Below are positions 1 through 64,000 of a stretch of DNA of 64,000 nt, one piece after another. Both the position numbers and the translations under genes were made by a program. The notes under the pieces are model-generated. The model worked only from the letters and a program-made list of their open reading frames with translations. It had not been told where the DNA came from and did not search any database. Origin of the DNA: Sphingobium yanoikuyae (lineage in GTDB: Bacteria; Pseudomonadota; Alphaproteobacteria; Sphingomonadales; Sphingomonadaceae); the NCBI RefSeq assembly GCF_034424525.1, contig NZ_CP139979.1, forward strand, positions 4,239,501-4,303,500, given 5' to 3'. The first letter of the stretch is position 1, and each line of letters begins with the position of its first letter.

Positions 1-343
1 CGCCGACGTCATGATTGCCAGTTATCCACAGCCAGTCGAGCCGTTCGGTCAGCGCCTGCAATCGCGCCCGCGCCCGCGGGTCCAGCCGCGCCGCGCCATC
101 GGCATCGTGGAAACTGTCGCCCAGCGACCAGATCGCCCGCGCGCCGGTGCGCGCCGCCAGTGCCTCGATCATGTCCAGCGTCGCCGCGCTGTCGTGCGGC
201 GGCAGGAACTGGCCGAAGCGCGCATACCAGCTCGCCTTCTCGAAATGCAGGTCGGCCACCAGCAGAGCGCCCTGCGCCGGCCAGAACAACGCCGCCTCCG
301 GCAAAGCCAGGAAATCATGACCTGCGAACGAAAGGGGAACCAT
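1..343 (-). CDS. pdeM: PdeM-like ligase-associated DNA damage response phosphoesterase (partial)
   Basis: Calcineurin-like metallophosphoesterase of the group that travels with the Lhr helicase and ATP-dependent DNA ligase in DNA repair. About 114 N-terminal residues are visible; the rest lies beyond the left edge. The metal-binding motifs appear in family order: ADLHFEK (D31, H33), GDSFHD (residues 75-80) and GNHD (109-112). The start is the first ATG after the divergent spacer with trhO. A direct repeat matching the alphaproteobacterial LexA box falls on codons 2-6, which suggests SOS control but is unproven. The family call is firm. The helicase and ligase partners would lie outside the window. 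Confidence 0.85.
   Translation of the reverse strand, partial: MVPLSFAGHDFLALPEAALFWPAQGALLVADLHFEKASWYARFGQFLPPHDSAATLDMIEALAARTGARAIWSLGDSFHDADGAARLDPRARARLQALTERLDWLWITGNHDVG
326..340 (-). promoter_or_regulatory. Possible LexA (SOS) box at the start of pdeM
   Basis: The + strand reads GAAC-N7-GAAC, i.e. GTTC-N7-GTTC on the pdeM strand, which is the direct-repeat LexA box known in alphaproteobacteria. It lies just inside the coding sequence, three bases after the ATG. LexA bound here could block early elongation or a promoter reaching into the gene. A chance match remains possible because the repeat also encodes residues 2-6. Confidence 0.45.
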
Positions 344-408
344 CGCCCGGCTATGCGCCCTCTTCGCCCGGCTTTCAAGTATGCGCGCCAGCGCCTATAG
401 GGCTCCCC

Positions 409-1233
409 ATGTTCACCGTCGCAGCCCTCTACCGTTTCGCCACCTTCGCCGACCCGCAGGCAACAGCCGCCGATCTGCGCCTGCTGTGCGCCGATCTCGG
501 CACCTGCGGCACGCTGATCCTGGCGCGCGAGGGCATCAACGGCACGGTCGCCGGCACGGCCGACGCGATCGAGCGGCTGGTCGCCCATATCCGCGCCCTG
601 CCCGGCTGCGCCGATGTCGACGTCAAATATGCGACCGCCGACAGCGCGCCCTTCGGCAAGATGAAGGTCAAGGTGAAGGCGGAGATCGTGACCCTGGGCG
701 CGGGCGACCTGGACCCCGCCCATCAGGCCGGCGTGCATCTCGATCCTACGGACTGGAATGCGCTGATCGCCGATCCCGACACCGTCATCATCGACACGCG
801 CAACGCCTATGAGGTCGCGGTCGGCACGTTCGAGAATGCGATCGATCCGGCCACCCGCTCCTTCCGCGAATTTCCCGCCTGGTTCGACGATTTCGCCGCC
901 AAGCTGCGCGACGAAGGCCGCAGCCCCAAGATCGCGATGTTCTGCACCGGCGGCATCCGCTGCGAAAAATCGACCGCGCTGGTCAAGGCGCGCGGCTTTG
1001 ACGAAGTCTATCACCTCAAGGGCGGGATCCTGCGCTATCTGGAGGAAATGCCACAGGCGCAAAGCCGCTGGCAGGGCGACTGCTATGTCTTCGACGAGCG
1101 GGTTGCGGTCGGCCACGGCCTGAAACAGGGCCATTATGCCACCTGCAGCGCCTGTGGCCTGCCCTATCCGCGCGATACCGACCATGACTGCCCCGGCGGC
1201 GACGCCGACGGCGCCTGGCCGCATCGGGGCTAG
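409..1233 (+). CDS. trhO: tRNA uridine(34) hydroxylase TrhO (rhodanese family)
   Basis: Oxygen-dependent enzyme that hydroxylates U34 of tRNA on the way to 5-carboxymethoxyuridine; formerly YceA. 274 residues. The N-terminal half is the acylphosphatase-like UPF0176 region. The C-terminal half is a rhodanese domain with the diagnostic active-site loop FCTGGIRCEKS (catalytic Cys179, second Cys185). A short cysteine tail (CSACGLPYP, then DHDCPGG) looks metal-binding. The ATG at 409 gives the family N-terminus MFTVAALYRF; the frame stays open upstream, but that extension is unlike the family. Convergent with the next gene, overlapping it by four bases. Confidence 0.93.
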   Translation: MFTVAALYRFATFADPQATAADLRLLCADLGTCGTLILAREGINGTVAGTADAIERLVAHIRALPGCADVDVKYATADSAPFGKMKVKVKAEIVTLGAGDLDPAHQAGVHLDPTDWNALIADPDTVIIDTRNAYEVAVGTFENAIDPATRSFREFPAWFDDFAAKLRDEGRSPKIAMFCTGGIRCEKSTALVKARGFDEVYHLKGGILRYLEEMPQAQSRWQGDCYVFDERVAVGHGLKQGHYATCSACGLPYPRDTDHDCPGGDADGAWPHRG

Positions 1234-1490
1234 TCCGCGCTTTCCACCAGTTCGACCATCTCGAACTGATAGGATGTCCAGCCGCGCATCCGTGCGCCAT
1301 CGGGCGCGGCCGCGCGCTTCTTCTTCGCCTCGGCCAGCGAGCGGGTATGGCCCCAGAACACTTCGGTCTTGCCATTTTCCAATATGGCGACGATCCGCCA
1401 ATAATGGGTGAAGGGGTCGGCGGTCGGCCCGATCTTCTTCACATAGCCATCCGGCATGGTGGCGGTCAGATAGCGTTTCCGGCGCGCCAT
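1230..1490 (-). CDS. Small conserved hypothetical protein
   Basis: 86 residues, beginning MARRKRYLTATMPDGYVKK. The composition is basic and aromatic with no signal peptide or membrane segment. I recognise no domain. The start was chosen because translation from it begins just upstream of a conserved-looking core; the reading frame is open 12 codons further up. It follows the metalloprotease gene by four bases, so the two are probably co-transcribed. It overlaps the end of trhO convergently. Confidence 0.6.
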   Translation of the reverse strand: MARRKRYLTATMPDGYVKKIGPTADPFTHYWRIVAILENGKTEVFWGHTRSLAEAKKKRAAAPDGARMRGWTSYQFEMVELVESAD

Positions 1491-1494
1491 CGGT

Positions 1495-2229
1495 TCAGGC
1501 CTGATAGCGGTGCAGGCCCGCCCCATGCGCCTTCAGCCAGGCGCGCGCCGGGCGCGGATCCTCGCCATAGATGCGCGCATGGGCGGCGTGGAAGGCGGGG
1601 CTATGGTCCATGTGCAGCAGATGCGCCAGCTCATGCGCCACGGTCGAACGCCGCACCCAGGCCGGCGCCAGGATCAGCCGCCAGCTATAGCGGATCGCCC
1701 CGCTCGACGTGCAACTGCCCCAGCGGCTCCGCGTATCCCCGGTGCCGACCGAGGCGACGATCAGGCCATGATCCTGCGCCATCGCCAGCGTCTCCGCCTC
1801 CAGCACGGCCTTCGCCCGCGTCTTGAGCCAGCGCAGCACCCGCGCACCGACCGATTCCGCGGCTCCGCCCAGGATCAGCCGGTCGCCCTCCAGCCGGATC
1901 GTCCGGGTCGCCCCCGCGATCCAGCAGATGCGCACCTCGCGCCCTTCCAGCGGGAAGGTCGCGCCATCGCCCAGCAGCGTCACCGCCGGCGTCACCGCCA
2001 TCTGCGCCCGGACCCAATCCTCATGCCCCTGCGCCCAGCCCAGCGCGCGCTTGAGGTTTGCCCGCGCCGGCAGCGACAGGCGCAATTCGCCACGCAGCCC
2101 GTCGATCGTCAGCTTGTAGGCGCGCGCCCGCGCCGACCGGCGCACCCGCACCGGCATGGCGACGCCATCGATCAGGATTTCTGCCTCAGAGCTCTCGGTC
2201 GACAAGATGATGTTCCCAATCGCCCGCAT
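1495..2229 (-). CDS. YgjP-like zinc metalloprotease (M48/DUF45 family)
   Basis: 244 residues. The C-terminal half contains VAHELAHLLHMDHSPAFH, with the zinc-binding HExxH (H199, E200, H203) and further histidines at 209 and 214. It is preceded by the RSRWGSC-type block typical of the YgjP/SprT-like group. No signal peptide, so cytoplasmic. The ATG at 2229 was chosen over an ATG 41 codons upstream because the upstream part is just the out-of-frame reading of the preceding gene. It overlaps that gene by 44 bases in the same direction, so translational coupling is likely. The biological substrate of this family is not established. Confidence 0.8.
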   Translation of the reverse strand: MRAIGNIILSTESSEAEILIDGVAMPVRVRRSARARAYKLTIDGLRGELRLSLPARANLKRALGWAQGHEDWVRAQMAVTPAVTLLGDGATFPLEGREVRICWIAGATRTIRLEGDRLILGGAAESVGARVLRWLKTRAKAVLEAETLAMAQDHGLIVASVGTGDTRSRWGSCTSSGAIRYSWRLILAPAWVRRSTVAHELAHLLHMDHSPAFHAAHARIYGEDPRPARAWLKAHGAGLHRYQA

Positions 2230-2611
2230 CGGCCTCCGCCACGGTCCAGCCGCGCACGGATTCCTTGGCCCGATGCACCGCCTCGCGATCGCCGCAGACC
2301 AGATAATGCCAGTCGGGCAGCGGCAGCCCCGCCTCGCGCAGCCGATAGGCACAGGTGCGCGGCAGCCAGCTGATCTGCTTCACCTTGGCCGGGGTCAGCC
2401 GCACGCAATCGGGCACGAACCGCCGCCGGTCGGGATAGTTGGTGCATTGGCCGCTATGCCGGTCGAGCAGGCGGCAGGCGACATTGGTCGGATAGATGCG
2501 GCCCGTGTCCTCATCCTCCGCCTTGTGCAGGCAGCATTTGCCGCAACCGTCGCACAGCGCTTCCCATTCGGCGCGGTTCAGCTTGTCGAGGGGCTTGTCC
2601 CAGAAGTCCAA
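2186..2611 (-). CDS. YcgN family cysteine-cluster protein (UPF0260)
   Basis: 141 residues, the usual family length. The N-terminal cluster LCDGCGKCCLHK supplies C20, C23, C26 and C27, and further cysteines follow in NVACRLLDRHSGQC and FVPDC. This is the Fe-S or zinc CxxC-type pattern of the YkgJ/YcgN group. Its function is unknown. It sits between the SCO-type gene and the metalloprotease on one strand, three bases after the SCO stop, which suggests a single transcript. Confidence 0.85.
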   Translation of the reverse strand: MDFWDKPLDKLNRAEWEALCDGCGKCCLHKAEDEDTGRIYPTNVACRLLDRHSGQCTNYPDRRRFVPDCVRLTPAKVKQISWLPRTCAYRLREAGLPLPDWHYLVCGDREAVHRAKESVRGWTVAEADAGDWEHHLVDREL

Positions 2612-2614
2612 ATG

Positions 2615-3253
2615 TCACTTGATCCATTTTTCGAGAAAGGCGCGCACGATATCCGGCGCACCCTCGTCCACGTCCGGCGTGCCCGGATCATCCACCGGCA
2701 CCAGCGCGATCGGCTTGCCGTCCGGCCCGAACAGATAGGGCGTGCGGCTGTGGCTGACCAGATAGTCGCTCGCCCCTTCCGGCTTTTCCGCATTGTAGAG
2801 GACGACGAAGTCCTTGGCCACCTTTGCGATCTGTTCCGGCGTGCCGGTCAGGCCGACGAGGCGCGGGTGGAAGGCCGCGACATAGGTTTTCAGCACCGCC
2901 GGCGTGTCCCGCTTCGGGTCCACACTGATAAAGATCGGCTGCACCTTCGCGGCGCGGGCGGGCGCTGCCTTCTCGAAGGCACTGAACGCCTGCATGATCC
3001 GCTGCAGATCGACCGGGCAGACATCCGGGCAATAGGTATAGCCGAAATAGACGATCCGATACTGGCCCTTATAATCGTCCCAATGCACGGTCTTGCCATC
3101 CTGGTCGGTCAGGGTGAAGGGCGCACCGATGCGCGCACCGACCAGATTGCCCTGCTCGCTCTCGCCGCTTGATGCATTGCCGCCAGCCCCCATATTGCAT
3201 GCCGTCAGCAAGGCCAGAAGCGGCAGGGCGAGCGAGATCAGCGCTTTGTTCAT
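2615..3253 (-). CDS. SCO1/SenC-type copper chaperone lipoprotein
   Basis: 212 residues from the ATG at 3253. The N-terminus is a lipoprotein signal (lipobox LLTAC, Cys19), so the mature protein is anchored on the periplasmic side. The thioredoxin-fold copper site CPDVCP (C75, C79) and the distal histidine in LVSHSR (H168) are both present, as required for copper delivery to cytochrome oxidase CuA or a thiol-redox role. No oxidase genes lie nearby. The ATG five codons upstream is less likely because it would push the signal peptide off its usual position. Confidence 0.9.
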   Translation of the reverse strand: MNKALISLALPLLALLTACNMGAGGNASSGESEQGNLVGARIGAPFTLTDQDGKTVHWDDYKGQYRIVYFGYTYCPDVCPVDLQRIMQAFSAFEKAAPARAAKVQPIFISVDPKRDTPAVLKTYVAAFHPRLVGLTGTPEQIAKVAKDFVVLYNAEKPEGASDYLVSHSRTPYLFGPDGKPIALVPVDDPGTPDVDEGAPDIVRAFLEKWIK

Positions 3254-3312
3254 GGTGTCGCCTGCCATGCCTTGCTATGGGCCGATTTGCAAATCGAACG
3301 GGGCGCGCGACG

Positions 3313-3951
3313 ATGAAGATTGGGATGAAGAGCGGACTTTCCACCTGGCTGTTTCTGGCGCGGCCTGCCGCCATCACCCTGGCACTGATGGCCCCGGTTG
3401 CGGCCCAGGCCCAGTTTTCCAACAATTACAACTTCCTCAAGGCGGTGAAGGACGCCGACGGCGAAAAGGCGACCGACCTGCTGCAGAAGCCGGGTTCGAC
3501 CGTCATCAACAGCCGTGACGTCACCACCGGCGAAACCGCGCTGCACATCGTCATCGGCCGCCGTGACACGACATGGCTCAACTTCATGCTGTCGAAGGGC
3601 GCCAATCCGAACCTGGCCGACAATAATGGCACCACGCCGCTGCTGCTCGCCGTGCAGAACCGGTACGAGGAAGGCGTGCGCCTGCTGCTCGCCCGCGGTG
3701 CCCAGGTCGACAAGACCAATGGCAGCGGCGAGACCGCATTGATCCGTGCGGTGCAGCTGCGCGACATCGGCCTGGTCCGCCTGCTGGTGGCGCAGGGCGC
3801 CAATGCGGACAAGCGCGACACGATCGCCGGCATGTCCGCCCGCGACTATGCCGAACGCGACAGCCGCACCCCCGGTCTGGTCGAAGCGCTCGATTCCGCC
3901 AAGGCCAACGCCGCAGCGCCCAAGGGCCCGGTCCAGGGTCCGGTTTTCTGA
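3313..3951 (+). CDS. Exported ankyrin-repeat protein
   Basis: 212 residues. The N-terminal signal peptide ends near VAAQAQF. Four to five ankyrin repeats follow, recognisable by TGETALHIVIGRRD, GTTPLLLAVQNR, GETALIRAVQLRD and the GANPN / GAQVD / GANAD turns. The C-terminal tail is Ala/Pro rich. Probably a periplasmic protein-protein interaction module; no partner can be named. Divergent from the SCO gene across 59 bases. Ends in a bidirectional terminator. Confidence 0.82.
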   Translation: MKIGMKSGLSTWLFLARPAAITLALMAPVAAQAQFSNNYNFLKAVKDADGEKATDLLQKPGSTVINSRDVTTGETALHIVIGRRDTTWLNFMLSKGANPNLADNNGTTPLLLAVQNRYEEGVRLLLARGAQVDKTNGSGETALIRAVQLRDIGLVRLLVAQGANADKRDTIAGMSARDYAERDSRTPGLVEALDSAKANAAAPKGPVQGPVF

Positions 3952-3955
3952 TATG

Positions 3956-3987
3956 AAAAAGGGCGGCCTGACCGCCCTTTTCTTTAA
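3956..3987. terminator. Bidirectional intrinsic terminator between ankyrin gene and mmcB
   Basis: Stem GGGCGG (3961-3966), loop CCTGA, stem CCGCCC (3972-3977). An A-run on the left and TTTTCTTT on the right let it work on both strands. It serves the two convergent genes. Confidence 0.85.
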
Positions 3988-3990
3988 CCC

Positions 3991-4497
3991 TTACCAGCCC
4001 AATTCCGCCGCATAATCCGGGTCGGCCAGCGCCGACAGGCGGCGAGCGGCGCGGCGGGCAAAGCGCAGCGTCTCTGCCTTGCGCCGGGCGGCGGCCAGCG
4101 GCTCGAACGGCGCGGCGCGCACCAGTTCGGCATCATATTGGTCGGCGACGATCAGGCCGGTGCGCGTCGGCCACAGCGCCTCGCTGTCGAACAGGCCGGT
4201 GTCGAAGCCCGATGGCACCGCCCAGAAATAGCGGTCGCAATAGTCGAAATAATCCGGCCATTTCATGTCGCCCAGCAGGTCCGCCCGGCTGCACTTGATC
4301 TCGACGATGGTCAGGCGCCCGGCGCTGTCGATCGCCATGATGTCGGCCCGCCGGCCATTGGGCAGCGGCACTTCCAATATGCCGTTCATGTCATGGCGGT
4401 GGAACAGGCGCAGCGTGCCGCGCGCAACCGCCAGCGCGGTCCCGTCGGTCAGCGGTGAACAGCGATCGGCGTCTTGGGCGGCGTCTTGGATGGTCAT
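3991..4497 (-). CDS. mmcB: MmcB family DNA repair protein
   Basis: 168 residues. PD-(D/E)XK-nuclease-like core RADIMAID ... TIVEIKCSRADLL provides the acidic D-x(n)-E-x-K triad. In Caulobacter the homologue is a LexA-regulated gene needed for mitomycin C resistance. Here a perfect GTTC-N7-GTTC box lies 13 bases before the start codon, which supports both the name and SOS control. Reads toward the shared terminator with the ankyrin gene. Confidence 0.88.
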   Translation of the reverse strand: MTIQDAAQDADRCSPLTDGTALAVARGTLRLFHRHDMNGILEVPLPNGRRADIMAIDSAGRLTIVEIKCSRADLLGDMKWPDYFDYCDRYFWAVPSGFDTGLFDSEALWPTRTGLIVADQYDAELVRAAPFEPLAAARRKAETLRFARRAARRLSALADPDYAAELGW

Positions 4498-4509
4498 GGC
4501 ACCAGATTA

Positions 4510-4524
4510 GAACAGGAAGGGAAC
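4510..4524 (-). promoter_or_regulatory. LexA (SOS) box upstream of mmcB
   Basis: GAAC-AGGAAGG-GAAC on the + strand is GTTC-N7-GTTC on the mmcB strand, an exact match to the alphaproteobacterial LexA operator. It is placed 13 bases upstream of the mmcB ATG, where bound repressor would cover the promoter or transcript start. Confidence 0.85.
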
Positions 4525-4564
4525 AAAAGAAAAGACCGATTCGGACATGGGGTCCGAACCGGCC
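4524..4564 (-). terminator. Intrinsic terminator of the SleB-like hydrolase gene
   Basis: On the minus strand a 13-pair stem (GGCCGGTTCGGAC with GTCCGAATCGGTC, two G-U pairs, loop CCCAT) is followed by TTTTCTTTTG. It separates the hydrolase transcript from mmcB and runs up to the LexA box. Confidence 0.85.
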
Positions 4565-4600
4565 TTCAAAAGGGCGTCACTGTCGCGCGGTGAGCGCGGA

Positions 4601-5272
4601 TCAGCGATAGAAGACGTGATTGTCGATCGACGCCAGCTTGGTCTTGCCCCAGCCCGGCGACACGCGGCGGGCATGGAAGAACAGTGCGCCTTCGGCCTGG
4701 CTGTCCCAGCTGTCGTCGAGGGCGATCTGCGCGATCGCAACCGCCTCGCGCCAGGAATCGCTGGCGATGTTGATCGGCGGCATGCCGTGACCACGCACGA
4801 AGCTGAACTGGCTCGGCTGATAGATGACGCCGCACAGGCTGCTGGCGAAGCGGCCCGACTTGGCGCGGTTGATGATGACGCGAGCAACGGCCAGCTGGCC
4901 CTCCAGCGTTTCACCCTTGGATTCGAAATAGACCGCACCGGCCAGGCACTTCATGTCGCCTTCGACATCCTCGGGAGCGCCTTGCGCATCAACCAGGGCT
5001 GCCAGGGTCTCGGCCTTGGGCTCGATATCGGTCGAAAAATTGCTGCCAGCCTTGGAGCCGGAATCCAGCGACTGCGCGACTTCCTGCGGCGCAGCGAAAA
5101 CGACGGCGGGCTTGGTGCCGGCCGTGGGTGCGCTAGTCAGCGCGGCGGTTTCCGGCAGGGAAACCGTGGACAGGGAGGCCTCGCTGGCGCTCGACATGTC
5201 CGACGCCGTAACAGCCGCAGCGGCCGACAGCGTAAATGCCGCGATGATCGCGGCCTTCAGACGAAAACTCAT
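4601..5272 (-). CDS. Secreted SleB-like cell wall hydrolase
   Basis: 223 residues. The N-terminal signal sequence (about residues 1-22) is followed by a 90-residue low-complexity linker. The C-terminal hydrolase_2 (SleB/CwlJ) domain starts near CLAGAVYFESKGE and contains LAVARVIINRAKSGRF, QFSFVRG and GALFFHARRVSPGW. The Glu of YFESKGE matches the family catalytic residue. Expected to cleave peptidoglycan in the periplasm, for growth or remodelling, since no spores are formed in this lineage. Monocistronic, with its own terminator. Confidence 0.87.
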   Translation of the reverse strand: MSFRLKAAIIAAFTLSAAAAVTASDMSSASEASLSTVSLPETAALTSAPTAGTKPAVVFAAPQEVAQSLDSGSKAGSNFSTDIEPKAETLAALVDAQGAPEDVEGDMKCLAGAVYFESKGETLEGQLAVARVIINRAKSGRFASSLCGVIYQPSQFSFVRGHGMPPINIASDSWREAVAIAQIALDDSWDSQAEGALFFHARRVSPGWGKTKLASIDNHVFYR

Positions 5273-5447
5273 TATTGCTCAAAATCGTGCGGTTATTGGC
5301 CAGAAACGTCGATTGTAACCGATATTCTGTGACGTTCGGCCGCCCCCCGTCTGCGTGTTTACCGGCCCGCCCCCCATGGACGAATGCAGGCAACCTGCGC
5401 GTTCAGCGTTGGCCGCCATTGCCCGCGCGCGTGCAAGGAGTCAACGA

Positions 5448-5798
5448 TCAGCAGATCGTTTCAGCGGCGAACCGTTCCGCATCCGCGATATCAAGCTCCA
5501 CCAGCCACAGGTCGGGGTCCGATCTGCGCCGGCGTTCGGCATAGGCGGCGAACGCCTCAGGCCCCTCTTCCGCAGGGGGTCCACAGCGCATCAATGCATG
5601 GCCGCCGCGAAAGTTCGATACCCGTTCGAAAATTGCGGATTCCCGCCCCTTGTCCATCACCTGGACCAGGATGACGCCGCTCATTGCATCGCCCTTGGCC
5701 AGGATCATGGCAAATCCGCCGGCGGCATTCACCCGCTTCACCAGCGCGCCGACCAGCATCGCGCTGGTCAGCCGCGCGGCCGGACTGTCCTCAGCCAT
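5448..5798 (-). CDS. DUF1491 family protein
   Basis: 116 residues, conserved in alphaproteobacteria. It has a regular alpha/beta pattern (LTSAMLVGALVKRVNAAGGF, VILVQVMDKG, SDPDLWLVELD) but no known function or catalytic motif. Last gene of the leftward run that starts at the origin; overlaps the thioesterase stop by eight bases, so it is translationally coupled. The 175 bases beyond it to the hydrolase start hold the hydrolase promoter and nothing else I can identify. Confidence 0.8.
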   Translation of the reverse strand: MAEDSPAARLTSAMLVGALVKRVNAAGGFAMILAKGDAMSGVILVQVMDKGRESAIFERVSNFRGGHALMRCGPPAEEGPEAFAAYAERRRRSDPDLWLVELDIADAERFAAETIC

Positions 5799-6261
5799 GA
5801 TATCCCGGCAGCGATGACAGCGGAATCTGCGATCGCATGAAGGTGCCGGTGCCCCGGCCCACCTCTTCCCCGTCCGAATCGAGGATGCTCGCCTCGGCGA
5901 CATAGACACGGCGCTTGCCGCTGATCCAGCGCCCCTCGGCGCGCAGCTTTCCGGGACCGATCGGCCGGGTGAACAGCAGGTTGAAGGCGGTGGTCAGCAG
6001 GAAACGATCGCTGACCAGACTGTTAGCGGCATAGAAGGCCGCATCGTCCAGCATCTTGAAATAGACGGTGCCATGCACCGCGCCGGCGGCATGGAAATGC
6101 CGCTCGTCGACCTCGAAATCGATCACCGACCGGCCGGGTTCCGGCACGCGCAGGGTCGACAGGAACAGGTCGTTGATCGGCGCGCTGTTGTAGAGATGCT
6201 CCAGCGCGCGAAAATGCGCCGCCTCGCCACTGGCGAGCGCGGCGGCCTCAGGCGGCGTCAC
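5791..6261 (-). CDS. PaaI-family hotdog thioesterase
   Basis: 156 residues from a GTG at 6261, which has a GGTGAGG-like ribosome site. An ATG nine codons further up is an alternative. The hotdog-fold signature reads HFHAAGAVHGTVYFKMLDDAAFYAAN (a degenerate HGG..  motif), followed by LLTTAFNLLFTRPIGPGKLRAEGRW and VYVAEASILD. Likely acts on an acyl-CoA thioester; the substrate is unknown. Overlaps ptsN by 14 bases and the DUF1491 gene by eight. Confidence 0.78.
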   Translation of the reverse strand: MTPPEAAALASGEAAHFRALEHLYNSAPINDLFLSTLRVPEPGRSVIDFEVDERHFHAAGAVHGTVYFKMLDDAAFYAANSLVSDRFLLTTAFNLLFTRPIGPGKLRAEGRWISGKRRVYVAEASILDSDGEEVGRGTGTFMRSQIPLSSLPGYHG

Positions 6262-6715
6262 GCGCCTCACCACCGGCCAGCAGCGCATGCAGCGCCTCGG
6301 CCGACTTGGCACCGCGCAGGCGCGTCACCTGCGCCTCGTCGCGCAGATAGCGGGACACACGCGCCAGCGTCTTGAGATGCTCGGCGCCGCTGTCCTGCGG
6401 CGACAGCAGCGCGAACACGATATCGACCGGCGCATCATCGACCGCGTCGAACGGCGCCGGCGGATCGAGCAGCACGACCACGCCGCACATGCGATCGAGG
6501 CCCGGCAGCTTGGCATGGGGAATGGCAACGCCGCCACCGAAACCGGTGGAGCCCAGACGCTCGCGCTCCAGCAGCGCATCGGCGGCCGCTTCGGCATCCA
6601 CGCCATAGGATTGCGCGGCAAGAGCCGCGATCTTCTGGAACAGCATCTTCTTGCCGTTCACAGTCACCTCGGTGGCCAGCGCGTCCGGCGAGACAATATC
6701 GTTGAAATGCACCAT
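6248..6715 (-). CDS. ptsN: PTS IIA-like nitrogen regulatory protein PtsN (EIIA-Ntr)
   Basis: 155 residues, the usual size. The phosphoryl-acceptor histidine is His67 in GGGVAIPHAKL. EIIA-Ntr takes phosphate from the NPr/EI-Ntr chain and regulates potassium and nitrogen physiology by protein contact. Placement directly after hpf is typical of proteobacterial rpoN-type clusters, although rpoN is not here. Confidence 0.93.
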   Translation of the reverse strand: MVHFNDIVSPDALATEVTVNGKKMLFQKIAALAAQSYGVDAEAAADALLERERLGSTGFGGGVAIPHAKLPGLDRMCGVVVLLDPPAPFDAVDDAPVDIVFALLSPQDSGAEHLKTLARVSRYLRDEAQVTRLRGAKSAEALHALLAGGEARDAA

Positions 6716-6798
6716 TTTACTTCCGGGGGCAGCCGAGGCGCGCCCAGCCTGTCGAAAAAAATGCGCGTTGCTCGGAGAAACTAAAGCCCGGCCCCATA

Positions 6799-6830
6799 GG
6801 CCGCCTGCACCCGGAGGTCAACAGGCGGCC
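6799..6830 (-). terminator. GC-rich hairpin between hpf and ptsN
   Basis: Perfect 9-bp inverted repeat GGCCGCCTG / CAGGCGGCC with a 14-base loop, flanked by a second imperfect arm (AAGCC.. / ..GGCTT). On the transcribed minus strand only GGGCTTTAG follows, so it may attenuate or stabilise rather than stop transcription. Confidence 0.45.
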
Positions 6831-6845
6831 CGGCTTGGCAGGGGG

Positions 6846-7442
6846 TCAGCCGCGCGGCTCGACCCAGCCGATCGTGCCGTCCTGACGGCGATAGACCATA
6901 TTATAGGCCGACGTTCCGGCATTGAGGAACAGCAGCGCATTGGTGTTGCGCAGGTCCAGCATCATCACCGCGTCGGACACGCTGGCTTCGGGAATGTCGA
7001 CCCGCGTTTCGGCGACGATCAGGGGCGCATCGGCCACTTCGGCCTCCTCGTCGGCGGCACCGGCGAAGATGGTGTAACCCGCACCGTCGATATCATCGAC
7101 ACTATAGCCATTGGCGCGCTGCGCCTCGGCAGCGGCGGCCTGGATGCTGCGGTCCTTCAGGCGGCGCATATAGCGGCGCAGCTGCTTCTCGATCCGGTCC
7201 GATGCCTGGTCGAAGGCGGGATGCGCCTCCTGCGCCTCGCCGGCGCCCTTCAGGATCAGGCCGGTCATCACATGGCAGACGATATCACAATGAAAGGCGC
7301 CATGCGGGGCCGGTCGGAAGGTCACCTGGGCGGAAATCGTGCGGGAGAAATATTTCTCGGCTATCGCTTCCAGCCGGTCGCTGACGTGCTGCTTGAGCGC
7401 CTCGCCCGTCTCGACCTGATGCCCGGAAACACGGATATCCAT
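6846..7442 (-). CDS. hpf: Ribosome hibernation promoting factor, long form (HPF)
   Basis: 198 residues. The N-terminal RaiA/HPF domain begins MDIRVSGHQVETGEALKQHV and spans about 1-100. A linker follows, then the C-terminal dimerisation domain (about 140-198, NTNALLFLNAGTSAYNMVYRR). The long form drives 100S ribosome dimer formation in resting cells. Sits between dnaQ and ptsN on one strand. Confidence 0.93.
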   Translation of the reverse strand: MDIRVSGHQVETGEALKQHVSDRLEAIAEKYFSRTISAQVTFRPAPHGAFHCDIVCHVMTGLILKGAGEAQEAHPAFDQASDRIEKQLRRYMRRLKDRSIQAAAAEAQRANGYSVDDIDGAGYTIFAGAADEEAEVADAPLIVAETRVDIPEASVSDAVMMLDLRNTNALLFLNAGTSAYNMVYRRQDGTIGWVEPRG

Positions 7443-7513
7443 ATGCCTTCTCCTTATTCTTGCCGGGACGCCGGATCAGCGGCCCGGTTGGCACGTGGCA
7501 AACGCCGGCAGGT

Positions 7514-8215
7514 TCAGGCCGGCGGCGCCTCCTCGAGCCAGAGCGGCTTATCCAGCTTCGCGACGAAAGCGGCATGCCTCTCCAGCTCCTCCGCGCTCGC
7601 CGTGAAGACGCGCGCGGGACGAACAGGGCGAACAACGGCGGTTTCCGTCAGTTCCACCCTGACGATCTCTTTCTCTTCCTCCTGTGCAAGACCCAGGCCG
7701 ATCTGACGGCCGCCGGTCAATTCGACATAGAGCTGCGCCAGCAGTTCGGCGTCGAGCAGCGCGCCATGCTTGACGCGATGGCTGCGGTCGATGCCGTAAC
7801 GGGTGCAGAGCGCGTCCAGGCTGTGCTTGGCGCCGGGATGCAGGGTGCGAGCGATCGCCACCGTGTCGATCATCCGGTCCATCGACACGGCGTCGCGCGC
7901 GCACAGCTTCAATTCGTGATTGAGGAATCCGAAGTCGAAGCGCGCATTATGCGCCACCAGCGGACTGTCCTCCAGGAAATCCATCAGTTCGGCCACGCCC
8001 TCGCGGAACAGCGGCTTGTCCGACAGGAACTGGCTCGACAGGCCATGCACCGCCTCGGCGGCGGAGGGCATGTCGCGCTGTGGATTATAATAGGCGTGGA
8101 AGGTGCGGCCGGTCGGCACGCGATTGATAAGCTCTATGCACCCGATTTCGACCAGCCGATCGCCGGATGCCGGATCAAATCCCGTCGTTTCGGTGTCGAA
8201 AATGATCTCGCGCAT
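7514..8215 (-). CDS. dnaQ: DNA polymerase III epsilon subunit (3'-5' proofreading exonuclease)
   Basis: 233 residues from the ATG at 8215, giving the canonical MREIIFDTETTG start. ExoI (D7, E9) is followed by ExoII in HNARFDFGFLN and ExoIII-epsilon in HGALLDAELLAQLY. The C-terminal tail beyond residue 180 would bind the polymerase alpha subunit. Conserved position in the alphaproteobacterial origin cluster, after coaE. Confidence 0.95.
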   Translation of the reverse strand: MREIIFDTETTGFDPASGDRLVEIGCIELINRVPTGRTFHAYYNPQRDMPSAAEAVHGLSSQFLSDKPLFREGVAELMDFLEDSPLVAHNARFDFGFLNHELKLCARDAVSMDRMIDTVAIARTLHPGAKHSLDALCTRYGIDRSHRVKHGALLDAELLAQLYVELTGGRQIGLGLAQEEEKEIVRVELTETAVVRPVRPARVFTASAEELERHAAFVAKLDKPLWLEEAPPA

Positions 8216-8247
8216 CGCCCTTTTGAACCGACTCTCTATGACTCTAC

Positions 8248-8841
8248 TTATCTGCCTGTCCGGGCGCCAAGGCAAGCGACCAGACGCCTGACCTGTGCCC
8301 GGGTTGCGGCAAATGTCGTACCCGTGTTGATGATATAGTCTGCCCTTAGCCGCTTTTCAGCATCAGGCAGCTGCAAGTGCAGGATTCTACGAAATTTTGC
8401 CACCGTCATGCCTGGCCGGGCCAGCACCCGCCGCCGCTGTTTCCAGGCGGGCGCACTGACGACGATGATCCCCGCCATGCGCCGGTAGCCACCTGTCTCG
8501 AACAGCAAGGGCACGTCCAGGATCACGAATTGGCGCGATCGATGGCGTTTGAGGAATCGCCGCCGCGACTCGCCCACGGCGGGATGGACGATCGCCTCCA
8601 GTGCCTTGAGTTCCACGGGATGGCCGAACACCGCCGCGCCCAGCTTCGCCCGGTCGACCCCCTGCGGCCCGGTGGTGCCGGGAAAGCGCGCCTCGATCGC
8701 CGGGATCAGCCGGCCGCCCGGCCCCTGCAGCCGATGCACCTCGGCATCGGCATCGAACACCGGCACGCCCTCGCGGCGAAACATCGCCGCAACCGCCGAC
8801 TTGCCCATGCCGATCGAGCCGGTGAGGCCGTAAATCTTCAC
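8248..8841 (-). CDS. coaE: Dephospho-CoA kinase
   Basis: 197 residues. Phosphorylates dephospho-CoA in the last step of CoA synthesis. P-loop GSIGMGKS at residues 8-15, FDADAEVHRL near residue 29, and VPLLFETGG as the lid region. Eleven bases downstream of aroE in the same operon. Confidence 0.95.
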   Translation of the reverse strand: MKIYGLTGSIGMGKSAVAAMFRREGVPVFDADAEVHRLQGPGGRLIPAIEARFPGTTGPQGVDRAKLGAAVFGHPVELKALEAIVHPAVGESRRRFLKRHRSRQFVILDVPLLFETGGYRRMAGIIVVSAPAWKQRRRVLARPGMTVAKFRRILHLQLPDAEKRLRADYIINTGTTFAATRAQVRRLVACLGARTGR

Positions 8842-8852
8842 CCCGTCCCCGT

Positions 8853-9677
8853 TCAGTCCGCCGCCAGCAGCAGCGCGCGCAGTTCCGCGTCCAGCTCGCG
8901 CGGTGCCTCCGCATCGAAGAAGATGTCGAATGCCAGCGCCGCCTGGCCGATCAGCATTTCCAGCCCGTCCAGTGTCTTGAGGCCCCGGTCGCGCGCCGCC
9001 TTCAGCAAGCCCGTCTCCAGCGGCGCATAGACGATGTCATAGACGGTCGCGCTGCCCGGCAGCGGCGACAGGTCCAGATCCAGCGCCGGCTGGCCGACCA
9101 TGCCCAGCGACGTGCTGTTGACCAGCAGGTCGGCGGCCGGCAGCGCATCGGTCATGCCGATCACTTGGCCCTTCACCCCGGCCCGGTCGAGCAGCGCCTG
9201 TCCCTTGGCCGGGTCGCGCGCCATGATCGTGATGTCGGGCACGCCCAGGCTGGTGAGCGCGAACAGGATCGCCCGCGCCGCGCCGCCCGCGCCGATCAGC
9301 ACCGCATGGCGGCCCTTCCACTTGTCGCGCAGCAGCGGCTGCAGGAAGCCGCCGGCATCGGTGTTGGTGCCGATCAGCGGGCCTGCGGTCTCGCTGGCGA
9401 TGGTGTTCATCGCACCGATCCGGTCGCGCACCCCGCCCGGATCGTCGGTATAGTCCATCACCGCGATCTTGTGGGGAATGGTGACATTGCAGCCCAGCCA
9501 GTCGGGATCGGCCCGGCGCTGCAGGAAATAGGCGGACAGCCCCTCGGGCGTCACATGGGTCTTCTTATATTCCGCCTCGATATCCAGCGCCTGCAGCCAG
9601 AAATTGTGGATAAGGGGCGATTTGCTGTGGTCGATCGGATCGCCGATCACCTCGGCATAGGGGAGCTTGTCGGTCAT
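8853..9677 (-). CDS. aroE: Shikimate dehydrogenase
   Basis: 274 residues. Reduces 3-dehydroshikimate to shikimate with NADPH. Substrate site IDHSKSPLIHN and NVTIPHK (catalytic Lys); NADP loop GAGGAARAI; C-terminal DGLEMLIGQA. Overlaps maf by four bases (ATGA-type coupling). Confidence 0.95.
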   Translation of the reverse strand: MTDKLPYAEVIGDPIDHSKSPLIHNFWLQALDIEAEYKKTHVTPEGLSAYFLQRRADPDWLGCNVTIPHKIAVMDYTDDPGGVRDRIGAMNTIASETAGPLIGTNTDAGGFLQPLLRDKWKGRHAVLIGAGGAARAILFALTSLGVPDITIMARDPAKGQALLDRAGVKGQVIGMTDALPAADLLVNSTSLGMVGQPALDLDLSPLPGSATVYDIVYAPLETGLLKAARDRGLKTLDGLEMLIGQAALAFDIFFDAEAPRELDAELRALLLAAD

Positions 9678-10267
9678 GACGCCAGAACGCCCCTTATGCG
9701 CAGGAAGTCAAGCAGCGGCAGCAGCGGCAGGCCCTGGATGCCGAACTGGCTGCCTTCCACCCTGGCGAACAGTTGCGCGCCCGGCCCCTCGATCCGATAG
9801 CAGCCGACACACCATTGGCATTCGTCCCAGTCGTCCTCCAGATAGGAGTCGATGAATCCGTCGGACAGGGTCCGCACCGTCATCCGCACCCGCTCGACAT
9901 GGCGCCAGATCGGTTCATTGTTGAGCACGATCACCGCCGCACTGTGGAGATGATGGACCCGCCCCGACAGCAGGCGCAGGATGCGCGCGGCATCCGCCTT
10001 GTCGATCGCCTTGTCGATCATCGTCCCGTCGTCGAGAGTCAGGGTCTGGTCGCAGCCCAGCACCAGCGCGCCCGGCACGCGGCGCGACACCTTGAGCGCC
10101 TTCAATTCCGCCAGCGCATCGGCCAGCGCGCGACCGTCATGGCCATCGGCGCGCAATGCTTCCTTGGCGGCCTCTTCATCCACACCGGGCGACAGCGCCT
10201 CGAACGGCACGCCGGCCGCACTCAGCATGGCGCGCCGGCTGGCGCTCTGCGAGGCTAGGACGATCAT
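9674..10267 (-). CDS. maf: Maf-type nucleoside triphosphate pyrophosphatase
   Basis: 197 residues. Maf proteins hydrolyse modified or canonical dNTP/NTPs (house cleaning). The signature SQSASRRAML is at the N-terminus and VLGCDQTL holds the catalytic acid. The usual C-terminal W..aGgY.IqG block reads ECQWCVGCYRIEG here, an unusual cysteine-rich version. Operonic with ppsR and aroE through four-base overlaps. Confidence 0.92.
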   Translation of the reverse strand: MIVLASQSASRRAMLSAAGVPFEALSPGVDEEAAKEALRADGHDGRALADALAELKALKVSRRVPGALVLGCDQTLTLDDGTMIDKAIDKADAARILRLLSGRVHHLHSAAVIVLNNEPIWRHVERVRMTVRTLSDGFIDSYLEDDWDECQWCVGCYRIEGPGAQLFARVEGSQFGIQGLPLLPLLDFLRIRGVLAS

Positions 10268-11097
10268 GCTTCATTTCCTTCCGCCAGTTCGCGGTCGTTG
10301 AACAGGTTGATGATGGCGGCGGCCGCTTCCTCGATCGACCGGCGGGTCATGTCGATCACCGGCCAGCCATTGTCGGCGAACATGCGCCGGGCAAAGGCCA
10401 GTTCCTCCTGCACCTTGTCGCTATCCACATAGGCGGTCTCCGGCGCCTGGTTGAGCGACAGCAACCGGTTGCGCCGTATCTGGATCAGCCGCTCGGGACT
10501 GATGGTGAGGCCCACCACCATCGGATGCTTCAGGCCATAAAGGCTGCGCGGCGGCGGCGATTCCGGCACCAGCGGGATATTGGCGGTCTTGTAGCCGCGA
10601 TTGGCAAGATAGATGGAGGTCGGCGTCTTCGATGCGCGCGACACGCCCGCCAGGACGATATCGGCCTCCTCCCAATTCTCATGCCCCACGCCATCATCAT
10701 GGGCGATGGTGAACTGGATCGCCTCGATCCGCGCGAAATAGGCTTCGTCGAGGATATGTTTGCGGCCCGGCCGGGTCCGGGTTTCCTGCCCCAATATGTT
10801 GGACAGGGCATCGGCCACGCTGTCCAGCGCGGCGACATGGGGCAGGCCGAGCGCGCGGCAGCGCGTTTCCAGCCGCCGCCGCAGCACATGGTTGGTGAGC
10901 GTGAACAGCACCAGGCCGGGATGGGCGGATATCTCCTCCATGATCCGGTCGAGATGCACTTCGGATCGGACCATCGGCCAGAAATGGCGGATCGCCTCGA
11001 CATTTTCGAACAGGCCGATCGCCGCCTTGGCGATATTCTCCAGCGTCTCGCCGGTGGAGTCCGAAAGCAGGTGAAGATGGATACGTGACACAGGCAT
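10264..11097 (-). CDS. ppsR: Pyruvate,phosphate dikinase / PEP synthase regulatory protein (DUF299)
   Basis: 277 residues from the ATG at 11097. Bifunctional ADP-dependent kinase / phosphorylase that switches PPDK or PEP synthase off and on. P-loop-like motif GVSRASKTPTSIYLAN, then GYKTANIPLVP. First gene leftward from the origin; this gene facing hemE across the replication origin is the Caulobacter-Rickettsia arrangement. The open frame extends 31 codons into the origin, but those codons encode DnaA-box sequence and are not family-like. Confidence 0.92.
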   Translation of the reverse strand: MPVSRIHLHLLSDSTGETLENIAKAAIGLFENVEAIRHFWPMVRSEVHLDRIMEEISAHPGLVLFTLTNHVLRRRLETRCRALGLPHVAALDSVADALSNILGQETRTRPGRKHILDEAYFARIEAIQFTIAHDDGVGHENWEEADIVLAGVSRASKTPTSIYLANRGYKTANIPLVPESPPPRSLYGLKHPMVVGLTISPERLIQIRRNRLLSLNQAPETAYVDSDKVQEELAFARRMFADNGWPVIDMTRRSIEEAAAAIINLFNDRELAEGNEA

Positions 11098-11382
11098 ATC
11101 TCTGTGAGTCCCCTGTGGATAAAGCAAGGGATAGAGTTGTGGATAACTTTGCAGCCCCATTTCGTCCCCAGAAACCGGAATCTTATCCACAGCCTCTCAA
11201 CAGGGCCGGAATCTTATCCACAGCCTGTGGGTAATGGGGATGATTCAGATGACTCGCCGCGGAATCGCGTGACTCCAGGAGTCAAGCTGTTGGCAAAAGC
11301 GGGGACAGCGCATAAACCCCCGAACCAACAGCCCAACAACCTCAACATTCCTTTTTAAATATCTTTATAAAGTAGAGAGTTC
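11098..11382. other. Probable chromosomal replication origin (oriC)
   Basis: Non-coding stretch between divergent ppsR and hemE. Four perfect DnaA boxes: TGTGGATAA at 11114-11122 and 11138-11146, TTATCCACA at 11183-11191 and 11214-11222. A one-mismatch box (TGTGGGTAA) lies at 11226-11234. An AT-rich tract at 11351-11371 next to hemE could be the unwinding element and also hold the hemE promoter. Eight GANTC sites (CcrM methylation sequence) lie between 11106 and 11283. Gene context (hemE on one side; ppsR, maf, aroE, coaE, dnaQ on the other) matches mapped alphaproteobacterial origins. Confidence 0.85.
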
Positions 11383-12444
11383 ATGACGGGTCCCGACGCT
11401 CACGCCGGCGCAGTCAGCGCCAAGCCGCTCCTTTCCGTATTGCGCGGCGCGGTGCCGCCCGTCCCGCCGATGTGGCTCATGCGCCAGGCCGGCCGCTATC
11501 TGCCGGAATATCGCGCACTCCGGGCCGACAAGGGCGGCTTCCTCGAACTGGTCTATGACAGCGCCGCCGCGGCAGAGGTCACGCTCCAGCCGCTACGCCG
11601 CTTCGGCTTCGACGGCGCCATCCTCTTTTCCGACATCTTGATCGTCCCCTATGCGATGGGACAGGATCTCTGGTTTGAGGCCGGGGAAGGCCCGCGTCTC
11701 GCCCCGATCCTGGCGGAGACCGACCTGTCGGCGCTGACACCCGATTTCAGCCGCTATGAGGCTGTGTATGAAACGGTGCGGCAGGTGAAGGCCGCGCTGG
11801 ACCCGTCGGTGACCTTCCTGGGCTTTGCAGGCAGTCCCTGGACGATCGCCACCTATATGGTCGCGGGACAGGGCAGCAAGGACCAGGGCGCCGCGCGGCG
11901 CATGGCTTATCAACAGCCCGATCGCTTCGCCGCGCTGATCGACGCGATCGTCGATGCCACCGTCATCTATCTCTCCGGCCAGATCGAAGCCGGCGTGGAA
12001 GCGGTGCAATTGTTCGACAGCTGGGCCGGCAGCCTCGCCCCGCTCCAGTTCGAACGCTGGGTGATAGAGCCCAATGCCGCGATCGTCCGCAAATTGAAGG
12101 CGCTCCATCCCGACATTCCGGTGATCGGCTTTCCCAAGGGGGCCGGCGCGAAACTGCCGGCCTATGCGATCGGCACCGGCGTCGATGCGGTGGGTGTGGA
12201 TGAAACCGTCGACCCGCATTGGGCCAACCAGACGCTGCCCGCCGGGCTTCCGGTGCAGGGCAATCTCGATCCGCTGGCGCTGATTGCCGGCGGTCAGGCG
12301 GTGGAACAGGCTGTGGATAACTTGCGCGCCGCCTTTGCCGGCCGGCCTCATATCTTCAACCTGGGCCATGGCATATTGCCCGACACGCCGATCGCCCATG
12401 TCGAGGCGCTGATCGCCTATGTGCGCGGAACGGAGACACGCTGA
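11383..12444 (+). CDS. hemE: Uroporphyrinogen decarboxylase
   Basis: 353 residues. Decarboxylates uroporphyrinogen III to coproporphyrinogen III in heme synthesis. Signature PPMWLMRQAGRYLPEYR near residue 28, FSDILIVPYAMG, GFAGSPWTIATYM and the C-terminal FNLGHGILP. Transcribed away from the origin. Overlaps hemJ by one base. A perfect DnaA box (12312-12320) lies within its 3' half. Confidence 0.97.
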   Translation: MTGPDAHAGAVSAKPLLSVLRGAVPPVPPMWLMRQAGRYLPEYRALRADKGGFLELVYDSAAAAEVTLQPLRRFGFDGAILFSDILIVPYAMGQDLWFEAGEGPRLAPILAETDLSALTPDFSRYEAVYETVRQVKAALDPSVTFLGFAGSPWTIATYMVAGQGSKDQGAARRMAYQQPDRFAALIDAIVDATVIYLSGQIEAGVEAVQLFDSWAGSLAPLQFERWVIEPNAAIVRKLKALHPDIPVIGFPKGAGAKLPAYAIGTGVDAVGVDETVDPHWANQTLPAGLPVQGNLDPLALIAGGQAVEQAVDNLRAAFAGRPHIFNLGHGILPDTPIAHVEALIAYVRGTETR

Positions 12445-12884
12445 TGCCCTATCTCGGCGCTGCCTATCTGTGGGTGAAGGCCGCCCATGTCATCTTCGTC
12501 ATCTTCCTGATGGCGGGGCTGTTCATGATGCCGCGTTTCTTCGTCTATCATCAGGAAACCGTGCCGGGCTCGGCGGAGGACCAGCGCTGGATCGAGCGTG
12601 AGACGCGCCTGCTCAAGATCATCCTCAACCCGTCGCTGATCCTCACCTGGGTCTTCGGCCTGATGCTCATGGTGGAAATCGGCGCCTGGCATTTCGGCTG
12701 GTTCCACCTGAAGCTGCTCTTCGTCCTCGCGCTGTCGGGCCATCATGGCTGGATCGCCAGCTATGCAAAGAAGCTCGCACGCGGTCAGCGCAGCCTTGCC
12801 GACAAGCAGTTGCGCATGCTGAACGAAGTGCCCGGCATCGCCGCGGCGGTGATCGTCATCATGGTGATCGTCCGCCCCTTCTGA
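12444..12884 (+). CDS. hemJ: Protoporphyrinogen IX oxidase HemJ
   Basis: 146 residues, four hydrophobic helices (about 5-28, 55-78, 85-103, 125-145). Heme-ligand histidines occur in WVKAAHVIFVIFLMAG and FHLKLLFVLALSGHHGW, matching HemJ. The enzyme oxidises protoporphyrinogen IX in the inner membrane, and adjacency to hemE supports the call. Start and hemE stop share a base (TGATG). Confidence 0.92.
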   Translation: MPYLGAAYLWVKAAHVIFVIFLMAGLFMMPRFFVYHQETVPGSAEDQRWIERETRLLKIILNPSLILTWVFGLMLMVEIGAWHFGWFHLKLLFVLALSGHHGWIASYAKKLARGQRSLADKQLRMLNEVPGIAAAVIVIMVIVRPF

Positions 12885-12894
12885 CGGTCGTAGC

Positions 12895-12925
12895 GTAAAG
12901 CGTCCGAAAAGATCGGGCGCTTTAC
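12895..12925 (+). terminator. Hairpin after hemE-hemJ
   Basis: Stem GTAAAGCG-T-CCGA, loop AAAGA, TCGG-G-CGCTTTAC: 13 pairs with one T-G. Only TT follows, so it is a strong hairpin without a proper U-tract. Confidence 0.6.
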
Positions 12926-13002
12926 TTGGCCTCTGGCGCAAGTCTTCGGACTATGCTTTGCCTCCGCCGGTCCGCATCCTGCGGACTTTCTGTGGGGGTA
13001 TC

Positions 13003-13611
13003 ATGATTCGTCTGTTTTTCTGCGCGGCCGCGTTGGCCGCGCCGATGGCGGCTGCGCAGCAGCCTGCCGTCACCATCGCGCCTGCCGTCGATGGCAATGT
13101 CCTGCGTGCCGGTGCCAAGGTGCCCGTTCGCACGCTGGTCGAACTCACCACCAAGAAGAAGGCGGTGAAGGTCGGCGATCGCGTCAATATCGAGACCGCC
13201 GAAGCCGTGATGGTCGGCAATAATGTGGTGATCCCTGCGGGCACGCCCGGCATCGCGGAAATCACCAGCGTGCGGAACAAGGGCATGTGGGGCAAGTCCG
13301 GCTTCATCGAGGGCCGCGTGCTCTATGTCCGGCTGGGGGGCCGGCAGGTGCGCTTGACCGGCACCTTCAATGACAAGGGCGTGACCGGCACCGCCGGCGT
13401 CGTCGGTGCGATCGCGCTGATCCCGGTCGCCGGCTTCTTCACCACCGGCACCAGCGCCAACATCCCGTCGGGCTCGATCATCCCCGCCTTCCTGGACGAG
13501 GATCTGGCCTTCTCGGTCGACAGCGCGGCGGCGACGCCGGCCCCGATCGCCGCGACCCCTGCCGCAACGCCGGCAGAAGGAACCGCCGCTCCGGCCGCTG
13601 GCGCGCTCTGA
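13003..13611 (+). CDS. Exported hypothetical protein
   Basis: 202 residues starting MIRLFFCAAALAAPMAAAQQ, a clear signal peptide, behind a GGGGG ribosome site. The middle (residues about 40-120) looks like a beta-rich domain (VPVRTLVELTTKKKAVKVGDRV, NNVVIPAGTPGIAEIT). A glycine-rich hydrophobic stretch and an Ala/Pro tail follow. No family function known to me. Stands alone between hairpins. Confidence 0.72.
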   Translation: MIRLFFCAAALAAPMAAAQQPAVTIAPAVDGNVLRAGAKVPVRTLVELTTKKKAVKVGDRVNIETAEAVMVGNNVVIPAGTPGIAEITSVRNKGMWGKSGFIEGRVLYVRLGGRQVRLTGTFNDKGVTGTAGVVGAIALIPVAGFFTTGTSANIPSGSIIPAFLDEDLAFSVDSAAATPAPIAATPAATPAEGTAAPAAGAL

Positions 13612-13625
13612 TCGACAGGGGGGAT

Positions 13626-13641
13626 CGGGGCCTTCGCCCCG
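13626..13641 (+). terminator. GC hairpin after the exported protein gene
   Basis: CGGGGC-CTTC-GCCCCG, 6-bp stem and 4-base loop, 15 bases after the stop. No U-run, so terminator activity is uncertain. Confidence 0.4.
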
Positions 13642-13784
13642 GTCCCTCGGGCTGCTGTCCTACGCCGCCATGGCCATGCTATAGCCGGGATGTCGCCGAT
13701 CGGGTGACAAGCGAATAGGATCGCCCCCGCGCAACATAATGTCAAAATGTGCGGGAAATGTGCGAAGTTAAGCGGAAGGCGCCC

Positions 13785-13919
13785 ATGAATGACCCGCGCA
13801 TCTGGTTCGGCCTCAAGCGTATCGGCTGGGGCTATGGTCCCCGCACCTGGGAGGGCTGGGCGGTGGTCGGTCTGCTCGTCCTTGCCGCTGTCCTGCTCAA
13901 GCGCGGACTTTCGGCTTAG
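13785..13919 (+). CDS. Small membrane protein (44 aa)
   Basis: 44 residues beginning MNDPRIWFGLKRIGWGYGP, ending in one hydrophobic helix (WAVVGLLVLAAVLL) and KRGLSA. A GGAAGG ribosome site precedes the ATG by about eight bases. The N-terminal aromatic/glycine pattern is what a short membrane-tethered protein would show. Function unknown. Its stop overlaps the panC stop convergently. Confidence 0.6.
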   Translation: MNDPRIWFGLKRIGWGYGPRTWEGWAVVGLLVLAAVLLKRGLSA

Positions 13920-14761
13920 GCCGGATCGACCGCGATATTGTCGATCAGCCGGGTCTTGCCCAGCTTCGCCGCGCCCAGCAGCCGTGCCGGACGGTCGAGC
14001 GTCGCGATCGGCTCCAGGCTGTCTGCGTCGCACAGGGTCACATAGTCGATCGGGTCGAAACCATGGGTCGCCAGCGTGGCGATCGCCTTCGCCAGTGCCG
14101 CCTCGACCGGCTCGCCCTTCTCGATCTGCCGCTTCGCCTCACCCAGCGCGCGCGGCAGCGCCAGCGCATCCTTGCGCTCCTGTTCGCTGAGATAGGCATT
14201 GCGCGACGACAGCGCCAAACCATCCTCGGCCCGCTGGGTCGGCATGCCGATGATCTCGATGTCCAGATTGGTGTCGGCAACCATGCGACGGATCACGGCG
14301 AGCTGCTGATAATCCTTCTCGCCAAAGATCGCGACATCGGGCGCGACCTGGTTGAACAGCTTGGTGACGACCGTGGCGACGCCATCGAAATGGCCCGGCC
14401 GCGCCGCGCCATCCAGCCCTTCGCTCACCCCCGACACCCGGATATTGGTGGCATAGCCGGCCGGATACATGACTTCCACGCTTGGCGCCCACAATATGTC
14501 GACGCCGGCGGTCTGCAACAGCTGCGCGTCCTTCGCCTCGCGCCGGGGATAGGCGTCCAGATCCTCGTTCGGGCCGAACTGGCGCGGATTGACGAAGATC
14601 GACACAACGACATGGCGGCCATGGCGGCGCGCTTCCTCGACCAGCGCCATATGGCCGTCATGCAGCGCCCCCATGGTGGGGACCAGCGCCAGCGTCTTTC
14701 CGTCGGACTTCAGCGCGGCGATGGCGGCACGCAGGGCGGGAAGGTCACGGAGAATTTGCAC
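13916..14761 (-). CDS. panC: Pantothenate synthetase
   Basis: 281 residues from a GTG at 14761 (VQILRDLPALR). An in-frame ATG 20 codons upstream exists but its peptide is not family-like. Joins pantoate and beta-alanine with ATP. Motifs: LVPTMGALHDGHMAL (HIGH-type), SIFVNPRQFGPNEDL, FGEKDYQQL and LALSSRNAYL (KMSKS-type). Single-gene unit, divergent from mipZ. Confidence 0.93.
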   Translation of the reverse strand: MQILRDLPALRAAIAALKSDGKTLALVPTMGALHDGHMALVEEARRHGRHVVVSIFVNPRQFGPNEDLDAYPRREAKDAQLLQTAGVDILWAPSVEVMYPAGYATNIRVSGVSEGLDGAARPGHFDGVATVVTKLFNQVAPDVAIFGEKDYQQLAVIRRMVADTNLDIEIIGMPTQRAEDGLALSSRNAYLSEQERKDALALPRALGEAKRQIEKGEPVEAALAKAIATLATHGFDPIDYVTLCDADSLEPIATLDRPARLLGAAKLGKTRLIDNIAVDPA

Positions 14762-14869
14762 GGGACGAGGGGCTCCGATAAGGGCAGGGACACAGGGGCG
14801 TCCTGCTAGGCTTCGCGCCACGGGACCGTCAAGAATCTAGAGCGACAAACACGGGGTTATCAAGGTCCG

Positions 14870-15676
14870 ATGGCGAACGCGCAAACGCACCTCATCGTCT
14901 TCGCCAATGAAAAGGGCGGAACCGGCAAGTCGACGACCGCCGTCCACACGGCGATCGCGCTGACCGCGCTCGGCCATAGCGTCGGCCTGATCGATCTCGA
15001 CCCGCGCCAGCGCACCGTCACCCGCTATATGGAAAACCGCGCCGAAACCGCGCGCCGCCGCGGCATCGACCTGTCGGCACCCGACTTTGCGGTGTTTCAG
15101 GGCGACAATGTCGCTGCGCTTGACGAACAGGCGGCAGCGGTTGCCGAGGGCAAGGATTTCCTGATCGTCGACACGCCCGGCCGCGACGATGATTTCGCCC
15201 GGCATATGGCGGCCCGCGCCAACACGCTGGTCACGCCGATGAACGACAGTTTCGTCGATTTCGACCTGATCGGCCAGGTCGATGCCGAAACCTTCCGGGT
15301 GCGCCGCCTGTCCTTCTATTCCGAACTCATCTTCGAAGCGCGCAAGTCCCGCGCCAAGGCCGATGGCGTGTCGATCGACTGGGTGGTGCTGCGCAACCGC
15401 GTCCAGCATCATGATGCCCGCAACAAGAAGCGCGTCGGCGATGCGCTGATGGAATTGTCGCGCCGGGTCGGCTTCCGGGTCATTCCCGGATTGTCGGAAC
15501 GCGTCATCTTCCGCGAACTCTTCCCCTCGGGCCTGACCCTGCTCGACAAGGGACATCTGGGCGACCTGGGCATCAGCCACATCGCCGCGCGCCAGGAATT
15601 GCGCGAGATGGTGGCCGGATTGGCCTTGCCGACCGGCGATCATGCCGCGTCCGTGGACATGCTCGGCGCCGCCTGA
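14870..15676 (+). CDS. mipZ: Division-plane positioning ATPase MipZ
   Basis: 268 residues. ParA/MinD-type P-loop ATPase with the deviant Walker A KGGTGKSTT (about residue 15), LIDLDPRQRT and LIVDTPGRDD. In Caulobacter MipZ forms a bipolar gradient from ParB at the origin and blocks FtsZ away from midcell. The gene lies about 3.5 kb from the origin proposed here. Co-transcribed with the J-domain gene (one-base overlap). Confidence 0.9.
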   Translation: MANAQTHLIVFANEKGGTGKSTTAVHTAIALTALGHSVGLIDLDPRQRTVTRYMENRAETARRRGIDLSAPDFAVFQGDNVAALDEQAAAVAEGKDFLIVDTPGRDDDFARHMAARANTLVTPMNDSFVDFDLIGQVDAETFRVRRLSFYSELIFEARKSRAKADGVSIDWVVLRNRVQHHDARNKKRVGDALMELSRRVGFRVIPGLSERVIFRELFPSGLTLLDKGHLGDLGISHIAARQELREMVAGLALPTGDHAASVDMLGAA

Positions 15677-16134
15677 TGGGGCTGATCGCGCTGGTGCTGA
15701 TCGGCCTGGCGGGCTGGCTCATCTGGACCGGGAGATTGCAGCGCATGTCGACCAAGGATGGCATGGCATTGGGGGCGGCACTGGTCGGCGCGGTGCTGGC
15801 GGCCAAGGGCAAGCCGGCGCTCGGCGCGCCGATCCTGCTGGGCGCCGCCCTCTTCTTCGCGTCGCAGGGCAAGGCGAAGAAGGGCGCTAACCGCGCCAGG
15901 CGCAAGGCTGCGCCGCCGGTGCAGACTGACAGGGCCGACGTGGAGGGCGCCCGCGCCCTGCTCGGCCTGTCGGCGGATGCTCGCGCGACCGATATCCGCG
16001 CCGCACATCGCCGCCTGATCGCCTCGGTCCATCCCGACAAGGGTGGAACCGAAGCGCTGGCTGCCCAGATCAATGCCGCGCGCGACCTGTTGCTCGCCGA
16101 CCTTGCCGAGCGGGATCGTCCGTCCGCCGGCTGA
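15676..16134 (+). CDS. Membrane-anchored J-domain protein
   Basis: 152 residues. Hydrophobic N-terminus (about 1-18) and a second hydrophobic stretch (about 30-62), a basic linker, then a C-terminal J-domain (about 90-145). The domain carries the HPD tripeptide in IASVHPDKGGTEA, needed to stimulate a DnaK-type ATPase. The layout resembles the alphaproteobacterial relatives of mitochondrial Pam18/Tim14. Coupled to mipZ upstream; pgmG follows 19 bases later. Confidence 0.83.
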   Translation: MGLIALVLIGLAGWLIWTGRLQRMSTKDGMALGAALVGAVLAAKGKPALGAPILLGAALFFASQGKAKKGANRARRKAAPPVQTDRADVEGARALLGLSADARATDIRAAHRRLIASVHPDKGGTEALAAQINAARDLLLADLAERDRPSAG

Positions 16135-16153
16135 TTGCTCCAGAAAGGACTAT

Positions 16154-17536
16154 ATGGCCCACCGCTTCCACCCGACCCTGCTGCGCGAATATGATATGCG
16201 CGGCGTTGTCGGCCCGATGCTCGGGGAAGCGGACGGCTATGCGCTGGGGCGCAGCTTCGCGACCTGGGTGCGGCGCGCCGGCGGATCAGCGGTCGCGGTC
16301 GGCTATGACGGGCGGCTGAGTTCGCCCATGCTGGAGGGCGCGCTGGTGCGCGGCCTCACCGACAGCGGCGTCGATGTGCTGCGCGTTGGCCTGGGTCCCA
16401 CGCCGATGCTCTATTATGCCGAGGCCGAACTGGACGTGGCGGGCGCCATCCAGGTGACCGGCAGCCATAATCCCGCAGATCAGAATGGTTTCAAGCTGGT
16501 CCTGGATCATGCGCCCTTTCATGGCGAGGCGATCCAGCAGCTCGGCGCGATCGCGGCGGCCGGCGACTGGCTGGCGGGCGAAGGCCGGGTGCGCGATGTC
16601 GATGTCATGCCGGCCTATGTCGAACGGCTGGTGCGCGATTTTGACGGCGCCGCCTGGCGGATCGGCTGGGACGCGGGAAACGGCGCCGCAGGACCGGTCG
16701 TGGAGAAGCTGGTGCAACTCCTGCCGGGTGAGCATCATCTGCTCTTCACCGATGTAGACGGCAATTTTCCCAACCATCATCCTGATCCCACCGAAGAAGC
16801 GAATCTGGCCGATCTTCGTTCCCTTGTCCTCTCCAGGAAGCTCGATTTCGGCGTGGCTTTCGATGGCGATGGCGACCGGATCGGCGTGGTCGACGGCCTC
16901 GGCCGGATTATCTGGGGCGACCAGTTGCTCGGCCTGTTCGCGCAGGTGGTGCTGAAGGATCGGCCCGGCGCCCCGATCGTCGCGGATGTGAAGGCCAGCC
17001 AGGCCCTGTTCGACGAGATTGCGCGGCTGGGCGGTGAGCCGGTGCTGTGGAAGACCGGGCACAGCCATATCAAGTCCAAAATGAAGCAGATTGGCAGTCC
17101 GCTGGGTGGCGAGATGACCGGCCACATCATGTTCGCCGACGATTTTTACGGTTTTGATGATGGACTCTATGCCGCCGTTCGCCTGATCCGCGCCGCGGCC
17201 CGGTTGCGCCGCACCGTCACCGACCTGCGCGGCGACATGGCCGAAATGGTCAACACGCCGGAAATCCGCATCGCCGTGCCGGAAGACCGCAAGTTTGCGA
17301 TCATTGAAGACCTGCGCGACCGCCTGATTGCATCCGGCGCAATCGTGGAGTCGATCGATGGTGCCCGCGTCCGCACCATCGATGGCTGGTGGCTGCTGCG
17401 CGCGTCCAACACCCAGAATGCGCTGACCGCGCGGGCGGAGGCGTCGGATGCCGCGGGATTGGCGCGTCTGCTGGCCGAAATCGAATCCCATTTGCGTGAT
17501 TCGGGCGTCGATCAGCGATTGCAAGCGGCGAAATAG
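16154..17536 (+). CDS. pgmG: Phosphomannomutase/phosphoglucomutase
   Basis: 460 residues, four-domain alpha-D-phosphohexomutase. Catalytic phosphoserine loop VTGSHNP (Ser104), metal loop AFDGDGDRIG, sugar-binding loop GGEMTGHIMF and phosphate-binding RASNTQNALT. In sphingomonads such enzymes supply glucose-1-P and mannose-1-P for exopolysaccharide and LPS. Start ATG preceded by AAAGGA. Confidence 0.92.
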   Translation: MAHRFHPTLLREYDMRGVVGPMLGEADGYALGRSFATWVRRAGGSAVAVGYDGRLSSPMLEGALVRGLTDSGVDVLRVGLGPTPMLYYAEAELDVAGAIQVTGSHNPADQNGFKLVLDHAPFHGEAIQQLGAIAAAGDWLAGEGRVRDVDVMPAYVERLVRDFDGAAWRIGWDAGNGAAGPVVEKLVQLLPGEHHLLFTDVDGNFPNHHPDPTEEANLADLRSLVLSRKLDFGVAFDGDGDRIGVVDGLGRIIWGDQLLGLFAQVVLKDRPGAPIVADVKASQALFDEIARLGGEPVLWKTGHSHIKSKMKQIGSPLGGEMTGHIMFADDFYGFDDGLYAAVRLIRAAARLRRTVTDLRGDMAEMVNTPEIRIAVPEDRKFAIIEDLRDRLIASGAIVESIDGARVRTIDGWWLLRASNTQNALTARAEASDAAGLARLLAEIESHLRDSGVDQRLQAAK

Positions 17537-17682
17537 CCTGTCGCAGCGCGCAAAATTGATATCGCTATCATTATTTCATGCGGAATTTCCCTTAGGGAAA
17601 CATTGTCTTGTGACACCGGTTGCATGAAACGCAATCGCGCCATCATGTTTCGCATTTGCGACGAACGCCGCCTGGCCGCAAA

Positions 17683-17749
17683 AGGAACTCGCCTTTCAGG
17701 CATCCTCTCCTAAAACTTCATAGCCGTCCCTCGGGGCGGCTTTTTTTTT
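17683..17749 (+). ncRNA. Candidate trans-acting small RNA A with anti-SD motif
   Basis: About 67 nt. Begins AGGAAC, then a small hairpin GCC-TTTCA-GGC, an unpaired pyrimidine tract ATCCTCTCCTAAAA complementary to Shine-Dalgarno sequences, and an intrinsic terminator. A 25-base block (17691-17715) is identical to one at 24763-24787 in candidate B, and both sit in front of different terminators. A shared upstream box TTCGCATTTG lies exactly 34 bases before AGGAAC in both. Architecture resembles Hfq-dependent regulatory RNAs. The 5' end is a guess. Confidence 0.6.
17723..17749 (+). terminator. Intrinsic terminator of sRNA candidate A / pgmG
   Basis: Stem GCCGTCCC / GGGGCGGC with one G-T pair and a TC loop, followed by nine T residues. 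Confidence 0.9.
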
Positions 17750-17958
17750 GACCTGTGACGTTGGCGCAACAGGGCGGCACTTGCCGTAGCGTCCAGCCGG
17801 CCGAAATCCGGGCAATTGAGCGAAAAATCGCGGAAATCCGTCATTGGCGCCTGTAGAAATCGTCGGGATAGCTGTTATGCGCATGGTTCCATAAGTCGCA
17901 TGAGGCGTTTAAGCGCCCGCACCAAATGGCCAAATGAGTTTTTAGCAGAGGAAACGCC

Positions 17959-19260
17959 ATGTCCCTTCGCCGTCGCATTCTTCCCACCATCCTGCTGACC
18001 GGCGCGATTGTCGCACCGATGCCGGCGCTGGCTGGTGGCTTCTATCTTCAGGAACAGTCGCCGGTGGAAACCGGCCGCGCCATGGCTGGCGGCGCCGCTG
18101 CAGGTGACGATCCCTCGACCATCTATTTCAACCCTGCCGCCATGACCCAGCTGTCGGGCGTCCAGGTTTCGGCCGGCGTCAACGCCCTGATGGCTTCCGC
18201 TCACCAGACTAACCGTGGCAGCTATCGCTCGGTCCCCGGTTCGACCGCCCGCGTGCCGGTGACCGGCAATGACGGTGGCCAGCCGTTCGAAAGCGTCATC
18301 CCGGTCCCCAATTTCTACGCCTCGGCGCAGGTCACCGACCGGCTGTGGCTGGGCCTCGGCGTCAATGCGCCCTTCGGCCTGAAGCTGGAATATGATGACG
18401 GTTTCTTCGGTCGCTATGACTCGATCTACACCGACCTCAAGACCTACAACATCCAGCCGTCGGCCGCGTTCAAGCTGAACGACAATTTCTCGATCGGCGG
18501 CGGCGTCGACGTGCAATATGTGAAGGCGAACCTGACCAACGCGCTGCCGCAGGTGTCGCCGCTGGTCACCACCGACGGCTTCACCAAGCTGAAGGGCGAT
18601 GACTGGACCGTCGGCTGGAACGCCGGCCTGTTCTACACCAACGGCACCACCAATGTCGGCGTCCACTATCGGTCGGGCATCAACCACAAGCTCAAGGGTA
18701 CCCAGACCATTTCCGGTCTGGTGACGCCGCTCAGCGCCGCCAATGGCGAATTCGATGCCTCGGCACCGCTGGACCTGCCCGATATCGTCACCGTGTCCTT
18801 CATGCACAAGCTGACGCCGAACCTGCGCGCGATGATCACCGGCAAATGGTATGGCTGGTCCAGCTTCAAGGGGATCGAGGTCACCTCGGCCACCGGCACC
18901 ACCAACAAGGAACTGGATTACAAGGACAGCTACAGCGTCAGCCTGGGCGGCGAATATGATTTCAGCCCCGCCTTCACGCTGCGCGCCGGCACCATGTTCG
19001 ACCGTTCGCCGACCAATCCGCAGCATCTGACCACCCGCGTGCCCGATGGCGACCGCGTGTGGCTGACCGGCGGCGCGACCTGGAATATCTCGCCGGCCTT
19101 CGCGCTGAACGTCGCCTACGCCCATACCTGGGTGGAAAAGGCGAACATCATCCGCCCGGACAGCTATTTCCCGTCGCCGGCCACCGTCACCGCCACGACC
19201 CTGGCCCAGACCAGCGGCAATGCGGACCAGGTTGCCGCATCGCTGACCGCGCGCTTCTAA
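17959..19260 (+). CDS. FadL/OmpP1/TodX family outer membrane transporter
   Basis: 433 residues. Signal peptide to about MPALA, then the FadL hatch start GGFYLQEQSPVETGRAMAGG and the SIYFNPA-like block STIYFNPAAMTQL. The rest is a repeating beta-barrel pattern ending in the C-terminal aromatic TARF. FadL proteins import long-chain fatty acids or hydrophobic compounds such as aromatic hydrocarbons. No catabolic genes adjoin, so the ligand is open. Its terminator abuts ispG. Confidence 0.9.
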   Translation: MSLRRRILPTILLTGAIVAPMPALAGGFYLQEQSPVETGRAMAGGAAAGDDPSTIYFNPAAMTQLSGVQVSAGVNALMASAHQTNRGSYRSVPGSTARVPVTGNDGGQPFESVIPVPNFYASAQVTDRLWLGLGVNAPFGLKLEYDDGFFGRYDSIYTDLKTYNIQPSAAFKLNDNFSIGGGVDVQYVKANLTNALPQVSPLVTTDGFTKLKGDDWTVGWNAGLFYTNGTTNVGVHYRSGINHKLKGTQTISGLVTPLSAANGEFDASAPLDLPDIVTVSFMHKLTPNLRAMITGKWYGWSSFKGIEVTSATGTTNKELDYKDSYSVSLGGEYDFSPAFTLRAGTMFDRSPTNPQHLTTRVPDGDRVWLTGGATWNISPAFALNVAYAHTWVEKANIIRPDSYFPSPATVTATTLAQTSGNADQVAASLTARF

Positions 19261-19282
19261 AAAGCCGCGTTAATGCTTATAG

Positions 19283-19310
19283 GGGGCTCCAGAGATCTGG
19301 AGCCCCTTTT
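19283..19310 (+). terminator. Terminator of the FadL-type gene, embedding the ispG ribosome site
   Basis: Perfect 10-bp stem GGGGCTCCAG / CTGGAGCCCC with loop AGAT, then TTTT. The ispG ATG at 19312 follows one base after the T-run. The only GGAG near that ATG (19299-19302) is inside the 3' arm of the stem, so the fold would hide it. Confidence 0.8.
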
Positions 19311-19311
19311 C

Positions 19312-20457
19312 ATGTCCGAACATAATCCCGGCCTGCGCCCCTGGCGCGACATCGCCCGACGGCAGTCGCGGCAGATCATGGTCGGCAACGTCCCCGTGGG
19401 CGGCGGCGCGCCGGTCACGGTGCAGACCATGACCAACACGCTGACCCATGACGTCAAGGCGACGATCGACCAGATCCGTCGCTGCGAGGATGCCGGCGTC
19501 GACATCATCCGCGTGTCCTGCCCCGACGAGGAATCGACCGCGGCGCTCAAACAGATCGTCCGCGCCGCGCGCGTGCCGATCGTCGCCGACATCCATTTCC
19601 ACTATAAGCGCGCGCTGGAAGCCGCCGATGCCGGTGCTGCCTGCCTGCGCATCAATCCGGGCAATATCGGTTCGGCCGCGCGGGTGAAGGAAGTGGTGGA
19701 CGCCGCCAAGGCCAATAATTGCTCGATCCGCATCGGCGTCAACGCCGGCAGCCTGGAGCGCGACCTGCTCGAAAAATATGGCGAGCCCTGCCCGGAAGCG
19801 CTGGTCGAAAGCGCGCTCGACCATATCAAGCTGCTGCAGGACCAGGATTTCCACGAATATAAGGTCGCCGTGAAGGCGAGCGACGTGTTCCTGGCGGTCG
19901 CGGCCTATATGCAACTGGCCGATGCGGTCGATTGCCCGCTGCATCTGGGCATCACCGAAGCCGGCGGCCTGATCGGCGGCACGGTCAAGAGCGCGATCGG
20001 CATCGGCAACCTGCTCTGGGCCGGCATCGGCGACACGATCCGCGTCTCGCTCTCGGCCGAACCGGAGGAGGAAGTGCGGGTCGGCTATGAGATGCTCAAG
20101 ACGCTCGGCATCCGCACCCGCGGCGTCAAGGTCATCTCCTGCCCCAGCTGCGCACGGCAGGGCTTCGATGTGATCCGCACCGTCCAGGCGCTGGAGGAAC
20201 GGCTGCAGCATATCAACACGCCGCTCTCGCTCTCGGTGCTGGGTTGCGTCGTCAACGGTCCGGGCGAAGCGCGCGAGACCGATATCGGCCTGACCGGCGG
20301 CGGCAATGGCAAGCATATGGTCTATCTGTCGGGCGTCACCGATCACACGATCCAGGATGCCGACATGGTCGACCATATCGTCAGGCTGGTCGAGGCCAAG
20401 GCGGCCGAGATCGAAGCGGCGGCGAGCGACGCGGGACAGGTCCAGGCGGCCGAATGA
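19312..20457 (+). CDS. ispG: 4-hydroxy-3-methylbut-2-enyl-diphosphate synthase (IspG)
   Basis: 381 residues. Fe-S enzyme of the MEP isoprenoid pathway. Cysteine ligands sit in [11 protein letters not shown] and [14 protein letters not shown]-barrel motif [11 protein letters not shown] and the following RINPGNIG are family hallmarks. The ATG at 19312 is preferred; an ATG 13 codons upstream lies inside the terminator. Overlaps the next gene by four bases. Sphingomonad carotenoids and quinones depend on this pathway. Confidence 0.94.
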
Positions 20458-20684
20458 CGGACAGCGCCGACCGGTCCGCCATCGCCCATGGCGCAAGCGC
20501 CACGGGTGCGCAGGCGGTCGGCGCGTCCGCTATCGGGACATTGGCCCTGGGCGCGATCGCATTGGGGGCAATAGCGGTGGGCGCCCTGGCCATCGGTCGG
20601 CTGCGCATCGGCAAGGCACGGATCACCCGGCTTCATATCGACGAATTGCATATCGGCAGGATCGTCGGCCCCGGTCGCGACTGA
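20454..20684 (+). CDS. Small repeat protein with Ala-Ile-Gly strands
   Basis: 76 residues. After a short N-terminus the sequence settles into a five-residue period of the kind A-[IL]-G-x-[LI] ([21 protein letters not shown]), then a basic segment [20 protein letters not shown] in the same phase. The period suggests a small solenoid or beta-helix like pentapeptide-repeat proteins, not a membrane span. Start overlaps the ispG stop (ATGA), so translation is coupled. Function unknown. Confidence 0.68.
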
Positions 20685-20699
20685 TCCCTTCACCCCTCG

Positions 20700-21617
20700 A
20701 TGGATCGTCCGCTTTCCTCTCCCCGCAGCCCGTCCGTGCTGTTGCCCTTCCTCATCTGCTGCCTTGGCGTCGCGCTTTTTTCGGTGATGGACGCGGCGAT
20801 GAAGGGGCTCAGTCTCTCGATCGGCCTTTATAACGCGCTGCTCTGGCGCGCGATCACCGGCAGCCTGCTGGGGCTGGTCCTGATGCTCGCCACCCGCCAG
20901 CGCTGGCCCAACCTTTCCGTGCTGCGCCTGCATCTGCTGCGCGGCGTGGTGGTCGCGCTGATGGCCAGCTTCTTCTTCTGGGCGATCATGCGCCTGCCGC
21001 TTGCCGAAGCCATTGCCCTCTCCTTCATCGCCCCGCTGATCGCGCTCTATCTTGCGGCCTTGCTGCTCAAGGAACGGATCGGGCGGCAGGCGATCGGCGC
21101 TTCGCTGCTTGGTCTGGTCGGGGTGGGCGTGATCCTGTCGGGGCGGATGCGCGGCGACTATGATGGCGACGCGCTGATGGGGGCGGGCGCGGTGCTGCTT
21201 TCGGCGATACTGTTCGCCTGGAACCTGATCCTCCAGCGCCAGCAGGCCCAGCTTGCCTCGCCGATAGAGGTCGCCTTCTTCCAGCATCTGGTCATGCTGG
21301 GCGTGTTCGCGATCGGTGCGCCGGCCTGGGCGATCGTGCCGACCGGAGCGGCGGTGCCGCTGGTGCTGCTGGCCGCCATGCTGGCCTTCACTTCTCTCGC
21401 GGCGCTCGCCTGGGCCTATGCGCGTGCGGAAGCCCAGCGGCTGATCCCGGTCGAATATACCGCCTTCGTCTGGGCCGCGATCTTCGGCTGGCTGGCCTTT
21501 GGCGAGCAACTGACGCTCGCCACCCTTGCCGGTGCCTTGTTGATCGTCGCCGGCTGCCTTATCGCCGCGCGCACGAAACGGGCGGATATCGCCCATGTGG
21601 AAGCGGGAGCGGCATGA
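20700..21617 (+). CDS. EamA/DMT family transporter
   Basis: 305 residues with about ten hydrophobic helices in two homologous EamA halves (FLICCLGVALFSVMDAAMKG opens the first; ALMGAGAVLLSAILFAWNLI the second). Exporter of the drug/metabolite superfamily; substrate cannot be read from sequence. Overlaps the GNAT gene by four bases. Confidence 0.88.
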   Translation: MDRPLSSPRSPSVLLPFLICCLGVALFSVMDAAMKGLSLSIGLYNALLWRAITGSLLGLVLMLATRQRWPNLSVLRLHLLRGVVVALMASFFFWAIMRLPLAEAIALSFIAPLIALYLAALLLKERIGRQAIGASLLGLVGVGVILSGRMRGDYDGDALMGAGAVLLSAILFAWNLILQRQQAQLASPIEVAFFQHLVMLGVFAIGAPAWAIVPTGAAVPLVLLAAMLAFTSLAALAWAYARAEAQRLIPVEYTAFVWAAIFGWLAFGEQLTLATLAGALLIVAGCLIAARTKRADIAHVEAGAA

Positions 21618-22105
21618 GCAAGGTCATCATCAGGGACGCGCAATCGACGGATATCGATGCAATCGCGAATTTCATCCTGGCGCTCGCCGACTATGAGAAG
21701 CTGGCCCATGAAGTGAAGGCCGACCGCGAGACGCTGGCCCGCTATCTGTTCGGTCCCCGGCCGATGGCGGAGGTGCTGATCGCCGAGCATGATGGCGCAC
21801 CGATCGGCTTTGCCCTCTTCTTCCACAATTTCTCTACCTTCGAGGGGCGTCCGGGCCTCTATCTGGAGGATCTGTTCGTCCTGCCCGAAGCGCGGGGGCT
21901 CGGTGCCGGCAAGGCGTTGCTCGCCCGTCTCGCCCAATTGGCGATCGCGCGCGACTGCGCCCGGCTCGAATGGTCGGTGCTCGACTGGAACGGACCGGCC
22001 ATCGCCTTCTACCGGGCGCTCGGCGCCCGGCCGATGGACGAATGGACCGTGCAGCGCGTCGATGGCGACGTGCTCAGCGCCCTCGCATCGCATCCTGCAG
22101 GCTGA
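21614..22105 (+). CDS. GNAT family N-acetyltransferase
   Basis: 163 residues. GNAT core with YLEDLFVLPEARGLGAGKALL (acetyl-CoA pyrophosphate loop R/Q-x-x-G-x-G/A), ARLEWSVLDWN and AIAFYRALGA. Length and pattern resemble the diamine/spermidine acetyltransferase-like group, but the substrate is uncertain. Coupled to the DMT exporter gene. Confidence 0.85.
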   Translation: MSKVIIRDAQSTDIDAIANFILALADYEKLAHEVKADRETLARYLFGPRPMAEVLIAEHDGAPIGFALFFHNFSTFEGRPGLYLEDLFVLPEARGLGAGKALLARLAQLAIARDCARLEWSVLDWNGPAIAFYRALGARPMDEWTVQRVDGDVLSALASHPAG

Positions 22106-22175
22106 CGCCCAGCAGCACGATCGCAAAGCTGCTCAGGGCAATCACGATAAAGGCGGGATAGAAAGAGGCGAACAT
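22074..22175 (-). CDS. Small single-pass membrane protein (33 aa)
   Basis: 33 residues, MFASFYPAFIVIALSSF then AIVLLGVSLQDAMRGR: one hydrophobic helix with a short charged C-terminus. The ATG is preceded by AAAGGAGAT eight bases upstream, a better ribosome site than most genes here. Overlaps the end of the GNAT gene antisense by 32 bases. Too short for homology-based certainty. Confidence 0.5.
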   Translation of the reverse strand: MFASFYPAFIVIALSSFAIVLLGVSLQDAMRGR

Positions 22176-22336
22176 GGCGACATCTCCTTTCGCCGCTTAT
22201 TTTGCGCCTGCGCCCCAGGCCCGCGACATACGCAATGTTGCGGATGGGGCGGGACGAGCCGAGGGGCCGCAGGCTTGACGAGGACTCCTGGCTCGGCGCA
22301 TTGTGCCGGAACGGAACATTTGGGGGACATTTGACC

Positions 22337-24661
22337 ATGGCTGTCAGCCGCGGAGCCAAGCGCGCGCCGGAATGGCGCGAAATGCTCAAGCGCAGCATCG
22401 TGCGCAGCGGCGCGCTGATCGGGGCGATCTCGCTATTTCTGGCGACCCTGTTCCTGGCGCTGGCGCTGCTGAGCTATCAGCCCAGCGACCCGTCGATGAA
22501 CACGGTGGCGGGCGATCATGTCGCCAATATCATGCGCGCGCCCGGTGCCATGGTGGCCGACATGCTGCTGCTGCTGTTCGGCGTGCCGATTGCGCTGCTG
22601 CTGCCGCTGATGGGGATCACCGCCCGTCGCCTGTGGGGCGATCATGAGATGATCGGGTGGAAGGCGCAGTTTGGCAAATGCCTGGTCGGCATCATCCTGA
22701 TCGGCATCGCACTGGCCCTGTTCCAGCCTGATCCGCTGGTCGGCCTGCCTTCGGGCTGGGGCGGCATGATCGGCCTTGTCACCGCCAAGGGGGTGATCAG
22801 CCTGACCGCCCAGGCGCCGGCCGCGCAGGGCTGGATCATCGGCATATTGGTGGTCGTGGCCATGCTGGCCGGCCTGTTCGTCTGGTATCGCAGCCTGGCG
22901 CTGGAAAAGCCGATCTTCACCATCCGCCGTCCGACCCTGCCCCGGCTCAGCCTGCCGCGCCCCTCGCTCGCCTTTGCAGGACAGGGAGGAGCGGTCGATC
23001 TGGACGAGGATGATGACGGCCCGGTCGAACGGGTGATCGCGCCGCGCAAGCAGGTGTCGAACGAGCCCAAGCCGCCGATCACCATTCAGGCGCCCAAGCC
23101 CGCCCCGGTGCAGCGCTCGACCGCGCCGGTGTCGCAGGATGATCTGTTCGGCCATAGTTCGCTGCCGTCGGCCGACCTGCTCAATCCGATTCCCGCCAAT
23201 CAGGGGCAGAAGATCGACAAGGCGGCGCTGGAACGCAACGCCCGCCTGCTGGAGAGCGTTCTCGACGACTTCCATGTGAAGGGCAATATCGTAGAGGTCC
23301 GCCCCGGTCCCGTCGTCACCATGTATGAGCTGGAGCCGGCACCGGGCATCAAGGCGAGCCGCGTGATCGCGCTGGCCGACGATATCGCCCGCAACATGTC
23401 GGCGCTGTCGGCGCGCGTCGCGACCATTCCCGGCCGTACCGTCATCGGCATCGAACTGCCCAACACCAATCGCGAGGGCGTGTCCTTCCGCGAACTGATC
23501 ACCAGCGAGCAATTCGGTGCGGAAGCGACCCTGCCGATCATCCTGGGCAAGAATATCTCGGGCGAGCCGATCATCGCCGATCTGGCGCCGATGCCGCATC
23601 TGCTGATCGCAGGCACCACCGGCTCGGGTAAGTCGGTCGGCCTCAACGCTATGATCCTGTCGCTGCTCTACCGCATGACGCCGGACCAGCTGCGCCTGAT
23701 CATGATCGATCCCAAGATGCTGGAACTGTCGACCTATGACGACATCCCGCATCTGCTCGCCCCGGTCGTGACCGAGCCGAGCAAGGCGATCCGCGCGCTC
23801 AAATGGGCGGTGGAGCAGATGGAGGATCGCTATCGCATGATGGCGTCGATCTCGGTCCGCAACCTCGCCAATTACAACGAGAAGGTTCGCGCCGCCAAGG
23901 CCAAGGGCAAGCCGCTCGGCCGTCGCGTCCAGACCGGCTATGACCCCGAGAGCGGCAAGCCGATCTATGAGGAAGAACAGCTCGATTTCCAGCCGCTGCC
24001 GCAGATCGTGGTGGTGGTCGACGAGCTGGCCGACCTCATGATGACGGCGGGCAAGGAAGTCGAATTCCTGATCCAGCGTCTGGCGCAGAAGGCGCGCGCC
24101 GCCGGCATCCACCTGATCCTCGCGACCCAGCGTCCTTCGGTCGACGTCATCACCGGCGTCATTAAGGCGAACCTGCCGACCCGCATCAGCTTCTTCGTGA
24201 CCAGCAAGATCGACAGCCGCACCATCCTGGGCGAACAGGGTGCCGAACAGCTGCTGGGCAAGGGCGACATGCTCTACATGCATGGCGGCAAGGGCCTGAT
24301 GCGCGTTCATGGTCCCTTCGTTTCGGACGATGAAGTGCGCGTGGTTGCCGACCACTGGCGCGCGCAGGGCGCGCCTGATTATATCCAGGCGGTCACGGAA
24401 GAGCCGGAAGAAGGCAGCTTCGCGCTCGACGGCGTGGACCTGGGCGATGACAGCCCGGACGCGCAGCTGTTCCGTAAGGCCTGCCAGCTGGTGTTCGAGA
24501 ATCAGAAGGCCTCGACCAGCTGGCTGCAGCGCCAGCTGCGAGTCGGCTATAACAGCGCCGCACGCCTGATCGAACGGATGGAGGAGGAAGGGCTGGTCGG
24601 CCCGCCCAACCATGTCGGCCGCCGCGAAGTGCTGCGCGATGAGAATGGCAATCCGCTCTGA
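22337..24661 (+). CDS. ftsK: DNA translocase FtsK
   Basis: 774 residues from the ATG at 22337 (GGGGGA ribosome site; the frame is open upstream but not family-like). Four N-terminal membrane helices (about 25-190), a Pro-rich linker, then the RecA-like motor with Walker A AGTTGSGKSVG and Walker B IVVVVDELADLMM. The C-terminal gamma winged helix (from about 705, DAQLFRKACQLV) would read polar KOPS sequences. Pumps chromosome dimers through the septum and activates XerCD. Confidence 0.96.
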   Translation: MAVSRGAKRAPEWREMLKRSIVRSGALIGAISLFLATLFLALALLSYQPSDPSMNTVAGDHVANIMRAPGAMVADMLLLLFGVPIALLLPLMGITARRLWGDHEMIGWKAQFGKCLVGIILIGIALALFQPDPLVGLPSGWGGMIGLVTAKGVISLTAQAPAAQGWIIGILVVVAMLAGLFVWYRSLALEKPIFTIRRPTLPRLSLPRPSLAFAGQGGAVDLDEDDDGPVERVIAPRKQVSNEPKPPITIQAPKPAPVQRSTAPVSQDDLFGHSSLPSADLLNPIPANQGQKIDKAALERNARLLESVLDDFHVKGNIVEVRPGPVVTMYELEPAPGIKASRVIALADDIARNMSALSARVATIPGRTVIGIELPNTNREGVSFRELITSEQFGAEATLPIILGKNISGEPIIADLAPMPHLLIAGTTGSGKSVGLNAMILSLLYRMTPDQLRLIMIDPKMLELSTYDDIPHLLAPVVTEPSKAIRALKWAVEQMEDRYRMMASISVRNLANYNEKVRAAKAKGKPLGRRVQTGYDPESGKPIYEEEQLDFQPLPQIVVVVDELADLMMTAGKEVEFLIQRLAQKARAAGIHLILATQRPSVDVITGVIKANLPTRISFFVTSKIDSRTILGEQGAEQLLGKGDMLYMHGGKGLMRVHGPFVSDDEVRVVADHWRAQGAPDYIQAVTEEPEEGSFALDGVDLGDDSPDAQLFRKACQLVFENQKASTSWLQRQLRVGYNSAARLIERMEEEGLVGPPNHVGRREVLRDENGNPL

Positions 24662-24754
24662 CGCTACGAAATGCCTGTTTTCCTTGAGCGATTGCGTTCC
24701 GTGCAACCATGCTTGCTGCCTTCGCATTTGTCGTGACAGGGGCTTTGGGACATT

Positions 24755-24823
24755 AGGAACAGGCCTTTCAGGCATCCTCTCCTAAAAACTTTTCAGGCTG
24801 ATCTTCGGATCAGCCTTTTTTTT
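24755..24823 (+). ncRNA. Candidate trans-acting small RNA B with anti-SD motif
   Basis: Paralogue of candidate A. Same AGGAAC start, GCC-TTTCA-GGC hairpin and ATCCTCTCCTAAAA tract, then an unrelated terminator with a UUCG loop. The shared upstream box TTCGCATTTG is at 24721-24730, at the same 34-base distance. About 69 nt. Ends 246 bases before lolA, so it is not simply a leader of that gene. Confidence 0.6.
24795..24823 (+). terminator. Intrinsic terminator of sRNA candidate B / ftsK
   Basis: Stem AGGCTGATC / GATCAGCCT closed by a TTCG tetraloop and followed by seven to eight T residues. Confidence 0.92.
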
Positions 24824-25068
24824 GTCCGCGAATCGGTCTAGGCAGGCGTCGCTGCTGCCGCGCCGATAAACATAATTGGAGCGGTGCCGCCGGTAAGACC
24901 GGCATGGCGAGGCGGGAGCACGGGGGATCGAGCCAGCCATTTCACGGCCGCTCTCCCCCGTCTGGTCTTTCCGATCGATCCTTTCCCTGCGATGGAACAG
25001 CAAGGTTCACAGCGGGTTCAAGCCCCACCTCCTATGCCCCCTTTTCCGAACAACCCGGAGATGATTGC

Positions 25069-25707
25069 ATGAAGCGCATCCTCGCGCCTGTCGCCCTGTC
25101 CCTCGCCACCGCGCTGGTTGCGGTGCCGGCGGGCTATGCCCTTGCCCAGCAGGCGGCACCGTCCGACCTCAATCAGGTCAATGCCTATATCCGCGCCGTC
25201 ACCACCCTGACCGCCGATTTCAGCCAGACCGACCGCAATGGTCAGGTGCTGACCGGCAAGCTGACCCTGAAACAGCCGGGCAAGATCCGCTTCCAATATG
25301 AAAAGGGCGTGCCGCTGCTGATCGTGGGTGATGGCAAGGCGCTGACCCTGATCGACTATGAAGTGCGCCAGGTGCAGCGCTGGCCGATCGGCAATTCGCC
25401 GCTGGCCGCGCTGATCGACCCGACCAAGGATCTGTCGAAATTCGGCACCGTCGTCCCCACCGGCGACCCGACCGTGCTGAGCGTGCAGGCAAAGGATCCC
25501 AAGCGGCCCGAATTCGGCACCATCACCATGATCTTCAAGCGCAAGCCCGCGTCACCGGCCGGGCTGGAGCTTTATGGCTGGGTCGCGCTCGACGCGCAGA
25601 ATAATCGCACGGCGGTGCGCCTGTCGAACCAGCAATATGGCGTGCCGGTCGCCGATTCCGCCTTCCGCTGGACCGATCCGCGTCCGCGCGGCCGTCCGAA
25701 CGGCTAG
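25069..25707 (+). CDS. lolA: Outer membrane lipoprotein carrier LolA
   Basis: 212 residues. Signal peptide ending near GYALAQQ, then the LolA fold: VTTLTADFSQTDRNGQVLTG, GKIRFQYEKGVPLLIVGDG and the C-terminal NQQYGVPVADSAFRW. Ferries lipoproteins across the periplasm from LolCDE. CGGAG ribosome site eight bases before the ATG. FtsK followed by LolA is a common alphaproteobacterial order. Confidence 0.92.
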   Translation: MKRILAPVALSLATALVAVPAGYALAQQAAPSDLNQVNAYIRAVTTLTADFSQTDRNGQVLTGKLTLKQPGKIRFQYEKGVPLLIVGDGKALTLIDYEVRQVQRWPIGNSPLAALIDPTKDLSKFGTVVPTGDPTVLSVQAKDPKRPEFGTITMIFKRKPASPAGLELYGWVALDAQNNRTAVRLSNQQYGVPVADSAFRWTDPRPRGRPNG

Positions 25708-25870
25708 GGCGGGCCACAGGAACGATGGGCTGAAAACTTTCTGCCATCGTTCATCTGCCGCTCATATCGGATCGCCTAGATAGAGATCACGGCGAGAGAC
25801 GCAGACCGGGATTTCCCCCCTGTTACCCGGCACACCGCTCCCGTCGCAAAGCGCTTCAAGGGCGCGATCG

Positions 25871-25908
25871 AGACCCCCGTTCCACGCCCCCGGAGCGGGG
25901 GTCTTACT
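25871..25908 (+). terminator. Hairpin after lolA
   Basis: Perfect 9-bp inverted repeat AGACCCCCG / CGGGGGTCT with a 16-base loop, followed by TACTTTG. Probable terminator between lolA and xth, weak U-tract. Confidence 0.6.
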
Positions 25909-25954
25909 TTGTCCGGCGCTTGCGCGCGGGCGCGCGGCACCCTAGGTGCTTTTC

Positions 25955-26752
25955 ATGGCCGATACCCTTTCGATTGCATCCTGGAACATCAACAGCGTCC
26001 GCGCCCGGATCGACATCGTCGAACGCTTCCTGACCGAGGAAGCGCCCGACATTCTCTGCCTGCAGGAAACCAAGGTGGTGAACGAGATTTTCCCCACCGA
26101 CATGTTCAAGCGGCTGGGCTATGTCCATCAGGTGCTGAACGGCCAGCGCATGCATCATGGCGTCGCGATCATGAGCAAGGTGCCGATCCATGAGGATGAC
26201 CGGTTCGACTGGCAGGCCAATGGCGAAGCGCGTCATGTCGGCATCCGCCTCGACAATGGCGTGCGGATCGAGAATGTCTATGTCCCCGCCGGCGGTGATG
26301 TCGCCGACCGCACGGTCAATCCGAAATTCGGCCAGAAGCTCGACTTTATCGAGCGGATGATCGAGTGGTCCGGGGCGCTCGACAACAAACCGACGATCCT
26401 GACCGGCGACTTCAACATCGCGCCGCTGGAATGCGACGTCTGGAGCCACAAGCAGCTGCTCGACGTGGTCAGCCATACGCCTCAAGAATGCGAACTGCTG
26501 GGCCGGTTGCAGGCGTCGAACGACTGGGTCGATATCGGCCGCCATTTCCACCCTGCCCCCGCGCGCCTCTACACCTGGTGGAGCTATCGCGCGAAGGACT
26601 GGGCGGCGTCGGATCGCGGCCGTCGCCTCGACCATATGTGGATGACCAAGGATGTCGCCGACAAGGCGGTCGCCCACCGTGTCGTCGAACCCGCGCGCAG
26701 CTGGGAAAAGCCGTCCGACCATATCCCGATCATCACCGAGTTCGCCTTCTGA
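25955..26752 (+). CDS. xth: Exodeoxyribonuclease III (AP endonuclease)
   Basis: 265 residues. Repairs abasic sites and 3' blocked ends. Exo-endo-phosphatase motifs in order: [18 protein letters not shown] (metal Glu), [16 protein letters not shown], and the C-terminal SDHIPI (catalytic His). Stop and ribA start share a base (TGATG), so the two are coupled. Confidence 0.95.
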
Positions 26753-27813
26753 TGAACGGGCGGGATGCTGCCCGCGCCATCGATGCGCTGCGTCGCGGCT
26801 GGGCGATCCGCCTGACCGCGCCCGACGGCGCCATCCGGCTGATGGCGATCGAGGGCGCGGATGCGGTGACGCTGGCCGATTTCGATCCGCAGGGGCAGGC
26901 CGATATCTTGATCTCTGCCGCCCGCGCCGAGACGCTCAAGCTCGCCAATCAGCTGGCGGCGGCCGATCCCGATCTGCCGGTGCTGATCGAACGAGCGCCG
27001 TGGATCGACGCGGATGTCGCGACCTCGATTTCCGATCCCGTGCTGGACCTCGCCTCGCCGCTCAAGGGGCCGTTCCGCGCGCGGGCCTTGCCGGCGCCAC
27101 AGGCAGCCAATGCCGCGCTGCGCCTTGCCCGGTTGGCTGGTATCCTGCCCGCCTATTTCCTTACCGAAGGCGACGGCCCGGTCGAGGCGGAAGTCAGCGC
27201 CGATGATGTCGGCGATTATGACGATGCCATCCACCTCGCCATCGCCACCCGTGCCCGCCTGCCCGTATCGGCGAGCGAGAGCGCGGAGATCATCGCCTTC
27301 CGCAGCCCCGACGAGCCGCGCGAACATGTCGCGCTGGTGGTCGGCAAGCGCGACGCATCCCCGCCGGTCATCCGCATCCACAGCGAATGCCTGACCGGCG
27401 ACGTGTTCGGCAGCCTGAAATGCGATTGCGGCCCGCAATTGCATCAGGCGCTGCACCAGATCGCCGACGCCCAATGGGGTGTGCTGCTCTACCTGCGCCA
27501 GGAAGGACGCGGCATCGGCCTCGTCAACAAGCTGCGCGCCTATGCGTTGCAGGATCAGGGCTTCGACACGGTCGACGCCAATGTGCGGCTGGGCTTCGCG
27601 ATCGACGCGCGCGATTTCTCGGTCGCGGCGCGGATGCTCGACCTGCTCGGTATTGACGGCGTGCGCTTGCTCACCAACAATCCGCAGAAGGTCGCCGGCT
27701 TGCAGGCGGCCGGGATCGAGGTGGTCGAACGACTGCCGATCATCCTGCCGGCCAACCCGCATAATGAACGCTATCTCGCCACCAAGCGCGACCGGACCGG
27801 CCACCAGCTATGA
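26752..27813 (+). CDS. ribA: GTP cyclohydrolase II with N-terminal extension
   Basis: 353 residues; the catalytic domain occupies about 155-350, and E. coli RibA is only 196 residues. Opens GTP in riboflavin synthesis. Zinc ligands C-x10-C-x-C in [18 protein letters not shown], catalytic block [10 protein letters not shown], and NNPQKVAGL. The first ~150 residues lack the metal-binding motifs of RibB and have no function I can assign. Middle gene of xth-ribA-transpeptidase. Confidence 0.9.
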
Positions 27814-28310
27814 GCGTCGTCCATGTCGATGTCGCCACCGGGCGACTGCGCTTCGGCGATCTCGACATGGCCTGCACCATCGGCCGCAGCGGCGCCTGTG
27901 CGGCCGCCGACAAGCGCGAAGGCGATGGTTGCACCCCCTTGGGCAATTGGCCGATCCGTGCGGTGCTGCTGCGCCCCGGCAAGGTATCCACCACCGGCAT
28001 CGCCCTGCCATGGCGCTGGATCCATGCGGGGGATGGCTGGTCGGACGATCCGGCCGATCCCGCCTATAATCGTCCCGTGCGCCTGCCCCGGCCCTTCTCG
28101 ACCGAAAGCCTGCAGCGCAGCGACGAGGCCTATGACGTGATCGTCATCCTGGGCCATAATGACGCGCCGCCGGTGCCGGGCATGGGCAGCGCCATCTTCT
28201 TCCATCTGTCCGAAGGACGTCCGACCGCCGGCTGCGTCGCGGTCGACCGCGACGACATGCTGCGCCTGTTACCCTTGCTGTCACCCGGCGACGTAATGAC
28301 CATTGCCTGA
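27810..28310 (+). CDS. L,D-transpeptidase (YkuD) family protein
   Basis: 166 residues. The catalytic motif H-x(n)-S-x-G-C appears as [16 protein letters not shown] near residue 130, preceded by VIVILGHND. These enzymes make or edit 3-3 peptidoglycan crosslinks or attach lipoproteins. No signal peptide is visible, which is unusual for a periplasmic enzyme. Overlaps the ribA stop by four bases; convergent with glnD seven bases on. Confidence 0.83.
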
Positions 28311-28317
28311 GTAGCGA

Positions 28318-31080
28318 TCAGGCGCGCTCCAGTGCCTCGCCCACTTCGCCGCCGGCCGCCTCCAGCAGCCGCCGCTCCAGCGTCTGCAACCGGGCCTTGC
28401 TCTCGATCTTCCCGCCCAGCAGGTCGGTGACGTAGAAGGTGTCGACCGCGCGCTCGCCATAGGTGGCGACATGGGCGCTGTGGACCGTGACCTTCGACTG
28501 GAACAGCGCATTGGCCAGGCTGAACAGCAGCGCCGGCCGATCGCGGGCATTCACCTCGATCACGGTGAAGCGGTTCGACGCCTTGTTGTCGATCAGCACA
28601 TTGGGCTCGATGCGGAAGGCTTCGGCGCGGGTGCGGGGCAGCGGGCGCGCTTCCAGCTTGGTGATCATGCGGTGGCGGTTGGACAGAGAGTCCTCGATCG
28701 CCGCCTTGATCCGCGCCAGCTGCTCGGGACTGTGGAAGGCGCCGCCCAGCGGATCCTGCACCAGGAAATTGTCGATCGCGACGCCATCGCGCGTCGTATG
28801 GATGCGCGCGTCGATGATGTTGCCGCCGGCCAGATGGATGGCGCCGGCAATGCGGTAGAACAGGCCCGGATGGTCGGTCGCATAGACGGTGACCAGCGTG
28901 GCACCACGTTGTGGATAATATTGCGCGGCGATCGACAGCGAGGAGTCACCCGCTTCCAATATGTGCCGCGCATTATGGACCAGGATATCGTCCGGTTCGG
29001 CGATCCAGTAGCTTTCGGGCATGCGGCCGCTGAAGGCGGCGAAGGTCGCCTCATCCATGCCCAGCGCCTGGCGCAGGGCCTCCTGCTTGGCGGCGACCCG
29101 CTCGCTGCGGCCCTTCTGCTTGTGGCCCAGGCGCAGTACTTCCTCGGCGGCATCATAGAGGTCGCCCAGCAGTTGCCGCTTCCAGCTGTTCCAGACGCCC
29201 GGCCCCACCGCGCGGATATCGACCACGGTCAGGCACAGCAGCAGGCGCAGTCGCTCCGGACTCTGCACCACTTCGACGAAATCGAGGATCGTCTTGTAGT
29301 CGGCCAGGTCGCGCTTGAAGGCGGTGGCCGACATCAGCAGGTGGTAACGCACCAGCCAGGCGACGGTCTCGGTCTCGGCGGCGGTCAGGCCCAGACGCGG
29401 GCAGAGATGTTCTGCCACTTCCGCGCCCAATATGCTGTGGTCGCCGCCGCGCCCCTTGGCGATGTCATGCAGCAGCACCGCGACATAGAGCACCCGGCGC
29501 GACAATATCTTGCCCATCAGCTCGGTTGCCAGCGGATGGTCGGTGGCCAGTTCGCCCTTTTCGATCCGGGCCAGCAGGCCGACGGCGCGGATGGTATGCT
29601 CGTCCACCGTATAATGATGGTACATGTCGAACTGCATCTGCGCCACGACGCGGCGGAAATCGGGGATGAACCGACCGAACACGGTGGATTCGTTCATCCA
29701 GCGCAGCACCGTTTCCGGGTCGCGCGGGCTGGTCAGCACATCCATGAAGGCGGCATTGGCGCGTGCGTCCTTGCGCACCTTGGCGGTGATCAGGCCGGCG
29801 TCGCGGCTGGCCGCGCGCATCGCGCTCGGATGAATCTGCAGCCCATGCCTGTCGGCCACGGCGAAAATCTCGACCAGGCGGACCGGATCGGCCTGGAAGA
29901 AATCGTCGCTCGGCAGCGCCAGCCGCCCGCGATCCAGCACGAAACCATCCAGCTTCTTGGGTCGGCGAAAGATCGACGGAATATAGCGGCGTCCGCGCTC
30001 GGCCAGCTGGTCGTCCAGATGCGCCAGGAACACCGCAGTCAGGTCGCCGACTGCCTTCGCATTGAGGAAATAATAGCGCATGAAGCGCTCGACCCCGGAT
30101 CGTCCGGCCCGCGCGGTGAAGTGCATCCGCGTCGCGGTTTCCAGCTGCAGGTCGAAGGTCAGCCGGTCTTCGGCCCGACCCGTGATCATGTGCAGGTGAC
30201 ATCGCACCGCCCACAGGAAATCCTCGGCCTTCTGGAACTGGCGCAGCTCGCTCTGCGTCAACAGGCCGACATCGACCAGTTCGGCGACCGATTTCACCCG
30301 GTTCACATATTTGCCGATCCAGAACAGCGTGTGCAGGTCGCGCAGGCCGCCCTTGCCTTCCTTGACATTGGGCTCGACGACATAGCGGCTGTCGCCCATG
30401 CGGCGGTGGCGCTCGTCGCGTTCCTCCAGCTTCTCGGTGACGAAGGTGCGGGCGGTGCCCTGCATGATCTCGCTGTCGAAGCGAACGGCGACTTCCTCGT
30501 AAAGCGCCCGGTCGCCCCACACATAGCGTGCTTCCAGCAGGGCGGTGCGCACGGTGAGGTCGGCCTTGGCCATCCGCATCGTCTCGTCGATCGAACGGCT
30601 GCTATGGCCGACCTTCAGCCCCAGATCCCACAGCGAATAGAGCATGGATTCGATGATCTGCTCGGTCCAGCCGGTCGGCTTCCAGGGGGTGATGAAGCCG
30701 ATGTCGACATCGCTGTGCGGTGCCATCTCGCCCCGGCCATAGCCGCCGACGGCGATCAGCACGATCCGCTCGCCGGTGCTGCGGTTGCCGGCGGGATAAA
30801 GATGATGGGTGGTCGCGTCGTAGAGCAGCCGCAAGATCTGGTCGATCAGGAAGGCAAAGGCCGTCACCGCCTCGCGCCCGCGCGTCGGTTTTGCCTCGAG
30901 CCGGCGCGCGACATCCTCACGGCCATGCTCCAGAGCGGCCTTGAGTTCCTTGACGATCAGCCCGCGCAGCTTGATCGGATCGCCCCGGTGCTCCTGCGCC
31001 AGGGCGTTGATGCTGTCGGAAATCGCGCGCCGGTCAATGATCGCGCGGCGCGACCCCAGGCTGGGGAACTGCATGACCAT
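28318..31080 (-). CDS. glnD: [Protein-PII] uridylyltransferase / uridylyl-removing enzyme
   Basis: 920 residues, the usual length. Nucleotidyltransferase domain with GGYGRGEMAPHSDVDIGF (about 110-130), HD domain with VAVLLHDIAKGRGGDHS (about 515), and two C-terminal ACT domains (from about 725 and 840) that sense glutamine. Uridylylates PII in nitrogen control. Nine bases downstream of mutS on the same strand. Confidence 0.96.
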   Translation of the reverse strand: MVMQFPSLGSRRAIIDRRAISDSINALAQEHRGDPIKLRGLIVKELKAALEHGREDVARRLEAKPTRGREAVTAFAFLIDQILRLLYDATTHHLYPAGNRSTGERIVLIAVGGYGRGEMAPHSDVDIGFITPWKPTGWTEQIIESMLYSLWDLGLKVGHSSRSIDETMRMAKADLTVRTALLEARYVWGDRALYEEVAVRFDSEIMQGTARTFVTEKLEERDERHRRMGDSRYVVEPNVKEGKGGLRDLHTLFWIGKYVNRVKSVAELVDVGLLTQSELRQFQKAEDFLWAVRCHLHMITGRAEDRLTFDLQLETATRMHFTARAGRSGVERFMRYYFLNAKAVGDLTAVFLAHLDDQLAERGRRYIPSIFRRPKKLDGFVLDRGRLALPSDDFFQADPVRLVEIFAVADRHGLQIHPSAMRAASRDAGLITAKVRKDARANAAFMDVLTSPRDPETVLRWMNESTVFGRFIPDFRRVVAQMQFDMYHHYTVDEHTIRAVGLLARIEKGELATDHPLATELMGKILSRRVLYVAVLLHDIAKGRGGDHSILGAEVAEHLCPRLGLTAAETETVAWLVRYHLLMSATAFKRDLADYKTILDFVEVVQSPERLRLLLCLTVVDIRAVGPGVWNSWKRQLLGDLYDAAEEVLRLGHKQKGRSERVAAKQEALRQALGMDEATFAAFSGRMPESYWIAEPDDILVHNARHILEAGDSSLSIAAQYYPQRGATLVTVYATDHPGLFYRIAGAIHLAGGNIIDARIHTTRDGVAIDNFLVQDPLGGAFHSPEQLARIKAAIEDSLSNRHRMITKLEARPLPRTRAEAFRIEPNVLIDNKASNRFTVIEVNARDRPALLFSLANALFQSKVTVHSAHVATYGERAVDTFYVTDLLGGKIESKARLQTLERRLLEAAGGEVGEALERA

Positions 31081-31089
31081 GGCTCTCGT

Positions 31090-33732
31090 CTACTCGTGGT
31101 GACTGGCGGCGGCCAGTTGTTTCAAACGATATATGTGATCGAGTGCCTCACGCGGGGACAGGGCGTCGGCATCAATGCCATCCAGTGCGTCGCGCAGTGG
31201 ATCGACCACCTCTTCGACCTGGGTTGCGACGCTGGCGAACAGCGGCAGGTCGTCCAGCCCCGCGGCAATGCCGCCGGTCTTCGCCTTGCCTGCCTCCAGC
31301 CGGCCCAGCACATCCTTGGCGCGCTTGAGCACCAGGGGCGGCAAGCCGGCCAGCCGCGCCACCGCCAGGCCATAGCTGCGATCGGCAGGCCCTTCGGCCA
31401 GTTCGTGCAGCAGCACCAGGTCGCCCTTCCATTCGCGTGCCCGCACATGATGCAGCGACAGCGCATCGAGCGTTTCGGACAGGCGTGTCAGCTCATGATA
31501 ATGGGTCGCGAACAGGCAGCGGCAGCGATTGACCTCATGCACCGCCTCGACAACCGCCCAGGCGAGCGCGAGACCGTCATAGGTGGATGTGCCGCGCCCG
31601 ACCTCGTCCAGGATGACGAAGCTATGCTCGGTCGCCTGCGCCAGGATCGCCGCGGTCTCGACCATCTCGACCATGAAGGTCGACCGGCCGCGCGCCAGAT
31701 TGTCGGAGGCGCCGACGCGGCTGAACAGGCGGTCGACCAGGGTCAGCGTCGCCGATTCTGCCGGCACGAAGGCCCCGGCCTGGGCCAGGATGACGATCAG
31801 CGCATTCTGCCGCAGGAAGGTCGACTTACCGCCCATGTTCGGGCCGGTGACCAGCCATAGCCGGTCAGTCGCGACCAGCCGGCAATCATTGGCGACGAAG
31901 GGCTGGCCCTGCGCACGCAGCGCATCCTCGACCACCGGATGGCGCCCGCCGACAATGTCGAGGCAGGGGCCGACCCCGTCCTCGACCACGAAATGGGGGC
32001 GTTGCCAGCCGCCTTCGGCCGCCCGCTCGGCCAGCGCAGCGGCAACGTCCAGCCGTGCCAGCGCATCGGCGGCGCGGGCGATGTCGGCCTTGCGGTCCAG
32101 CACCGCCTCGATCAGCGTTTCCAGATGAGCAGCTTCCGCCACCAGCGCATGGGCGCCGGCCTGCGCCACGCGGCCAGCCTGCTCGTGCAGGTCGATCGAG
32201 TTGAAGCGCACGACCCCGGCCAGCGTCTGGCGATGGGTGAAGCCGCTTTCGGGCTGCATCAGCTGGTCGGCGGCGCGGGCCGGCACCTCGACATGATAGC
32301 CCAGCACGCCATTATGGCGGATCTTCAGCGCGCTGATCCCCGTCTGCTCGCGATATTGCGCTTCCAGCGCGGCGATTGCGCGGCGGCCGTCACCGGCGAG
32401 GCGGCGCAGTTCGTCGAGCGCCGGGTCGAAGCCGTCGGCGATATAGCCGCCATTATTGGTTTCGGTCGGCGGGCTCGGCACCAATGCGCGCGCCAGCGCA
32501 TCGACCAGCGCGCCATGACCGTCGAGCGCCGGCAGCAATTGCGTCAGCAGCAGCGGCTGATCGGCCAGCCGCCCCAACCGCTCGCGCAGCAAGCGCGCCT
32601 CGCCCAGGCCGTCGCGCAATTGACCGAGGTCACGCGGACTACCGCGACCGATGGCGACACGTCCCAGCGCACGGCCGATGTCGGGCAGCGCGCGTAGCGC
32701 CGCGCGCAACTGACTGCGCAGCGTCGCGTCATCATGGAACAGCTGGACCAGGCCCAGCCGCGCGTCGATCAGCGGCGCATCCATCAGCGGCGCCGACAGA
32801 TCCTGTGCCAGCAGCCGGGCGCCTGCCCCGGTGACGGTCCGGTCGACCGCCCCCAACAGGCTGCCCGCACGGGTGCCGCCGGTGGTCGCGACGATTTCCA
32901 GGCTCTCGCGCGTCGCTGCGTCGATGGCGACATGGGCGCCGCTGGTCTTGCGCAGCGGCGGCGCCAGGAAGGGCAGCGTGCCCTTCCCCGCATGATCGAG
33001 ATAGGCAATCAGCCCGCCCATCGCCGCCAGTTCGGCGCGGCTGAACTGGCCGAAACCATCCAGCGTCGCGACCGCGAACAGGCGCTTGAGCGCGTCTTCA
33101 GCACGGGCGCTGGAAAAGGCCGCCTTGTCGAACGGATGGCTGTTGGCGACCTCCAATGTCGACCCTTCGGCGATCACCACTTCGCTCGGCCGCAACCGGG
33201 CGAGTTCGGCGGGCAGGTCGCCAGCGCGCACCGTCATCGTCTCGAACCGGCCGGTCGAGATGTCGGCGGCGGCCAGGCCCAGCTCGCCTTCTCCACCGGT
33301 CTGGGCGAGCGCCACCAGCATATTGTCGCGCCGGCTGTCGAGCAGGGTTTCCTCGGTCAGCGTGCCGGCGGTGACATAGCGGACGATGGCGCGTGCCACG
33401 AGCGCCTTGCCGCCCCGTGCCTTGGCCTCGGCCGGCGTCTCGGTCTGTTCGGCGATGGCGACGCGATGGCCGCCCTTGATCAGTCGGGCGAGATAGGATT
33501 CGGCGCTATGCACCGGCACGCCGCACATCGGGATCGGCTGCCCGGCATGTTCGCCACGGCTGGTGAGCGCAATGTCGAGCGTCGCGGCCGCCATCTTGGC
33601 GTCATCGAAGAAGAGTTCGAAGAAATCGCCCATGCGGTAGAAGAGCAGGCAATCCTGCGCCTCTGCCTTGAGGGTGAAATATTGTGCCATCATGGGGGTA
33701 GGCTGGTTGGTGGTGGAGGTCGAATTGGCCAT
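31090..33732 (-). CDS. mutS: DNA mismatch repair protein MutS
   Basis: 880 residues from the ATG at 33732. Mismatch-contact motif QDCLLFYRMGDFFELF (the F-x-E site) near residue 33, Walker A VTGPNMGGKSTFLRQ, Walker B FVILDEVGRGTSTYDG, and the helix-turn-helix end SPREALDHIYRLKQL. Starts 28 codons after an upstream in-frame ATG whose peptide is unlike MutS. Divergent from maeB. Confidence 0.96.
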   Translation of the reverse strand: MANSTSTTNQPTPMMAQYFTLKAEAQDCLLFYRMGDFFELFFDDAKMAAATLDIALTSRGEHAGQPIPMCGVPVHSAESYLARLIKGGHRVAIAEQTETPAEAKARGGKALVARAIVRYVTAGTLTEETLLDSRRDNMLVALAQTGGEGELGLAAADISTGRFETMTVRAGDLPAELARLRPSEVVIAEGSTLEVANSHPFDKAAFSSARAEDALKRLFAVATLDGFGQFSRAELAAMGGLIAYLDHAGKGTLPFLAPPLRKTSGAHVAIDAATRESLEIVATTGGTRAGSLLGAVDRTVTGAGARLLAQDLSAPLMDAPLIDARLGLVQLFHDDATLRSQLRAALRALPDIGRALGRVAIGRGSPRDLGQLRDGLGEARLLRERLGRLADQPLLLTQLLPALDGHGALVDALARALVPSPPTETNNGGYIADGFDPALDELRRLAGDGRRAIAALEAQYREQTGISALKIRHNGVLGYHVEVPARAADQLMQPESGFTHRQTLAGVVRFNSIDLHEQAGRVAQAGAHALVAEAAHLETLIEAVLDRKADIARAADALARLDVAAALAERAAEGGWQRPHFVVEDGVGPCLDIVGGRHPVVEDALRAQGQPFVANDCRLVATDRLWLVTGPNMGGKSTFLRQNALIVILAQAGAFVPAESATLTLVDRLFSRVGASDNLARGRSTFMVEMVETAAILAQATEHSFVILDEVGRGTSTYDGLALAWAVVEAVHEVNRCRCLFATHYHELTRLSETLDALSLHHVRAREWKGDLVLLHELAEGPADRSYGLAVARLAGLPPLVLKRAKDVLGRLEAGKAKTGGIAAGLDDLPLFASVATQVEEVVDPLRDALDGIDADALSPREALDHIYRLKQLAAASHHE

Positions 33733-33869
33733 GGGGCAAGCGGATAGCCTGATCGCTCCGCTGAAACCAGAGCTTCGCCAAAGGGCAGGAAAATTGCGCT
33801 TCTCGCACTTGCCCACAAGATAATCTTGCCGCTAGGGCGGCGCTATTGTTCCATTATGTGGGTATCGCG

Positions 33870-36131
33870 ATGACCGAAAAGTCAAATGTGGAATTTTCCG
33901 AGCGCGAGGCGCTGTTCTTCCACGCGACCGGCCGCCCCGGCAAGATCGAGATCATTGCCTCCAAGCCGATGGCGACGCAGCGCGATCTCTCGCTCGCTTA
34001 TTCGCCCGGCGTCGCGGTGCCGGTGCGCGCGATCGCCGAAGATCCGGCGACCGCCTATGATTATACCGCCAAGGGCAATCTGGTCGCGGTGATCTCCAAT
34101 GGCACGGCGATCCTGGGCCTCGGCAATCTCGGCGCACTGGCGTCCAAGCCGGTGATGGAGGGCAAGGCCGTCCTCTTCAAGCGTTTCGCCGATGTCGATT
34201 CCATCGATATCGAGCTGAAGACCGAGGATGTCGATCGCTTCATCGACGCGGTCGAACTGATGGAGCCGAGCTTCGGCGGCATCAATCTTGAGGATATCAA
34301 GGCGCCCGAATGCTTCGTCATCGAAACGACGCTCAAGGAACGGATGAACATTCCGGTCTTCCATGACGACCAGCATGGCACCGCGATCATCGCGGCGGCG
34401 GGCGTCATCAATGCCGCGCTGCTCACTGGCCGCGACATGAAGGACATGAAGGTGGTGGTGAACGGTGCGGGTGCCGCCTCCATTTCCTGCACCGAACTGA
34501 TCAAGGCGCTGGGCGTCCCCAATGAAAACGTCATCATGTGCGACAGCAAGGGCGTCATCTATCAGGGCCGCACCGAGGGCATGAACCAGTGGAAGTCGGC
34601 CCATGCGGTCAAGACCGACGCGCGGACCCTCACTGAAGCGGTCAAGGGCGCCGACGTGTTCCTCGGCCTTTCGGTCGCCGGCGCCATGTCGCAGGATATG
34701 GTCAAGTCGATGGCGGCCAACCCGATCATCTTCGCCATGGCCAATCCCGACCCGGAAATCCTGCCGCCCGACGCCCATGCGGTTCGTCCCGACGCGATCG
34801 TCGCCACCGGCCGGTCGGACTTCCCCAACCAGGTCAACAATGTCCTGGGCTTCCCCTTCATCTTCCGTGGTGCGCTCGACGTGCGGGCGACCGGCATCAA
34901 CGAGGCGATGAAGCTGGCCGCCGCCAAGGCGATTGCCGATCTGGCGCGCGAACAGGTGCCCGAAGAAGTGGCCAAGGCCTATGGCCGTTCGCACAGCTTC
35001 GGCCCCGACTATATCATCCCCGCGCCGTTCGATCCGCGCCTGATGGAAGTGGTGCCCGCCGCCGTCGCCCAGGCGGCGATGGATACCGGCGTCGCACAGA
35101 AGCCGATCGCGGATATGGCCGCCTATCGCGACTCGCTCAAGGCGCGGCTCAATCCGACCACCTCGGTTCTCACCAGCGCCTATGAACTCGCCAAGGCCAA
35201 TCCCAAGCGGGTCGTCTTTGCCGAGGCGGAAGAGGAAGTGGTGCTGCGCGCCGCGATCCAGTTCCGCGAACTGGGCTATGGCATTCCCGTGCTGGTCGGC
35301 CGCGATCATGTGCGCGACAAGCTCAAGGAACTGGGCGTCCGGGATCCCGACAGCTTCGAACTGCACAACAGCGTCAATTCGCCGCTGGTGCCCGAGATGG
35401 TCGATCTTCTCTATGCCCGGTTGCAGCGGCGCGGCTATCTGCGTCGCGACTGCGAGCGGATGGTCAATCGTGATCGCAACATCTTCGGATCGCTGCTGGT
35501 GAAGATGGGCGTGGCCGATGCGATGATCAGCGGCGTTACCCGGCCCTATGGCCAGACCCTGCGCGAAGTGAAGCGGGTGATGGATCCGGCGGCCGGCCGT
35601 ACCCCCTTCGGCATCCATGTCATGGTGACCAAGGACAAGACCGTCTTCCTGGCCGATACCACCGTGCATGAACGGCCGTCGGCGTCCGAACTGGCCGACA
35701 TTGCCGAGGGCACGGTCGCGGTCGCGCGGCGCATGGGGCATGATCCGCGCGTCGCCTTCCTGTCCTATTCCAATTTCGGTAATCCGCCCGGCGCCTTCCT
35801 CGACAATGTGCGCGACGCGGTGAAGCTGCTCGACCAGCGCGACGTCGATTTCGAATATGAAGGCGAAATGACGCCGGATGCAGCGCTCAATCCGACCGTG
35901 ATGAAGAACTACCCGTTCAGCCGTCTGTCCGGCCCGGCCAATGTGCTGGTCATGCCGGGGCTGCAGTCGGCCAACATCTCGGCCAAGCTGCTGCGCGAAC
36001 TGGGCGGCACGTCGATGATCGGCCCGGTGCTGGTCGGCATGGAAAAGTCGGTGCAGATCGCGACCATGTCGTCCAATGCGTCCGAGTTGCTGACGCTGGC
36101 CGTGCTGGCCGCGGGCGGCATCGCGCTCTGA
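33870..36131 (+). CDS. maeB: NADP-dependent malic enzyme with phosphotransacetylase-like domain
   Basis: 753 residues. Residues 1-430 are the malic enzyme (SLAYSPGVAVPV, FHDDQHGTAIIAAAG, VVNGAGAASISC). Residues 440-753 are a PTA-like domain (VFAEAEEEVVLRAAIQ, ANVLVMPGLQSANI) that in MaeB proteins is regulatory, binding acetyl-CoA. Converts malate to pyruvate and supplies NADPH. ATG at 33870 gives the family N-terminus. Confidence 0.94.
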   Translation: MTEKSNVEFSEREALFFHATGRPGKIEIIASKPMATQRDLSLAYSPGVAVPVRAIAEDPATAYDYTAKGNLVAVISNGTAILGLGNLGALASKPVMEGKAVLFKRFADVDSIDIELKTEDVDRFIDAVELMEPSFGGINLEDIKAPECFVIETTLKERMNIPVFHDDQHGTAIIAAAGVINAALLTGRDMKDMKVVVNGAGAASISCTELIKALGVPNENVIMCDSKGVIYQGRTEGMNQWKSAHAVKTDARTLTEAVKGADVFLGLSVAGAMSQDMVKSMAANPIIFAMANPDPEILPPDAHAVRPDAIVATGRSDFPNQVNNVLGFPFIFRGALDVRATGINEAMKLAAAKAIADLAREQVPEEVAKAYGRSHSFGPDYIIPAPFDPRLMEVVPAAVAQAAMDTGVAQKPIADMAAYRDSLKARLNPTTSVLTSAYELAKANPKRVVFAEAEEEVVLRAAIQFRELGYGIPVLVGRDHVRDKLKELGVRDPDSFELHNSVNSPLVPEMVDLLYARLQRRGYLRRDCERMVNRDRNIFGSLLVKMGVADAMISGVTRPYGQTLREVKRVMDPAAGRTPFGIHVMVTKDKTVFLADTTVHERPSASELADIAEGTVAVARRMGHDPRVAFLSYSNFGNPPGAFLDNVRDAVKLLDQRDVDFEYEGEMTPDAALNPTVMKNYPFSRLSGPANVLVMPGLQSANISAKLLRELGGTSMIGPVLVGMEKSVQIATMSSNASELLTLAVLAAGGIAL

Positions 36132-36232
36132 TGATCGTGGCGGGGCACCAGCCCCGCCCCTATCCGCTACGACCGGTTGGTTTCTGACCGGTTTCGCTTG
36201 CCTTGCGCCATCGTCTGCTGGAAGACCATGGC

Positions 36233-36730
36233 ATGAACAGCGCAACCATGATCGACAGTGCCACCTTCCGCCGCGTCCTGGGCCATTATCCGACCGGCGT
36301 GTGCGTCGTTACCGCGTCCGCCGAGGATGGCGCCCCGGTCGGCATGGTTGTCGGCTCCTTCACCTCGGTGTCGCTCGATCCGCCGCTGGTCGCCTTCTTC
36401 CCGGCCAAAAGCTCGGGCAGCTGGCCGCGCATCCAGCAGATTGGCCGCTTCTGCGTCAATGTCCTCGCCAGCGATCAGCAGCCGCTCTGCCGCCAGCTGG
36501 CCGCACCTGGCCCCGACAAGTTCGCCGGCGTGTCGCACCGCGTATCCGACAATGGATCGCCCATCATCGACAATGTCGTCGCCTGGATCGATTGCAGCCT
36601 GCATGCCGTGCATGAGGCCGGCGATCATTATATCGTGCTGGGCGAAGTGGTCGCGCTGGAAGTGGAACGGCCCGACCGGCCATTGTTGTTCTTCCAGGGC
36701 AATTATGGCGAATTTTCGCTGCTCGCATGA
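36233..36730 (+). CDS. Flavin reductase domain protein
   Basis: 165 residues, split-barrel FMN-binding fold: FRRVLGHYPTGVCVVTA, GMVVGSFTSVSLDPPLVAFFP, SGSWPRIQQIGRFCVNVLA and GDHYIVLGEVVALE. Members supply reduced flavin to two-component monooxygenases, but no oxygenase partner is adjacent. Start at 36233 or five codons later cannot be distinguished. Confidence 0.87.
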   Translation: MNSATMIDSATFRRVLGHYPTGVCVVTASAEDGAPVGMVVGSFTSVSLDPPLVAFFPAKSSGSWPRIQQIGRFCVNVLASDQQPLCRQLAAPGPDKFAGVSHRVSDNGSPIIDNVVAWIDCSLHAVHEAGDHYIVLGEVVALEVERPDRPLLFFQGNYGEFSLLA

Positions 36731-36887
36731 GGAACTGGCGGCGTGACACCGTCTGATTGGACAAGAGGGCAAGAAAAAAGGGGTAAAGCTCGTTAAAAGG
36801 CCGTAATGATCCATACATGGGTCAGAAACATCACGGCTCCTTAACGTCTGCCGTCTATCATCGTCCCCATTCCGGATCGGACTGATC

Positions 36888-37868
36888 ATGACTGCGCTGC
36901 TCATCACCATCGACACCGAATTGTCCGCAGCGCTGCACCAGCGCGGCGTCGGTCTTGAGCAGAATCTGCGCCAGTCGATCTGGGGCGAGACGGCGGCCGG
37001 TGCTTACGGCATCGGCTGGCAGATGGACCTGATGGACCGCCATGGCCTCAAGGGCGTCTTCTTCCTCGATCCCCTGCCGGCGCTGATCCACGGTCCCGCC
37101 TTTCTCCAGCCCATCGTTGCGGCCATCGTCGGGCGTGGGCATGAAGTGCAACTCCATCTGCACAGCGAATGGCTGGCCTGGGCCAAAGATTCGCCGATCG
37201 AAGGGCGACAGGGCCGCAATATCGGTGATTTCAGCCTGGCCGACCAGATCACCCTGCTTGGCCTTGGCCGCGACCTGCTGGAGCGGGCAGGCGCCCCGCG
37301 GATCAGCGCGTTCCGGGCCGGCAATTTCGGCGCCAATGACGATACGCTGCGGGCGCTGGCGGCGATCGGCATCGGCTGGGACAGCAGCGTCAATCCGGCC
37401 TATCTTGGCCAGGGATGCGGCATAAGCATGGACGCCGGCCAGATCGGCGCGGTTCGCGCCCACGGGCTGGTCGAACTGCCCGTGTCGGGGATCGCCGATC
37501 GCCCCGGCCATTTCCGCCCGGCACAGATCTGCGCCATGTCGGCCGCCGAAATGCGCGCCGGCATGCGCCACGCTGCGCTGGAAGGTCATGATGCCTTCGT
37601 CATCGTCACCCATAGTTTCGAAATGCTCTCGCGCGACCGGATGCGCCCGAACCGCACGGTGATGCGCCGGTTCGAACAATTGTGCCGGACTGCCGCCGCA
37701 ATGCCGGACATACGCCCTGCCGGCTTTCACGATCTTTCTTCGGCGCTCGCTGATGCCCCCGCGCGCACGCTGACCCGCGTGCCGCCCAACCGGCTGCGAA
37801 CCGGCCTGCGTGTCGCGCAACAGGCCTGGGCGACATGGCGCTACGAACATCGGCTGGTGCCTGCGTGA
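36888..37868 (+). CDS. Polysaccharide deacetylase-like (WalW-type) protein
   Basis: 326 residues, cytoplasmic (no signal peptide). NodB-like barrel: LLITIDTE near the N-terminus (metal Asp), GHEVQLHLHSEW (histidines of the second motif), ISAFRAGNFGAND (third motif) and FVIVTHSFEM near the end. Probably a deacetylase acting on a sugar precursor or a polysaccharide. First of a three-gene set; its stop overlaps the GTG of the next gene. Confidence 0.8.
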   Translation: MTALLITIDTELSAALHQRGVGLEQNLRQSIWGETAAGAYGIGWQMDLMDRHGLKGVFFLDPLPALIHGPAFLQPIVAAIVGRGHEVQLHLHSEWLAWAKDSPIEGRQGRNIGDFSLADQITLLGLGRDLLERAGAPRISAFRAGNFGANDDTLRALAAIGIGWDSSVNPAYLGQGCGISMDAGQIGAVRAHGLVELPVSGIADRPGHFRPAQICAMSAAEMRAGMRHAALEGHDAFVIVTHSFEMLSRDRMRPNRTVMRRFEQLCRTAAAMPDIRPAGFHDLSSALADAPARTLTRVPPNRLRTGLRVAQQAWATWRYEHRLVPA

Positions 37869-39073
37869 GCCGCCTGCCCTGCGCGATCGTCATCGGCCTG
37901 GAAAATGCGATCAGCCTGACCATCGTCCGGGAACTCGGCCGCCATGGCGTGCCGGTCCATGGCGTCGGGCCGGCAAGCGGCATCGCGGCGGCATCGCGCT
38001 ATTGCACGGACTCCACCGATCGGCCGTCAGGCCCGGCGGCCGATTGGCTGCCCGACCTGATCGCCCGGACCGGCGCGCGCGCCGTCTTCGCCATTTCGGA
38101 GACCGATCTGCTCGATCTGGCGCTGCTGCCGCCGATGATCGGCGATTGCCATATATTGGTCCCGCGCGCCGAAGCGCTCAACCAGGTGATCGACAAGCGT
38201 CGCACCCTGGCGGCCGCGGCGGCGCAGGGCCTATTGATACCGCAAACCTGGCAGCCGATGGCGGGTGATGATTTCCAGGCGCATGCCGCATCCATGCCCT
38301 ATCCGCTGGTCGCCAAATGGGCCAATCCGCCGGCGGTGATGCCGTTGCTCGAGCGGGCCGGACTGGAATGGATCAAGGCGGAATATGTGCGGACGCCGGA
38401 TGCGTTGCAGGCGCTGCTTGCCCGCTATCGTCCGGTCGGCATCTGGCCGATGATCCAGCAATATTGCGGCGGTGTTGGCCTGGGGCAGATGCTGTTCATG
38501 GCCGATGGCGATGCGACCTTGCTTTTCCAGCATCGCCGCCTGCACGAATGGCCGCCCGAAGGGGGCGTATCGACCCTGTGCCGTGCCGAACCGCGCGACC
38601 GCCACGGGCCACAAATGGCATTGTCCGAACAATTGCTGCGGGCGCTCGGCTGGCAGGGGCCGGCCATGGTCGAATATCGCTATGATGCAGGCAGCGGTCA
38701 TTACTGGTTGATGGAGGTGAACGGCCGTTTCTGGGGCAGCCTGCCGCTGGCCGGCCATTGTCATGCCCATTTCGCCTGGGAAGCCTATCGCCGGGCGGTG
38801 CTGGGTGAAACGGATGCCGCGCCCCTGCCCCGTGATACGCTGCGCGCCCGCTACATGGTGCCGGAAACCAAGCGCCTGCTGCGATTGCTGATGGGCGGAA
38901 AGATCGCCGATCCCTTCTTCCGGGCCAGCCCATGGCGCGACCTTGCCACCTATCTGCTGGGTTTCCTCGACCCGCGCATGCGCTATTATGTCTTCAGCTT
39001 CAGCGATCCCCGGCCGCTGCTGCGCGATCTGGGGCAGATCGTCAGGAAGGCGTTGCGCCGGGATAAGTCCTGA
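37865..39073 (+). CDS. ATP-grasp carboxylate-amine ligase-like protein
   Basis: 402 residues from a GTG (GTGA overlap with the deacetylase stop; no ATG fits better). Rossmann-like N-terminus (CAIVIGLENAISLTIVRELG), then an ATP-grasp fold with YPLVAKWANP (ATP lysine) and GHYWLMEVNGRFWGSLPLA (metal-binding E-x-N). ATP-grasp enzymes ligate a carboxylate to an amine or thiol; the substrate is unknown. The neighbours suggest decorating a surface polysaccharide with an amide-linked group. Confidence 0.8.
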   Translation: MSRLPCAIVIGLENAISLTIVRELGRHGVPVHGVGPASGIAAASRYCTDSTDRPSGPAADWLPDLIARTGARAVFAISETDLLDLALLPPMIGDCHILVPRAEALNQVIDKRRTLAAAAAQGLLIPQTWQPMAGDDFQAHAASMPYPLVAKWANPPAVMPLLERAGLEWIKAEYVRTPDALQALLARYRPVGIWPMIQQYCGGVGLGQMLFMADGDATLLFQHRRLHEWPPEGGVSTLCRAEPRDRHGPQMALSEQLLRALGWQGPAMVEYRYDAGSGHYWLMEVNGRFWGSLPLAGHCHAHFAWEAYRRAVLGETDAAPLPRDTLRARYMVPETKRLLRLLMGGKIADPFFRASPWRDLATYLLGFLDPRMRYYVFSFSDPRPLLRDLGQIVRKALRRDKS

Positions 39074-39593
39074 TCAGCGCCGTCACCGCCTGCTCGATCC
39101 GCTGCAGGCAATAGGCCATGTAGCGATCGTCCAGGCCATAGGGATCGTGCAGATGCGGCATCATCGGTTGCGTCCATGTGCCGAGCAACTGGCGCGGCAG
39201 GTGCGACAGGCGCGGATCGGCAGCCAGTCGATGCAGTTGCCGCACTTCCATCGCCAGCAGCAGGTCGCCCGGCTGCGGCTGATAGTCGGTCCTGTCGAGC
39301 GCCTTGTGGGCAGACAGGTCATGGCCCAGGGCCTGCGCCGCTGCGATTGCCGGATCATGGGCCGGTCGTCCGGTGGTGGTCGACAGGCCGAAGGAGGCCG
39401 TGCGGGCGCCGGCCTTGCGGGCCACCACATCGGCAAAGGCGCTGCGACAGATATTGCCCTGGCAGACGAAGACCAGCCGATGCACTTCGGCCGGGCTGGT
39501 GCGCAGCGTGGCCGATTGCCCCAGCGCGAGCTGCGGATAGGACAAAGCCAGGCGGACCAGACCGCGAAATGTGCCGAAACGTGCGTTGATCAT
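39042..39593 (-). CDS. Low-molecular-weight protein tyrosine phosphatase
   Basis: 183 residues. P-loop VCQGNICRSAFAD (C-x5-R) at about residues 43-55 and the acidic loop HDPYGLDD near the end. N-terminal extension of about 38 residues compared with the usual 150-residue enzyme. Such phosphatases commonly counter Wzc-type tyrosine kinases in capsule export. Overlaps the ATP-grasp gene convergently by 32 bases. Confidence 0.87.
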   Translation of the reverse strand: MINARFGTFRGLVRLALSYPQLALGQSATLRTSPAEVHRLVFVCQGNICRSAFADVVARKAGARTASFGLSTTTGRPAHDPAIAAAQALGHDLSAHKALDRTDYQPQPGDLLLAMEVRQLHRLAADPRLSHLPRQLLGTWTQPMMPHLHDPYGLDDRYMAYCLQRIEQAVTALIRTYPGATPS

Positions 39594-39684
39594 GCGACGG
39601 TGCCGATAGGGAGCAGGGAATCCATTGAAAGGGCCTTAGCCCAAACAGGTTGCGATTTCCCTCCCCCTGTGGCTAGCCGCAAAC

Positions 39685-40719
39685 ATGCGATCAACAAAGG
39701 ACAGCCCGCAGGGAAGCGATTCCACCATTGCCGATGTCGCCGCTGCGGTGGGCGTCTCGATCCGAACGGTATCGCGGGTTCTCAACCAGTCGCCCAAGGT
39801 CAATGCGGAAACCCGCGAGCGCGTCCAGAAGGCGATTGCGGCGCTCAATTTCCGTCCTTCCATGCGCGCCCGCGCCTTCGCCATGGGCCGATCCTTCCTG
39901 ATCGGCATGGTCCATAATGATCGCAATGCGCTGGTGCTCGACGCCGTGCAGCGCGGCATCGTCGGCGAAGCGGGCCGGCGCGGCTATGAACTGGTGGTCC
40001 ATCCCACGCCGATGGATGCCGCCGCCTCGGTCGAGGATGTGCTGCAATTCGTCCGACGTTCGCGCACCGACGGTCTGGTGGTGCTGCCGCCGGTATCGGG
40101 CATTGCCGGCCTGCCCGAAGCGCTGGCGCGCGAGCATATTCCCGCCGTTGCCCTGTCGGCCCTGCCGATCACCGGCTATGCCGATGTGATCCTGTCGCCC
40201 GAGCGCGAGGCGGCCGCACAGGTGGCGCGCTATCTCCTCGATCTCGGCCATCGCCGCATCGCGATGGTCGGCGGTCCGGCCAATGCCATTTCCGCGCAGG
40301 AGCGCCGGGCGGGCTTTGTCGAGGCACTGGCCGCCGCCGGTGTCACTTTGCTGGACGAAGCGGAGGGCGATTATGGCTTCCAGTCAGGCCTTGCCGCCGC
40401 CGAGCGTTTCCTGTCGCTGCCAACTGCGCCCACGGCGATCTTCGCCGCCAATGACGTCATGGCTGCCGGCGTCCTCAAATGCGCCGGAATCAAGGGCATT
40501 GCCGTTCCGCAGTCGCTATCCGTCGTCGGCTTCGACGGCAGCCTGTTGTCGCATGTCGTGTCGCCGGCGCTCACCACCATCTGGCGCCCCTTTGGCGACA
40601 TGGCGCGGATCGCGACCCAGCAGTTGATCGACCGGATCGAGGGGCAGACCGTCACCGCCGAACTGCCCCCGCCACTGCGGCTGGTGGAGGCGGAATCGAG
40701 CGGTCCCGCCCCCGCCTGA
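39685..40719 (+). CDS. LacI family transcriptional regulator
   Basis: 344 residues. HTH STIADVAAAVGVSIRTVSRVLNQ (helix-turn-helix about 14-35) and hinge helix region, then a periplasmic-binding-protein-like sensor domain (about 65-335, IFAANDVMAAGVLKCAG). It is convergent with uxaC by a four-base gap, and the uxaC/uxaA divergent promoter has a LacI-type operator. Most likely the local hexuronate repressor; effector not known. Confidence 0.88.
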   Translation: MRSTKDSPQGSDSTIADVAAAVGVSIRTVSRVLNQSPKVNAETRERVQKAIAALNFRPSMRARAFAMGRSFLIGMVHNDRNALVLDAVQRGIVGEAGRRGYELVVHPTPMDAAASVEDVLQFVRRSRTDGLVVLPPVSGIAGLPEALAREHIPAVALSALPITGYADVILSPEREAAAQVARYLLDLGHRRIAMVGGPANAISAQERRAGFVEALAAAGVTLLDEAEGDYGFQSGLAAAERFLSLPTAPTAIFAANDVMAAGVLKCAGIKGIAVPQSLSVVGFDGSLLSHVVSPALTTIWRPFGDMARIATQQLIDRIEGQTVTAELPPPLRLVEAESSGPAPA

Positions 40720-40723
40720 CCGA

Positions 40724-42133
40724 TCAGAGCCGATAGGCGCGGCGCACCAGCCCGACGGTCAGTTCCTGCGCCAGTTCGGCCGCTTCCCAGTCGGCCAGCC
40801 GATGTTCGGCGACCAGCCGCGCCAGGAAGGCGCAGTCGATGCGGCGGGCGACATCATGCCGCGCCGGGATCGACAGGAAGGCGCGGGTGTCATCGTTGAA
40901 CCCGACCGTATTGTAGAAGCCGGCGGTTTCCGTCGTCATCTCGCGGAAGCGGCGCATCCCTTCCGGGCTGTCATGGAACCACCAGGCCGGGCCCAGCCGC
41001 AGGCAGGGATAATGGCCCGCCAGCGGCGCCAGTTCGCGGGCATAGGTGGTCTCGTCCAGGGTGAAGAGGATGATGGTCAGATTGGCGTCGTTGCCGACCA
41101 CGTCCAGCATCGGCTTCAGGGCACCGACATAGTCGGTGCGCATCGGGATGTCGGCGCCCTTGTCGCGACCATGGCTGTGGAACAGCGCGGCATTATGGTT
41201 GCGGCACGAACCGGGATGGATCTGCATCACCATGCCGTCCGCCTGGCTCATCTTGGCCATTTCGGTCAGCATCTGGGCGCGGAACAGTTCGGCATCGTCG
41301 GCATTGGCCGTGCCGCCGACGATCTTCGCGAACAGCGTCTCGCACTCCACGGTCGACAGGTTGGCGGTGCGGGGCGTCGCAAAGCCATGGTCGGTCGCGG
41401 TCGCACCCATGGCGCGGAAATCGGCGCGCCGCTTGGCATGGGCGGCCAGATAGCCTTGCCAGCTTTCCACATCCTCGCCGGTCATGTCGCCGAAGCGGAT
41501 CAGCGCGTCGCGAAATTCCTCATGCTCGGGGTCGATCACCGAATCCGGGCGATAGGTGGTGACCACCCGCCCCTGCCAGCCGGAAGCGCAGATCGCCTGA
41601 TGATGACGCAGATCGTCGTCCGCGCCTTCGGTCGTCGCCAGCAATTCGATGTTGAAACGCTCGAACAGCGCGCGTGGACGGAAGGCGTCGGTGGCGAGCG
41701 CCGCGTTGATCGCATCATAGACCTGGTCGGCGCTCTGCGCGTCCAGTGCCATGTCCAGCCCGAACACTTCGGCAAAGACATGGTCCAGCCACATGCTCGA
41801 CGGGGTGCCCCGGAACAGATGATAATGGCTGGCGAACAGGCGCCAGGCCGCGCGCGGATCGGTATCGGGCAGGCCGCCGCGATGCGGTACGCCCAGATCG
41901 TCCAGCGCGATGCCCTGCGAATAGAGCATGCGGAACAGATAATGGTCGGGCGCCAGCAGCAGTTCGGTCGCGTTGGACCAGGGGGCATTGGTGGCGAACC
42001 AGGCCGGGTCGGTATGGCCATGCGGGCTGATGATCGGCAGGTTGGCGACTTCGGCATAGAGCGCGCGGGCGATCGAACGGGTCGTCGGATCGGCGGGGAA
42101 CAGGCGGTCGGGCGACAGGGTAAGCGGATGCAT
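40724..42133 (-). CDS. uxaC: Glucuronate (uronate) isomerase
   Basis: 469 residues. Isomerises glucuronate and galacturonate to fructuronate and tagaturonate. Family motifs: NLPIISPHGHTDPAWFA (metal histidines), AICASGWQGRVVTTYRPD, MQIHPGSCRNHN and GPAWWFHDSPEGM. AAGGAG ribosome site before the ATG. Divergent from uxaA. Confidence 0.94.
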   Translation of the reverse strand: MHPLTLSPDRLFPADPTTRSIARALYAEVANLPIISPHGHTDPAWFATNAPWSNATELLLAPDHYLFRMLYSQGIALDDLGVPHRGGLPDTDPRAAWRLFASHYHLFRGTPSSMWLDHVFAEVFGLDMALDAQSADQVYDAINAALATDAFRPRALFERFNIELLATTEGADDDLRHHQAICASGWQGRVVTTYRPDSVIDPEHEEFRDALIRFGDMTGEDVESWQGYLAAHAKRRADFRAMGATATDHGFATPRTANLSTVECETLFAKIVGGTANADDAELFRAQMLTEMAKMSQADGMVMQIHPGSCRNHNAALFHSHGRDKGADIPMRTDYVGALKPMLDVVGNDANLTIILFTLDETTYARELAPLAGHYPCLRLGPAWWFHDSPEGMRRFREMTTETAGFYNTVGFNDDTRAFLSIPARHDVARRIDCAFLARLVAEHRLADWEAAELAQELTVGLVRRAYRL

Positions 42134-42165
42134 GGCGATCTCCTTGTCCGCCGGTTACCGCCTTG

Positions 42166-42179
42166 TGCCAACGCTGGCA
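42166..42179. promoter_or_regulatory. LacI-family operator between uxaC and uxaA
   Basis: TGCCAACGCTGGCA, an imperfect palindrome with central CG and the TGnnAnCGnTnnCA pattern of LacI/GalR-family sites. It lies 32 bases before the uxaC start and 18 bases before the proposed uxaA start, placed to control both. Confidence 0.7.
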
Positions 42180-42197
42180 ATGACCTATTCCAAACCC

Positions 42198-43715
42198 ATG
42201 TCGATCCTTGCCGAAACCGCCCCGCTGCTGGCCCTTCAGGTCGCGCCCGAAGATGATATCGCCGTCGCGCTGCACCCGCTGGAGGCTGGGCAGACCGTGC
42301 GCGTCGGCGCGGCCGATGTGCAGTTGCGCGATCCGGTCCCGGCCGGGCACAAGTTCGCGCTCCACGATATCGCGGCCGGCGCGCCGGTTTGCCGCTATCG
42401 CGCGCCGATCGGCCTGGCGACGCGGGCGATCCTGGCGGGCGAGCATGTCCACAGCCATAATCTCCACACCGCGCTTTCAGGCGAACTGGCCTATCGCTTC
42501 ACCGGCGCGCAGCCGCAGCCGCAGCCGCTATCCCCGACGGACCGACCCGTCCCGCATTTCCGCGGCTATGTCCGTCCCGACGGCAGTGTCGGCACGCGCA
42601 ACGAGATATGGATTCTCCCGACCGTGGGTTGTGTCGGCCGGCTGGGTGAGCGGCTCGCAATGAAGGGGGCGGCGCTGGCGGAGGGACGTATCGATGGCGT
42701 CCATGCCTTCAATCACCCCTTTGGTTGCTCGCAACTCGGCGCCGATCTGGACGGCACGGCCGCGATTCTCGCCTCTCTGGCGCTCAATCCCAATGCCGGC
42801 GGGGTGCTGCTGCTTGGACTGGGCTGCGAATCCAACCAGCTCGATGCGCTGCTGTCGCGCATTCCGCCCGATCGCCGTGCCCGGCTGCGCACCGTCCGCG
42901 CGCAGAGTGAAAGCGACGAGTTCGAGGCCGGCATGACGGCGCTCGCTGAACTGATCGATCTGGCCAGCGCGGATCAGCGGCAGGATGTGCCGCTTTCGGC
43001 GTTACGTCTGGGGGTCAAATGCGGTGGCTCCGATGCGATGAGCGGCCTCACCGCCAATCCGCTGATCGGCCGCATGGCCGATGCCGTGGCCCAGGCACAG
43101 GGCAGTGCGATCCTGACCGAAATCCCGGAGATTTTCGGCGCGGAGACACTGTTGATGCAGCGCGCCGAGAATGAGGCGGTGTTCGATCGGCTGACGCAGG
43201 TGGTCAACCGCTTCAAACGCTATTTCCTCGACCATGGCGAGCCGGTGTCGGAAAATCCCAGCCCCGGCAATATTGCCGGCGGCATCACCACGCTGGAGGA
43301 AAAATCGCTGGGCGCGGTGCAGAAGGGCGGGATCGCCACCGTGACCGACGTCATCGATTATGGCGACCGCATCAGCCGCACCGGCCTCACCATATTGGAA
43401 GGCCCCGGCAATGATGCCGTGTCGACCACGGCGCTGGCGGCGGCTGGCGCAACCCTGACCTTGTTCTCGACCGGTCGCGGCACGCCGCTCGGCAGTCCGG
43501 TGCCGACGGTCAAGATCGCGTCGAACAGCGCGCTGGCCGATCGCAAGCCGGGCTGGATCGATTTCGACGCCGGACGCGTCCTGCAGGAAGGGATGGATGC
43601 CGCGGCCGATGCGCTGCTGGCGCATATCGTCGCGATTGCCAGTGGTGCGCCGGCCCGGAATGAAGTGAATGACGAACGCGCCATCGGCATCTGGAAGCGC
43701 GGCGTAACCCTTTAG
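42198..43715 (+). CDS. uxaA: Altronate dehydratase
   Basis: 505 residues. Dehydrates altronate to 2-keto-3-deoxygluconate. N-terminal SAF domain (about 10-105, DPVPAGHKFALHDIAAGAPV), then the large UxaA domain with GYVRPDGSVGTRNEIWILPTV, FNHPFGCSQLG and LGVKCGGSDAMSG (Fe-binding cysteines). In-frame ATGs at 42132 and 42180 overlap uxaC or the operator; 42198 fits the family N-terminus best. No ribosome site precedes it and a -10-like TATTCC sits seven bases upstream, so the message may be leaderless. Confidence 0.92.
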   Translation: MSILAETAPLLALQVAPEDDIAVALHPLEAGQTVRVGAADVQLRDPVPAGHKFALHDIAAGAPVCRYRAPIGLATRAILAGEHVHSHNLHTALSGELAYRFTGAQPQPQPLSPTDRPVPHFRGYVRPDGSVGTRNEIWILPTVGCVGRLGERLAMKGAALAEGRIDGVHAFNHPFGCSQLGADLDGTAAILASLALNPNAGGVLLLGLGCESNQLDALLSRIPPDRRARLRTVRAQSESDEFEAGMTALAELIDLASADQRQDVPLSALRLGVKCGGSDAMSGLTANPLIGRMADAVAQAQGSAILTEIPEIFGAETLLMQRAENEAVFDRLTQVVNRFKRYFLDHGEPVSENPSPGNIAGGITTLEEKSLGAVQKGGIATVTDVIDYGDRISRTGLTILEGPGNDAVSTTALAAAGATLTLFSTGRGTPLGSPVPTVKIASNSALADRKPGWIDFDAGRVLQEGMDAAADALLAHIVAIASGAPARNEVNDERAIGIWKRGVTL

Positions 43716-43779
43716 TTTTTCGCCCAGGGATCAATGGCGTTGGGGCAATCCGTCCGTGCGGGACCGGAGGATGCCGGCA

Positions 43780-43818
43780 GAATAAGCCCGGCGCCGCGCC
43801 ATCAGGCGGGCACCGGGC
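43780..43818 (-). terminator. Intrinsic terminator of the HU gene
   Basis: On the minus strand a 13-14-pair stem with one bulge (GCCCGGTGCCCGCC with GGCGCGGCGCCGGGC, loop TGAT) is followed by TTATTCT. Starts eight bases after the HU stop. Confidence 0.8.
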
Positions 43819-43825
43819 CAGTTCC

Positions 43826-44101
43826 TCAGCCGTTCAGCTTGTCCTTGACCGCCTTGGCGGGGGTGAAGCCGAGCTTCTTGGAGGCAGCGATCTGGATGGT
43901 CGCGCCGGTCGAAGGATTGCGGCCTTCACGGGCGGCCGACTCCTTGACCTTGAACTTGCCGAAGCCGTTGAGCGAGATTTCTTCGCCCTTGGCAGCAGCA
44001 TCGGCGATCGCGGCAAACACGCCATCGACCAGCTTGCGGGCATCGGCCTTGGTGATGTTGTGGGCCGAAGCCAGGGTGTCGGCGAGGTCGCTGTTGTTCA
44101 T
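43826..44101 (-). CDS. HU-family DNA-binding protein
   Basis: 91 residues. Nucleoid protein with the HU core GEEISLNGFGKFKVKESAA and the DNA-contacting arm GRNPSTGATIQI. The ATG at 44101 gives the normal HU length and has AAAGGAAAG upstream. The integrated element now lies 193 bases upstream of it; the tRNA-Ser gene was originally its upstream neighbour. Confidence 0.94.
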   Translation of the reverse strand: MNNSDLADTLASAHNITKADARKLVDGVFAAIADAAAKGEEISLNGFGKFKVKESAAREGRNPSTGATIQIAASKKLGFTPAKAVKDKLNG

Positions 44102-44224
44102 GGAATAGGCTTTCCTTTGTTGTTGGCGCGCATTGCATAGCTGGCACGAAAGCCAAGGTCCATCGGTCCTGAGCGTCCGATTGCGCTTAAAAGTGCGGTT
44201 AATGCGGCGTCTCAGACGCTTTGT

Positions 44225-44238
44225 GCATGCGCGCATGC
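44225..44238. repeat. Perfect 14-bp palindrome upstream of the HU gene
   Basis: GCATGCGCGCATGC, 124 bases upstream of the HU start. May be a regulator site; no known consensus recognised. Confidence 0.4.
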
Positions 44239-44293
44239 CAACCGGCCGGTCAAAGGCCGATATTGCGGCCTGAGCGGCCGGATCATCGTCAAT

Positions 44294-44315
44294 GGAAAGG
44301 TGGCGGAGACGGAGG
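44294..44315. repeat. Left attachment site (attL core)
   Basis: A 22-base sequence (GGAAAGGTGGCGGAGACGGA plus GG) identical to 61916-61937. It copies the 3' end of tRNA-Ser with CCA plus seven downstream bases. On the element side it continues into GGGAATCGAACCC, a degenerate T-arm-like sequence. Confidence 0.88.
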
Positions 44316-44449
44316 CCGCCGGGAATCGAACCCACCGAGTCTCATGACGTGCCATTTTGTGTAGGTTTTGATTGGTCGGTGCGGAACAAATGTGCAACGT
44401 TGTGCCGTGATGTGCCGCCATAGCCCGCGCCATTAGTGGGGAAAACAGT

Positions 44450-45676
44450 ATGAACGAACAAAACGAGAAGGCCCGCGAGCGCCGGACCAAGCCGGCTACG
44501 GTGACCGAGGTTAATTCGCTGGCTCGCAAGCCTGGTCGGCACTCGATCGGCGAAAGTCTCATCCTGTGCGTCAGTTCGTCAGGCGCAAAAAGTTGGGTGG
44601 CGAGGGTTCGCGATTCGGACGGGCGCCGCCGCGACATGGGGCTTGGGCCTTTCGCGGACTTGACCCTGGCTGAAGCGCGCGAGAAGGCGCGGACGCTGCG
44701 CAAAGCAGGCCGCGACGGTCTGCCGATTCTTACCCGCGCCGAGCGCCGGAAGGCCCTGCGCAAGGTGCCGACGTTCAAGGAGGCGGCGGAAACCGTCTAT
44801 GAGCGCGACAAGGGCGAGTGGAAAAACGAGAAGCACGGCGCCCAGTGGATCAAGACGCTGCGCGACTATGCTTTCCCCTCGCTGGGAAGCCTTTCCATCA
44901 ACCGGATCGAGGAAAACCATGTCGCCGAAGCGTTGGCCCCGATCTGGCGCGAGAAGCCGGAAACGGCGCGGAGGGTGCTGCAGCGCGTCCTGACGGTCAT
45001 GGATTGGGGCCATGCATTCAAGCACTGCACCGTCCAGCTCAACCGCAACGGCATCCGCAAACTGCTAGGCAAGCAGGACGCGGCCAAGGGCAACTTCGCT
45101 GCCATGCCTTATGGCGAGGTTTCGGGGCTCGTCGCCACGCTCCGGGCCAGGGAGACGATCGGCAACATGGCGCTTGAGTTCCTGATCCTCACCGCAGCGC
45201 GATCGGGCGAGGTGCGCGGCGCGACATGGGATGAGTTTGATCTCGAGAGCAAGCTATGGATCATCCCGGCCGAGCGGATGAAGGCAAAGAAGGAGCATAA
45301 CGTCCCGCTCTGCGACCGGGCGCTGGCGCTGGTCAGGCGCGCGCAGGAGATCGCTTCCAGCGAGACAGTCGTGTTTCCGGGGCTACGCGGCAACCCCATG
45401 TCGGACGCCACGATGGCGAAGGCTCTGCGAGAGGCCGGCGTCGCCAAGGAGGCCGGAACGGTTCACGGCATGCGATCGGCGTTCCGCGATTGGGTGTCGG
45501 AAGAAACCAGTTTCCCCGGCGATGTGGCAGAGGCTGCTCTGGCCCACACCATCAAGAACAAGGTGGAGGCCGCCTATCGCCGCGGCAAGCTGTTGGCTAA
45601 GCGCCGGGAGATGATGGCGGCATGGGAGCGGCATTGCCAGGGTAGCAATAGTGTCATCCGAATGGTGGCCGGATGA
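44450..45676 (+). CDS. P4-type tyrosine integrase
   Basis: 408 residues. N-terminal DUF4102 arm-binding domain (about 15-105, LILCVSSSGAKSWVARVRDSD), core-binding SAM-like domain (about 107-205), catalytic domain to the end. Catalytic residues visible: R251 in TAARSGEVRG, H339 and R342 in HGMRSAFRDW, H366 in ALAHTIKNK, nucleophile Y376 in AAYRRGK. Directed away from attL, as usual. Overlaps the next gene by four bases. Confidence 0.95.
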   Translation: MNEQNEKARERRTKPATVTEVNSLARKPGRHSIGESLILCVSSSGAKSWVARVRDSDGRRRDMGLGPFADLTLAEAREKARTLRKAGRDGLPILTRAERRKALRKVPTFKEAAETVYERDKGEWKNEKHGAQWIKTLRDYAFPSLGSLSINRIEENHVAEALAPIWREKPETARRVLQRVLTVMDWGHAFKHCTVQLNRNGIRKLLGKQDAAKGNFAAMPYGEVSGLVATLRARETIGNMALEFLILTAARSGEVRGATWDEFDLESKLWIIPAERMKAKKEHNVPLCDRALALVRRAQEIASSETVVFPGLRGNPMSDATMAKALREAGVAKEAGTVHGMRSAFRDWVSEETSFPGDVAEAALAHTIKNKVEAAYRRGKLLAKRREMMAAWERHCQGSNSVIRMVAG

Positions 45677-46320
45677 CCAAGATTTATGAGAGCGATGACT
45701 GGCATGACTCGCCGGGGGGATGGCGTAGTACGATCAAGAACGTTGTCCCTGAGCGTTGGATATCGGTTGTTGAAGGCCTGGCCCGATGCAAGGCAGCATG
45801 TCCCGATTATCCGCAAGTCGCTCATGACATGTTGGTTTGGCGGCTTCAGAACTGTCTCATCGCCGCGAAGGCCGCGGTTATCGAGGTCAGGCACGGGGAG
45901 GATGATGACATAGGTCGCTACCACCATATACCGGTCATTGAAGAATGGAGTGATCAAGCTTGGGCATCGATCAATTCTGAAGTTTGGGCCGCGGGCAACA
46001 TTCGCACCATAGAAAACCGCTTCGGCACCTTACGGCGGATCCAGTACAAAGACGTTGCTATTGATCGGGACGGACTAGATGCGCTGGTGAAGCATTTGGC
46101 CGGCCTCATACCAACTGCGACGAAACCAAAGCCGAAGCCTCCCTCTGAATTTGTATGGTCTGCTTGGGTGCAGGAGCGCAAAGCGCGAGGGGCGCTTCCT
46201 AGCGTGGAGGCGCTGCTGGAAGAGGCTCAAATAGCCTTCCCCGAAAATAAGATCACTCAGGCCGCTGCACGTCGAGCATTTGGCGGCGGGAGACCCGGCC
46301 CTCGCAAACACATTCCGTGA
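45673..46320 (+). CDS. Hypothetical protein translationally coupled to the integrase
   Basis: 215 residues, beginning MTKIYESDDWHDSPGGW, rich in Trp and charged residues. No membrane segment. A Pro/Lys linker (TKPKPKPPSEF) separates an N-terminal ~150-residue part from a ~50-residue C-terminal part (VQERKARGALPSVEALLEEA) that could be a small DNA-binding helix bundle. I recognise no family. The ATGA overlap suggests a role linked to integration or excision. Confidence 0.65.
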   Translation: MTKIYESDDWHDSPGGWRSTIKNVVPERWISVVEGLARCKAACPDYPQVAHDMLVWRLQNCLIAAKAAVIEVRHGEDDDIGRYHHIPVIEEWSDQAWASINSEVWAAGNIRTIENRFGTLRRIQYKDVAIDRDGLDALVKHLAGLIPTATKPKPKPPSEFVWSAWVQERKARGALPSVEALLEEAQIAFPENKITQAAARRAFGGGRPGPRKHIP

Positions 46321-46421
46321 CAATCTGAATTCCGTCGACAACGGATTTTGCCCACCGAATTGGACGACGTGACTGTCCCTCCATAGCCCAAGGCATCCCG
46401 CCAAGGGCCGATGGAGGAATT

Positions 46422-46592
46422 ATGGCAATCGCGCCCGTTACCTGCAGCGTCGATGAAGCTGTCAATGCGCTCGGCATCGGCCGGTCCACTTTCTATCGCC
46501 ACATGCGCGCCGGCATGATCGACACGGTGCGTGTCGGCGGTCGCCGCCTGGTCAAGATCGAGAGCGTGAAGCGCCTCGTGGAAGCGGCATGA
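46422..46592 (+). CDS. Excisionase/AlpA-like helix-turn-helix protein
   Basis: 56 residues, MAIAPVTCSVDEAVNALGIG then RSTFYRHMRAGMIDTVRVGG and a C-terminal helix. This is the MerR-type winged HTH of Xis/AlpA excisionases (DUF-type helix_turn_helix_17). Strong GGAGG ribosome site. Likely the recombination directionality factor or activator of the integrase. Confidence 0.78.
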   Translation: MAIAPVTCSVDEAVNALGIGRSTFYRHMRAGMIDTVRVGGRRLVKIESVKRLVEAA

Positions 46593-46598
46593 CCGCCC

Positions 46599-46880
46599 AT
46601 GCCTCAGAACCGAAACGCCCCCGGCCATAAGGCCGAAGGCGCTCTTAATCACTGTGGAGGTGACAAGAGCGCTTATAGCACGGCAGCGTCCGCTCAGACC
46701 ATCGAAATCGCCCATGAGGCTTTCGGCTGTGGCTTCGATGTCGTGGTGAAGCCCCAGATCGTGCCTGACAATCAGGGTTGGGAATTCCGCGAGCATGCGC
46801 AGGCGATGGCGTTCGCGCAGTCGCTACACCAGCAGCATGGTTGGGCCATAGTCGACCGGACGGGAGGCGCGGATGCATAG
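46599..46880 (+). CDS. Hypothetical protein of the element
   Basis: 93 residues. The N-terminal third is low-complexity; the middle (IEIAHEAFGCGFDVVVKPQIV) alternates strands and the end is helical (EHAQAMAFAQSLHQQHGWAI). No known family. Overlaps the next gene by eight bases. Start not certain because no ribosome site stands out. Confidence 0.55.
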   Translation: MPQNRNAPGHKAEGALNHCGGDKSAYSTAASAQTIEIAHEAFGCGFDVVVKPQIVPDNQGWEFREHAQAMAFAQSLHQQHGWAIVDRTGGADA

Positions 46881-47139
46881 CGCCGTAATCAGCCGGCGCA
46901 GCAATGTTTTGCGCGTCGCTTTCCCGATCGTTCGTGCTTGGCTCGTTTACCGTGCTGCCCGGTTGGATGGCGAGATCGACGGTTGGATGGGCCACACCAT
47001 CGGCATCCCGGCGCCTGACGACTATGTGACGCCGATCGCTTCCTATGATCTGGTGATGAGCGCGGTTTCCTCGTCGGATAACCGGATGGGCCTGCCGATC
47101 ATCGTCAGCGATTATAAGCAGGGCGAGGTGGCGGCATGA
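46873..47139 (+). CDS. Hypothetical protein of the element
   Basis: 88 residues, MHSAVISRRSNVLRVAFPIVRAW... with no signal peptide and no recognised motif. Overlaps the upstream gene by eight bases and the downstream gene by four, so it belongs to the early operon leading to the replication gene. Confidence 0.55.
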   Translation: MHSAVISRRSNVLRVAFPIVRAWLVYRAARLDGEIDGWMGHTIGIPAPDDYVTPIASYDLVMSAVSSSDNRMGLPIIVSDYKQGEVAA

Positions 47140-47546
47140 CGATCAGCGCCGATAACGCCGCCCGCCTCTCCAAGATCGCGGCCCGGCTTGAATCCGCACA
47201 TGATGGCGAGATCCTAGCGGCCGCCCGCATGCTGGTGAAGCAGCTTGGCGGACATGGCCTCCGCGTTGCCGACGTGATCGAGCGGGGCATTGCGGGCGGA
47301 AAGCCTGGTAATTTCGATTGGTCGAACACATTCCAGGCGAACCCATCCCCACCGCCCGCCACACATCGGGTCAAGATCGACGCTATGTTGCGTGATCCGA
47401 AGTTCATGGGCGAATACTTGACCCGGCGCTCGGTCGATCGGTTGCGCAGCCTATATCGCGCCGACATTCTCGATCCGATCAACATGTCTTGGGTGGATGG
47501 CCTCATGGAAAAGGCACGCGATCTGCGCGCCGGGAGGGCCGCATGA
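47136..47546 (+). CDS. Hypothetical protein of the element (early region)
   Basis: 136 residues. The N-terminal helical segment (DNAARLSKIAARLESAHDGE, then ILAAARMLVKQLGGHGL) resembles the DUF2786-like start seen in other phage early genes. The C-terminal part is DPKFMGEYLTRRSVDRLRSL. Function unknown. Four-base overlap with the preceding gene. Confidence 0.6.
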   Translation: MTISADNAARLSKIAARLESAHDGEILAAARMLVKQLGGHGLRVADVIERGIAGGKPGNFDWSNTFQANPSPPPATHRVKIDAMLRDPKFMGEYLTRRSVDRLRSLYRADILDPINMSWVDGLMEKARDLRAGRAA

Positions 47547-47635
47547 TCGCCCTGTTGGAGTTTTCCTACGGGTATCGCGCTGTGCTTTGCCTCATTGTCA
47601 TGGACCGTGACGCACGCATCGGGAGGGCCAAATGA
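47543..47635 (+). CDS. Possible 30-aa small protein
   Basis: 30 codons (MIALLEFSYGYRAVLCLIVM then DRDARIGRAK) fitted between the previous stop and the replication gene with ATGA overlaps on both sides. GGGAGGG precedes the start, and the same GGGAGGGCC sequence recurs before the next gene. Such tight packing argues for translation, but the peptide has no recognisable features. Confidence 0.4.
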   Translation: MIALLEFSYGYRAVLCLIVMDRDARIGRAK

Positions 47636-49662
47636 CCCTCGCGCAGGACATCACCAAGCGCTTCAATGGCGACTGGCACGGTGATTATGGGGCTTTCCCG
47701 ACGCCGGGCCACAGCCCGAGCGATCGCGGCACGACCGTGAAGGATGATCCCGGCGCTCCTGACGGCGTGCTGATCAACTCCTTCAACGGCGGCGATGCGA
47801 TCGCGATCAAAGACCAGTGCCGCGAATGGGGTATCCTTCCCAGCCGCGACGCCGATCAAATCCGCAGCCGCTCGACCTGGCGGGTGACCGGCACGTTCGA
47901 ATATGTCGATGAGGACGGCACAGTCCTTTACCGGACGCAGCGCCGGGAGAAGGCAGGCGAGCGCAAGAAGTTCGCCGCTGAGCGGCTCAACGGCACGGAA
48001 TGGGCGGGCGGCATCAAAGGCATCAGGCGCGTTCTGTACCGGCTGCCGGACATCCTTGCCGCGCGGGCCGATGAACCGGTCTATCTGGTCGAGGGCGAGC
48101 GGAAGGCCGACAAGCTGGCGTCATGGGGCCTGATCGGAACTGCGGTAGCGTTCGGGTCCAATGGCTGGCTCTCGTCCTATGCTGATGCGCTGGCCGGCCG
48201 CGCCGTTATCATTCTGCCCGACAATGACGATGTGGGTCGTACCTTTGCCGAGAAGGCAGCCGCAGACCTGCAGGGGGCCGGTTGTTCTGTTCGTGTGATC
48301 GACCTTCCCGGCCTGCCGCCCAAGGGCGATATCATGGACTGGACCGGTAGCGCTGACGATTTGCGCGCGCTGGTCGAGAAGGTGCCAGCGCCCGCGGCAG
48401 AGACATTCGCCGTGGCCGATCTCGGAGCATGGGCGGGTATCCAGCCGACGCCCAAAGCGTTCATCATGGCGGGCTTCGTACCGGCTCGGGAGTTGACCCT
48501 AGCGACCGGTGCCGGCGGAGCGAACAAATCGACCTTCGGCCAGCAATTGGCGACGTGCTGCGCCGCGGGCGTTCCTATGCTGGGCATCGATGTCATGCAG
48601 GGCCCAGCCCTCTACATCACCGCGGAGGATGACGACGACCGTCTGCACTGGATGCAGACGCACATATGCCGTGCGCTGGCGGTTGATATGGCCGGCATGG
48701 CGGGTAAGCTTCACCTCGTCTCCCTGCGCGGACGGTTGGGCAATGAGCTGGCGACGTTCGACGCAGAGGGCAAGTTGCGCCCGGCGCCGTCGTTCCAGCT
48801 TCTCAAGGCGACGATCGAGCAGACCGGCTCAAGCCTAGTCGTGCTGGACAATGCCGCGCACCTGTTCGCTGGCAACGAGAACGACCGCCAGCAGGTCACC
48901 GCGTTCGTAAACCTGCTCTATAGCCTATGCCGCGATCTCGGGGTGACGATCATACTGGTCGCGCACTCCAACAAGGCGGGCGACAGCTATAGCGGCTCTA
49001 CCGCCTGGCTTAACGCCGTGCGCTCGCAGATCGTTCTGCAGCGGCCGGAAGGGGCAATCGATCCCGACGAACGCCTGCTGACACTCGGCAAGGCCAACTA
49101 TGCCCGCCAGGGCGAGGAACTTCGCTTTCGCTGGCATGAGTTCGCGCTACGGCTCGATCGGGAACTGCCGGATGATACTCGGGCGCAGTTGGCTGACGCT
49201 GTGGCGTCGGCCGGCGCCAATGCTGCCTTTCTGGAATGCCTGCGCGCCCGTGCCGCCCAAGGCGAGGGACGCGGCGTGGGCCCGAACACCGGCCCGAACT
49301 ATGCCCCATCGCAATTCGAGGGGATGCCGGAGGCCAAGGGCTTCACCCGCATGGCGCTCAAGGCGGCAATGGATCGCCTTTTCCACCTCGGCCGGATCGA
49401 AACCTACCAGTTCGAGAACAAGGGAAAGGGGCGTCACGTCACACTGTTGAGAGAGCTTCCCGAACCTCCCCGAACGGCTCCCCGAACGGCTCCCGAACAC
49501 TCTTCCCGAACTCCCCCGAACGACACCCGAACGCACCCCCCACACACTCCCTATACTACGTATAGGGGCGCGGCCTCTCAGGCCGCCGCGCCCCAAGACG
49601 ATGGGCTGGATGAAAGCGGCGACATCATCGGGTGGAATGACAAATCTCATGGAGGCCGCTGA
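47632..49662 (+). CDS. Toprim-domain primase/RepA-like ATPase, element replication protein
   Basis: 676 residues. The N-terminal ~100 residues precede a Toprim domain (about 150-230) with VYLVEGERKADKL (Glu) and VIILPDNDD (Asp pair). A RecA-fold AAA_25 ATPase follows (about 275-510) with Walker A ATGAGGANKST and Walker B SLVVLDNAAHLF, then a C-terminal winged-helix-like part and a low-complexity tail. Combines priming and helicase functions for element DNA. Its 3' third contains nine CCCGAAC heptamers and an inverted repeat, a candidate origin. Confidence 0.85.
   Translation: MTLAQDITKRFNGDWHGDYGAFPTPGHSPSDRGTTVKDDPGAPDGVLINSFNGGDAIAIKDQCREWGILPSRDADQIRSRSTWRVTGTFEYVDEDGTVLYRTQRREKAGERKKFAAERLNGTEWAGGIKGIRRVLYRLPDILAARADEPVYLVEGERKADKLASWGLIGTAVAFGSNGWLSSYADALAGRAVIILPDNDDVGRTFAEKAAADLQGAGCSVRVIDLPGLPPKGDIMDWTGSADDLRALVEKVPAPAAETFAVADLGAWAGIQPTPKAFIMAGFVPARELTLATGAGGANKSTFGQQLATCCAAGVPMLGIDVMQGPALYITAEDDDDRLHWMQTHICRALAVDMAGMAGKLHLVSLRGRLGNELATFDAEGKLRPAPSFQLLKATIEQTGSSLVVLDNAAHLFAGNENDRQQVTAFVNLLYSLCRDLGVTIILVAHSNKAGDSYSGSTAWLNAVRSQIVLQRPEGAIDPDERLLTLGKANYARQGEELRFRWHEFALRLDRELPDDTRAQLADAVASAGANAAFLECLRARAAQGEGRGVGPNTGPNYAPSQFEGMPEAKGFTRMALKAAMDRLFHLGRIETYQFENKGKGRHVTLLRELPEPPRTAPRTAPEHSSRTPPNDTRTHPPHTPYTTYRGAASQAAAPQDDGLDESGDIIGWNDKSHGGR
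49281..49532 (+). repeat. CCCGAAC iterons within the replication gene
   Basis: Nine exact CCCGAAC heptamers: 49281, 49293, then 49459, 49469, 49481, 49492, 49505, 49515 and 49526. Spacing in the main array is 10-13 bases (mean 11). They fall in all three codon frames (encoding P-E, R-T or P-N), so the DNA word and not the protein is being kept. Confidence 0.85.
49549..49567. repeat. Inverted repeat following the iterons
   Basis: CCCTATAC-TAC-GTATAGGG, a perfect 8-bp palindrome with a 3-base spacer and AT-rich centre, 16 bases after the last iteron. Could be a melting site, nick site or terminator-like stem of the origin. Confidence 0.65.
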
Positions 49663-49663
49663 T

Positions 49664-50449
49664 ATGCCGAGGAAGAAAGCCGCTACCAAAGCTGAACCTG
49701 AACTTGCTCGCGGCACGAAAATTGCCAATCTTCGAGCTTCAGGCCGTCTCATCGATAAGGTGGAGAAAGGCGGCGAGCGCGTCATGCTCAACGTTCGCAG
49801 CACGGGGAATAACCAGACAACTCGCGAACCGCTCGAAGGCATGACCGATCAGCAACTGACGATGCGTCTGGCCGATGCCATGGGCACGACGAGCCCGGAG
49901 TTCATCGATGCCACGCTTGTCAACTTGCTGACCGTGTTCGACGCCCCGACCGATCGACGGGCTACTCGGGAGATCAACGCGGCGCTCGCAGTTCTCGACG
50001 GCATGAAGCCGGAAAACGAAGTGGAGGCGATGCTGGTGACCCAAATGGTCGCCACGAACGATGCTGCAATGAAATGCCTCGCAGCGATCAGCAAAGGCCT
50101 CCACCCCGAGATGTGGGGCAACATGTCGGTGAAGCTTTTGCGGACCTTCACCGGTCAGGCAGAAGCTCTGGCCAAGTTGCGCCGCAAGGGCGAGCAGACT
50201 GTTCGGGTCGTTCATGTCCATCCCGGCGGCCAGGCCGTCGTTGGCGACGTTCACAACCATTCCGGCCAGGGGAGGAGGGGGCAACATTCAGAAAATGGGG
50301 GTCAATCAGATGCAGCCGATAATGCTAATGAACGCGAAGCGCTGCCTAGCCCAAACCCGATCGGGGAAGCCGTGCCAATCCCCAGCAGTGGCCGGCAGGA
50401 AGCGGTGCCGAATGCACGGCGGGACCAACCCCGGCGCCCCGATAGGTAA
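49664..50449 (+). CDS. Phage-type hypothetical protein
   Basis: 261 residues from the ATG at 49664 (GGAGG nine bases upstream; upstream ATGs overlap the replication gene). N-terminal basic PRKKAATKAEPE, then a helical middle (VEAMLVTQMVATNDAAMKCL) and RTFTGQAEALAKLRRKGEQT, VRVVHVHPGGQAVVGDV. The last ~50 codons overlap the following gene in another frame. Similar proteins precede the HGG-motif gene in alphaproteobacterial prophages. Function unknown. Confidence 0.7.
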   Translation: MPRKKAATKAEPELARGTKIANLRASGRLIDKVEKGGERVMLNVRSTGNNQTTREPLEGMTDQQLTMRLADAMGTTSPEFIDATLVNLLTVFDAPTDRRATREINAALAVLDGMKPENEVEAMLVTQMVATNDAAMKCLAAISKGLHPEMWGNMSVKLLRTFTGQAEALAKLRRKGEQTVRVVHVHPGGQAVVGDVHNHSGQGRRGQHSENGGQSDAADNANEREALPSPNPIGEAVPIPSSGRQEAVPNARRDQPRRPDR

Positions 50450-50546
50450 CCGCAACGCTCTCAAGCACGGATATTATTCGGCTGACGCGATCGCGATGCG
50501 CCGATTGGCAAAGGCAATGCGCCGCCAGTTGAGGGAGTTGGGGTGA
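50295..50546 (+). CDS. HGG-motif phage protein
   Basis: 83 residues. Cysteine-containing block CLAQTRSGKPCQSPAVAGRKRC followed by RMHGGTNPGAPIGNRNALKHG, the HGGxSTG-type motif found in small phage proteins usually encoded just upstream of the terminase. Here no terminase follows. The first 155 bases overlap the end of the upstream gene in a different frame. Starts at 50295 or 50310. Confidence 0.75.
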   Translation: MGVNQMQPIMLMNAKRCLAQTRSGKPCQSPAVAGRKRCRMHGGTNPGAPIGNRNALKHGYYSADAIAMRRLAKAMRRQLRELG

Positions 50547-50555
50547 ATTGGAGAA

Positions 50556-50795
50556 ATGAACATGACCGATCAGGAACGCGAGTTCGCCCGCCAAGCTGCC
50601 TACCTCGCGAACGTCCATCTTCTCGCGGATCGGGCGGAGGATATCGCCGGGATCAATGGCGCGTCGACGCTTCTGTTCAATGCAGCTCTAGCCTCGCTCA
50701 ATCGGATGCATGACATCGGCCATGCCATGACCATCGCGCGGATCTGGGCGGAGTCCCTGGAAGCGCAGCAAGCAACGCGCGAGGGGACACACTGA
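50556..50795 (+). CDS. Hypothetical protein of the element
   Basis: 79 residues, all-helical looking (TDQEREFARQAAYLANVHLL, ALASLNRMHDIGHAMTIARI). No known family. Ten bases after the HGG-motif gene, so probably the last gene of that operon. Confidence 0.6.
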   Translation: MNMTDQEREFARQAAYLANVHLLADRAEDIAGINGASTLLFNAALASLNRMHDIGHAMTIARIWAESLEAQQATREGTH

Positions 50796-51026
50796 CGGAA
50801 GATGTCGGCGTTCATCGGCCACGGCTGAAGTAGGCATAGATAGCCGTCCCGCAAAAGCGGGCCCAATGCGCGCAGGCGATGTTCGACCGTATCATTGAGA
50901 TTTAGCCGCTGCTAGGTTGGCAGGCTGGTGGGGAAACGCTTCAGTATGGAGCGAAATGCGCTGGGAATTGCCCATTAGCGAGAAAATCGAGGCAGAGGGT
51001 TTCTCCGCTTAACCAACGAACGTAAG
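50796..51026. other. Non-coding gap where terminase would be expected
   Basis: 231 bases with no reading frame of note. Contains the hairpin CCCGC-AAAA-GCGGG (50852-50865) without a U-tract. In typical prophages terminase and portal follow the HGG-motif gene; here this gap and a minus-strand cargo gene take their place. Confidence 0.5.
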
Positions 51027-51656
51027 CTATAGTCCCTTGCTACTCCCTGGGATCGGAAACTGAGATATTATCTGTCGATCTCCGTCGCGGAAGGTTCTCA
51101 GAGCCATGTCACTAGCAATCATTACGCTGCTAACGTACCATCCTGGATAATATACTTCTCGCCCATTTTTGTCTGAGCGCGGAGAAGCCTTATGTTCCTG
51201 ATAATAATTCCAGAAACTTTCGATTGCAGACTCTGATTGCCTTAACCGTGCTCGATGTCGAAAACTCAATCGCCGGCCGGTCGCCAGTGCTTCCTTTGTG
51301 ATGGTCATGCATTCCCAAGACGAAGATGCCAAATCATGGTAAGATCTCTGGAATTCTGGTGAATCATCGTCGTATTTGTCTTGAGATATCTGCATAACCG
51401 TTTTGGCCTTTGTATTCAGAACCTCGTACTCAGCAATCAACATCTGCAACTCAGAATGGAGTTCAATGCGTGCCGTTCGATCAGCGAGCCAAGCTGCACC
51501 TGCAACTGTCGTGGCCGCGCCGATTAGGGCGCCCATGAACGACAACAAGGCTTCTTGCGAAGCTCCAAACTTGATCATTGCAACGGCTGATACACCAACT
51601 GCAGCCGCAGCGGCACCGACCGATATCCCCTCAATCGCAAGATCCCAATTCTTCAT
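51027..51656 (-). CDS. Cargo gene: two-helix membrane protein with cytoplasmic domain
   Basis: 209 residues, AT-richer than its neighbours and on the opposite strand. Two membrane helices (about 8-30 and 36-58) separated by a short turn, then a long charged, probably helical domain (AEYEVLNTKAKTVMQISQ, WECMTITKEALATGRRL). No known family. Position, strand and base composition are those of a cargo (moron) gene, for example for exclusion or defence, but nothing in the sequence proves that. Confidence 0.65.
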   Translation of the reverse strand: MKNWDLAIEGISVGAAAAAVGVSAVAMIKFGASQEALLSFMGALIGAATTVAGAAWLADRTARIELHSELQMLIAEYEVLNTKAKTVMQISQDKYDDDSPEFQRSYHDLASSSWECMTITKEALATGRRLSFRHRARLRQSESAIESFWNYYQEHKASPRSDKNGREVYYPGWYVSSVMIASDMALRTFRDGDRQIISQFPIPGSSKGL

Positions 51657-51823
51657 TTCGCACCTGCAAATGAGTTTCTTCGCAGGAATATAGCTGCCCG
51701 ATGGCGTGAGGGAAGTCGCGCTGAGGGGTATAAACCCCGCCCCCTGAAAACCTCATGCTCCTGACAACTGGCGATCCCGCCAGCCGCGCCGCCCTCGTTT
51801 TCTGGGGCCAAGGAGCAAGGCAG

Positions 51824-52573
51824 ATGCCTTTGACGTTTCACGATCGCGCACCGCTTGAGAAGGTGCGCCGCCTGGCCGATGGGCGAATTGCCGCCGTCGC
51901 CAAATTTGCCCGCAGCGGATGCTACACCTATTCCGGCGCGGAGGTCGGTCGTCCCGATCTTGGCACGGTGACCGTCTATCGCCCGGAAGATGAGGTTTTC
52001 TCCGACGATGCGATGGCCAGTTTTGCTCACAAGGCAATCACCCTCGATCACCCGAGCGAGGGCGTAACTGCCGCCAACTGGAAATCGGTCAGCGTCGGCT
52101 TCACGGAAGGTCGCGTCGCCCGCGATGGCGGTTTCATCGAAATTCCGCTGATGCTTGCCGATGCCTCCGCCGTGGCTGCCTATGACAGCGGCCGGGCGCG
52201 GGAACTGTCCGCTGGCTATTCGTGCGAACTGGTGTGGGGTGATGGCGTCGCGCCGGATGGAACGCCTTTCCAGGCCAAGCAGACACGGATTCGCGGGAAT
52301 CACATCGCTCAGGTGCCCGCCGGCCGCGCGGGCAGCGATTGTCGGATCGGAGACAGCATGACGAACGACGCCAACGCCACCACGCAATCGATCCGAGACG
52401 CAGCCTTTGGCAAGTTCCGGCTGAGCGACAGCCAGAAGGCGACCATCGACGCGCGCGCCGCCGCCGAGATCGCTTCGATCGAAAACGATCCGCGCAAAGC
52501 CTGGCAGCAGGATGATGGAGTTCGGTCCAGCAAAGCCGTTCGTGACGCAGCTCTCGCCGCTCGCTACCGCTAA
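51824..52573 (+). CDS. DUF2213 phage protein (prohead protease-like)
   Basis: 249 residues from the ATG at 51824 (AGGAG upstream). The DUF2213 core is clear: ARSGCYTYSGAEVGRPDLG, VTVYRPEDEVFSDDAMASFAHKAITLDHP, then ARELSAGYSCELVWGDG and IRGNHIAQVPAGRAGSDCRI. The family is placed between portal and major capsid genes and is thought to be a head-maturation protease. After about residue 165 there is a short helical tail (KATIDARAAAEIASIEND) where longer members carry a scaffold-like region, so it may be internally shortened. Confidence 0.75.
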   Translation: MPLTFHDRAPLEKVRRLADGRIAAVAKFARSGCYTYSGAEVGRPDLGTVTVYRPEDEVFSDDAMASFAHKAITLDHPSEGVTAANWKSVSVGFTEGRVARDGGFIEIPLMLADASAVAAYDSGRARELSAGYSCELVWGDGVAPDGTPFQAKQTRIRGNHIAQVPAGRAGSDCRIGDSMTNDANATTQSIRDAAFGKFRLSDSQKATIDARAAAEIASIENDPRKAWQQDDGVRSSKAVRDAALAARYR

Positions 52574-52584
52574 GGATATTTCAC

Positions 52585-53439
52585 ATGGCAAAACCTCTCA
52601 ACGAGCGCATCGCAAGCGCCCGGGCGACGGATCGCGTCACCATCACCGACCTTGAAGCCATCATCGCCGAAGCCACCATCGAGCGTGACCGTTTCGCCGG
52701 CATCGTCAGCCAGGCTACTGCAGATTCGATCCGCTTCGAATTAAGCGAGAACGAGCGCGACGAGGCTGCTCAGAAGGCCGAGCGCGCCAAGCGCAACAGC
52801 TTCGCGATGTCGGCCGCGGTCGATGAATTGGCGGCCAAACTGACCGCAAAGCGCGCCAGCGAGGAACAGCGAGCCCGCGCGGCGGAGAAGGCGGCTGCAA
52901 TCGCCGAACGCGATGCCCTAGCTGAGCGCATCCGCACCGAATGGCCGGCAGCAGAAGCCCTGATGGTCGAACTGCTATGGGCGATCAAGGAAAGCGACGC
53001 CCGCCTTCATGCGCTGCGCCTGCCCGAAGCCAGCGCGGAAGCGGTCGCGCGAGACTTTCCCGGCAACTTCATGCGGAACGGCGTGCAAGTTCGCCGCCTG
53101 CAGGATGCGCGCCTGCCGTCGTTTGTCGAGCCATGCGATTATGCCTGGCCAAAGCCCCAGCGGATCAATCCCGATCTGGGCCGCGCCCAATACTTAGCTG
53201 ATAAGGAGCGCATGCGCGCCGAGAACGCGCGCTGGCAGCGCTATCTCGTGACGCCGCCCGCGGGCAACCGCGAGCCGATCCCGCTGGACATGCGCAATGG
53301 CCCCGGCGTGGCCCTCGACCTGCCGGTGATCGGCAACATGACGGAGGAAGGCGTAGCGGACGCCCGCGAGGCCGGCTGTGACGTTCAGCCGGTCAGCGCC
53401 AATGTCTCAATCGGCCTGCCAAGCGCGCAGTTCATTTGA
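52585..53439 (+). CDS. Coiled-coil phage-type hypothetical protein
   Basis: 284 residues. The first ~130 residues are a charged, Ala/Glu-rich helix (LEAIIAEATIERDRFAGIV, RARAAEKAAAIAERDALAER). The C-terminal half is more globular, with LPSFVEPCDYAWPKPQRI and NREPIPLDMRNGPGVALDLP. Resembles proteins found between head and tail genes of sphingomonad and Caulobacter prophages; function unknown. Confidence 0.65.
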   Translation: MAKPLNERIASARATDRVTITDLEAIIAEATIERDRFAGIVSQATADSIRFELSENERDEAAQKAERAKRNSFAMSAAVDELAAKLTAKRASEEQRARAAEKAAAIAERDALAERIRTEWPAAEALMVELLWAIKESDARLHALRLPEASAEAVARDFPGNFMRNGVQVRRLQDARLPSFVEPCDYAWPKPQRINPDLGRAQYLADKERMRAENARWQRYLVTPPAGNREPIPLDMRNGPGVALDLPVIGNMTEEGVADAREAGCDVQPVSANVSIGLPSAQFI

Positions 53440-53450
53440 GGAGGAAAGCC

Positions 53451-53615
53451 ATGATCAAGAAACTGCGTGCGCTGATCCAGACGAACACCACCAAGAAGGC
53501 TCTCGCTGCGGAACAGGGCGCCTCAGATGGCATCGATCGATCGTCTCCGGCCTACCGCCTCGGCAAGACCATCCACGAGATCGGCGACGACCTCGCAAAG
53601 CGGGGGGCTGCCTGA
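53451..53615 (+). CDS. Small phage-type protein (54 aa)
   Basis: 54 residues, MIKKLRALIQTNTTKKALAA... ending DDLAKRGAA, behind a GAGGAGGAAA ribosome site. Helical, no family recognised. Its stop overlaps the start of the next gene (TGATG). Confidence 0.6.
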   Translation: MIKKLRALIQTNTTKKALAAEQGASDGIDRSSPAYRLGKTIHEIGDDLAKRGAA

Positions 53616-54061
53616 TGGCCAAGATCACCCACCTCCCCGCCCAGCCGTTCGGCGATGGTGTCTATCGCATGGAACTCGGCCCCGATCAGCTCAGGGAACT
53701 GGAGACGGGCCTGAAGATCGAAAAATGCGGCACCTGCATGGTGGCGACGAAGGTTAACCCCCATCCCAAGCCGATCTATGAAACCTTCGCCGGACTGATG
53801 TCGGGCCGCATCGAGACGGAGGGCAGGACAATCGGCAATGCCTTCCAATCCGGCGCTTCAATGATCGACATCTGCAACATCAACCGCCTGGGCCTTATCG
53901 GCGGCGGCATGAGCGATGCTGCCGCGGCGAAGCTGGTTCGCGAGAATGAGCCGCCGCATCGACCGCTGAATGACCTGTGGGAGATCGCGGCAGCGCTGGT
54001 CTATGCCACGCTGTGCGGCGTCGAAGAGGATGCGCCCGCCCCGGCGCCGGCAGATGGCTGA
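53615..54061 (+). CDS. Tail assembly chaperone-like protein
   Basis: 148 residues. FGDGVYRMELGPDQLRELET near the N-terminus resembles the GTA-gp10/Phage_TAC_11 group, which acts between tail tube and tape measure. A later segment (RPLNDLWEIAAALVYATLCG) fits the same family's helical end. Its place three genes ahead of the tape measure agrees. The assignment is by pattern, not a firm domain hit. Confidence 0.55.
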   Translation: MAKITHLPAQPFGDGVYRMELGPDQLRELETGLKIEKCGTCMVATKVNPHPKPIYETFAGLMSGRIETEGRTIGNAFQSGASMIDICNINRLGLIGGGMSDAAAAKLVRENEPPHRPLNDLWEIAAALVYATLCGVEEDAPAPAPADG

Positions 54062-54383
54062 TATGGCGTTCATCTCCGCGCCGGCTGGTCATGGACGCGG
54101 AGAGGCAGGAGGGGCCGTCACCCCCCTCCTGCTTTCCCCTTCAGTCAACCTGACGGAAGCCCGCCGCATCGCCGCAGCCTATCCGCCTGAGGCCCGCTGT
54201 GTGCCGCGCGCTGAGCGGGAAACCTATCTGACCGAAACCCAGCAGCTTGCATGGTTGCTCAGGTTCCATCCGAAAGAGGCGGCGGAGGTGATGTCCGCCT
54301 TCAATGCGGCGTCGCCCCAGCCTAGCCGGTCGGATCGGCGCCGCCCTCGCGCCCTTCCCCACCTGGATAACCACCATGGCTAA
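54054..54383 (+). CDS. Hypothetical protein between tail chaperone and gp10-like genes
   Basis: 109 residues if started at 54054, 106 at 54063. The core LTEARRIAAAYPPEARCVPR, then LTETQQLAWLLRFHPKEAAE suggests two helices. Overlaps both neighbours by eight bases. No family recognised. May correspond to the second product of the tail chaperone region. Confidence 0.5.
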   Translation: MADMAFISAPAGHGRGEAGGAVTPLLLSPSVNLTEARRIAAAYPPEARCVPRAERETYLTETQQLAWLLRFHPKEAAEVMSAFNAASPQPSRSDRRRPRALPHLDNHHG

Positions 54384-54795
54384 CGTCCGCGGCCATCAAA
54401 AGCTGGTGAGACAGTTCAAGGCCATTGCCGACGAGAGCATGGTTCGGGCCGTTGGCGTAGCGATGTTCGCGGCTGGTGAGGTGATCGAGGACGCGGCCAA
54501 GGGCAGCATTATGGCCGGCAGCATCTCCGGCAAGAATCATGTGCCGTCCAAGCCTGGCGAGCCACCCAACAATGACACGCATTTCTTGCACAACAACATC
54601 GAGACGATCCAGCGCGCGCCGCTGCTGGTCGAGGTGTCCTCGAATGCCCCATACAGCGTCCCGCTTGAGTTCGGCACGTCGAAGATGGCCGCGCGCCCAT
54701 TCATGGGTCCGGCCGCCCGCGCCGGTAAGCAGGAGGCGCTTTCTCTCATCAATCAGGCAATCAAAGCCCAGCTTCGGAAGGCGGTGAAGAAATGA
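54376..54795 (+). CDS. HK97 gp10-like phage protein
   Basis: 139 residues. Helical N-terminus (KLVRQFKAIADESMVRAVG), a loop region, then the family hallmark PLEFGTSKMAARPFMGPA and a C-terminal helix. HK97-gp10 proteins complete the head-tail or tail terminator region. Coupled to the tape measure gene by an ATGA overlap. Confidence 0.82.
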   Translation: MANVRGHQKLVRQFKAIADESMVRAVGVAMFAAGEVIEDAAKGSIMAGSISGKNHVPSKPGEPPNNDTHFLHNNIETIQRAPLLVEVSSNAPYSVPLEFGTSKMAARPFMGPAARAGKQEALSLINQAIKAQLRKAVKK

Positions 54796-56597
54796 GCGTT
54801 GTCGCAGAGGATCTGGTTGTCCGCATTCGCGCCGAAATGGCCGACCTCGACGCCAAGATGGCGCGCGCGGCGACAGTCACGACGAACACCACCCGGACGA
54901 TCGAGAAGTCTACTGATAAGGCGTCGAATGCTGGCCGCAATATGGGGCGCACGCTGATTGATGTGGGCGGGCAACTCGCCGGCGGGCAATCCCCGTTCAA
55001 CGTCTTGGCACAACAGGGGCCTGTCGCTGCTGATGCCTTGGCTGAGGTTGGCGGCAAAGCGGCCAACGTTGCTGCGTTCTTCAGCGGTCCATGGGGCGTT
55101 GCGATTATGGCCGCTGCTTCTGTGGTAGGAGAACTGATCGGGCAAATGTTGGAAGCAGGCGAAGCAGCCGAAAAGACCAAGCCGAAAATCGACAATCTCA
55201 CCAACGCCTATGCCAACCTCGCGGCGAGCCTCGGCAAGATCGACCCCGCCGGCGCCGACGCGCTCGCGCGGGCGGGGATCAAGCTCGCCACCGATCGGCG
55301 TGACCTTGCCAAGGCGACGGATGCGCTGAGCGCCGCAGAAGCCCGGCTGGCGGCCTCCCAGCGTGTCGATCCAAAGGGGCGCGGCTCAGCGCCGGCGCAA
55401 CGCGATGTTGTCGAGGCACAGGCCCGCGTTAAGGCACTGCAAGATGAGATCCAGACCGGCCAGAATCTGGTGAGCCTCGGCGAAAGCCGGTTCAAGCAGT
55501 CCCAGGCACTCGCGGCGGCAGAGACGAAGGTCGACAAGGCGACGCGCGGCCGGGCCGGTTCATCGGTCGCAGCGGCCGACAGCACGGATCGGGAGAAGAA
55601 AGCGCAGGGCGAGCTGGTGGCGCTCCTTGAGCGAGTGGCGGGCAAATATGACCCGGTGCGTGCCGCAGCGATCGAAACCGGGAAAGCCTTGGCGGACATC
55701 GACAGGCTGGAGATGAACGGCATCATCAGCGCCGCCGATGCGCTGGCATACAAGCTGCAGCTCGCACGCGATCAGGCGGTAGCCGTGGCCGATGCAATGT
55801 GGAAGCTGCAGGAACAGCGCTGGCTCGATGTGGGCTTCGACAAGGGCGACTTCGACGGATCGAACATCACCAAGTCGATTAATGACGCGCTGGAGCAGCG
55901 CCAGAAAGCGGCCGACGATGAAGAGGCGGCGTTGATGGCCTCGAATGAGCGGGTCGCGCAGGATTTCCAGGACCGGCAGCAGGCCCAGATCTACTACCTT
56001 GCCAACCTCTATGAGGACTTGTTCCAGGGCGGCAATGGCAACATCTGGCGGAACTTCAAACAGATGGGTTTTCGCGCGGTGGCGGAGGTTCTGGCCCGCC
56101 TCACGGTGTCGAACTCGGGCAGCAGTGGCGGCGGTTTCAACTTCGACTCAATCGCGGCTGCGATCGGCGGCCTGTTCAAGAAAAGCGGCGGCGGCGAGAC
56201 GGGGACCGGCGTTGGCTTCTCGGCTGGTGGCTATACAGGTAACGGCCCGCGCAACGAGGTTGCTGGTGTCGTCCACCGTGGCGAATATGTCATCCCCGCC
56301 GATGTCGTCAGCAAGGTTGGTGTCGGCAATCTCCAGGCGCTCGGCAGCGCTTCCGCACCAATCAGGGGCGCCATATCCGCCCTGCCCAAGTCCATCCCGG
56401 CGCGCACGGAAACGCAGGTCGTCACGGTCGTCGTGCAGGAGGGCGCCCTGTTCAAGGCAAAGGTGGCGGGCATCAGCAAGGCAGTCGCCGCACCGATCGC
56501 GCAGACCTATGCCACGCAAGCCGCCGCCGGCATGGGGCAGGCTGTCATGAAGGCAGTCCCCTCGCGCCTGGCTCAGTATGGCCGCGACGGCATCTGA
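54792..56597 (+). CDS. Short phage tail tape measure protein
   Basis: 601 residues. N-terminal VVRIRAEMADLDAKMARA (tape-measure start), then helical Ala-rich sequence with hydrophobic patch FFSGPWGVAIMAAASVVGEL (about 92-112) and long coiled-coil segments. The Gly-rich C-terminus has GGYTG and VAGVVHRGEYVIPADVV, typical of tape-measure ends. About half the length of most lambdoid tape measures, implying a short tail if it is used. No tail tube or baseplate gene is beside it. Confidence 0.82.
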   Translation: MSVVAEDLVVRIRAEMADLDAKMARAATVTTNTTRTIEKSTDKASNAGRNMGRTLIDVGGQLAGGQSPFNVLAQQGPVAADALAEVGGKAANVAAFFSGPWGVAIMAAASVVGELIGQMLEAGEAAEKTKPKIDNLTNAYANLAASLGKIDPAGADALARAGIKLATDRRDLAKATDALSAAEARLAASQRVDPKGRGSAPAQRDVVEAQARVKALQDEIQTGQNLVSLGESRFKQSQALAAAETKVDKATRGRAGSSVAAADSTDREKKAQGELVALLERVAGKYDPVRAAAIETGKALADIDRLEMNGIISAADALAYKLQLARDQAVAVADAMWKLQEQRWLDVGFDKGDFDGSNITKSINDALEQRQKAADDEEAALMASNERVAQDFQDRQQAQIYYLANLYEDLFQGGNGNIWRNFKQMGFRAVAEVLARLTVSNSGSSGGGFNFDSIAAAIGGLFKKSGGGETGTGVGFSAGGYTGNGPRNEVAGVVHRGEYVIPADVVSKVGVGNLQALGSASAPIRGAISALPKSIPARTETQVVTVVVQEGALFKAKVAGISKAVAAPIAQTYATQAAAGMGQAVMKAVPSRLAQYGRDGI

Positions 56598-56995
56598 TGT
56601 ATGGCTTGGCCGGCCCGCTGATTGACGATGTGCGCGCCCGGCTCACGGCTTCGTCCGCATTCCGGACGATGATGCCGCCGGCCGGGATGGAGGGGCGCGG
56701 CGTTCCGCACCTTCGCCTCTCATCCCCCGATGAGCGTGTGATCCGCGGCGGCGCGCTCAATCGACTGGAGATCGACCTGGCGTTGAGTGTGGTCGCCCCC
56801 GTTCGACTGGAGGCGTACCGGATCGGCCGGGCGGCGATGGCGGCGATCAGCCCTCGAAAATATCGCGTTCGAAATGGCCGATCGATGGCGGCCCTTATCC
56901 TGCGATGGCGGAGCGACCATCTCGCGCAGGAAGCGGATGAGGACGGGCTTTGGCATTATGCGCAGGTGTTCGTTGCGCAGGGCTTGGCGACCTAG
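56597..56995 (+). CDS. Phage tail-associated protein, possibly DUF3168-like
   Basis: 132 residues. GPLIDDVRARLTASSAFRTM and LRLSSPDERVIRGGALNRLE resemble DUF3168 tail-completion proteins, though those usually precede the tape measure. Start overlaps the tape measure stop (TGATG). Ends convergent with the lipoprotein gene. Confidence 0.5.
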   Translation: MYGLAGPLIDDVRARLTASSAFRTMMPPAGMEGRGVPHLRLSSPDERVIRGGALNRLEIDLALSVVAPVRLEAYRIGRAAMAAISPRKYRVRNGRSMAALILRWRSDHLAQEADEDGLWHYAQVFVAQGLAT

Positions 56996-57357
56996 GTCGG
57001 GTCGGTTTCATTAATGAGGTTCAGCAGGGAATCATCGATCGATCCGCTGCGCTTGCCCAGGCATCGATCGATGCCGATCATGAATTCCTTCATGCCGAGA
57101 TCTTCGGGCAGCCAGGCCTTGCCGTTTTCGTAGAAGAACGGGGCCGAGCCGGCATAGGCGCCCAATGCGTTTTTGGCGTTGATGCGTCCCATCACCATCC
57201 CCGGCTTGTCGCATTCCCGCACGTCGGTGAATTTGGCAGAGGACGGATCAGGGGCGCGATCGGCGGCTACTTCCTTGGCCTTGGCGACCAGCGCGCTATC
57301 GCTATCCTGCGGGCTGCATCCAGCCAGCAATGCCAATGCGATGATTGTCCGCTTCAT
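56992..57357 (-). CDS. Small lipoprotein of the element
   Basis: 121 residues from the ATG at 57357: MKRTIIALALLAGCSPQDSD, a lipoprotein signal with lipobox LLAGC. The mature part (DPSSAKFTDVRECDKPGMVM, SAPFFYENGKAWLPEDLG) is a small globular domain of unknown function. Lipoproteins on prophages are sometimes superinfection-exclusion factors, which is only an analogy here. Confidence 0.68.
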   Translation of the reverse strand: MKRTIIALALLAGCSPQDSDSALVAKAKEVAADRAPDPSSAKFTDVRECDKPGMVMGRINAKNALGAYAGSAPFFYENGKAWLPEDLGMKEFMIGIDRCLGKRSGSIDDSLLNLINETDPT

Positions 57358-57420
57358 TCCGCCTCCCCGCGCTCGATCGCGGCAGGGTGGCACCCGACGA
57401 AGGCGAGAGCAAGTTATGGC

Positions 57421-57699
57421 TCAGGGTTTCGGCGTTTCGTTCTGGCTGATCAAGGTCGCCATGATCGAACATAGCTCGTCAATCTTTTGAGACTGCGCCG
57501 CCATCATAGCTTCGATCGCGCCGCGATTATCAAGGGGGGCCAGCATCTGCGCATGCAGATATTCGACATCACCCTTTGACAAGATGCCCCTGCCAGCCAT
57601 TGCAGCGGCCAGAGCGAAGACGCCGTTGAAAGCAGACAGAGCCAAGGAAATTGCGCTCTGAGCGGCCTCCTCCGGGCTACCTTGGAATTGATCTTTCAT
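57421..57699 (-). CDS. Hypothetical helical protein of the element
   Basis: 92 residues. A hydrophobic Ala-rich helix (AAQSAISLALSAFNGVFALA) and a second amphipathic helix (AIEAMMAAQSQKIDELCSIM). No signal peptide or known family. Same strand as the lipoprotein gene, 63 bases upstream of it. Confidence 0.55.
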   Translation of the reverse strand: MKDQFQGSPEEAAQSAISLALSAFNGVFALAAAMAGRGILSKGDVEYLHAQMLAPLDNRGAIEAMMAAQSQKIDELCSIMATLISQNETPKP

Positions 57700-57902
57700 C
57701 TTCGTCGCTCCCCCATGAATGGGCGATCAAGCGCTCCTCGTCCCGGCAGATCGCCGTCCGAAACACTGCCACTTTAGCCCCCGCCTGTTTTGCCGCTATA
57801 TCATTATCAGGCCGATCGGCTGCCTATGATCAAAATCACACTTGGCTGCCGCCCCCTGGCACAACCATATAGTCGGTATGCGCGGCTGGCTGAGGGATGA
57901 GC

Positions 57903-58382
57903 ATGTCGGATGATCATTGGGATAGTATGAGCGTGGAATTTCGCCTCACGAATGCGAGCGTCGTGGCCATGTTCGAGAATTGCTCGGCGATCAGTGAGAT
58001 CGGTCTCTCGCTGACCGTTCAAGAGGGGCGCCTGCTAACCTTCTATGGTCTGCCCGACGACGATGACGGGGATGATGACGCGACGACACTTGAATATAAG
58101 TGCATCATCACCGCTACCGGATCCAATTCGGAGAAGGTTGAGTCGCGCGAGGCGCGGATCAATGTCGACGGGACGCACGACAACGGGCGCCGGCTAACCA
58201 TCAAGGGGCATGGATGGGCCGGCCGAGATCAAGACGGCCTGCTTGAGCTGCTTTTCGATGAGCCGCCGACCATGGTGGTATATGATTACCCCATCGAATT
58301 CGAAGATGGCGGCGATGAGCGGGTTCACAAAGACAATGTGGTAGCCCTCAACCGCCCAGGTGGTTCACGCGGTGGGGAATAG
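57903..58382 (+). CDS. Acidic hypothetical protein of the element
   Basis: 159 residues, beta-rich N-terminal part (SVEFRLTNASVVAMFENC), an acidic loop GLPDDDDGDDDATT, then alternating strands. Start at 57903 or two codons earlier. AT-richer codon use than host genes. No family recognised. Confidence 0.5.
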   Translation: MSDDHWDSMSVEFRLTNASVVAMFENCSAISEIGLSLTVQEGRLLTFYGLPDDDDGDDDATTLEYKCIITATGSNSEKVESREARINVDGTHDNGRRLTIKGHGWAGRDQDGLLELLFDEPPTMVVYDYPIEFEDGGDERVHKDNVVALNRPGGSRGGE

Positions 58383-59151
58383 GGATTCAGCGGCGGCGAA
58401 GCGCTGCTAGCGCTGGCCTCGCCGATCGCCCATCGGCGGACGGATGCTGTGCCAACGACCGGCAGTGTGACATTTCAGCCTAATGGCAAAAATATCGTCT
58501 CGTTCCCTTTTCGGACTCGTTGCAATTCGGCGTCTAGAGGAGTCTAAGGGTGACGGCCCGCCGCAAGGTGGTCTATACTATCCTACCCCGGGACTAGCGG
58601 GACGGATAAGACCGGCAGTGAGAGCTGACATGCTCCCATTTGCCGAACCGAAAGCGCCAGTAATTAATCACTGACACAGCCTTCGGCCACGCGCACGATA
58701 CACGCATCGACTTTCTCCTGTGGGTCCGGGGTAAAAGCCCCGGGCTCCGGGACGCCCCATGCGCCCCGCCTCGAAAGGACCAGGGGCATTGCAGAAGAAA
58801 GACGGCGGACCGTCGCGCTCAGTAATAAGCGGGATGTCAGGGGAGTCGAGAGGCTTCACCAATCATTTTGATTGGTTAATGAACGATTGACGGCAATTGT
58901 GGCTGCGAAAGCACAAATGGAGACTTCTTTATATAACGAAGGCTTTAAGTAGTTCGTCGCGTCCCTTGTGGAGCTTTCGGGCGACGGAGAGCTGCCGCCA
59001 TCAATCGTTCTAAGGTGCTAATCTCCCTCCGATATTCTCTCACCCCGCCCGGTTTGGCGATCGGTATCTGCGAGCGGCGAATACGCCGACCGATTGTCCT
59101 ACGTGGCTTGCTGATGTGCATTTATGACTTCCCGCGCGATGATGTGCTCAG
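58383..59151. other. Long non-coding region of the element
   Basis: 769 bases with no reading frame that combines a ribosome site with a protein-like sequence. Contains a hairpin CCGGGG-TAAAAG-CCCCGG near 58727-58745 and an AT-rich stretch 58860-58960. Could hold regulatory sites or an unrecognised RNA. I see nothing definite. Confidence 0.5.
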
Positions 59152-59727
59152 CTAGTTCAACCATTTGATCATGGCGCTCAATCGCCACAGGGGCATGATC
59201 ATGCCCGCCAGCCAAGCGCCGTAGGCAAAAGTTGTCGCCCATGCCGCCGGCAGTGAATAGCCGAAATCGGCCGGTGGTAGCTCGTGAAGATAGTCCCTCT
59301 GGTCTATGAACTGAGCACGATTTAGGTCGTTAAGCTCTGTATCTAGCGAGGCCCTCAGGCTTTCTTCACGGCTCAAACGATCGAACTGCTCTGCAGCCTC
59401 TCCCGGTACTCGCCATGATTCGATTACGGCGCCAGCACCCGCTAATATGGTTCCGAGCATGAAACATGCAGCCGAATACGCTAAGTCGGAAATGCTCACT
59501 CCGAACTTAGATTGTGAGACAAGATTGGTTCCAAGAGCTGTAAGGACACCGAGCAGTGACGCGGCATTGACAGCCATGGCTCCAATCCTGAGCTGATCTT
59601 GGATTTTGTCTCGCCGTTCTAGCAGATAGTCATATCGCGCGCGGGCAGCGGGCAAATGAGATTTGCTGAGACTGTCACTATATCGCTGCTCGTCGCGAAC
59701 TAAGCGAGGGAAATCGCCATCGGTCAT
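59152..59727 (-). CDS. Multi-pass membrane protein coupled to an RHH regulator
   Basis: 191 residues. N-terminal ~45 residues are charged and helical (RARYDYLLERRDKIQDQLRI). Hydrophobic helices lie at about 48-68 and 78-102, with two more near the C-terminus (about 158-186). No known family. AT-richer than host. Start overlaps the RHH gene stop (ATGA), so the pair forms one unit under the operators near 59.9 kb. Confidence 0.65.
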   Translation of the reverse strand: MTDGDFPRLVRDEQRYSDSLSKSHLPAARARYDYLLERRDKIQDQLRIGAMAVNAASLLGVLTALGTNLVSQSKFGVSISDLAYSAACFMLGTILAGAGAVIESWRVPGEAAEQFDRLSREESLRASLDTELNDLNRAQFIDQRDYLHELPPADFGYSLPAAWATTFAYGAWLAGMIMPLWRLSAMIKWLN

Positions 59728-59912
59728 TCAGCCTGCACCGTCATCCCGAGCCGAATGAGTTTGCGCACCGCTTCCGGCCGGGTCGGCTCCTCGTCCTGAG
59801 CAGCAATCCATGAGTCGAGCGCGGCCAGGTCGGCCGGTTGCAATCGAACCATGATGGGGGCGCCTTTGCCGGCAGGGCGTTTTTTCGTGGTATCACGAGT
59901 TGCGTCACTCAT
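59724..59912 (-). CDS. Ribbon-helix-helix DNA-binding protein
   Basis: 62 residues. Basic N-terminal arm, strand PIMVRLQPADLAALDSWIAA and helices ending RPEAVRKLIRLGMTVQ: the CopG/Arc-type RHH fold. Two identical palindromes TCGTG-GTAT-CACGA flank its start codon, 32 bases (three helical turns) apart, as expected for autorepression by an RHH dimer pair. May act as the element's compact repressor or control only the downstream membrane-protein gene. Confidence 0.8.
   Translation of the reverse strand: MSDATRDTTKKRPAGKGAPIMVRLQPADLAALDSWIAAQDEEPTRPEAVRKLIRLGMTVQAE
59885..59898. promoter_or_regulatory. RHH operator 1 (inside the RHH gene start)
   Basis: TCGTGGTATCACGA, perfect 5-bp arms around GTAT. 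Covers codons 5-9 of the RHH gene. Confidence 0.7.
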
Positions 59913-59916
59913 AATC

Positions 59917-59930
59917 TCGTGGTATCACGA
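59917..59930. promoter_or_regulatory. RHH operator 2 (upstream of the RHH gene)
   Basis: Second exact copy of TCGTGGTATCACGA, ending 18 bases upstream of the RHH start. Together with operator 1 it brackets the translation start and probably the promoter. Confidence 0.75.
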
Positions 59931-60004
59931 CAGCGACCTGAAGGAAAGGCGGCAACCTCTCCTCCAGGCCTGACCGCAAACCCTGTACTAGAGGGATTGA
60001 AGCT

Positions 60005-60655
60005 ATGAACGATCTAGCATTGTCTAGGCGTGCCGTCACGCGCGCGCTTTTCCTACTCCCCGCTGCCGCTGTTCCTGCTGCTGCCGTCGCGGCGCCGGCT
60101 TTCGTGTGCAGCCCGGCATCAACCAGTCCCGAGATGTCGGCGGTAATTTCTGCCCTCCGCGCCGCCCAAGCTGCAAGCGACTGCCACGGCAAGGTGATTG
60201 AGGATCCGGCATGGGAAGCTTTGCGCCAGTGCCGTGACGCAATCCCTCATCGCACCACCGCGAGCGGCTTCGAATATCGCGGGGCGGTCAGGCATATGTC
60301 GACGGATCGCGCCGCTGACGTGGGCGCCGCCAAGACGGCATGGCGGGCTGCGACGGCCGATCTGATGTCCGAAGACTATGCGCGGACCTGCGCTGAGCTT
60401 CGTGGCCTGATCGAATGGCGCGAAGCGGAAGAGATCCGCGCGCGACACCGGCTCAACATCAATTCGATAGTCGCAGAGAGCAATCGCCTCAGTGATGCCA
60501 GCGTCGACGCCCTCTATGATGTCGAGAACTTCGCTGTGGCGACGATCGCTGATCTGATCGCCAAGGTTGAGCTGATCGAAGAGACGGATGGACAGGTCGA
60601 CATCGAAGTTTTGCTGCGCGACCTGCGCCGCATTGCTGGGGAGGTCGTGGCATGA
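60005..60655 (+). CDS. Exported protein with Tat-like signal
   Basis: 216 residues. N-terminus ALSRRAVTRALFLLPAAAVPA is a twin-arginine-type signal followed by an Ala-rich hydrophobic stretch. The mature part is helical (ISALRAAQAASDCHGKVIED, YARTCAELRGLIEWREAEEI). Similar genes recur in sphingomonad prophages. Function unknown. First of five overlapping genes reading toward attR. Confidence 0.65.
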   Translation: MNDLALSRRAVTRALFLLPAAAVPAAAVAAPAFVCSPASTSPEMSAVISALRAAQAASDCHGKVIEDPAWEALRQCRDAIPHRTTASGFEYRGAVRHMSTDRAADVGAAKTAWRAATADLMSEDYARTCAELRGLIEWREAEEIRARHRLNINSIVAESNRLSDASVDALYDVENFAVATIADLIAKVELIEETDGQVDIEVLLRDLRRIAGEVVA

Positions 60656-60858
60656 TCGACTTCAATCCCACAGGCTGGATTCGCAGCTTCATCGCTGTCG
60701 GAGGCACGATCTATCTTAGCGCGGACGGCGTTCGCATCGGGTACTCGCCGGAGAACGAGGTAGCTACCGAAGCCGTCCGGGCAATCGGGCGCGAGCCGGA
60801 AAGCTGGAGGGCAGTGAAGGCTCAGCTCTCGGTATTCACCGGGGAGGCTGACGCATGA
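60652..60858 (+). CDS. Small hypothetical protein of the right-end operon
   Basis: 68 residues, MIDFNPTGWIRSFIAVGGTI... with a beta-hairpin-like YLSADGVRIGYSPENE. Four-base overlaps with both neighbours. No family recognised. Confidence 0.6.
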   Translation: MIDFNPTGWIRSFIAVGGTIYLSADGVRIGYSPENEVATEAVRAIGREPESWRAVKAQLSVFTGEADA

Positions 60859-61178
60859 TCCTCTATCGCCAGAACTATGCCGCGCTGACTTTCGTGCCGA
60901 AGCCGCGGAAGCGTAGGCCGATCCTGAGCATCCGCCCGCGCCGCGTTCGTGGTCGGCGGAAGCCCAATGCGCCAACCGGTGCGACGCGGCCGGCCTTCGA
61001 CCTTCTCGGTCGGATTGATGAGATCCGCGATCGGCATGGGCTCAGTGACAGCGCGATCGGCCGCCAAGCGGTCAATGATCCGAATCTGGTCTACGCATTG
61101 CGCGAGGGCCGGCGGATCAGGGAGCAGACGCGAGCGAGGATCGAGGCCTGCCTCGACCAGATCGAGGGAGGGTGCTGA
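60855..61178 (+). CDS. Small HTH-like protein, right-end paralogue 1
   Basis: 107 residues. Very basic N-terminal half (PKPRKRRPILSIRPRRVRG) and a C-terminal domain SAIGRQAVNDPNLVYALREG that matches the last gene of the element (FGRLSVNDPRLVHDLRRG). The shared block reads like a helix-turn-helix. Possible DNA-binding regulator; not a known family to me. Confidence 0.62.
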   Translation: MILYRQNYAALTFVPKPRKRRPILSIRPRRVRGRRKPNAPTGATRPAFDLLGRIDEIRDRHGLSDSAIGRQAVNDPNLVYALREGRRIREQTRARIEACLDQIEGGC

Positions 61179-61179
61179 T

Positions 61180-61548
61180 ATGGCGAGTAGAGCCCCAAAG
61201 CCCCTGCCCTATCGCCCGCGCCACCGGCGGACGTGGCTTCGGCGTCACGACCGCCGGCGCGCCCAGCCGGTTCCGACCGTTGCAGCTATGCTGACAGTTT
61301 TTCCGGTCCTTCGCCGCGCCGAACTGGAGCGGATCGCGCATCGAGCGATCGACCAAATGGACGAGATCGACGGCGACTCCGATCGGGAGGAGGACGACTG
61401 GCTGGAAGAAGATGACTGGCCGGGCGGCAATGTCGAGGATGAGGGGCAGATCAACGAGATCGAGCCCTACACCGGGCCGATAGCAGGGCCAGGGTCGCGC
61501 GACATTGCAAATGAGCGCGCATCGCATCTGGGCAGCCGGCCATGTTGA
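61180..61548 (+). CDS. Small acidic-tailed protein of the right-end operon
   Basis: 122 residues. Basic start MASRAPKPLPYRPRHRRTWL, a helix (VLRRAELERIAHRAIDQMDE), then the acidic DREEDDWLEEDDWPGG. Preceded by GGGAGGG. No family function known. Confidence 0.58.
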   Translation: MASRAPKPLPYRPRHRRTWLRRHDRRRAQPVPTVAAMLTVFPVLRRAELERIAHRAIDQMDEIDGDSDREEDDWLEEDDWPGGNVEDEGQINEIEPYTGPIAGPGSRDIANERASHLGSRPC

Positions 61549-61850
61549 TCCGGCGGCGCAACGCCGAGGATCAGCAGCAGCTTCCGCTTATCGAGCCTGA
61601 TGCAATCCCCCTTTCCGGGGATAGCCCAAAGGGTGGCCGGCAGGCGCAGGATGCAAGCTACCTTTCCCCGATCCTTCTGGAGATCGAAAGGAGGCTCAGA
61701 GCGACGGGAATGTCCGCCAGCCGATTCGGGCGTCTCTCGGTGAACGATCCGCGCCTGGTGCATGATCTGAGACGCGGCCGCGATCCGTCCTCGCGCATCG
61801 TTGCCCGCGTGCGCGCATTCATGGCCAAGGATGCCAGCGAAAAACGCTAG
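61542..61850 (+). CDS. Small HTH-like protein, right-end paralogue 2
   Basis: 102 residues. C-terminal half ATGMSASRFGRLSVNDPRLV and RRGRDPSSRIVARVRAFM is homologous to the end of the gene at 60855. Likely DNA binding. Last gene before attR; overlaps its neighbour by seven bases. Confidence 0.62.
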   Translation: MLIRRRNAEDQQQLPLIEPDAIPLSGDSPKGGRQAQDASYLSPILLEIERRLRATGMSASRFGRLSVNDPRLVHDLRRGRDPSSRIVARVRAFMAKDASEKR

Positions 61851-61915
61851 TGGGCGGAATAGTGGGGAAGAAATACCGGCGGCAGAAAAAATGCCACCTT
61901 TTCAACGTTGTAGAA

Positions 61916-61937
61916 GGAAAGGTGGCGGAGACGGAGG
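61916..61937. repeat. Right attachment site (attR core)
   Basis: Exact copy of the 22-base left repeat. Bases 61923-61937 are the CCA end, discriminator, acceptor strand and first T-stem bases of the intact tRNA-Ser. Confidence 0.88.
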
Positions 61938-62014
61938 GATTCGAACCCTCGGTAGCCCCTTAAGGCTACGACGGTTTAGCAAACCGCTGGTTTCAGCCAC
62001 TCACCCACGTCTCC
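61923..62014 (-). tRNA. tRNA-Ser(GCU)
   Basis: 92 nt with encoded CCA. Acceptor GGAGACG / CGTCTCC, discriminator G, anticodon loop TTGCTAA (anticodon GCT), long serine-type variable arm (GTAGCC-TTAAG-GGGCTAC) and T-loop GGTTCGAATCC. Its 3' end is the integration target of the element and remains complete. Confidence 0.96.
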
Positions 62015-62245
62015 GCACGAATTTGCCTACCGGAAACCGGGAGGCAGTGGCTAGGCGACGGGCTATAGCGACGGCTTTGATCCATGGCAACGGTCCAAAT
62101 GTGCGATTTTTCATGCGGATTTGCACAATCGGATTCAATCTGGCTTAGAATCGACTCCGGTGGGCGTTCGTTCATTGTCGTTTCAGCTTGGCGACGGATA
62201 ATCTGACGGATGTTTTCAAGAGCGGGCTTCGGGGAGTATCGGGTA

Positions 62246-63049
62246 ATGATCGGCAGCATGGGGCGCACGGGCGCCCGCTTCGCACGGGTGGGTGCCCTGA
62301 TGGCGGCACTCGGCGGGCTCCTGCTGGCGCCGGTCGCCAGCGCGCAGATTCGCACGGTCGATCCCAACACGGCGATCGATTCCGATCTTGCGCCGCCGCC
62401 GGTCCAGAACAGCACGCCGACCGATCCCGGCGTCGACTCCAGCCTGCCGCCGCCAGCCACCTCGACTGATTCCGGCACCTATAATGCCGCCCCCGCTGTC
62501 GGCGGTGCCACCGCCACCGGCGCGCCCGTGACGTCCAATTCGCCGCCGGCCGCGATGGCGCCGGGCGAATCCTATCAGGAAGATGATCTGATCGGCGCGG
62601 CCGAAGGCGTGTTCGGCAAGGGCGCTGAGGGCCTGGCCGGCATCATCGAGAAGATCCTCAAGGATCAGGGCCAGCCCAATGCCTATATTTCCGGGCGCGA
62701 GGCGTCGGGCGCCTTCGTGGTCGGCCTGCGCTATGGTTCGGGCACGCTCAATCACAAGATCGAGGGCAAGCGCGAAGTCTATTGGACCGGTCCGTCGATC
62801 GGCTTCGACGTCGGCGGCAATGCCGCCAACACCTTCGTCCTGGTCTATAATCTCTATGACAGCCAGGATCTCTACCACCGTTTCCCGGCGGCCGAAGGCA
62901 CCGCCTATCTGGTCGGTGGCTTCACCGCCAGCTATCTGCGCTGGGGCAGCGTGGTGCTGATCCCGATCCGCCTGGGCGTCGGTTATCGCCTCGGCGTCAA
63001 TGCGGGCTATATGAAGTTCAGCGAAAAGCGGACCTGGCTGCCCTTCTGA
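62246..63049 (+). CDS. DUF1134 exported protein
   Basis: 267 residues from 62246 (or four codons later). Signal peptide ending APVASAQ, a Pro/Thr/Ala-rich linker to about 105, then the DUF1134 domain: NAYISGREASGAFVVGLRYG, YWTGPSIGFDVGGNAANTFV and LGVGYRLGVNAGYMKFSEK. The family is found in alphaproteobacteria, likely periplasmic or outer-membrane associated; function unknown. Convergent with dinB. Confidence 0.87.
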   Translation: MIGSMGRTGARFARVGALMAALGGLLLAPVASAQIRTVDPNTAIDSDLAPPPVQNSTPTDPGVDSSLPPPATSTDSGTYNAAPAVGGATATGAPVTSNSPPAAMAPGESYQEDDLIGAAEGVFGKGAEGLAGIIEKILKDQGQPNAYISGREASGAFVVGLRYGSGTLNHKIEGKREVYWTGPSIGFDVGGNAANTFVLVYNLYDSQDLYHRFPAAEGTAYLVGGFTASYLRWGSVVLIPIRLGVGYRLGVNAGYMKFSEKRTWLPF

Positions 63050-63052
63050 CGG

Positions 63053-64000
63053 TCATAGCAGGGAGAGCTGGGCGCCTGCGTCGCCGCTCTCCCCCGCTTC
63101 TCCCTCGCCTTCCAGATTATGGATGCCCAGGCCCAGCAGCCGGGCTCCCATGCGCAGCGGCAATTGCGCCTTCAGCAGCGCGCGACCAGCATCCACCAAC
63201 TGTTCGACCGACCGGACCGGCGCGGCAAAGCTGCGCGACCGGGTGATGATGCGGAAATCGGCGAACTTCACCTTCAGCACCACGGTCCGGCCATAGGCCT
63301 GCGCCTTCTCGATTCGGGCCCACAGGCTTTGCGCGATCCGCTCGATCTCGCGCAGCAGCGCTTCTTCGGCGACAAGATCCTCGAAGAAGGTGTCCTCGAC
63401 GCTGACCGACTTGCGCCCCTGTCGCTCATGCACCGGCCGGTCGTCCTCACCCCGCGCGGCGCGATAATAGAAGAGCGCGCTGCTGCCGAAATGGGTCTTG
63501 AGGAAGGGCATGTCGCGATCGCGCAGGTCGGCGCCGGTCTCGATCCCTAGCTTGTGCATCCGTTCGGCGGTGACCGGGCCGATGCCGTGAATCCGCCGCA
63601 CCGGCATGCGCGCCATGAAGTCGGCGCCTTCCGTCGGCCGCACCACGCACAGCCCGTCGGGCTTGTTCTGGTCCGACGCCAGCTTGGCGATCAGCTTGTT
63701 GTAGGACACACCGGCCGATGCGGTGAGGCCTGTTTCCTCCTGGATCAGCCGCCGGATTTCCTGCGCCACCTGCGTCGCCGACGCGATCCCCGGCTTGTTC
63801 TGCGTTACGTCCAGATAGGCCTCGTCGAGCGAGAGCGGCTGGATCATGTCGGTGAAGCGCGCGAAGATCGCGCGGATCTGGGCAGATACGCTGCGATAGA
63901 CTTCGAAGCGCGGCTTCACGAACAGCAGCTCGGGGCATAATCGCCGCGCTCTTGCACCCGGCATCGCCGATCGCACGCCGAATTTCCGCGCTTCATAGCT
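63053..64000 (-). CDS. dinB: DNA polymerase IV (partial)
   Basis: About 315 residues; the N-terminus lies past the right edge. Y-family motifs: KFGVRSAMPG at the visible start, QPLSLDEAYLDVT (catalytic Asp-Glu), GVSYNKLIAKLASDQNKPDG (fingers/palm), helix-hairpin-helix RRIHGIGPVTAERMHKLG and a little-finger domain. Translesion polymerase, commonly LexA-regulated, but its promoter is not visible. Confidence 0.94.
   Translation of the reverse strand, partial: SYEARKFGVRSAMPGARARRLCPELLFVKPRFEVYRSVSAQIRAIFARFTDMIQPLSLDEAYLDVTQNKPGIASATQVAQEIRRLIQEETGLTASAGVSYNKLIAKLASDQNKPDGLCVVRPTEGADFMARMPVRRIHGIGPVTAERMHKLGIETGADLRDRDMPFLKTHFGSSALFYYRAARGEDDRPVHERQGRKSVSVEDTFFEDLVAEEALLREIERIAQSLWARIEKAQAYGRTVVLKVKFADFRIITRSRSFAAPVRSVEQLVDAGRALLKAQLPLRMGARLLGLGIHNLEGEGEAGESGDAGAQLSLL

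Follow-up and report, generated by a model that had tools for sequence, protein, structure and literature searches.

The 3′ part of a replication gene in Sphingobium yanoikuyae contains nine exact copies of the heptamer CCCGAAC, raising the question of what function a short repeated DNA word may have inside a coding sequence. A first-pass annotation of the window (the whole 64,000-nt stretch analysed here) proposed that the copies are iterons, and that they form an origin lying within the Toprim-ATPase gene of the element itself. Comparison with relatives supports this proposal through array spacing that recurs across word classes and a word that is tied to the C-terminal domain; the array is therefore considered, with a probability of roughly four in five, to represent the iterons of an origin at the 3′ end of an initiator-helicase gene, where the C-terminal domain would bind the repeats, a RepA-type helicase would be loaded, and a CTA stem-loop would possibly be used for priming. 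Coordinates of the features are collected in Table 1.

Table 1. Features of the window, in window coordinates, and primase genes of related loci, in locus coordinates.
Feature	Position	Strand	Remarks
Direct repeat, left copy, 22 bp	44294..44315	+	probable attL
Tyrosine integrase of the element	44450..45676	+	Pfam, PHROG
Replication gene, 676 aa	47632..49662	+	Pfam AAA_25 and Toprim_2; PHROG 239 primase/helicase; profile match to RSF1010 RepA (1g8y)
Toprim-like region	48052..48348	+	about residues 141-239; Pfam, PHROG, homologue alignment
RecA-like helicase ATPase	48442..49146	+	about residues 271-505; Pfam and 1g8y profile match
C-terminal domain	49174..49458	+	about residues 515-609; resembles a winged helix by eye only; candidate reader of the iterons; covaries with the word
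Two further CCCGAAC copies	49281..49299	+	in C-terminal-domain codons (GPNTGPNYAP); probably not iterons
Seven putative CCCGAAC iterons	49459..49532	+	gaps 10, 12, 11, 13, 10, 11; codon shuffles and homologue spacing
Stem-loop 1, CCCTATAC-TAC-GTATAGGG	49549..49567	+	CTA in loop; proposed priming site
GC-rich hairpin 2, GGGGCGCGGC...GCCGCGCCCC	49565..49594	+	3-nt overlap with stem-loop 1
Direct repeat, right copy, 22 bp	61916..61937	+	probable attR; 3′ end of tRNA-Ser(GCT), 61923-62014 (-)
Separate primase genes	L049:440-1462, L084:2790-3719, L055:461-1339, L057:404-1345		directly upstream of a helicase gene lacking fused Toprim

The 676-aa protein consists of an N-terminal Toprim-like region, a RecA-fold ATPase resembling that of RSF1010 RepA, a C-terminal domain, and an array-encoded tail. 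Toprim primases are defined by a catalytic Glu and a DxD motif; the window protein has both, as E154-G-E156 and D197-N-D199 are invariant in 21 aligned homologues, and its Toprim_2 match scores 24.6 bits against a cutoff of 22.1. A profile of 21 homologues matched 1g8y/1nlf/1olo (RSF1010 RepA) at E 1e-13 over query residues 271-505, with RSF1010 RepA being the only PDB sequence match at E ≤ 0.01; the ATPase is thus sequence-related to the RSF1010 RepA helicase family. The Toprim-like region, helicase, and C-terminal domain occupy one gene in the window, unlike the three polypeptides of IncQ. Pfam returned zero matches for the C-terminal-domain segment of the window, and when applied to the C-terminal domains of 20 members it gave a weak match to a SelB winged-helix model in one (E 0.029); a PDB search with the domain produced no convincing match, Hop2 chain 2mh2 being weak (E 0.24). 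No lambda O-type family is present among the Pfam or PHROG matches of the window protein, and the small ORFs adjoining the gene that were scanned against Pfam and PHROG gave no match, so that an unrecognised helper is possible.

All nine copies of CCCGAAC were located where the first-pass annotation had placed them, and the codon phases it gave were reproduced (two copies in phase 0, four in phase 1, three in phase 2), as were the 10-13 spacing of the seven array copies and the perfect 8-bp inverted repeat that follows them. When synonymous codons were shuffled across the whole gene, the interval 49281-49567 contained 0.89 copies on average and 5 at most; with shuffling confined to the tail, the average was 1.56 and the highest count 7. 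Nine copies were reached in 0 of 20000 shuffles of either kind. Over the whole 64-kb window the count is mildly high (19 versus 10.98 expected, with at least 19 in 3 of 100 shuffles); it is the cluster, rather than the window-wide count, which stands out. The array is the sole site in the 5.53-Mb genome where three CCCGAAC copies occur with 2-6-base spacers. These short direct repeats, at near-helical spacing and within a predicted initiator gene, have the sequence features of an iteron origin. Separately, an 80-base scan found only one other place in the window with at least four copies of one 7-mer, a GCTGCTG run at 22521-22640.

The annotation had counted nine iterons, of which the seven in the array are retained; the copies at 49281 and 49293 are probably incidental, and the count was reduced on homologue evidence. 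The 49293 copy covers the PN codons of GPNYAP, a motif that also occurs in homologues whose words differ; the copy at 49281 encodes GPN where many homologues have GPS. Among loci in which a [GSAT]PNY[AY] motif was found, a comparison that bears on the 49293 copy alone, the PN codons read CCGAAC in two of five CCCGAAC-word loci (the window being one of the five) versus one of seven loci with other words.

The relatives were drawn from a protein search that gave 824 homologues among 8000 scored candidates, 120 of the 824 being listed. Homologue DNA was obtained for 20 loci from genome contigs and for 18 loci from viral contigs through an alignment query; viral contigs queried with a single protein gave no relative. 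At E 0.001, 31 of the 94 genomes searched within the genus contain a homologue, and at E 1e-60, 27 of 397 in the family do, the window's own genome being included in both; loci in the genus-level genomes are identical to ones on named Sphingobium contigs. Sixty-four regions were compared, the window among them, after removal of window fragments (L001-L005), six duplicates, loci with a match that stopped short of residue 440, and loci that gave no tblastn match at 1e-10. For the word set, arrays were required to have four or more exact 6-mers; 43 were used, taken from 47 listed arrays by dropping L077 (a near copy of L076), L097, L038, and L039; removal of L053 (a near copy of L045) and L029 left 41 for covariation, and the word strings were hand-curated from consensus sequences.

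In 40 of the 64 regions, including the window, a 6-mer cluster is present that at most 1 of 100 Markov shuffles reached; 24 regions did not pass this test, among them L045, L053, L076, L078, and L089, which are nevertheless within the 43 arrays. The C-termini of the listed homologues (120 of 824) are encoded with differing repeated words in several frames; 37 of the 41 curated word strings end in AC. What recurs is the spacing: consecutive gaps of 12, 11, and 13 are found in 16 of 43 arrays (sites with at most one mismatch) with seven word strings, compared to a mean of 1.05 and a maximum of 7 arrays when gap order was shuffled in 20000 trials, and the longer order 12, 11, 13, 10, (10-13) is found in 9 of 43. 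The seven words amount to about four classes, the CCGAAC, GCACA[A/T]C, GGAAAC, and CCGATGAC types, since TCCGAAC/CCCGAAC, GCACATC/GCACAAC, and GGAAAC/CCGGAAAC are close pairs; shared descent may carry the 12-11-13 spacing between arrays. Arrays with periods of 10, 11, 12, and 23 are picked up by Tandem Repeats Finder at low scores, as would be expected had the repeats expanded by slippage, or arisen by chance, with no function; this is extremely improbable, as the spacers differ in both sequence and length, yet the 12-11-13 order recurs across word classes.

The repeats could alternatively be selected as protein, forming a disordered tail of PERT/PNT type, as most of the 43 homologue arrays are coding and low-complexity tails recur. 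Against this, 36 arrays have at least three exact in-frame sites, and these sites occupy three codon phases in 19 arrays, two in 16, and one in a single array, so that at least two phases are used in 35 of 36; synonymous shuffles also fail to recreate the window array. Furthermore, six arrays (L007, L055, L057, L076, L082, and L086) are located for the most part beyond the stop codon, which indicates that the constraint acts on DNA; L057 belongs to both groups. All seven exact CCCGAAC sites of L007 follow the stop, with gaps of 10, 12, 11, 13, 10, and 12, as do all five exact sites of L082, and in both the spacing is kept despite this position. The early stop is unlikely to be a sequencing error alone because four database proteins (P0095, P0102, P0114, and P0119) end at the same point. 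Selection for a protein tail is accordingly given next to no weight. The earlier claim of selection on the DNA word thus holds with respect to the word clusters, the mixed phases, and the arrays past the stop, but not for CCCGAAC itself: comparison of homologue 3′ ends indicates that the array and often its geometry persist, while the heptamer is not generally conserved and changes together with the C-terminal domain. Homologues keeping the residues while losing the heptamer, which the annotation had named as evidence against itself, were not observed, because the array-encoded tail changes along with the word.

The relation between word and protein was examined with partial Mantel tests on the 41 arrays, using residues 522-603 as the C-terminal domain; first runs used residues 522-622, which include array-encoded residues from 610, and the test was therefore repeated with these excluded. 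Word and C-terminal domain are correlated given the ATPase (r 0.446, p 0.0003), kinship being handled by the ATPase term only; word and ATPase are weakly correlated given the C-terminal domain (r 0.094, p 0.048). Likewise, 28 of 41 loci share a similar word (at least 0.85) with their nearest neighbour by C-terminal domain, compared to 14 of 41 for the nearest neighbour by ATPase and a random mean of 6.0 (maximum 13). Judged from these comparisons, the word is tied far more tightly to the adjacent C-terminal domain than to the ATPase; as the C-terminal domain and array are neighbours, joint transfer alone could give this covariation. The word correlates with the 3′ flank at r 0.18 (p 0.015, n = 28 loci), which is lower than with the C-terminal domain but not zero; the 3′ flank itself correlates with the ATPase at 0.40 and with the C-terminal domain, taken as residues 522-622, at 0.27.

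Exchange of protein parts is also visible in pairs of homologues: among the 120 listed of 824, 87 of 7140 pairs are more than 85% identical in the ATPase and less than 50% identical in the C-terminal domain. Between the window protein (P0001) and P0005, identity is 95% over the N part, 98% over the ATPase, and 39% over the C-terminal domain; their tails differ and are followed by a nearly shared protein end. P0001 and P0004 are 68% identical in the N part and 99% in each of the other two parts, which points to exchange of the N part between homologues as well.

Past the array position, the motif C-TAAA/TATA/TAC-G gives 51 matches in 43 of 64 regions, and 36 of the 51, distributed over 36 regions, are flanked by four or more Watson-Crick pairs; 0 of 6 opposite-strand loops (CTTTAG and CGTAG) have as many. 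Four of the 36 paired matches are CTATAG, which is identical on both strands and therefore uninformative on orientation. The remaining 28 of 64 regions are without a strict CTA hairpin, a count that omits hairpins with other loop cores, namely TATAAATA and TTA (the latter in L009 and L095). Stem composition varies from AT-rich to GC-rich while the pairing is preserved: across 34 distinct matches with five flanking pairs each, the fraction of standard pairs is 0.71, versus 0.31 (maximum 0.48) with partners shuffled, so the stem-loop is maintained by compensating change. CTA and TTA are described as start trinucleotides of some Firmicute DnaG primases (PMC5204125); use of the CTA loop as a primase start is by this analogy a guess, no more.

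The 22-bp direct repeats enclose about 17.6 kb (44294-61937) with the integrase near the left end, and the genes within include a head maturation protease, tail tube, neck, and tape measure by PHROG; none of the 19 window proteins scanned against PHROGs, a subset of the ORFs, matched a large terminase, portal, or major capsid protein. This region is a probable integrated element in which the phage structural genes are incomplete; it may be a satellite or a decayed prophage. In seven relatives with the tRNA-Ser region the left flank of the window was never adjacent to that region, the exceptions being 20- and 46-bp matches around the att core in two relatives; as no joined left flank was found, the attL/attR call derives from the 22-bp repeat itself.

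Two overlapping ORFs (49601-50449 and 50214-50546) follow the replication gene, the second having a partial small-terminase match (E 1e-6) and the first having none. Packaging genes often follow the array in relatives, with a large terminase gene downstream in L020 and L026 and a DUF5681 gene in L023; the array could therefore be a cos/pac-like packaging start bound by the small terminase. This is considered unlikely, as the word covaries with the C-terminal domain of the initiator itself; furthermore, among the ten nearest downstream proteins scanned, those of L006 (1), L009 (3), and L007 (1) had no match and that of L015 is a capsid protein, and the two annotated genes downstream in Rhizobium phage RHph_Y3_1 encode hypothetical proteins.

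As an origin, the array is hypothesized to function through the C-terminal domain, which is encoded just 5′ of it and would bind the heptamer; sites at a 10-13-bp pitch would seat several protomers side by side, and these would load the RSF1010-RepA-type helicase in place. The helicase ring would then unwind toward the hairpin and expose the downstream stem-loop, in which the CTA loop is a possible start site for either the Toprim region or a host primase; the element may still replicate by this route. Initiators often repress their own genes, and binding sites at helical pitch would also fit an operator for autoregulation or for a repressor; that the array is an operator and not an origin is nonetheless very unlikely, given that it is located at the 3′ end of the gene, not the promoter, and is accompanied at many loci, including the distant Rhizobium phage, by the helicase gene and often by a CTA-loop hairpin. 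An operator function would in any case be compatible with an origin and does not exclude it.

A broader model is offered tentatively and is considered less likely than not: the protein would be a replicase of Toprim, RepA-type helicase, and reader parts that are exchanged independently, with the reader travelling together with an array whose geometry is almost constant. The six sites spaced 12-11-13-10-11 may correspond to six subunits of a RepA-type ring, making the origin a template for ring assembly in which the word is free to change; the CTA/TTA loop would be a strand-oriented primase start, and the family would constitute a library of orthogonal reader-word pairs. RSF1010 RepA is a hexamer, and the six recurring sites equal its subunit number, though this match may be due to chance.

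The proposed arrangement has partial counterparts in known systems. Lambda O is not a helicase and is from a different protein family than the window initiator-helicase; P4 alpha resembles the window protein in uniting primase, helicase, and origin recognition in one protein, and differs from it in having another helicase class and iterons outside the gene. P4 alpha has a Toprim-type primase and is compared with pRN1 as an iteron-origin system (PMC4234260). In lambda, iterons inside the initiator gene O are translated as part of the protein (PMC7466680), and the window and most of the homologue arrays likewise have their putative iterons in coding sequence; in lambda the middle of O contains four iterons together with an AT-rich region, whereas in the window the 3′ end of the gene has seven short words and a hairpin with a CTA loop. 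RSF1010 has iterons and short stem-loops that are exposed by helicase and primed (PMC4234260), and the window is similar in its RepA-matching ATPase profile and in having putative iterons plus a stem-loop, which could possibly act as an ssi-like site in the RSF1010 fashion; however, RSF1010 has a separate iteron binder, helicase, and primase, while in the window there is one protein with putative iterons in its own gene. SaPI Rep and SCCmec Cch2 are self-loading helicases in which a C-terminal domain reads short iterons directly 3′ of the gene (PMC7581432). Those helicases are MCM-like or DUF927, Primase_Cterm/D5-type with iterons downstream of the gene, whereas the window has an AAA_25 helicase with putative iterons in frame; a conserved order of iteron spacing recurs in relatives of the window, and none is described for SaPI/SCCmec in the available text of PMC7581432. 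In PLE, the origin and the RepA origin-binding domain covary and are swapped as modules; its three ~30-bp semi-palindromic repeats are noncoding and its initiator is of RepA_N type, the window differing in all of these (PMC8263062). By analogy, the window arrangement may work like lambda O/ori, SaPI Rep/ori, and P4 alpha.

A literature search of open-licence papers found no published account of this replication-gene family. Its parts are known in kind; new are the way they are combined, a spacing that recurs although the words change, and the pairing of a RepA-type helicase with a putative in-gene origin. The previously unannotated gene tail of many sphingomonad elements becomes a testable origin, and the 3′ end of the AAA_25 helicase gene is suggested as a simple place to search for origins in such elements. 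As word and reader change together and the spacing often stays the same, the family provides many natural pairs for understanding word choice by initiators and the seating of ring helicases.

Some relatives have a helicase gene without the Toprim part; of 11 upstream proteins scanned, four match primases and are encoded directly 5′ of the helicase gene (Table 1), and seven gave no match. The primase/helicase of RHph_Y3_1, a named phage with a similar layout after this gene, is a distant relative at 29% identity; between its stop and the next annotated gene, GTTCCCA/TGGGAAC occurs nine times (40 shuffles gave at most 4) and is accompanied by a CTAAAG hairpin. In Wolbachia phage WO, eight TGGCAA/TTGCCA copies (L102:4216-4421; maximum 5 in 40 shuffles) flank and follow the stop (4231) of a RepA-like ATPase gene and are a possible origin array; no CTA hairpin of the kind sought is present. 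Microcystis Mae-JY30, Arthrobacter MellowYellow, and Microbacterium RubyRalph have no CTA hairpin and no clear array, the best 7-mer of MellowYellow occurring 4 times versus a maximum of 3 in 40 shuffles and its best 6-mer 4 times versus 6. In MT837765, which is unannotated, the sequence stops too close to the match for an array or hairpin to be visible. Two other distant viral relatives, L038 and L039, contain ACTGTC repeats and a GTCCCCCTATAAGGGGGAC stem-loop near the end of the gene (region coordinates 485-576).
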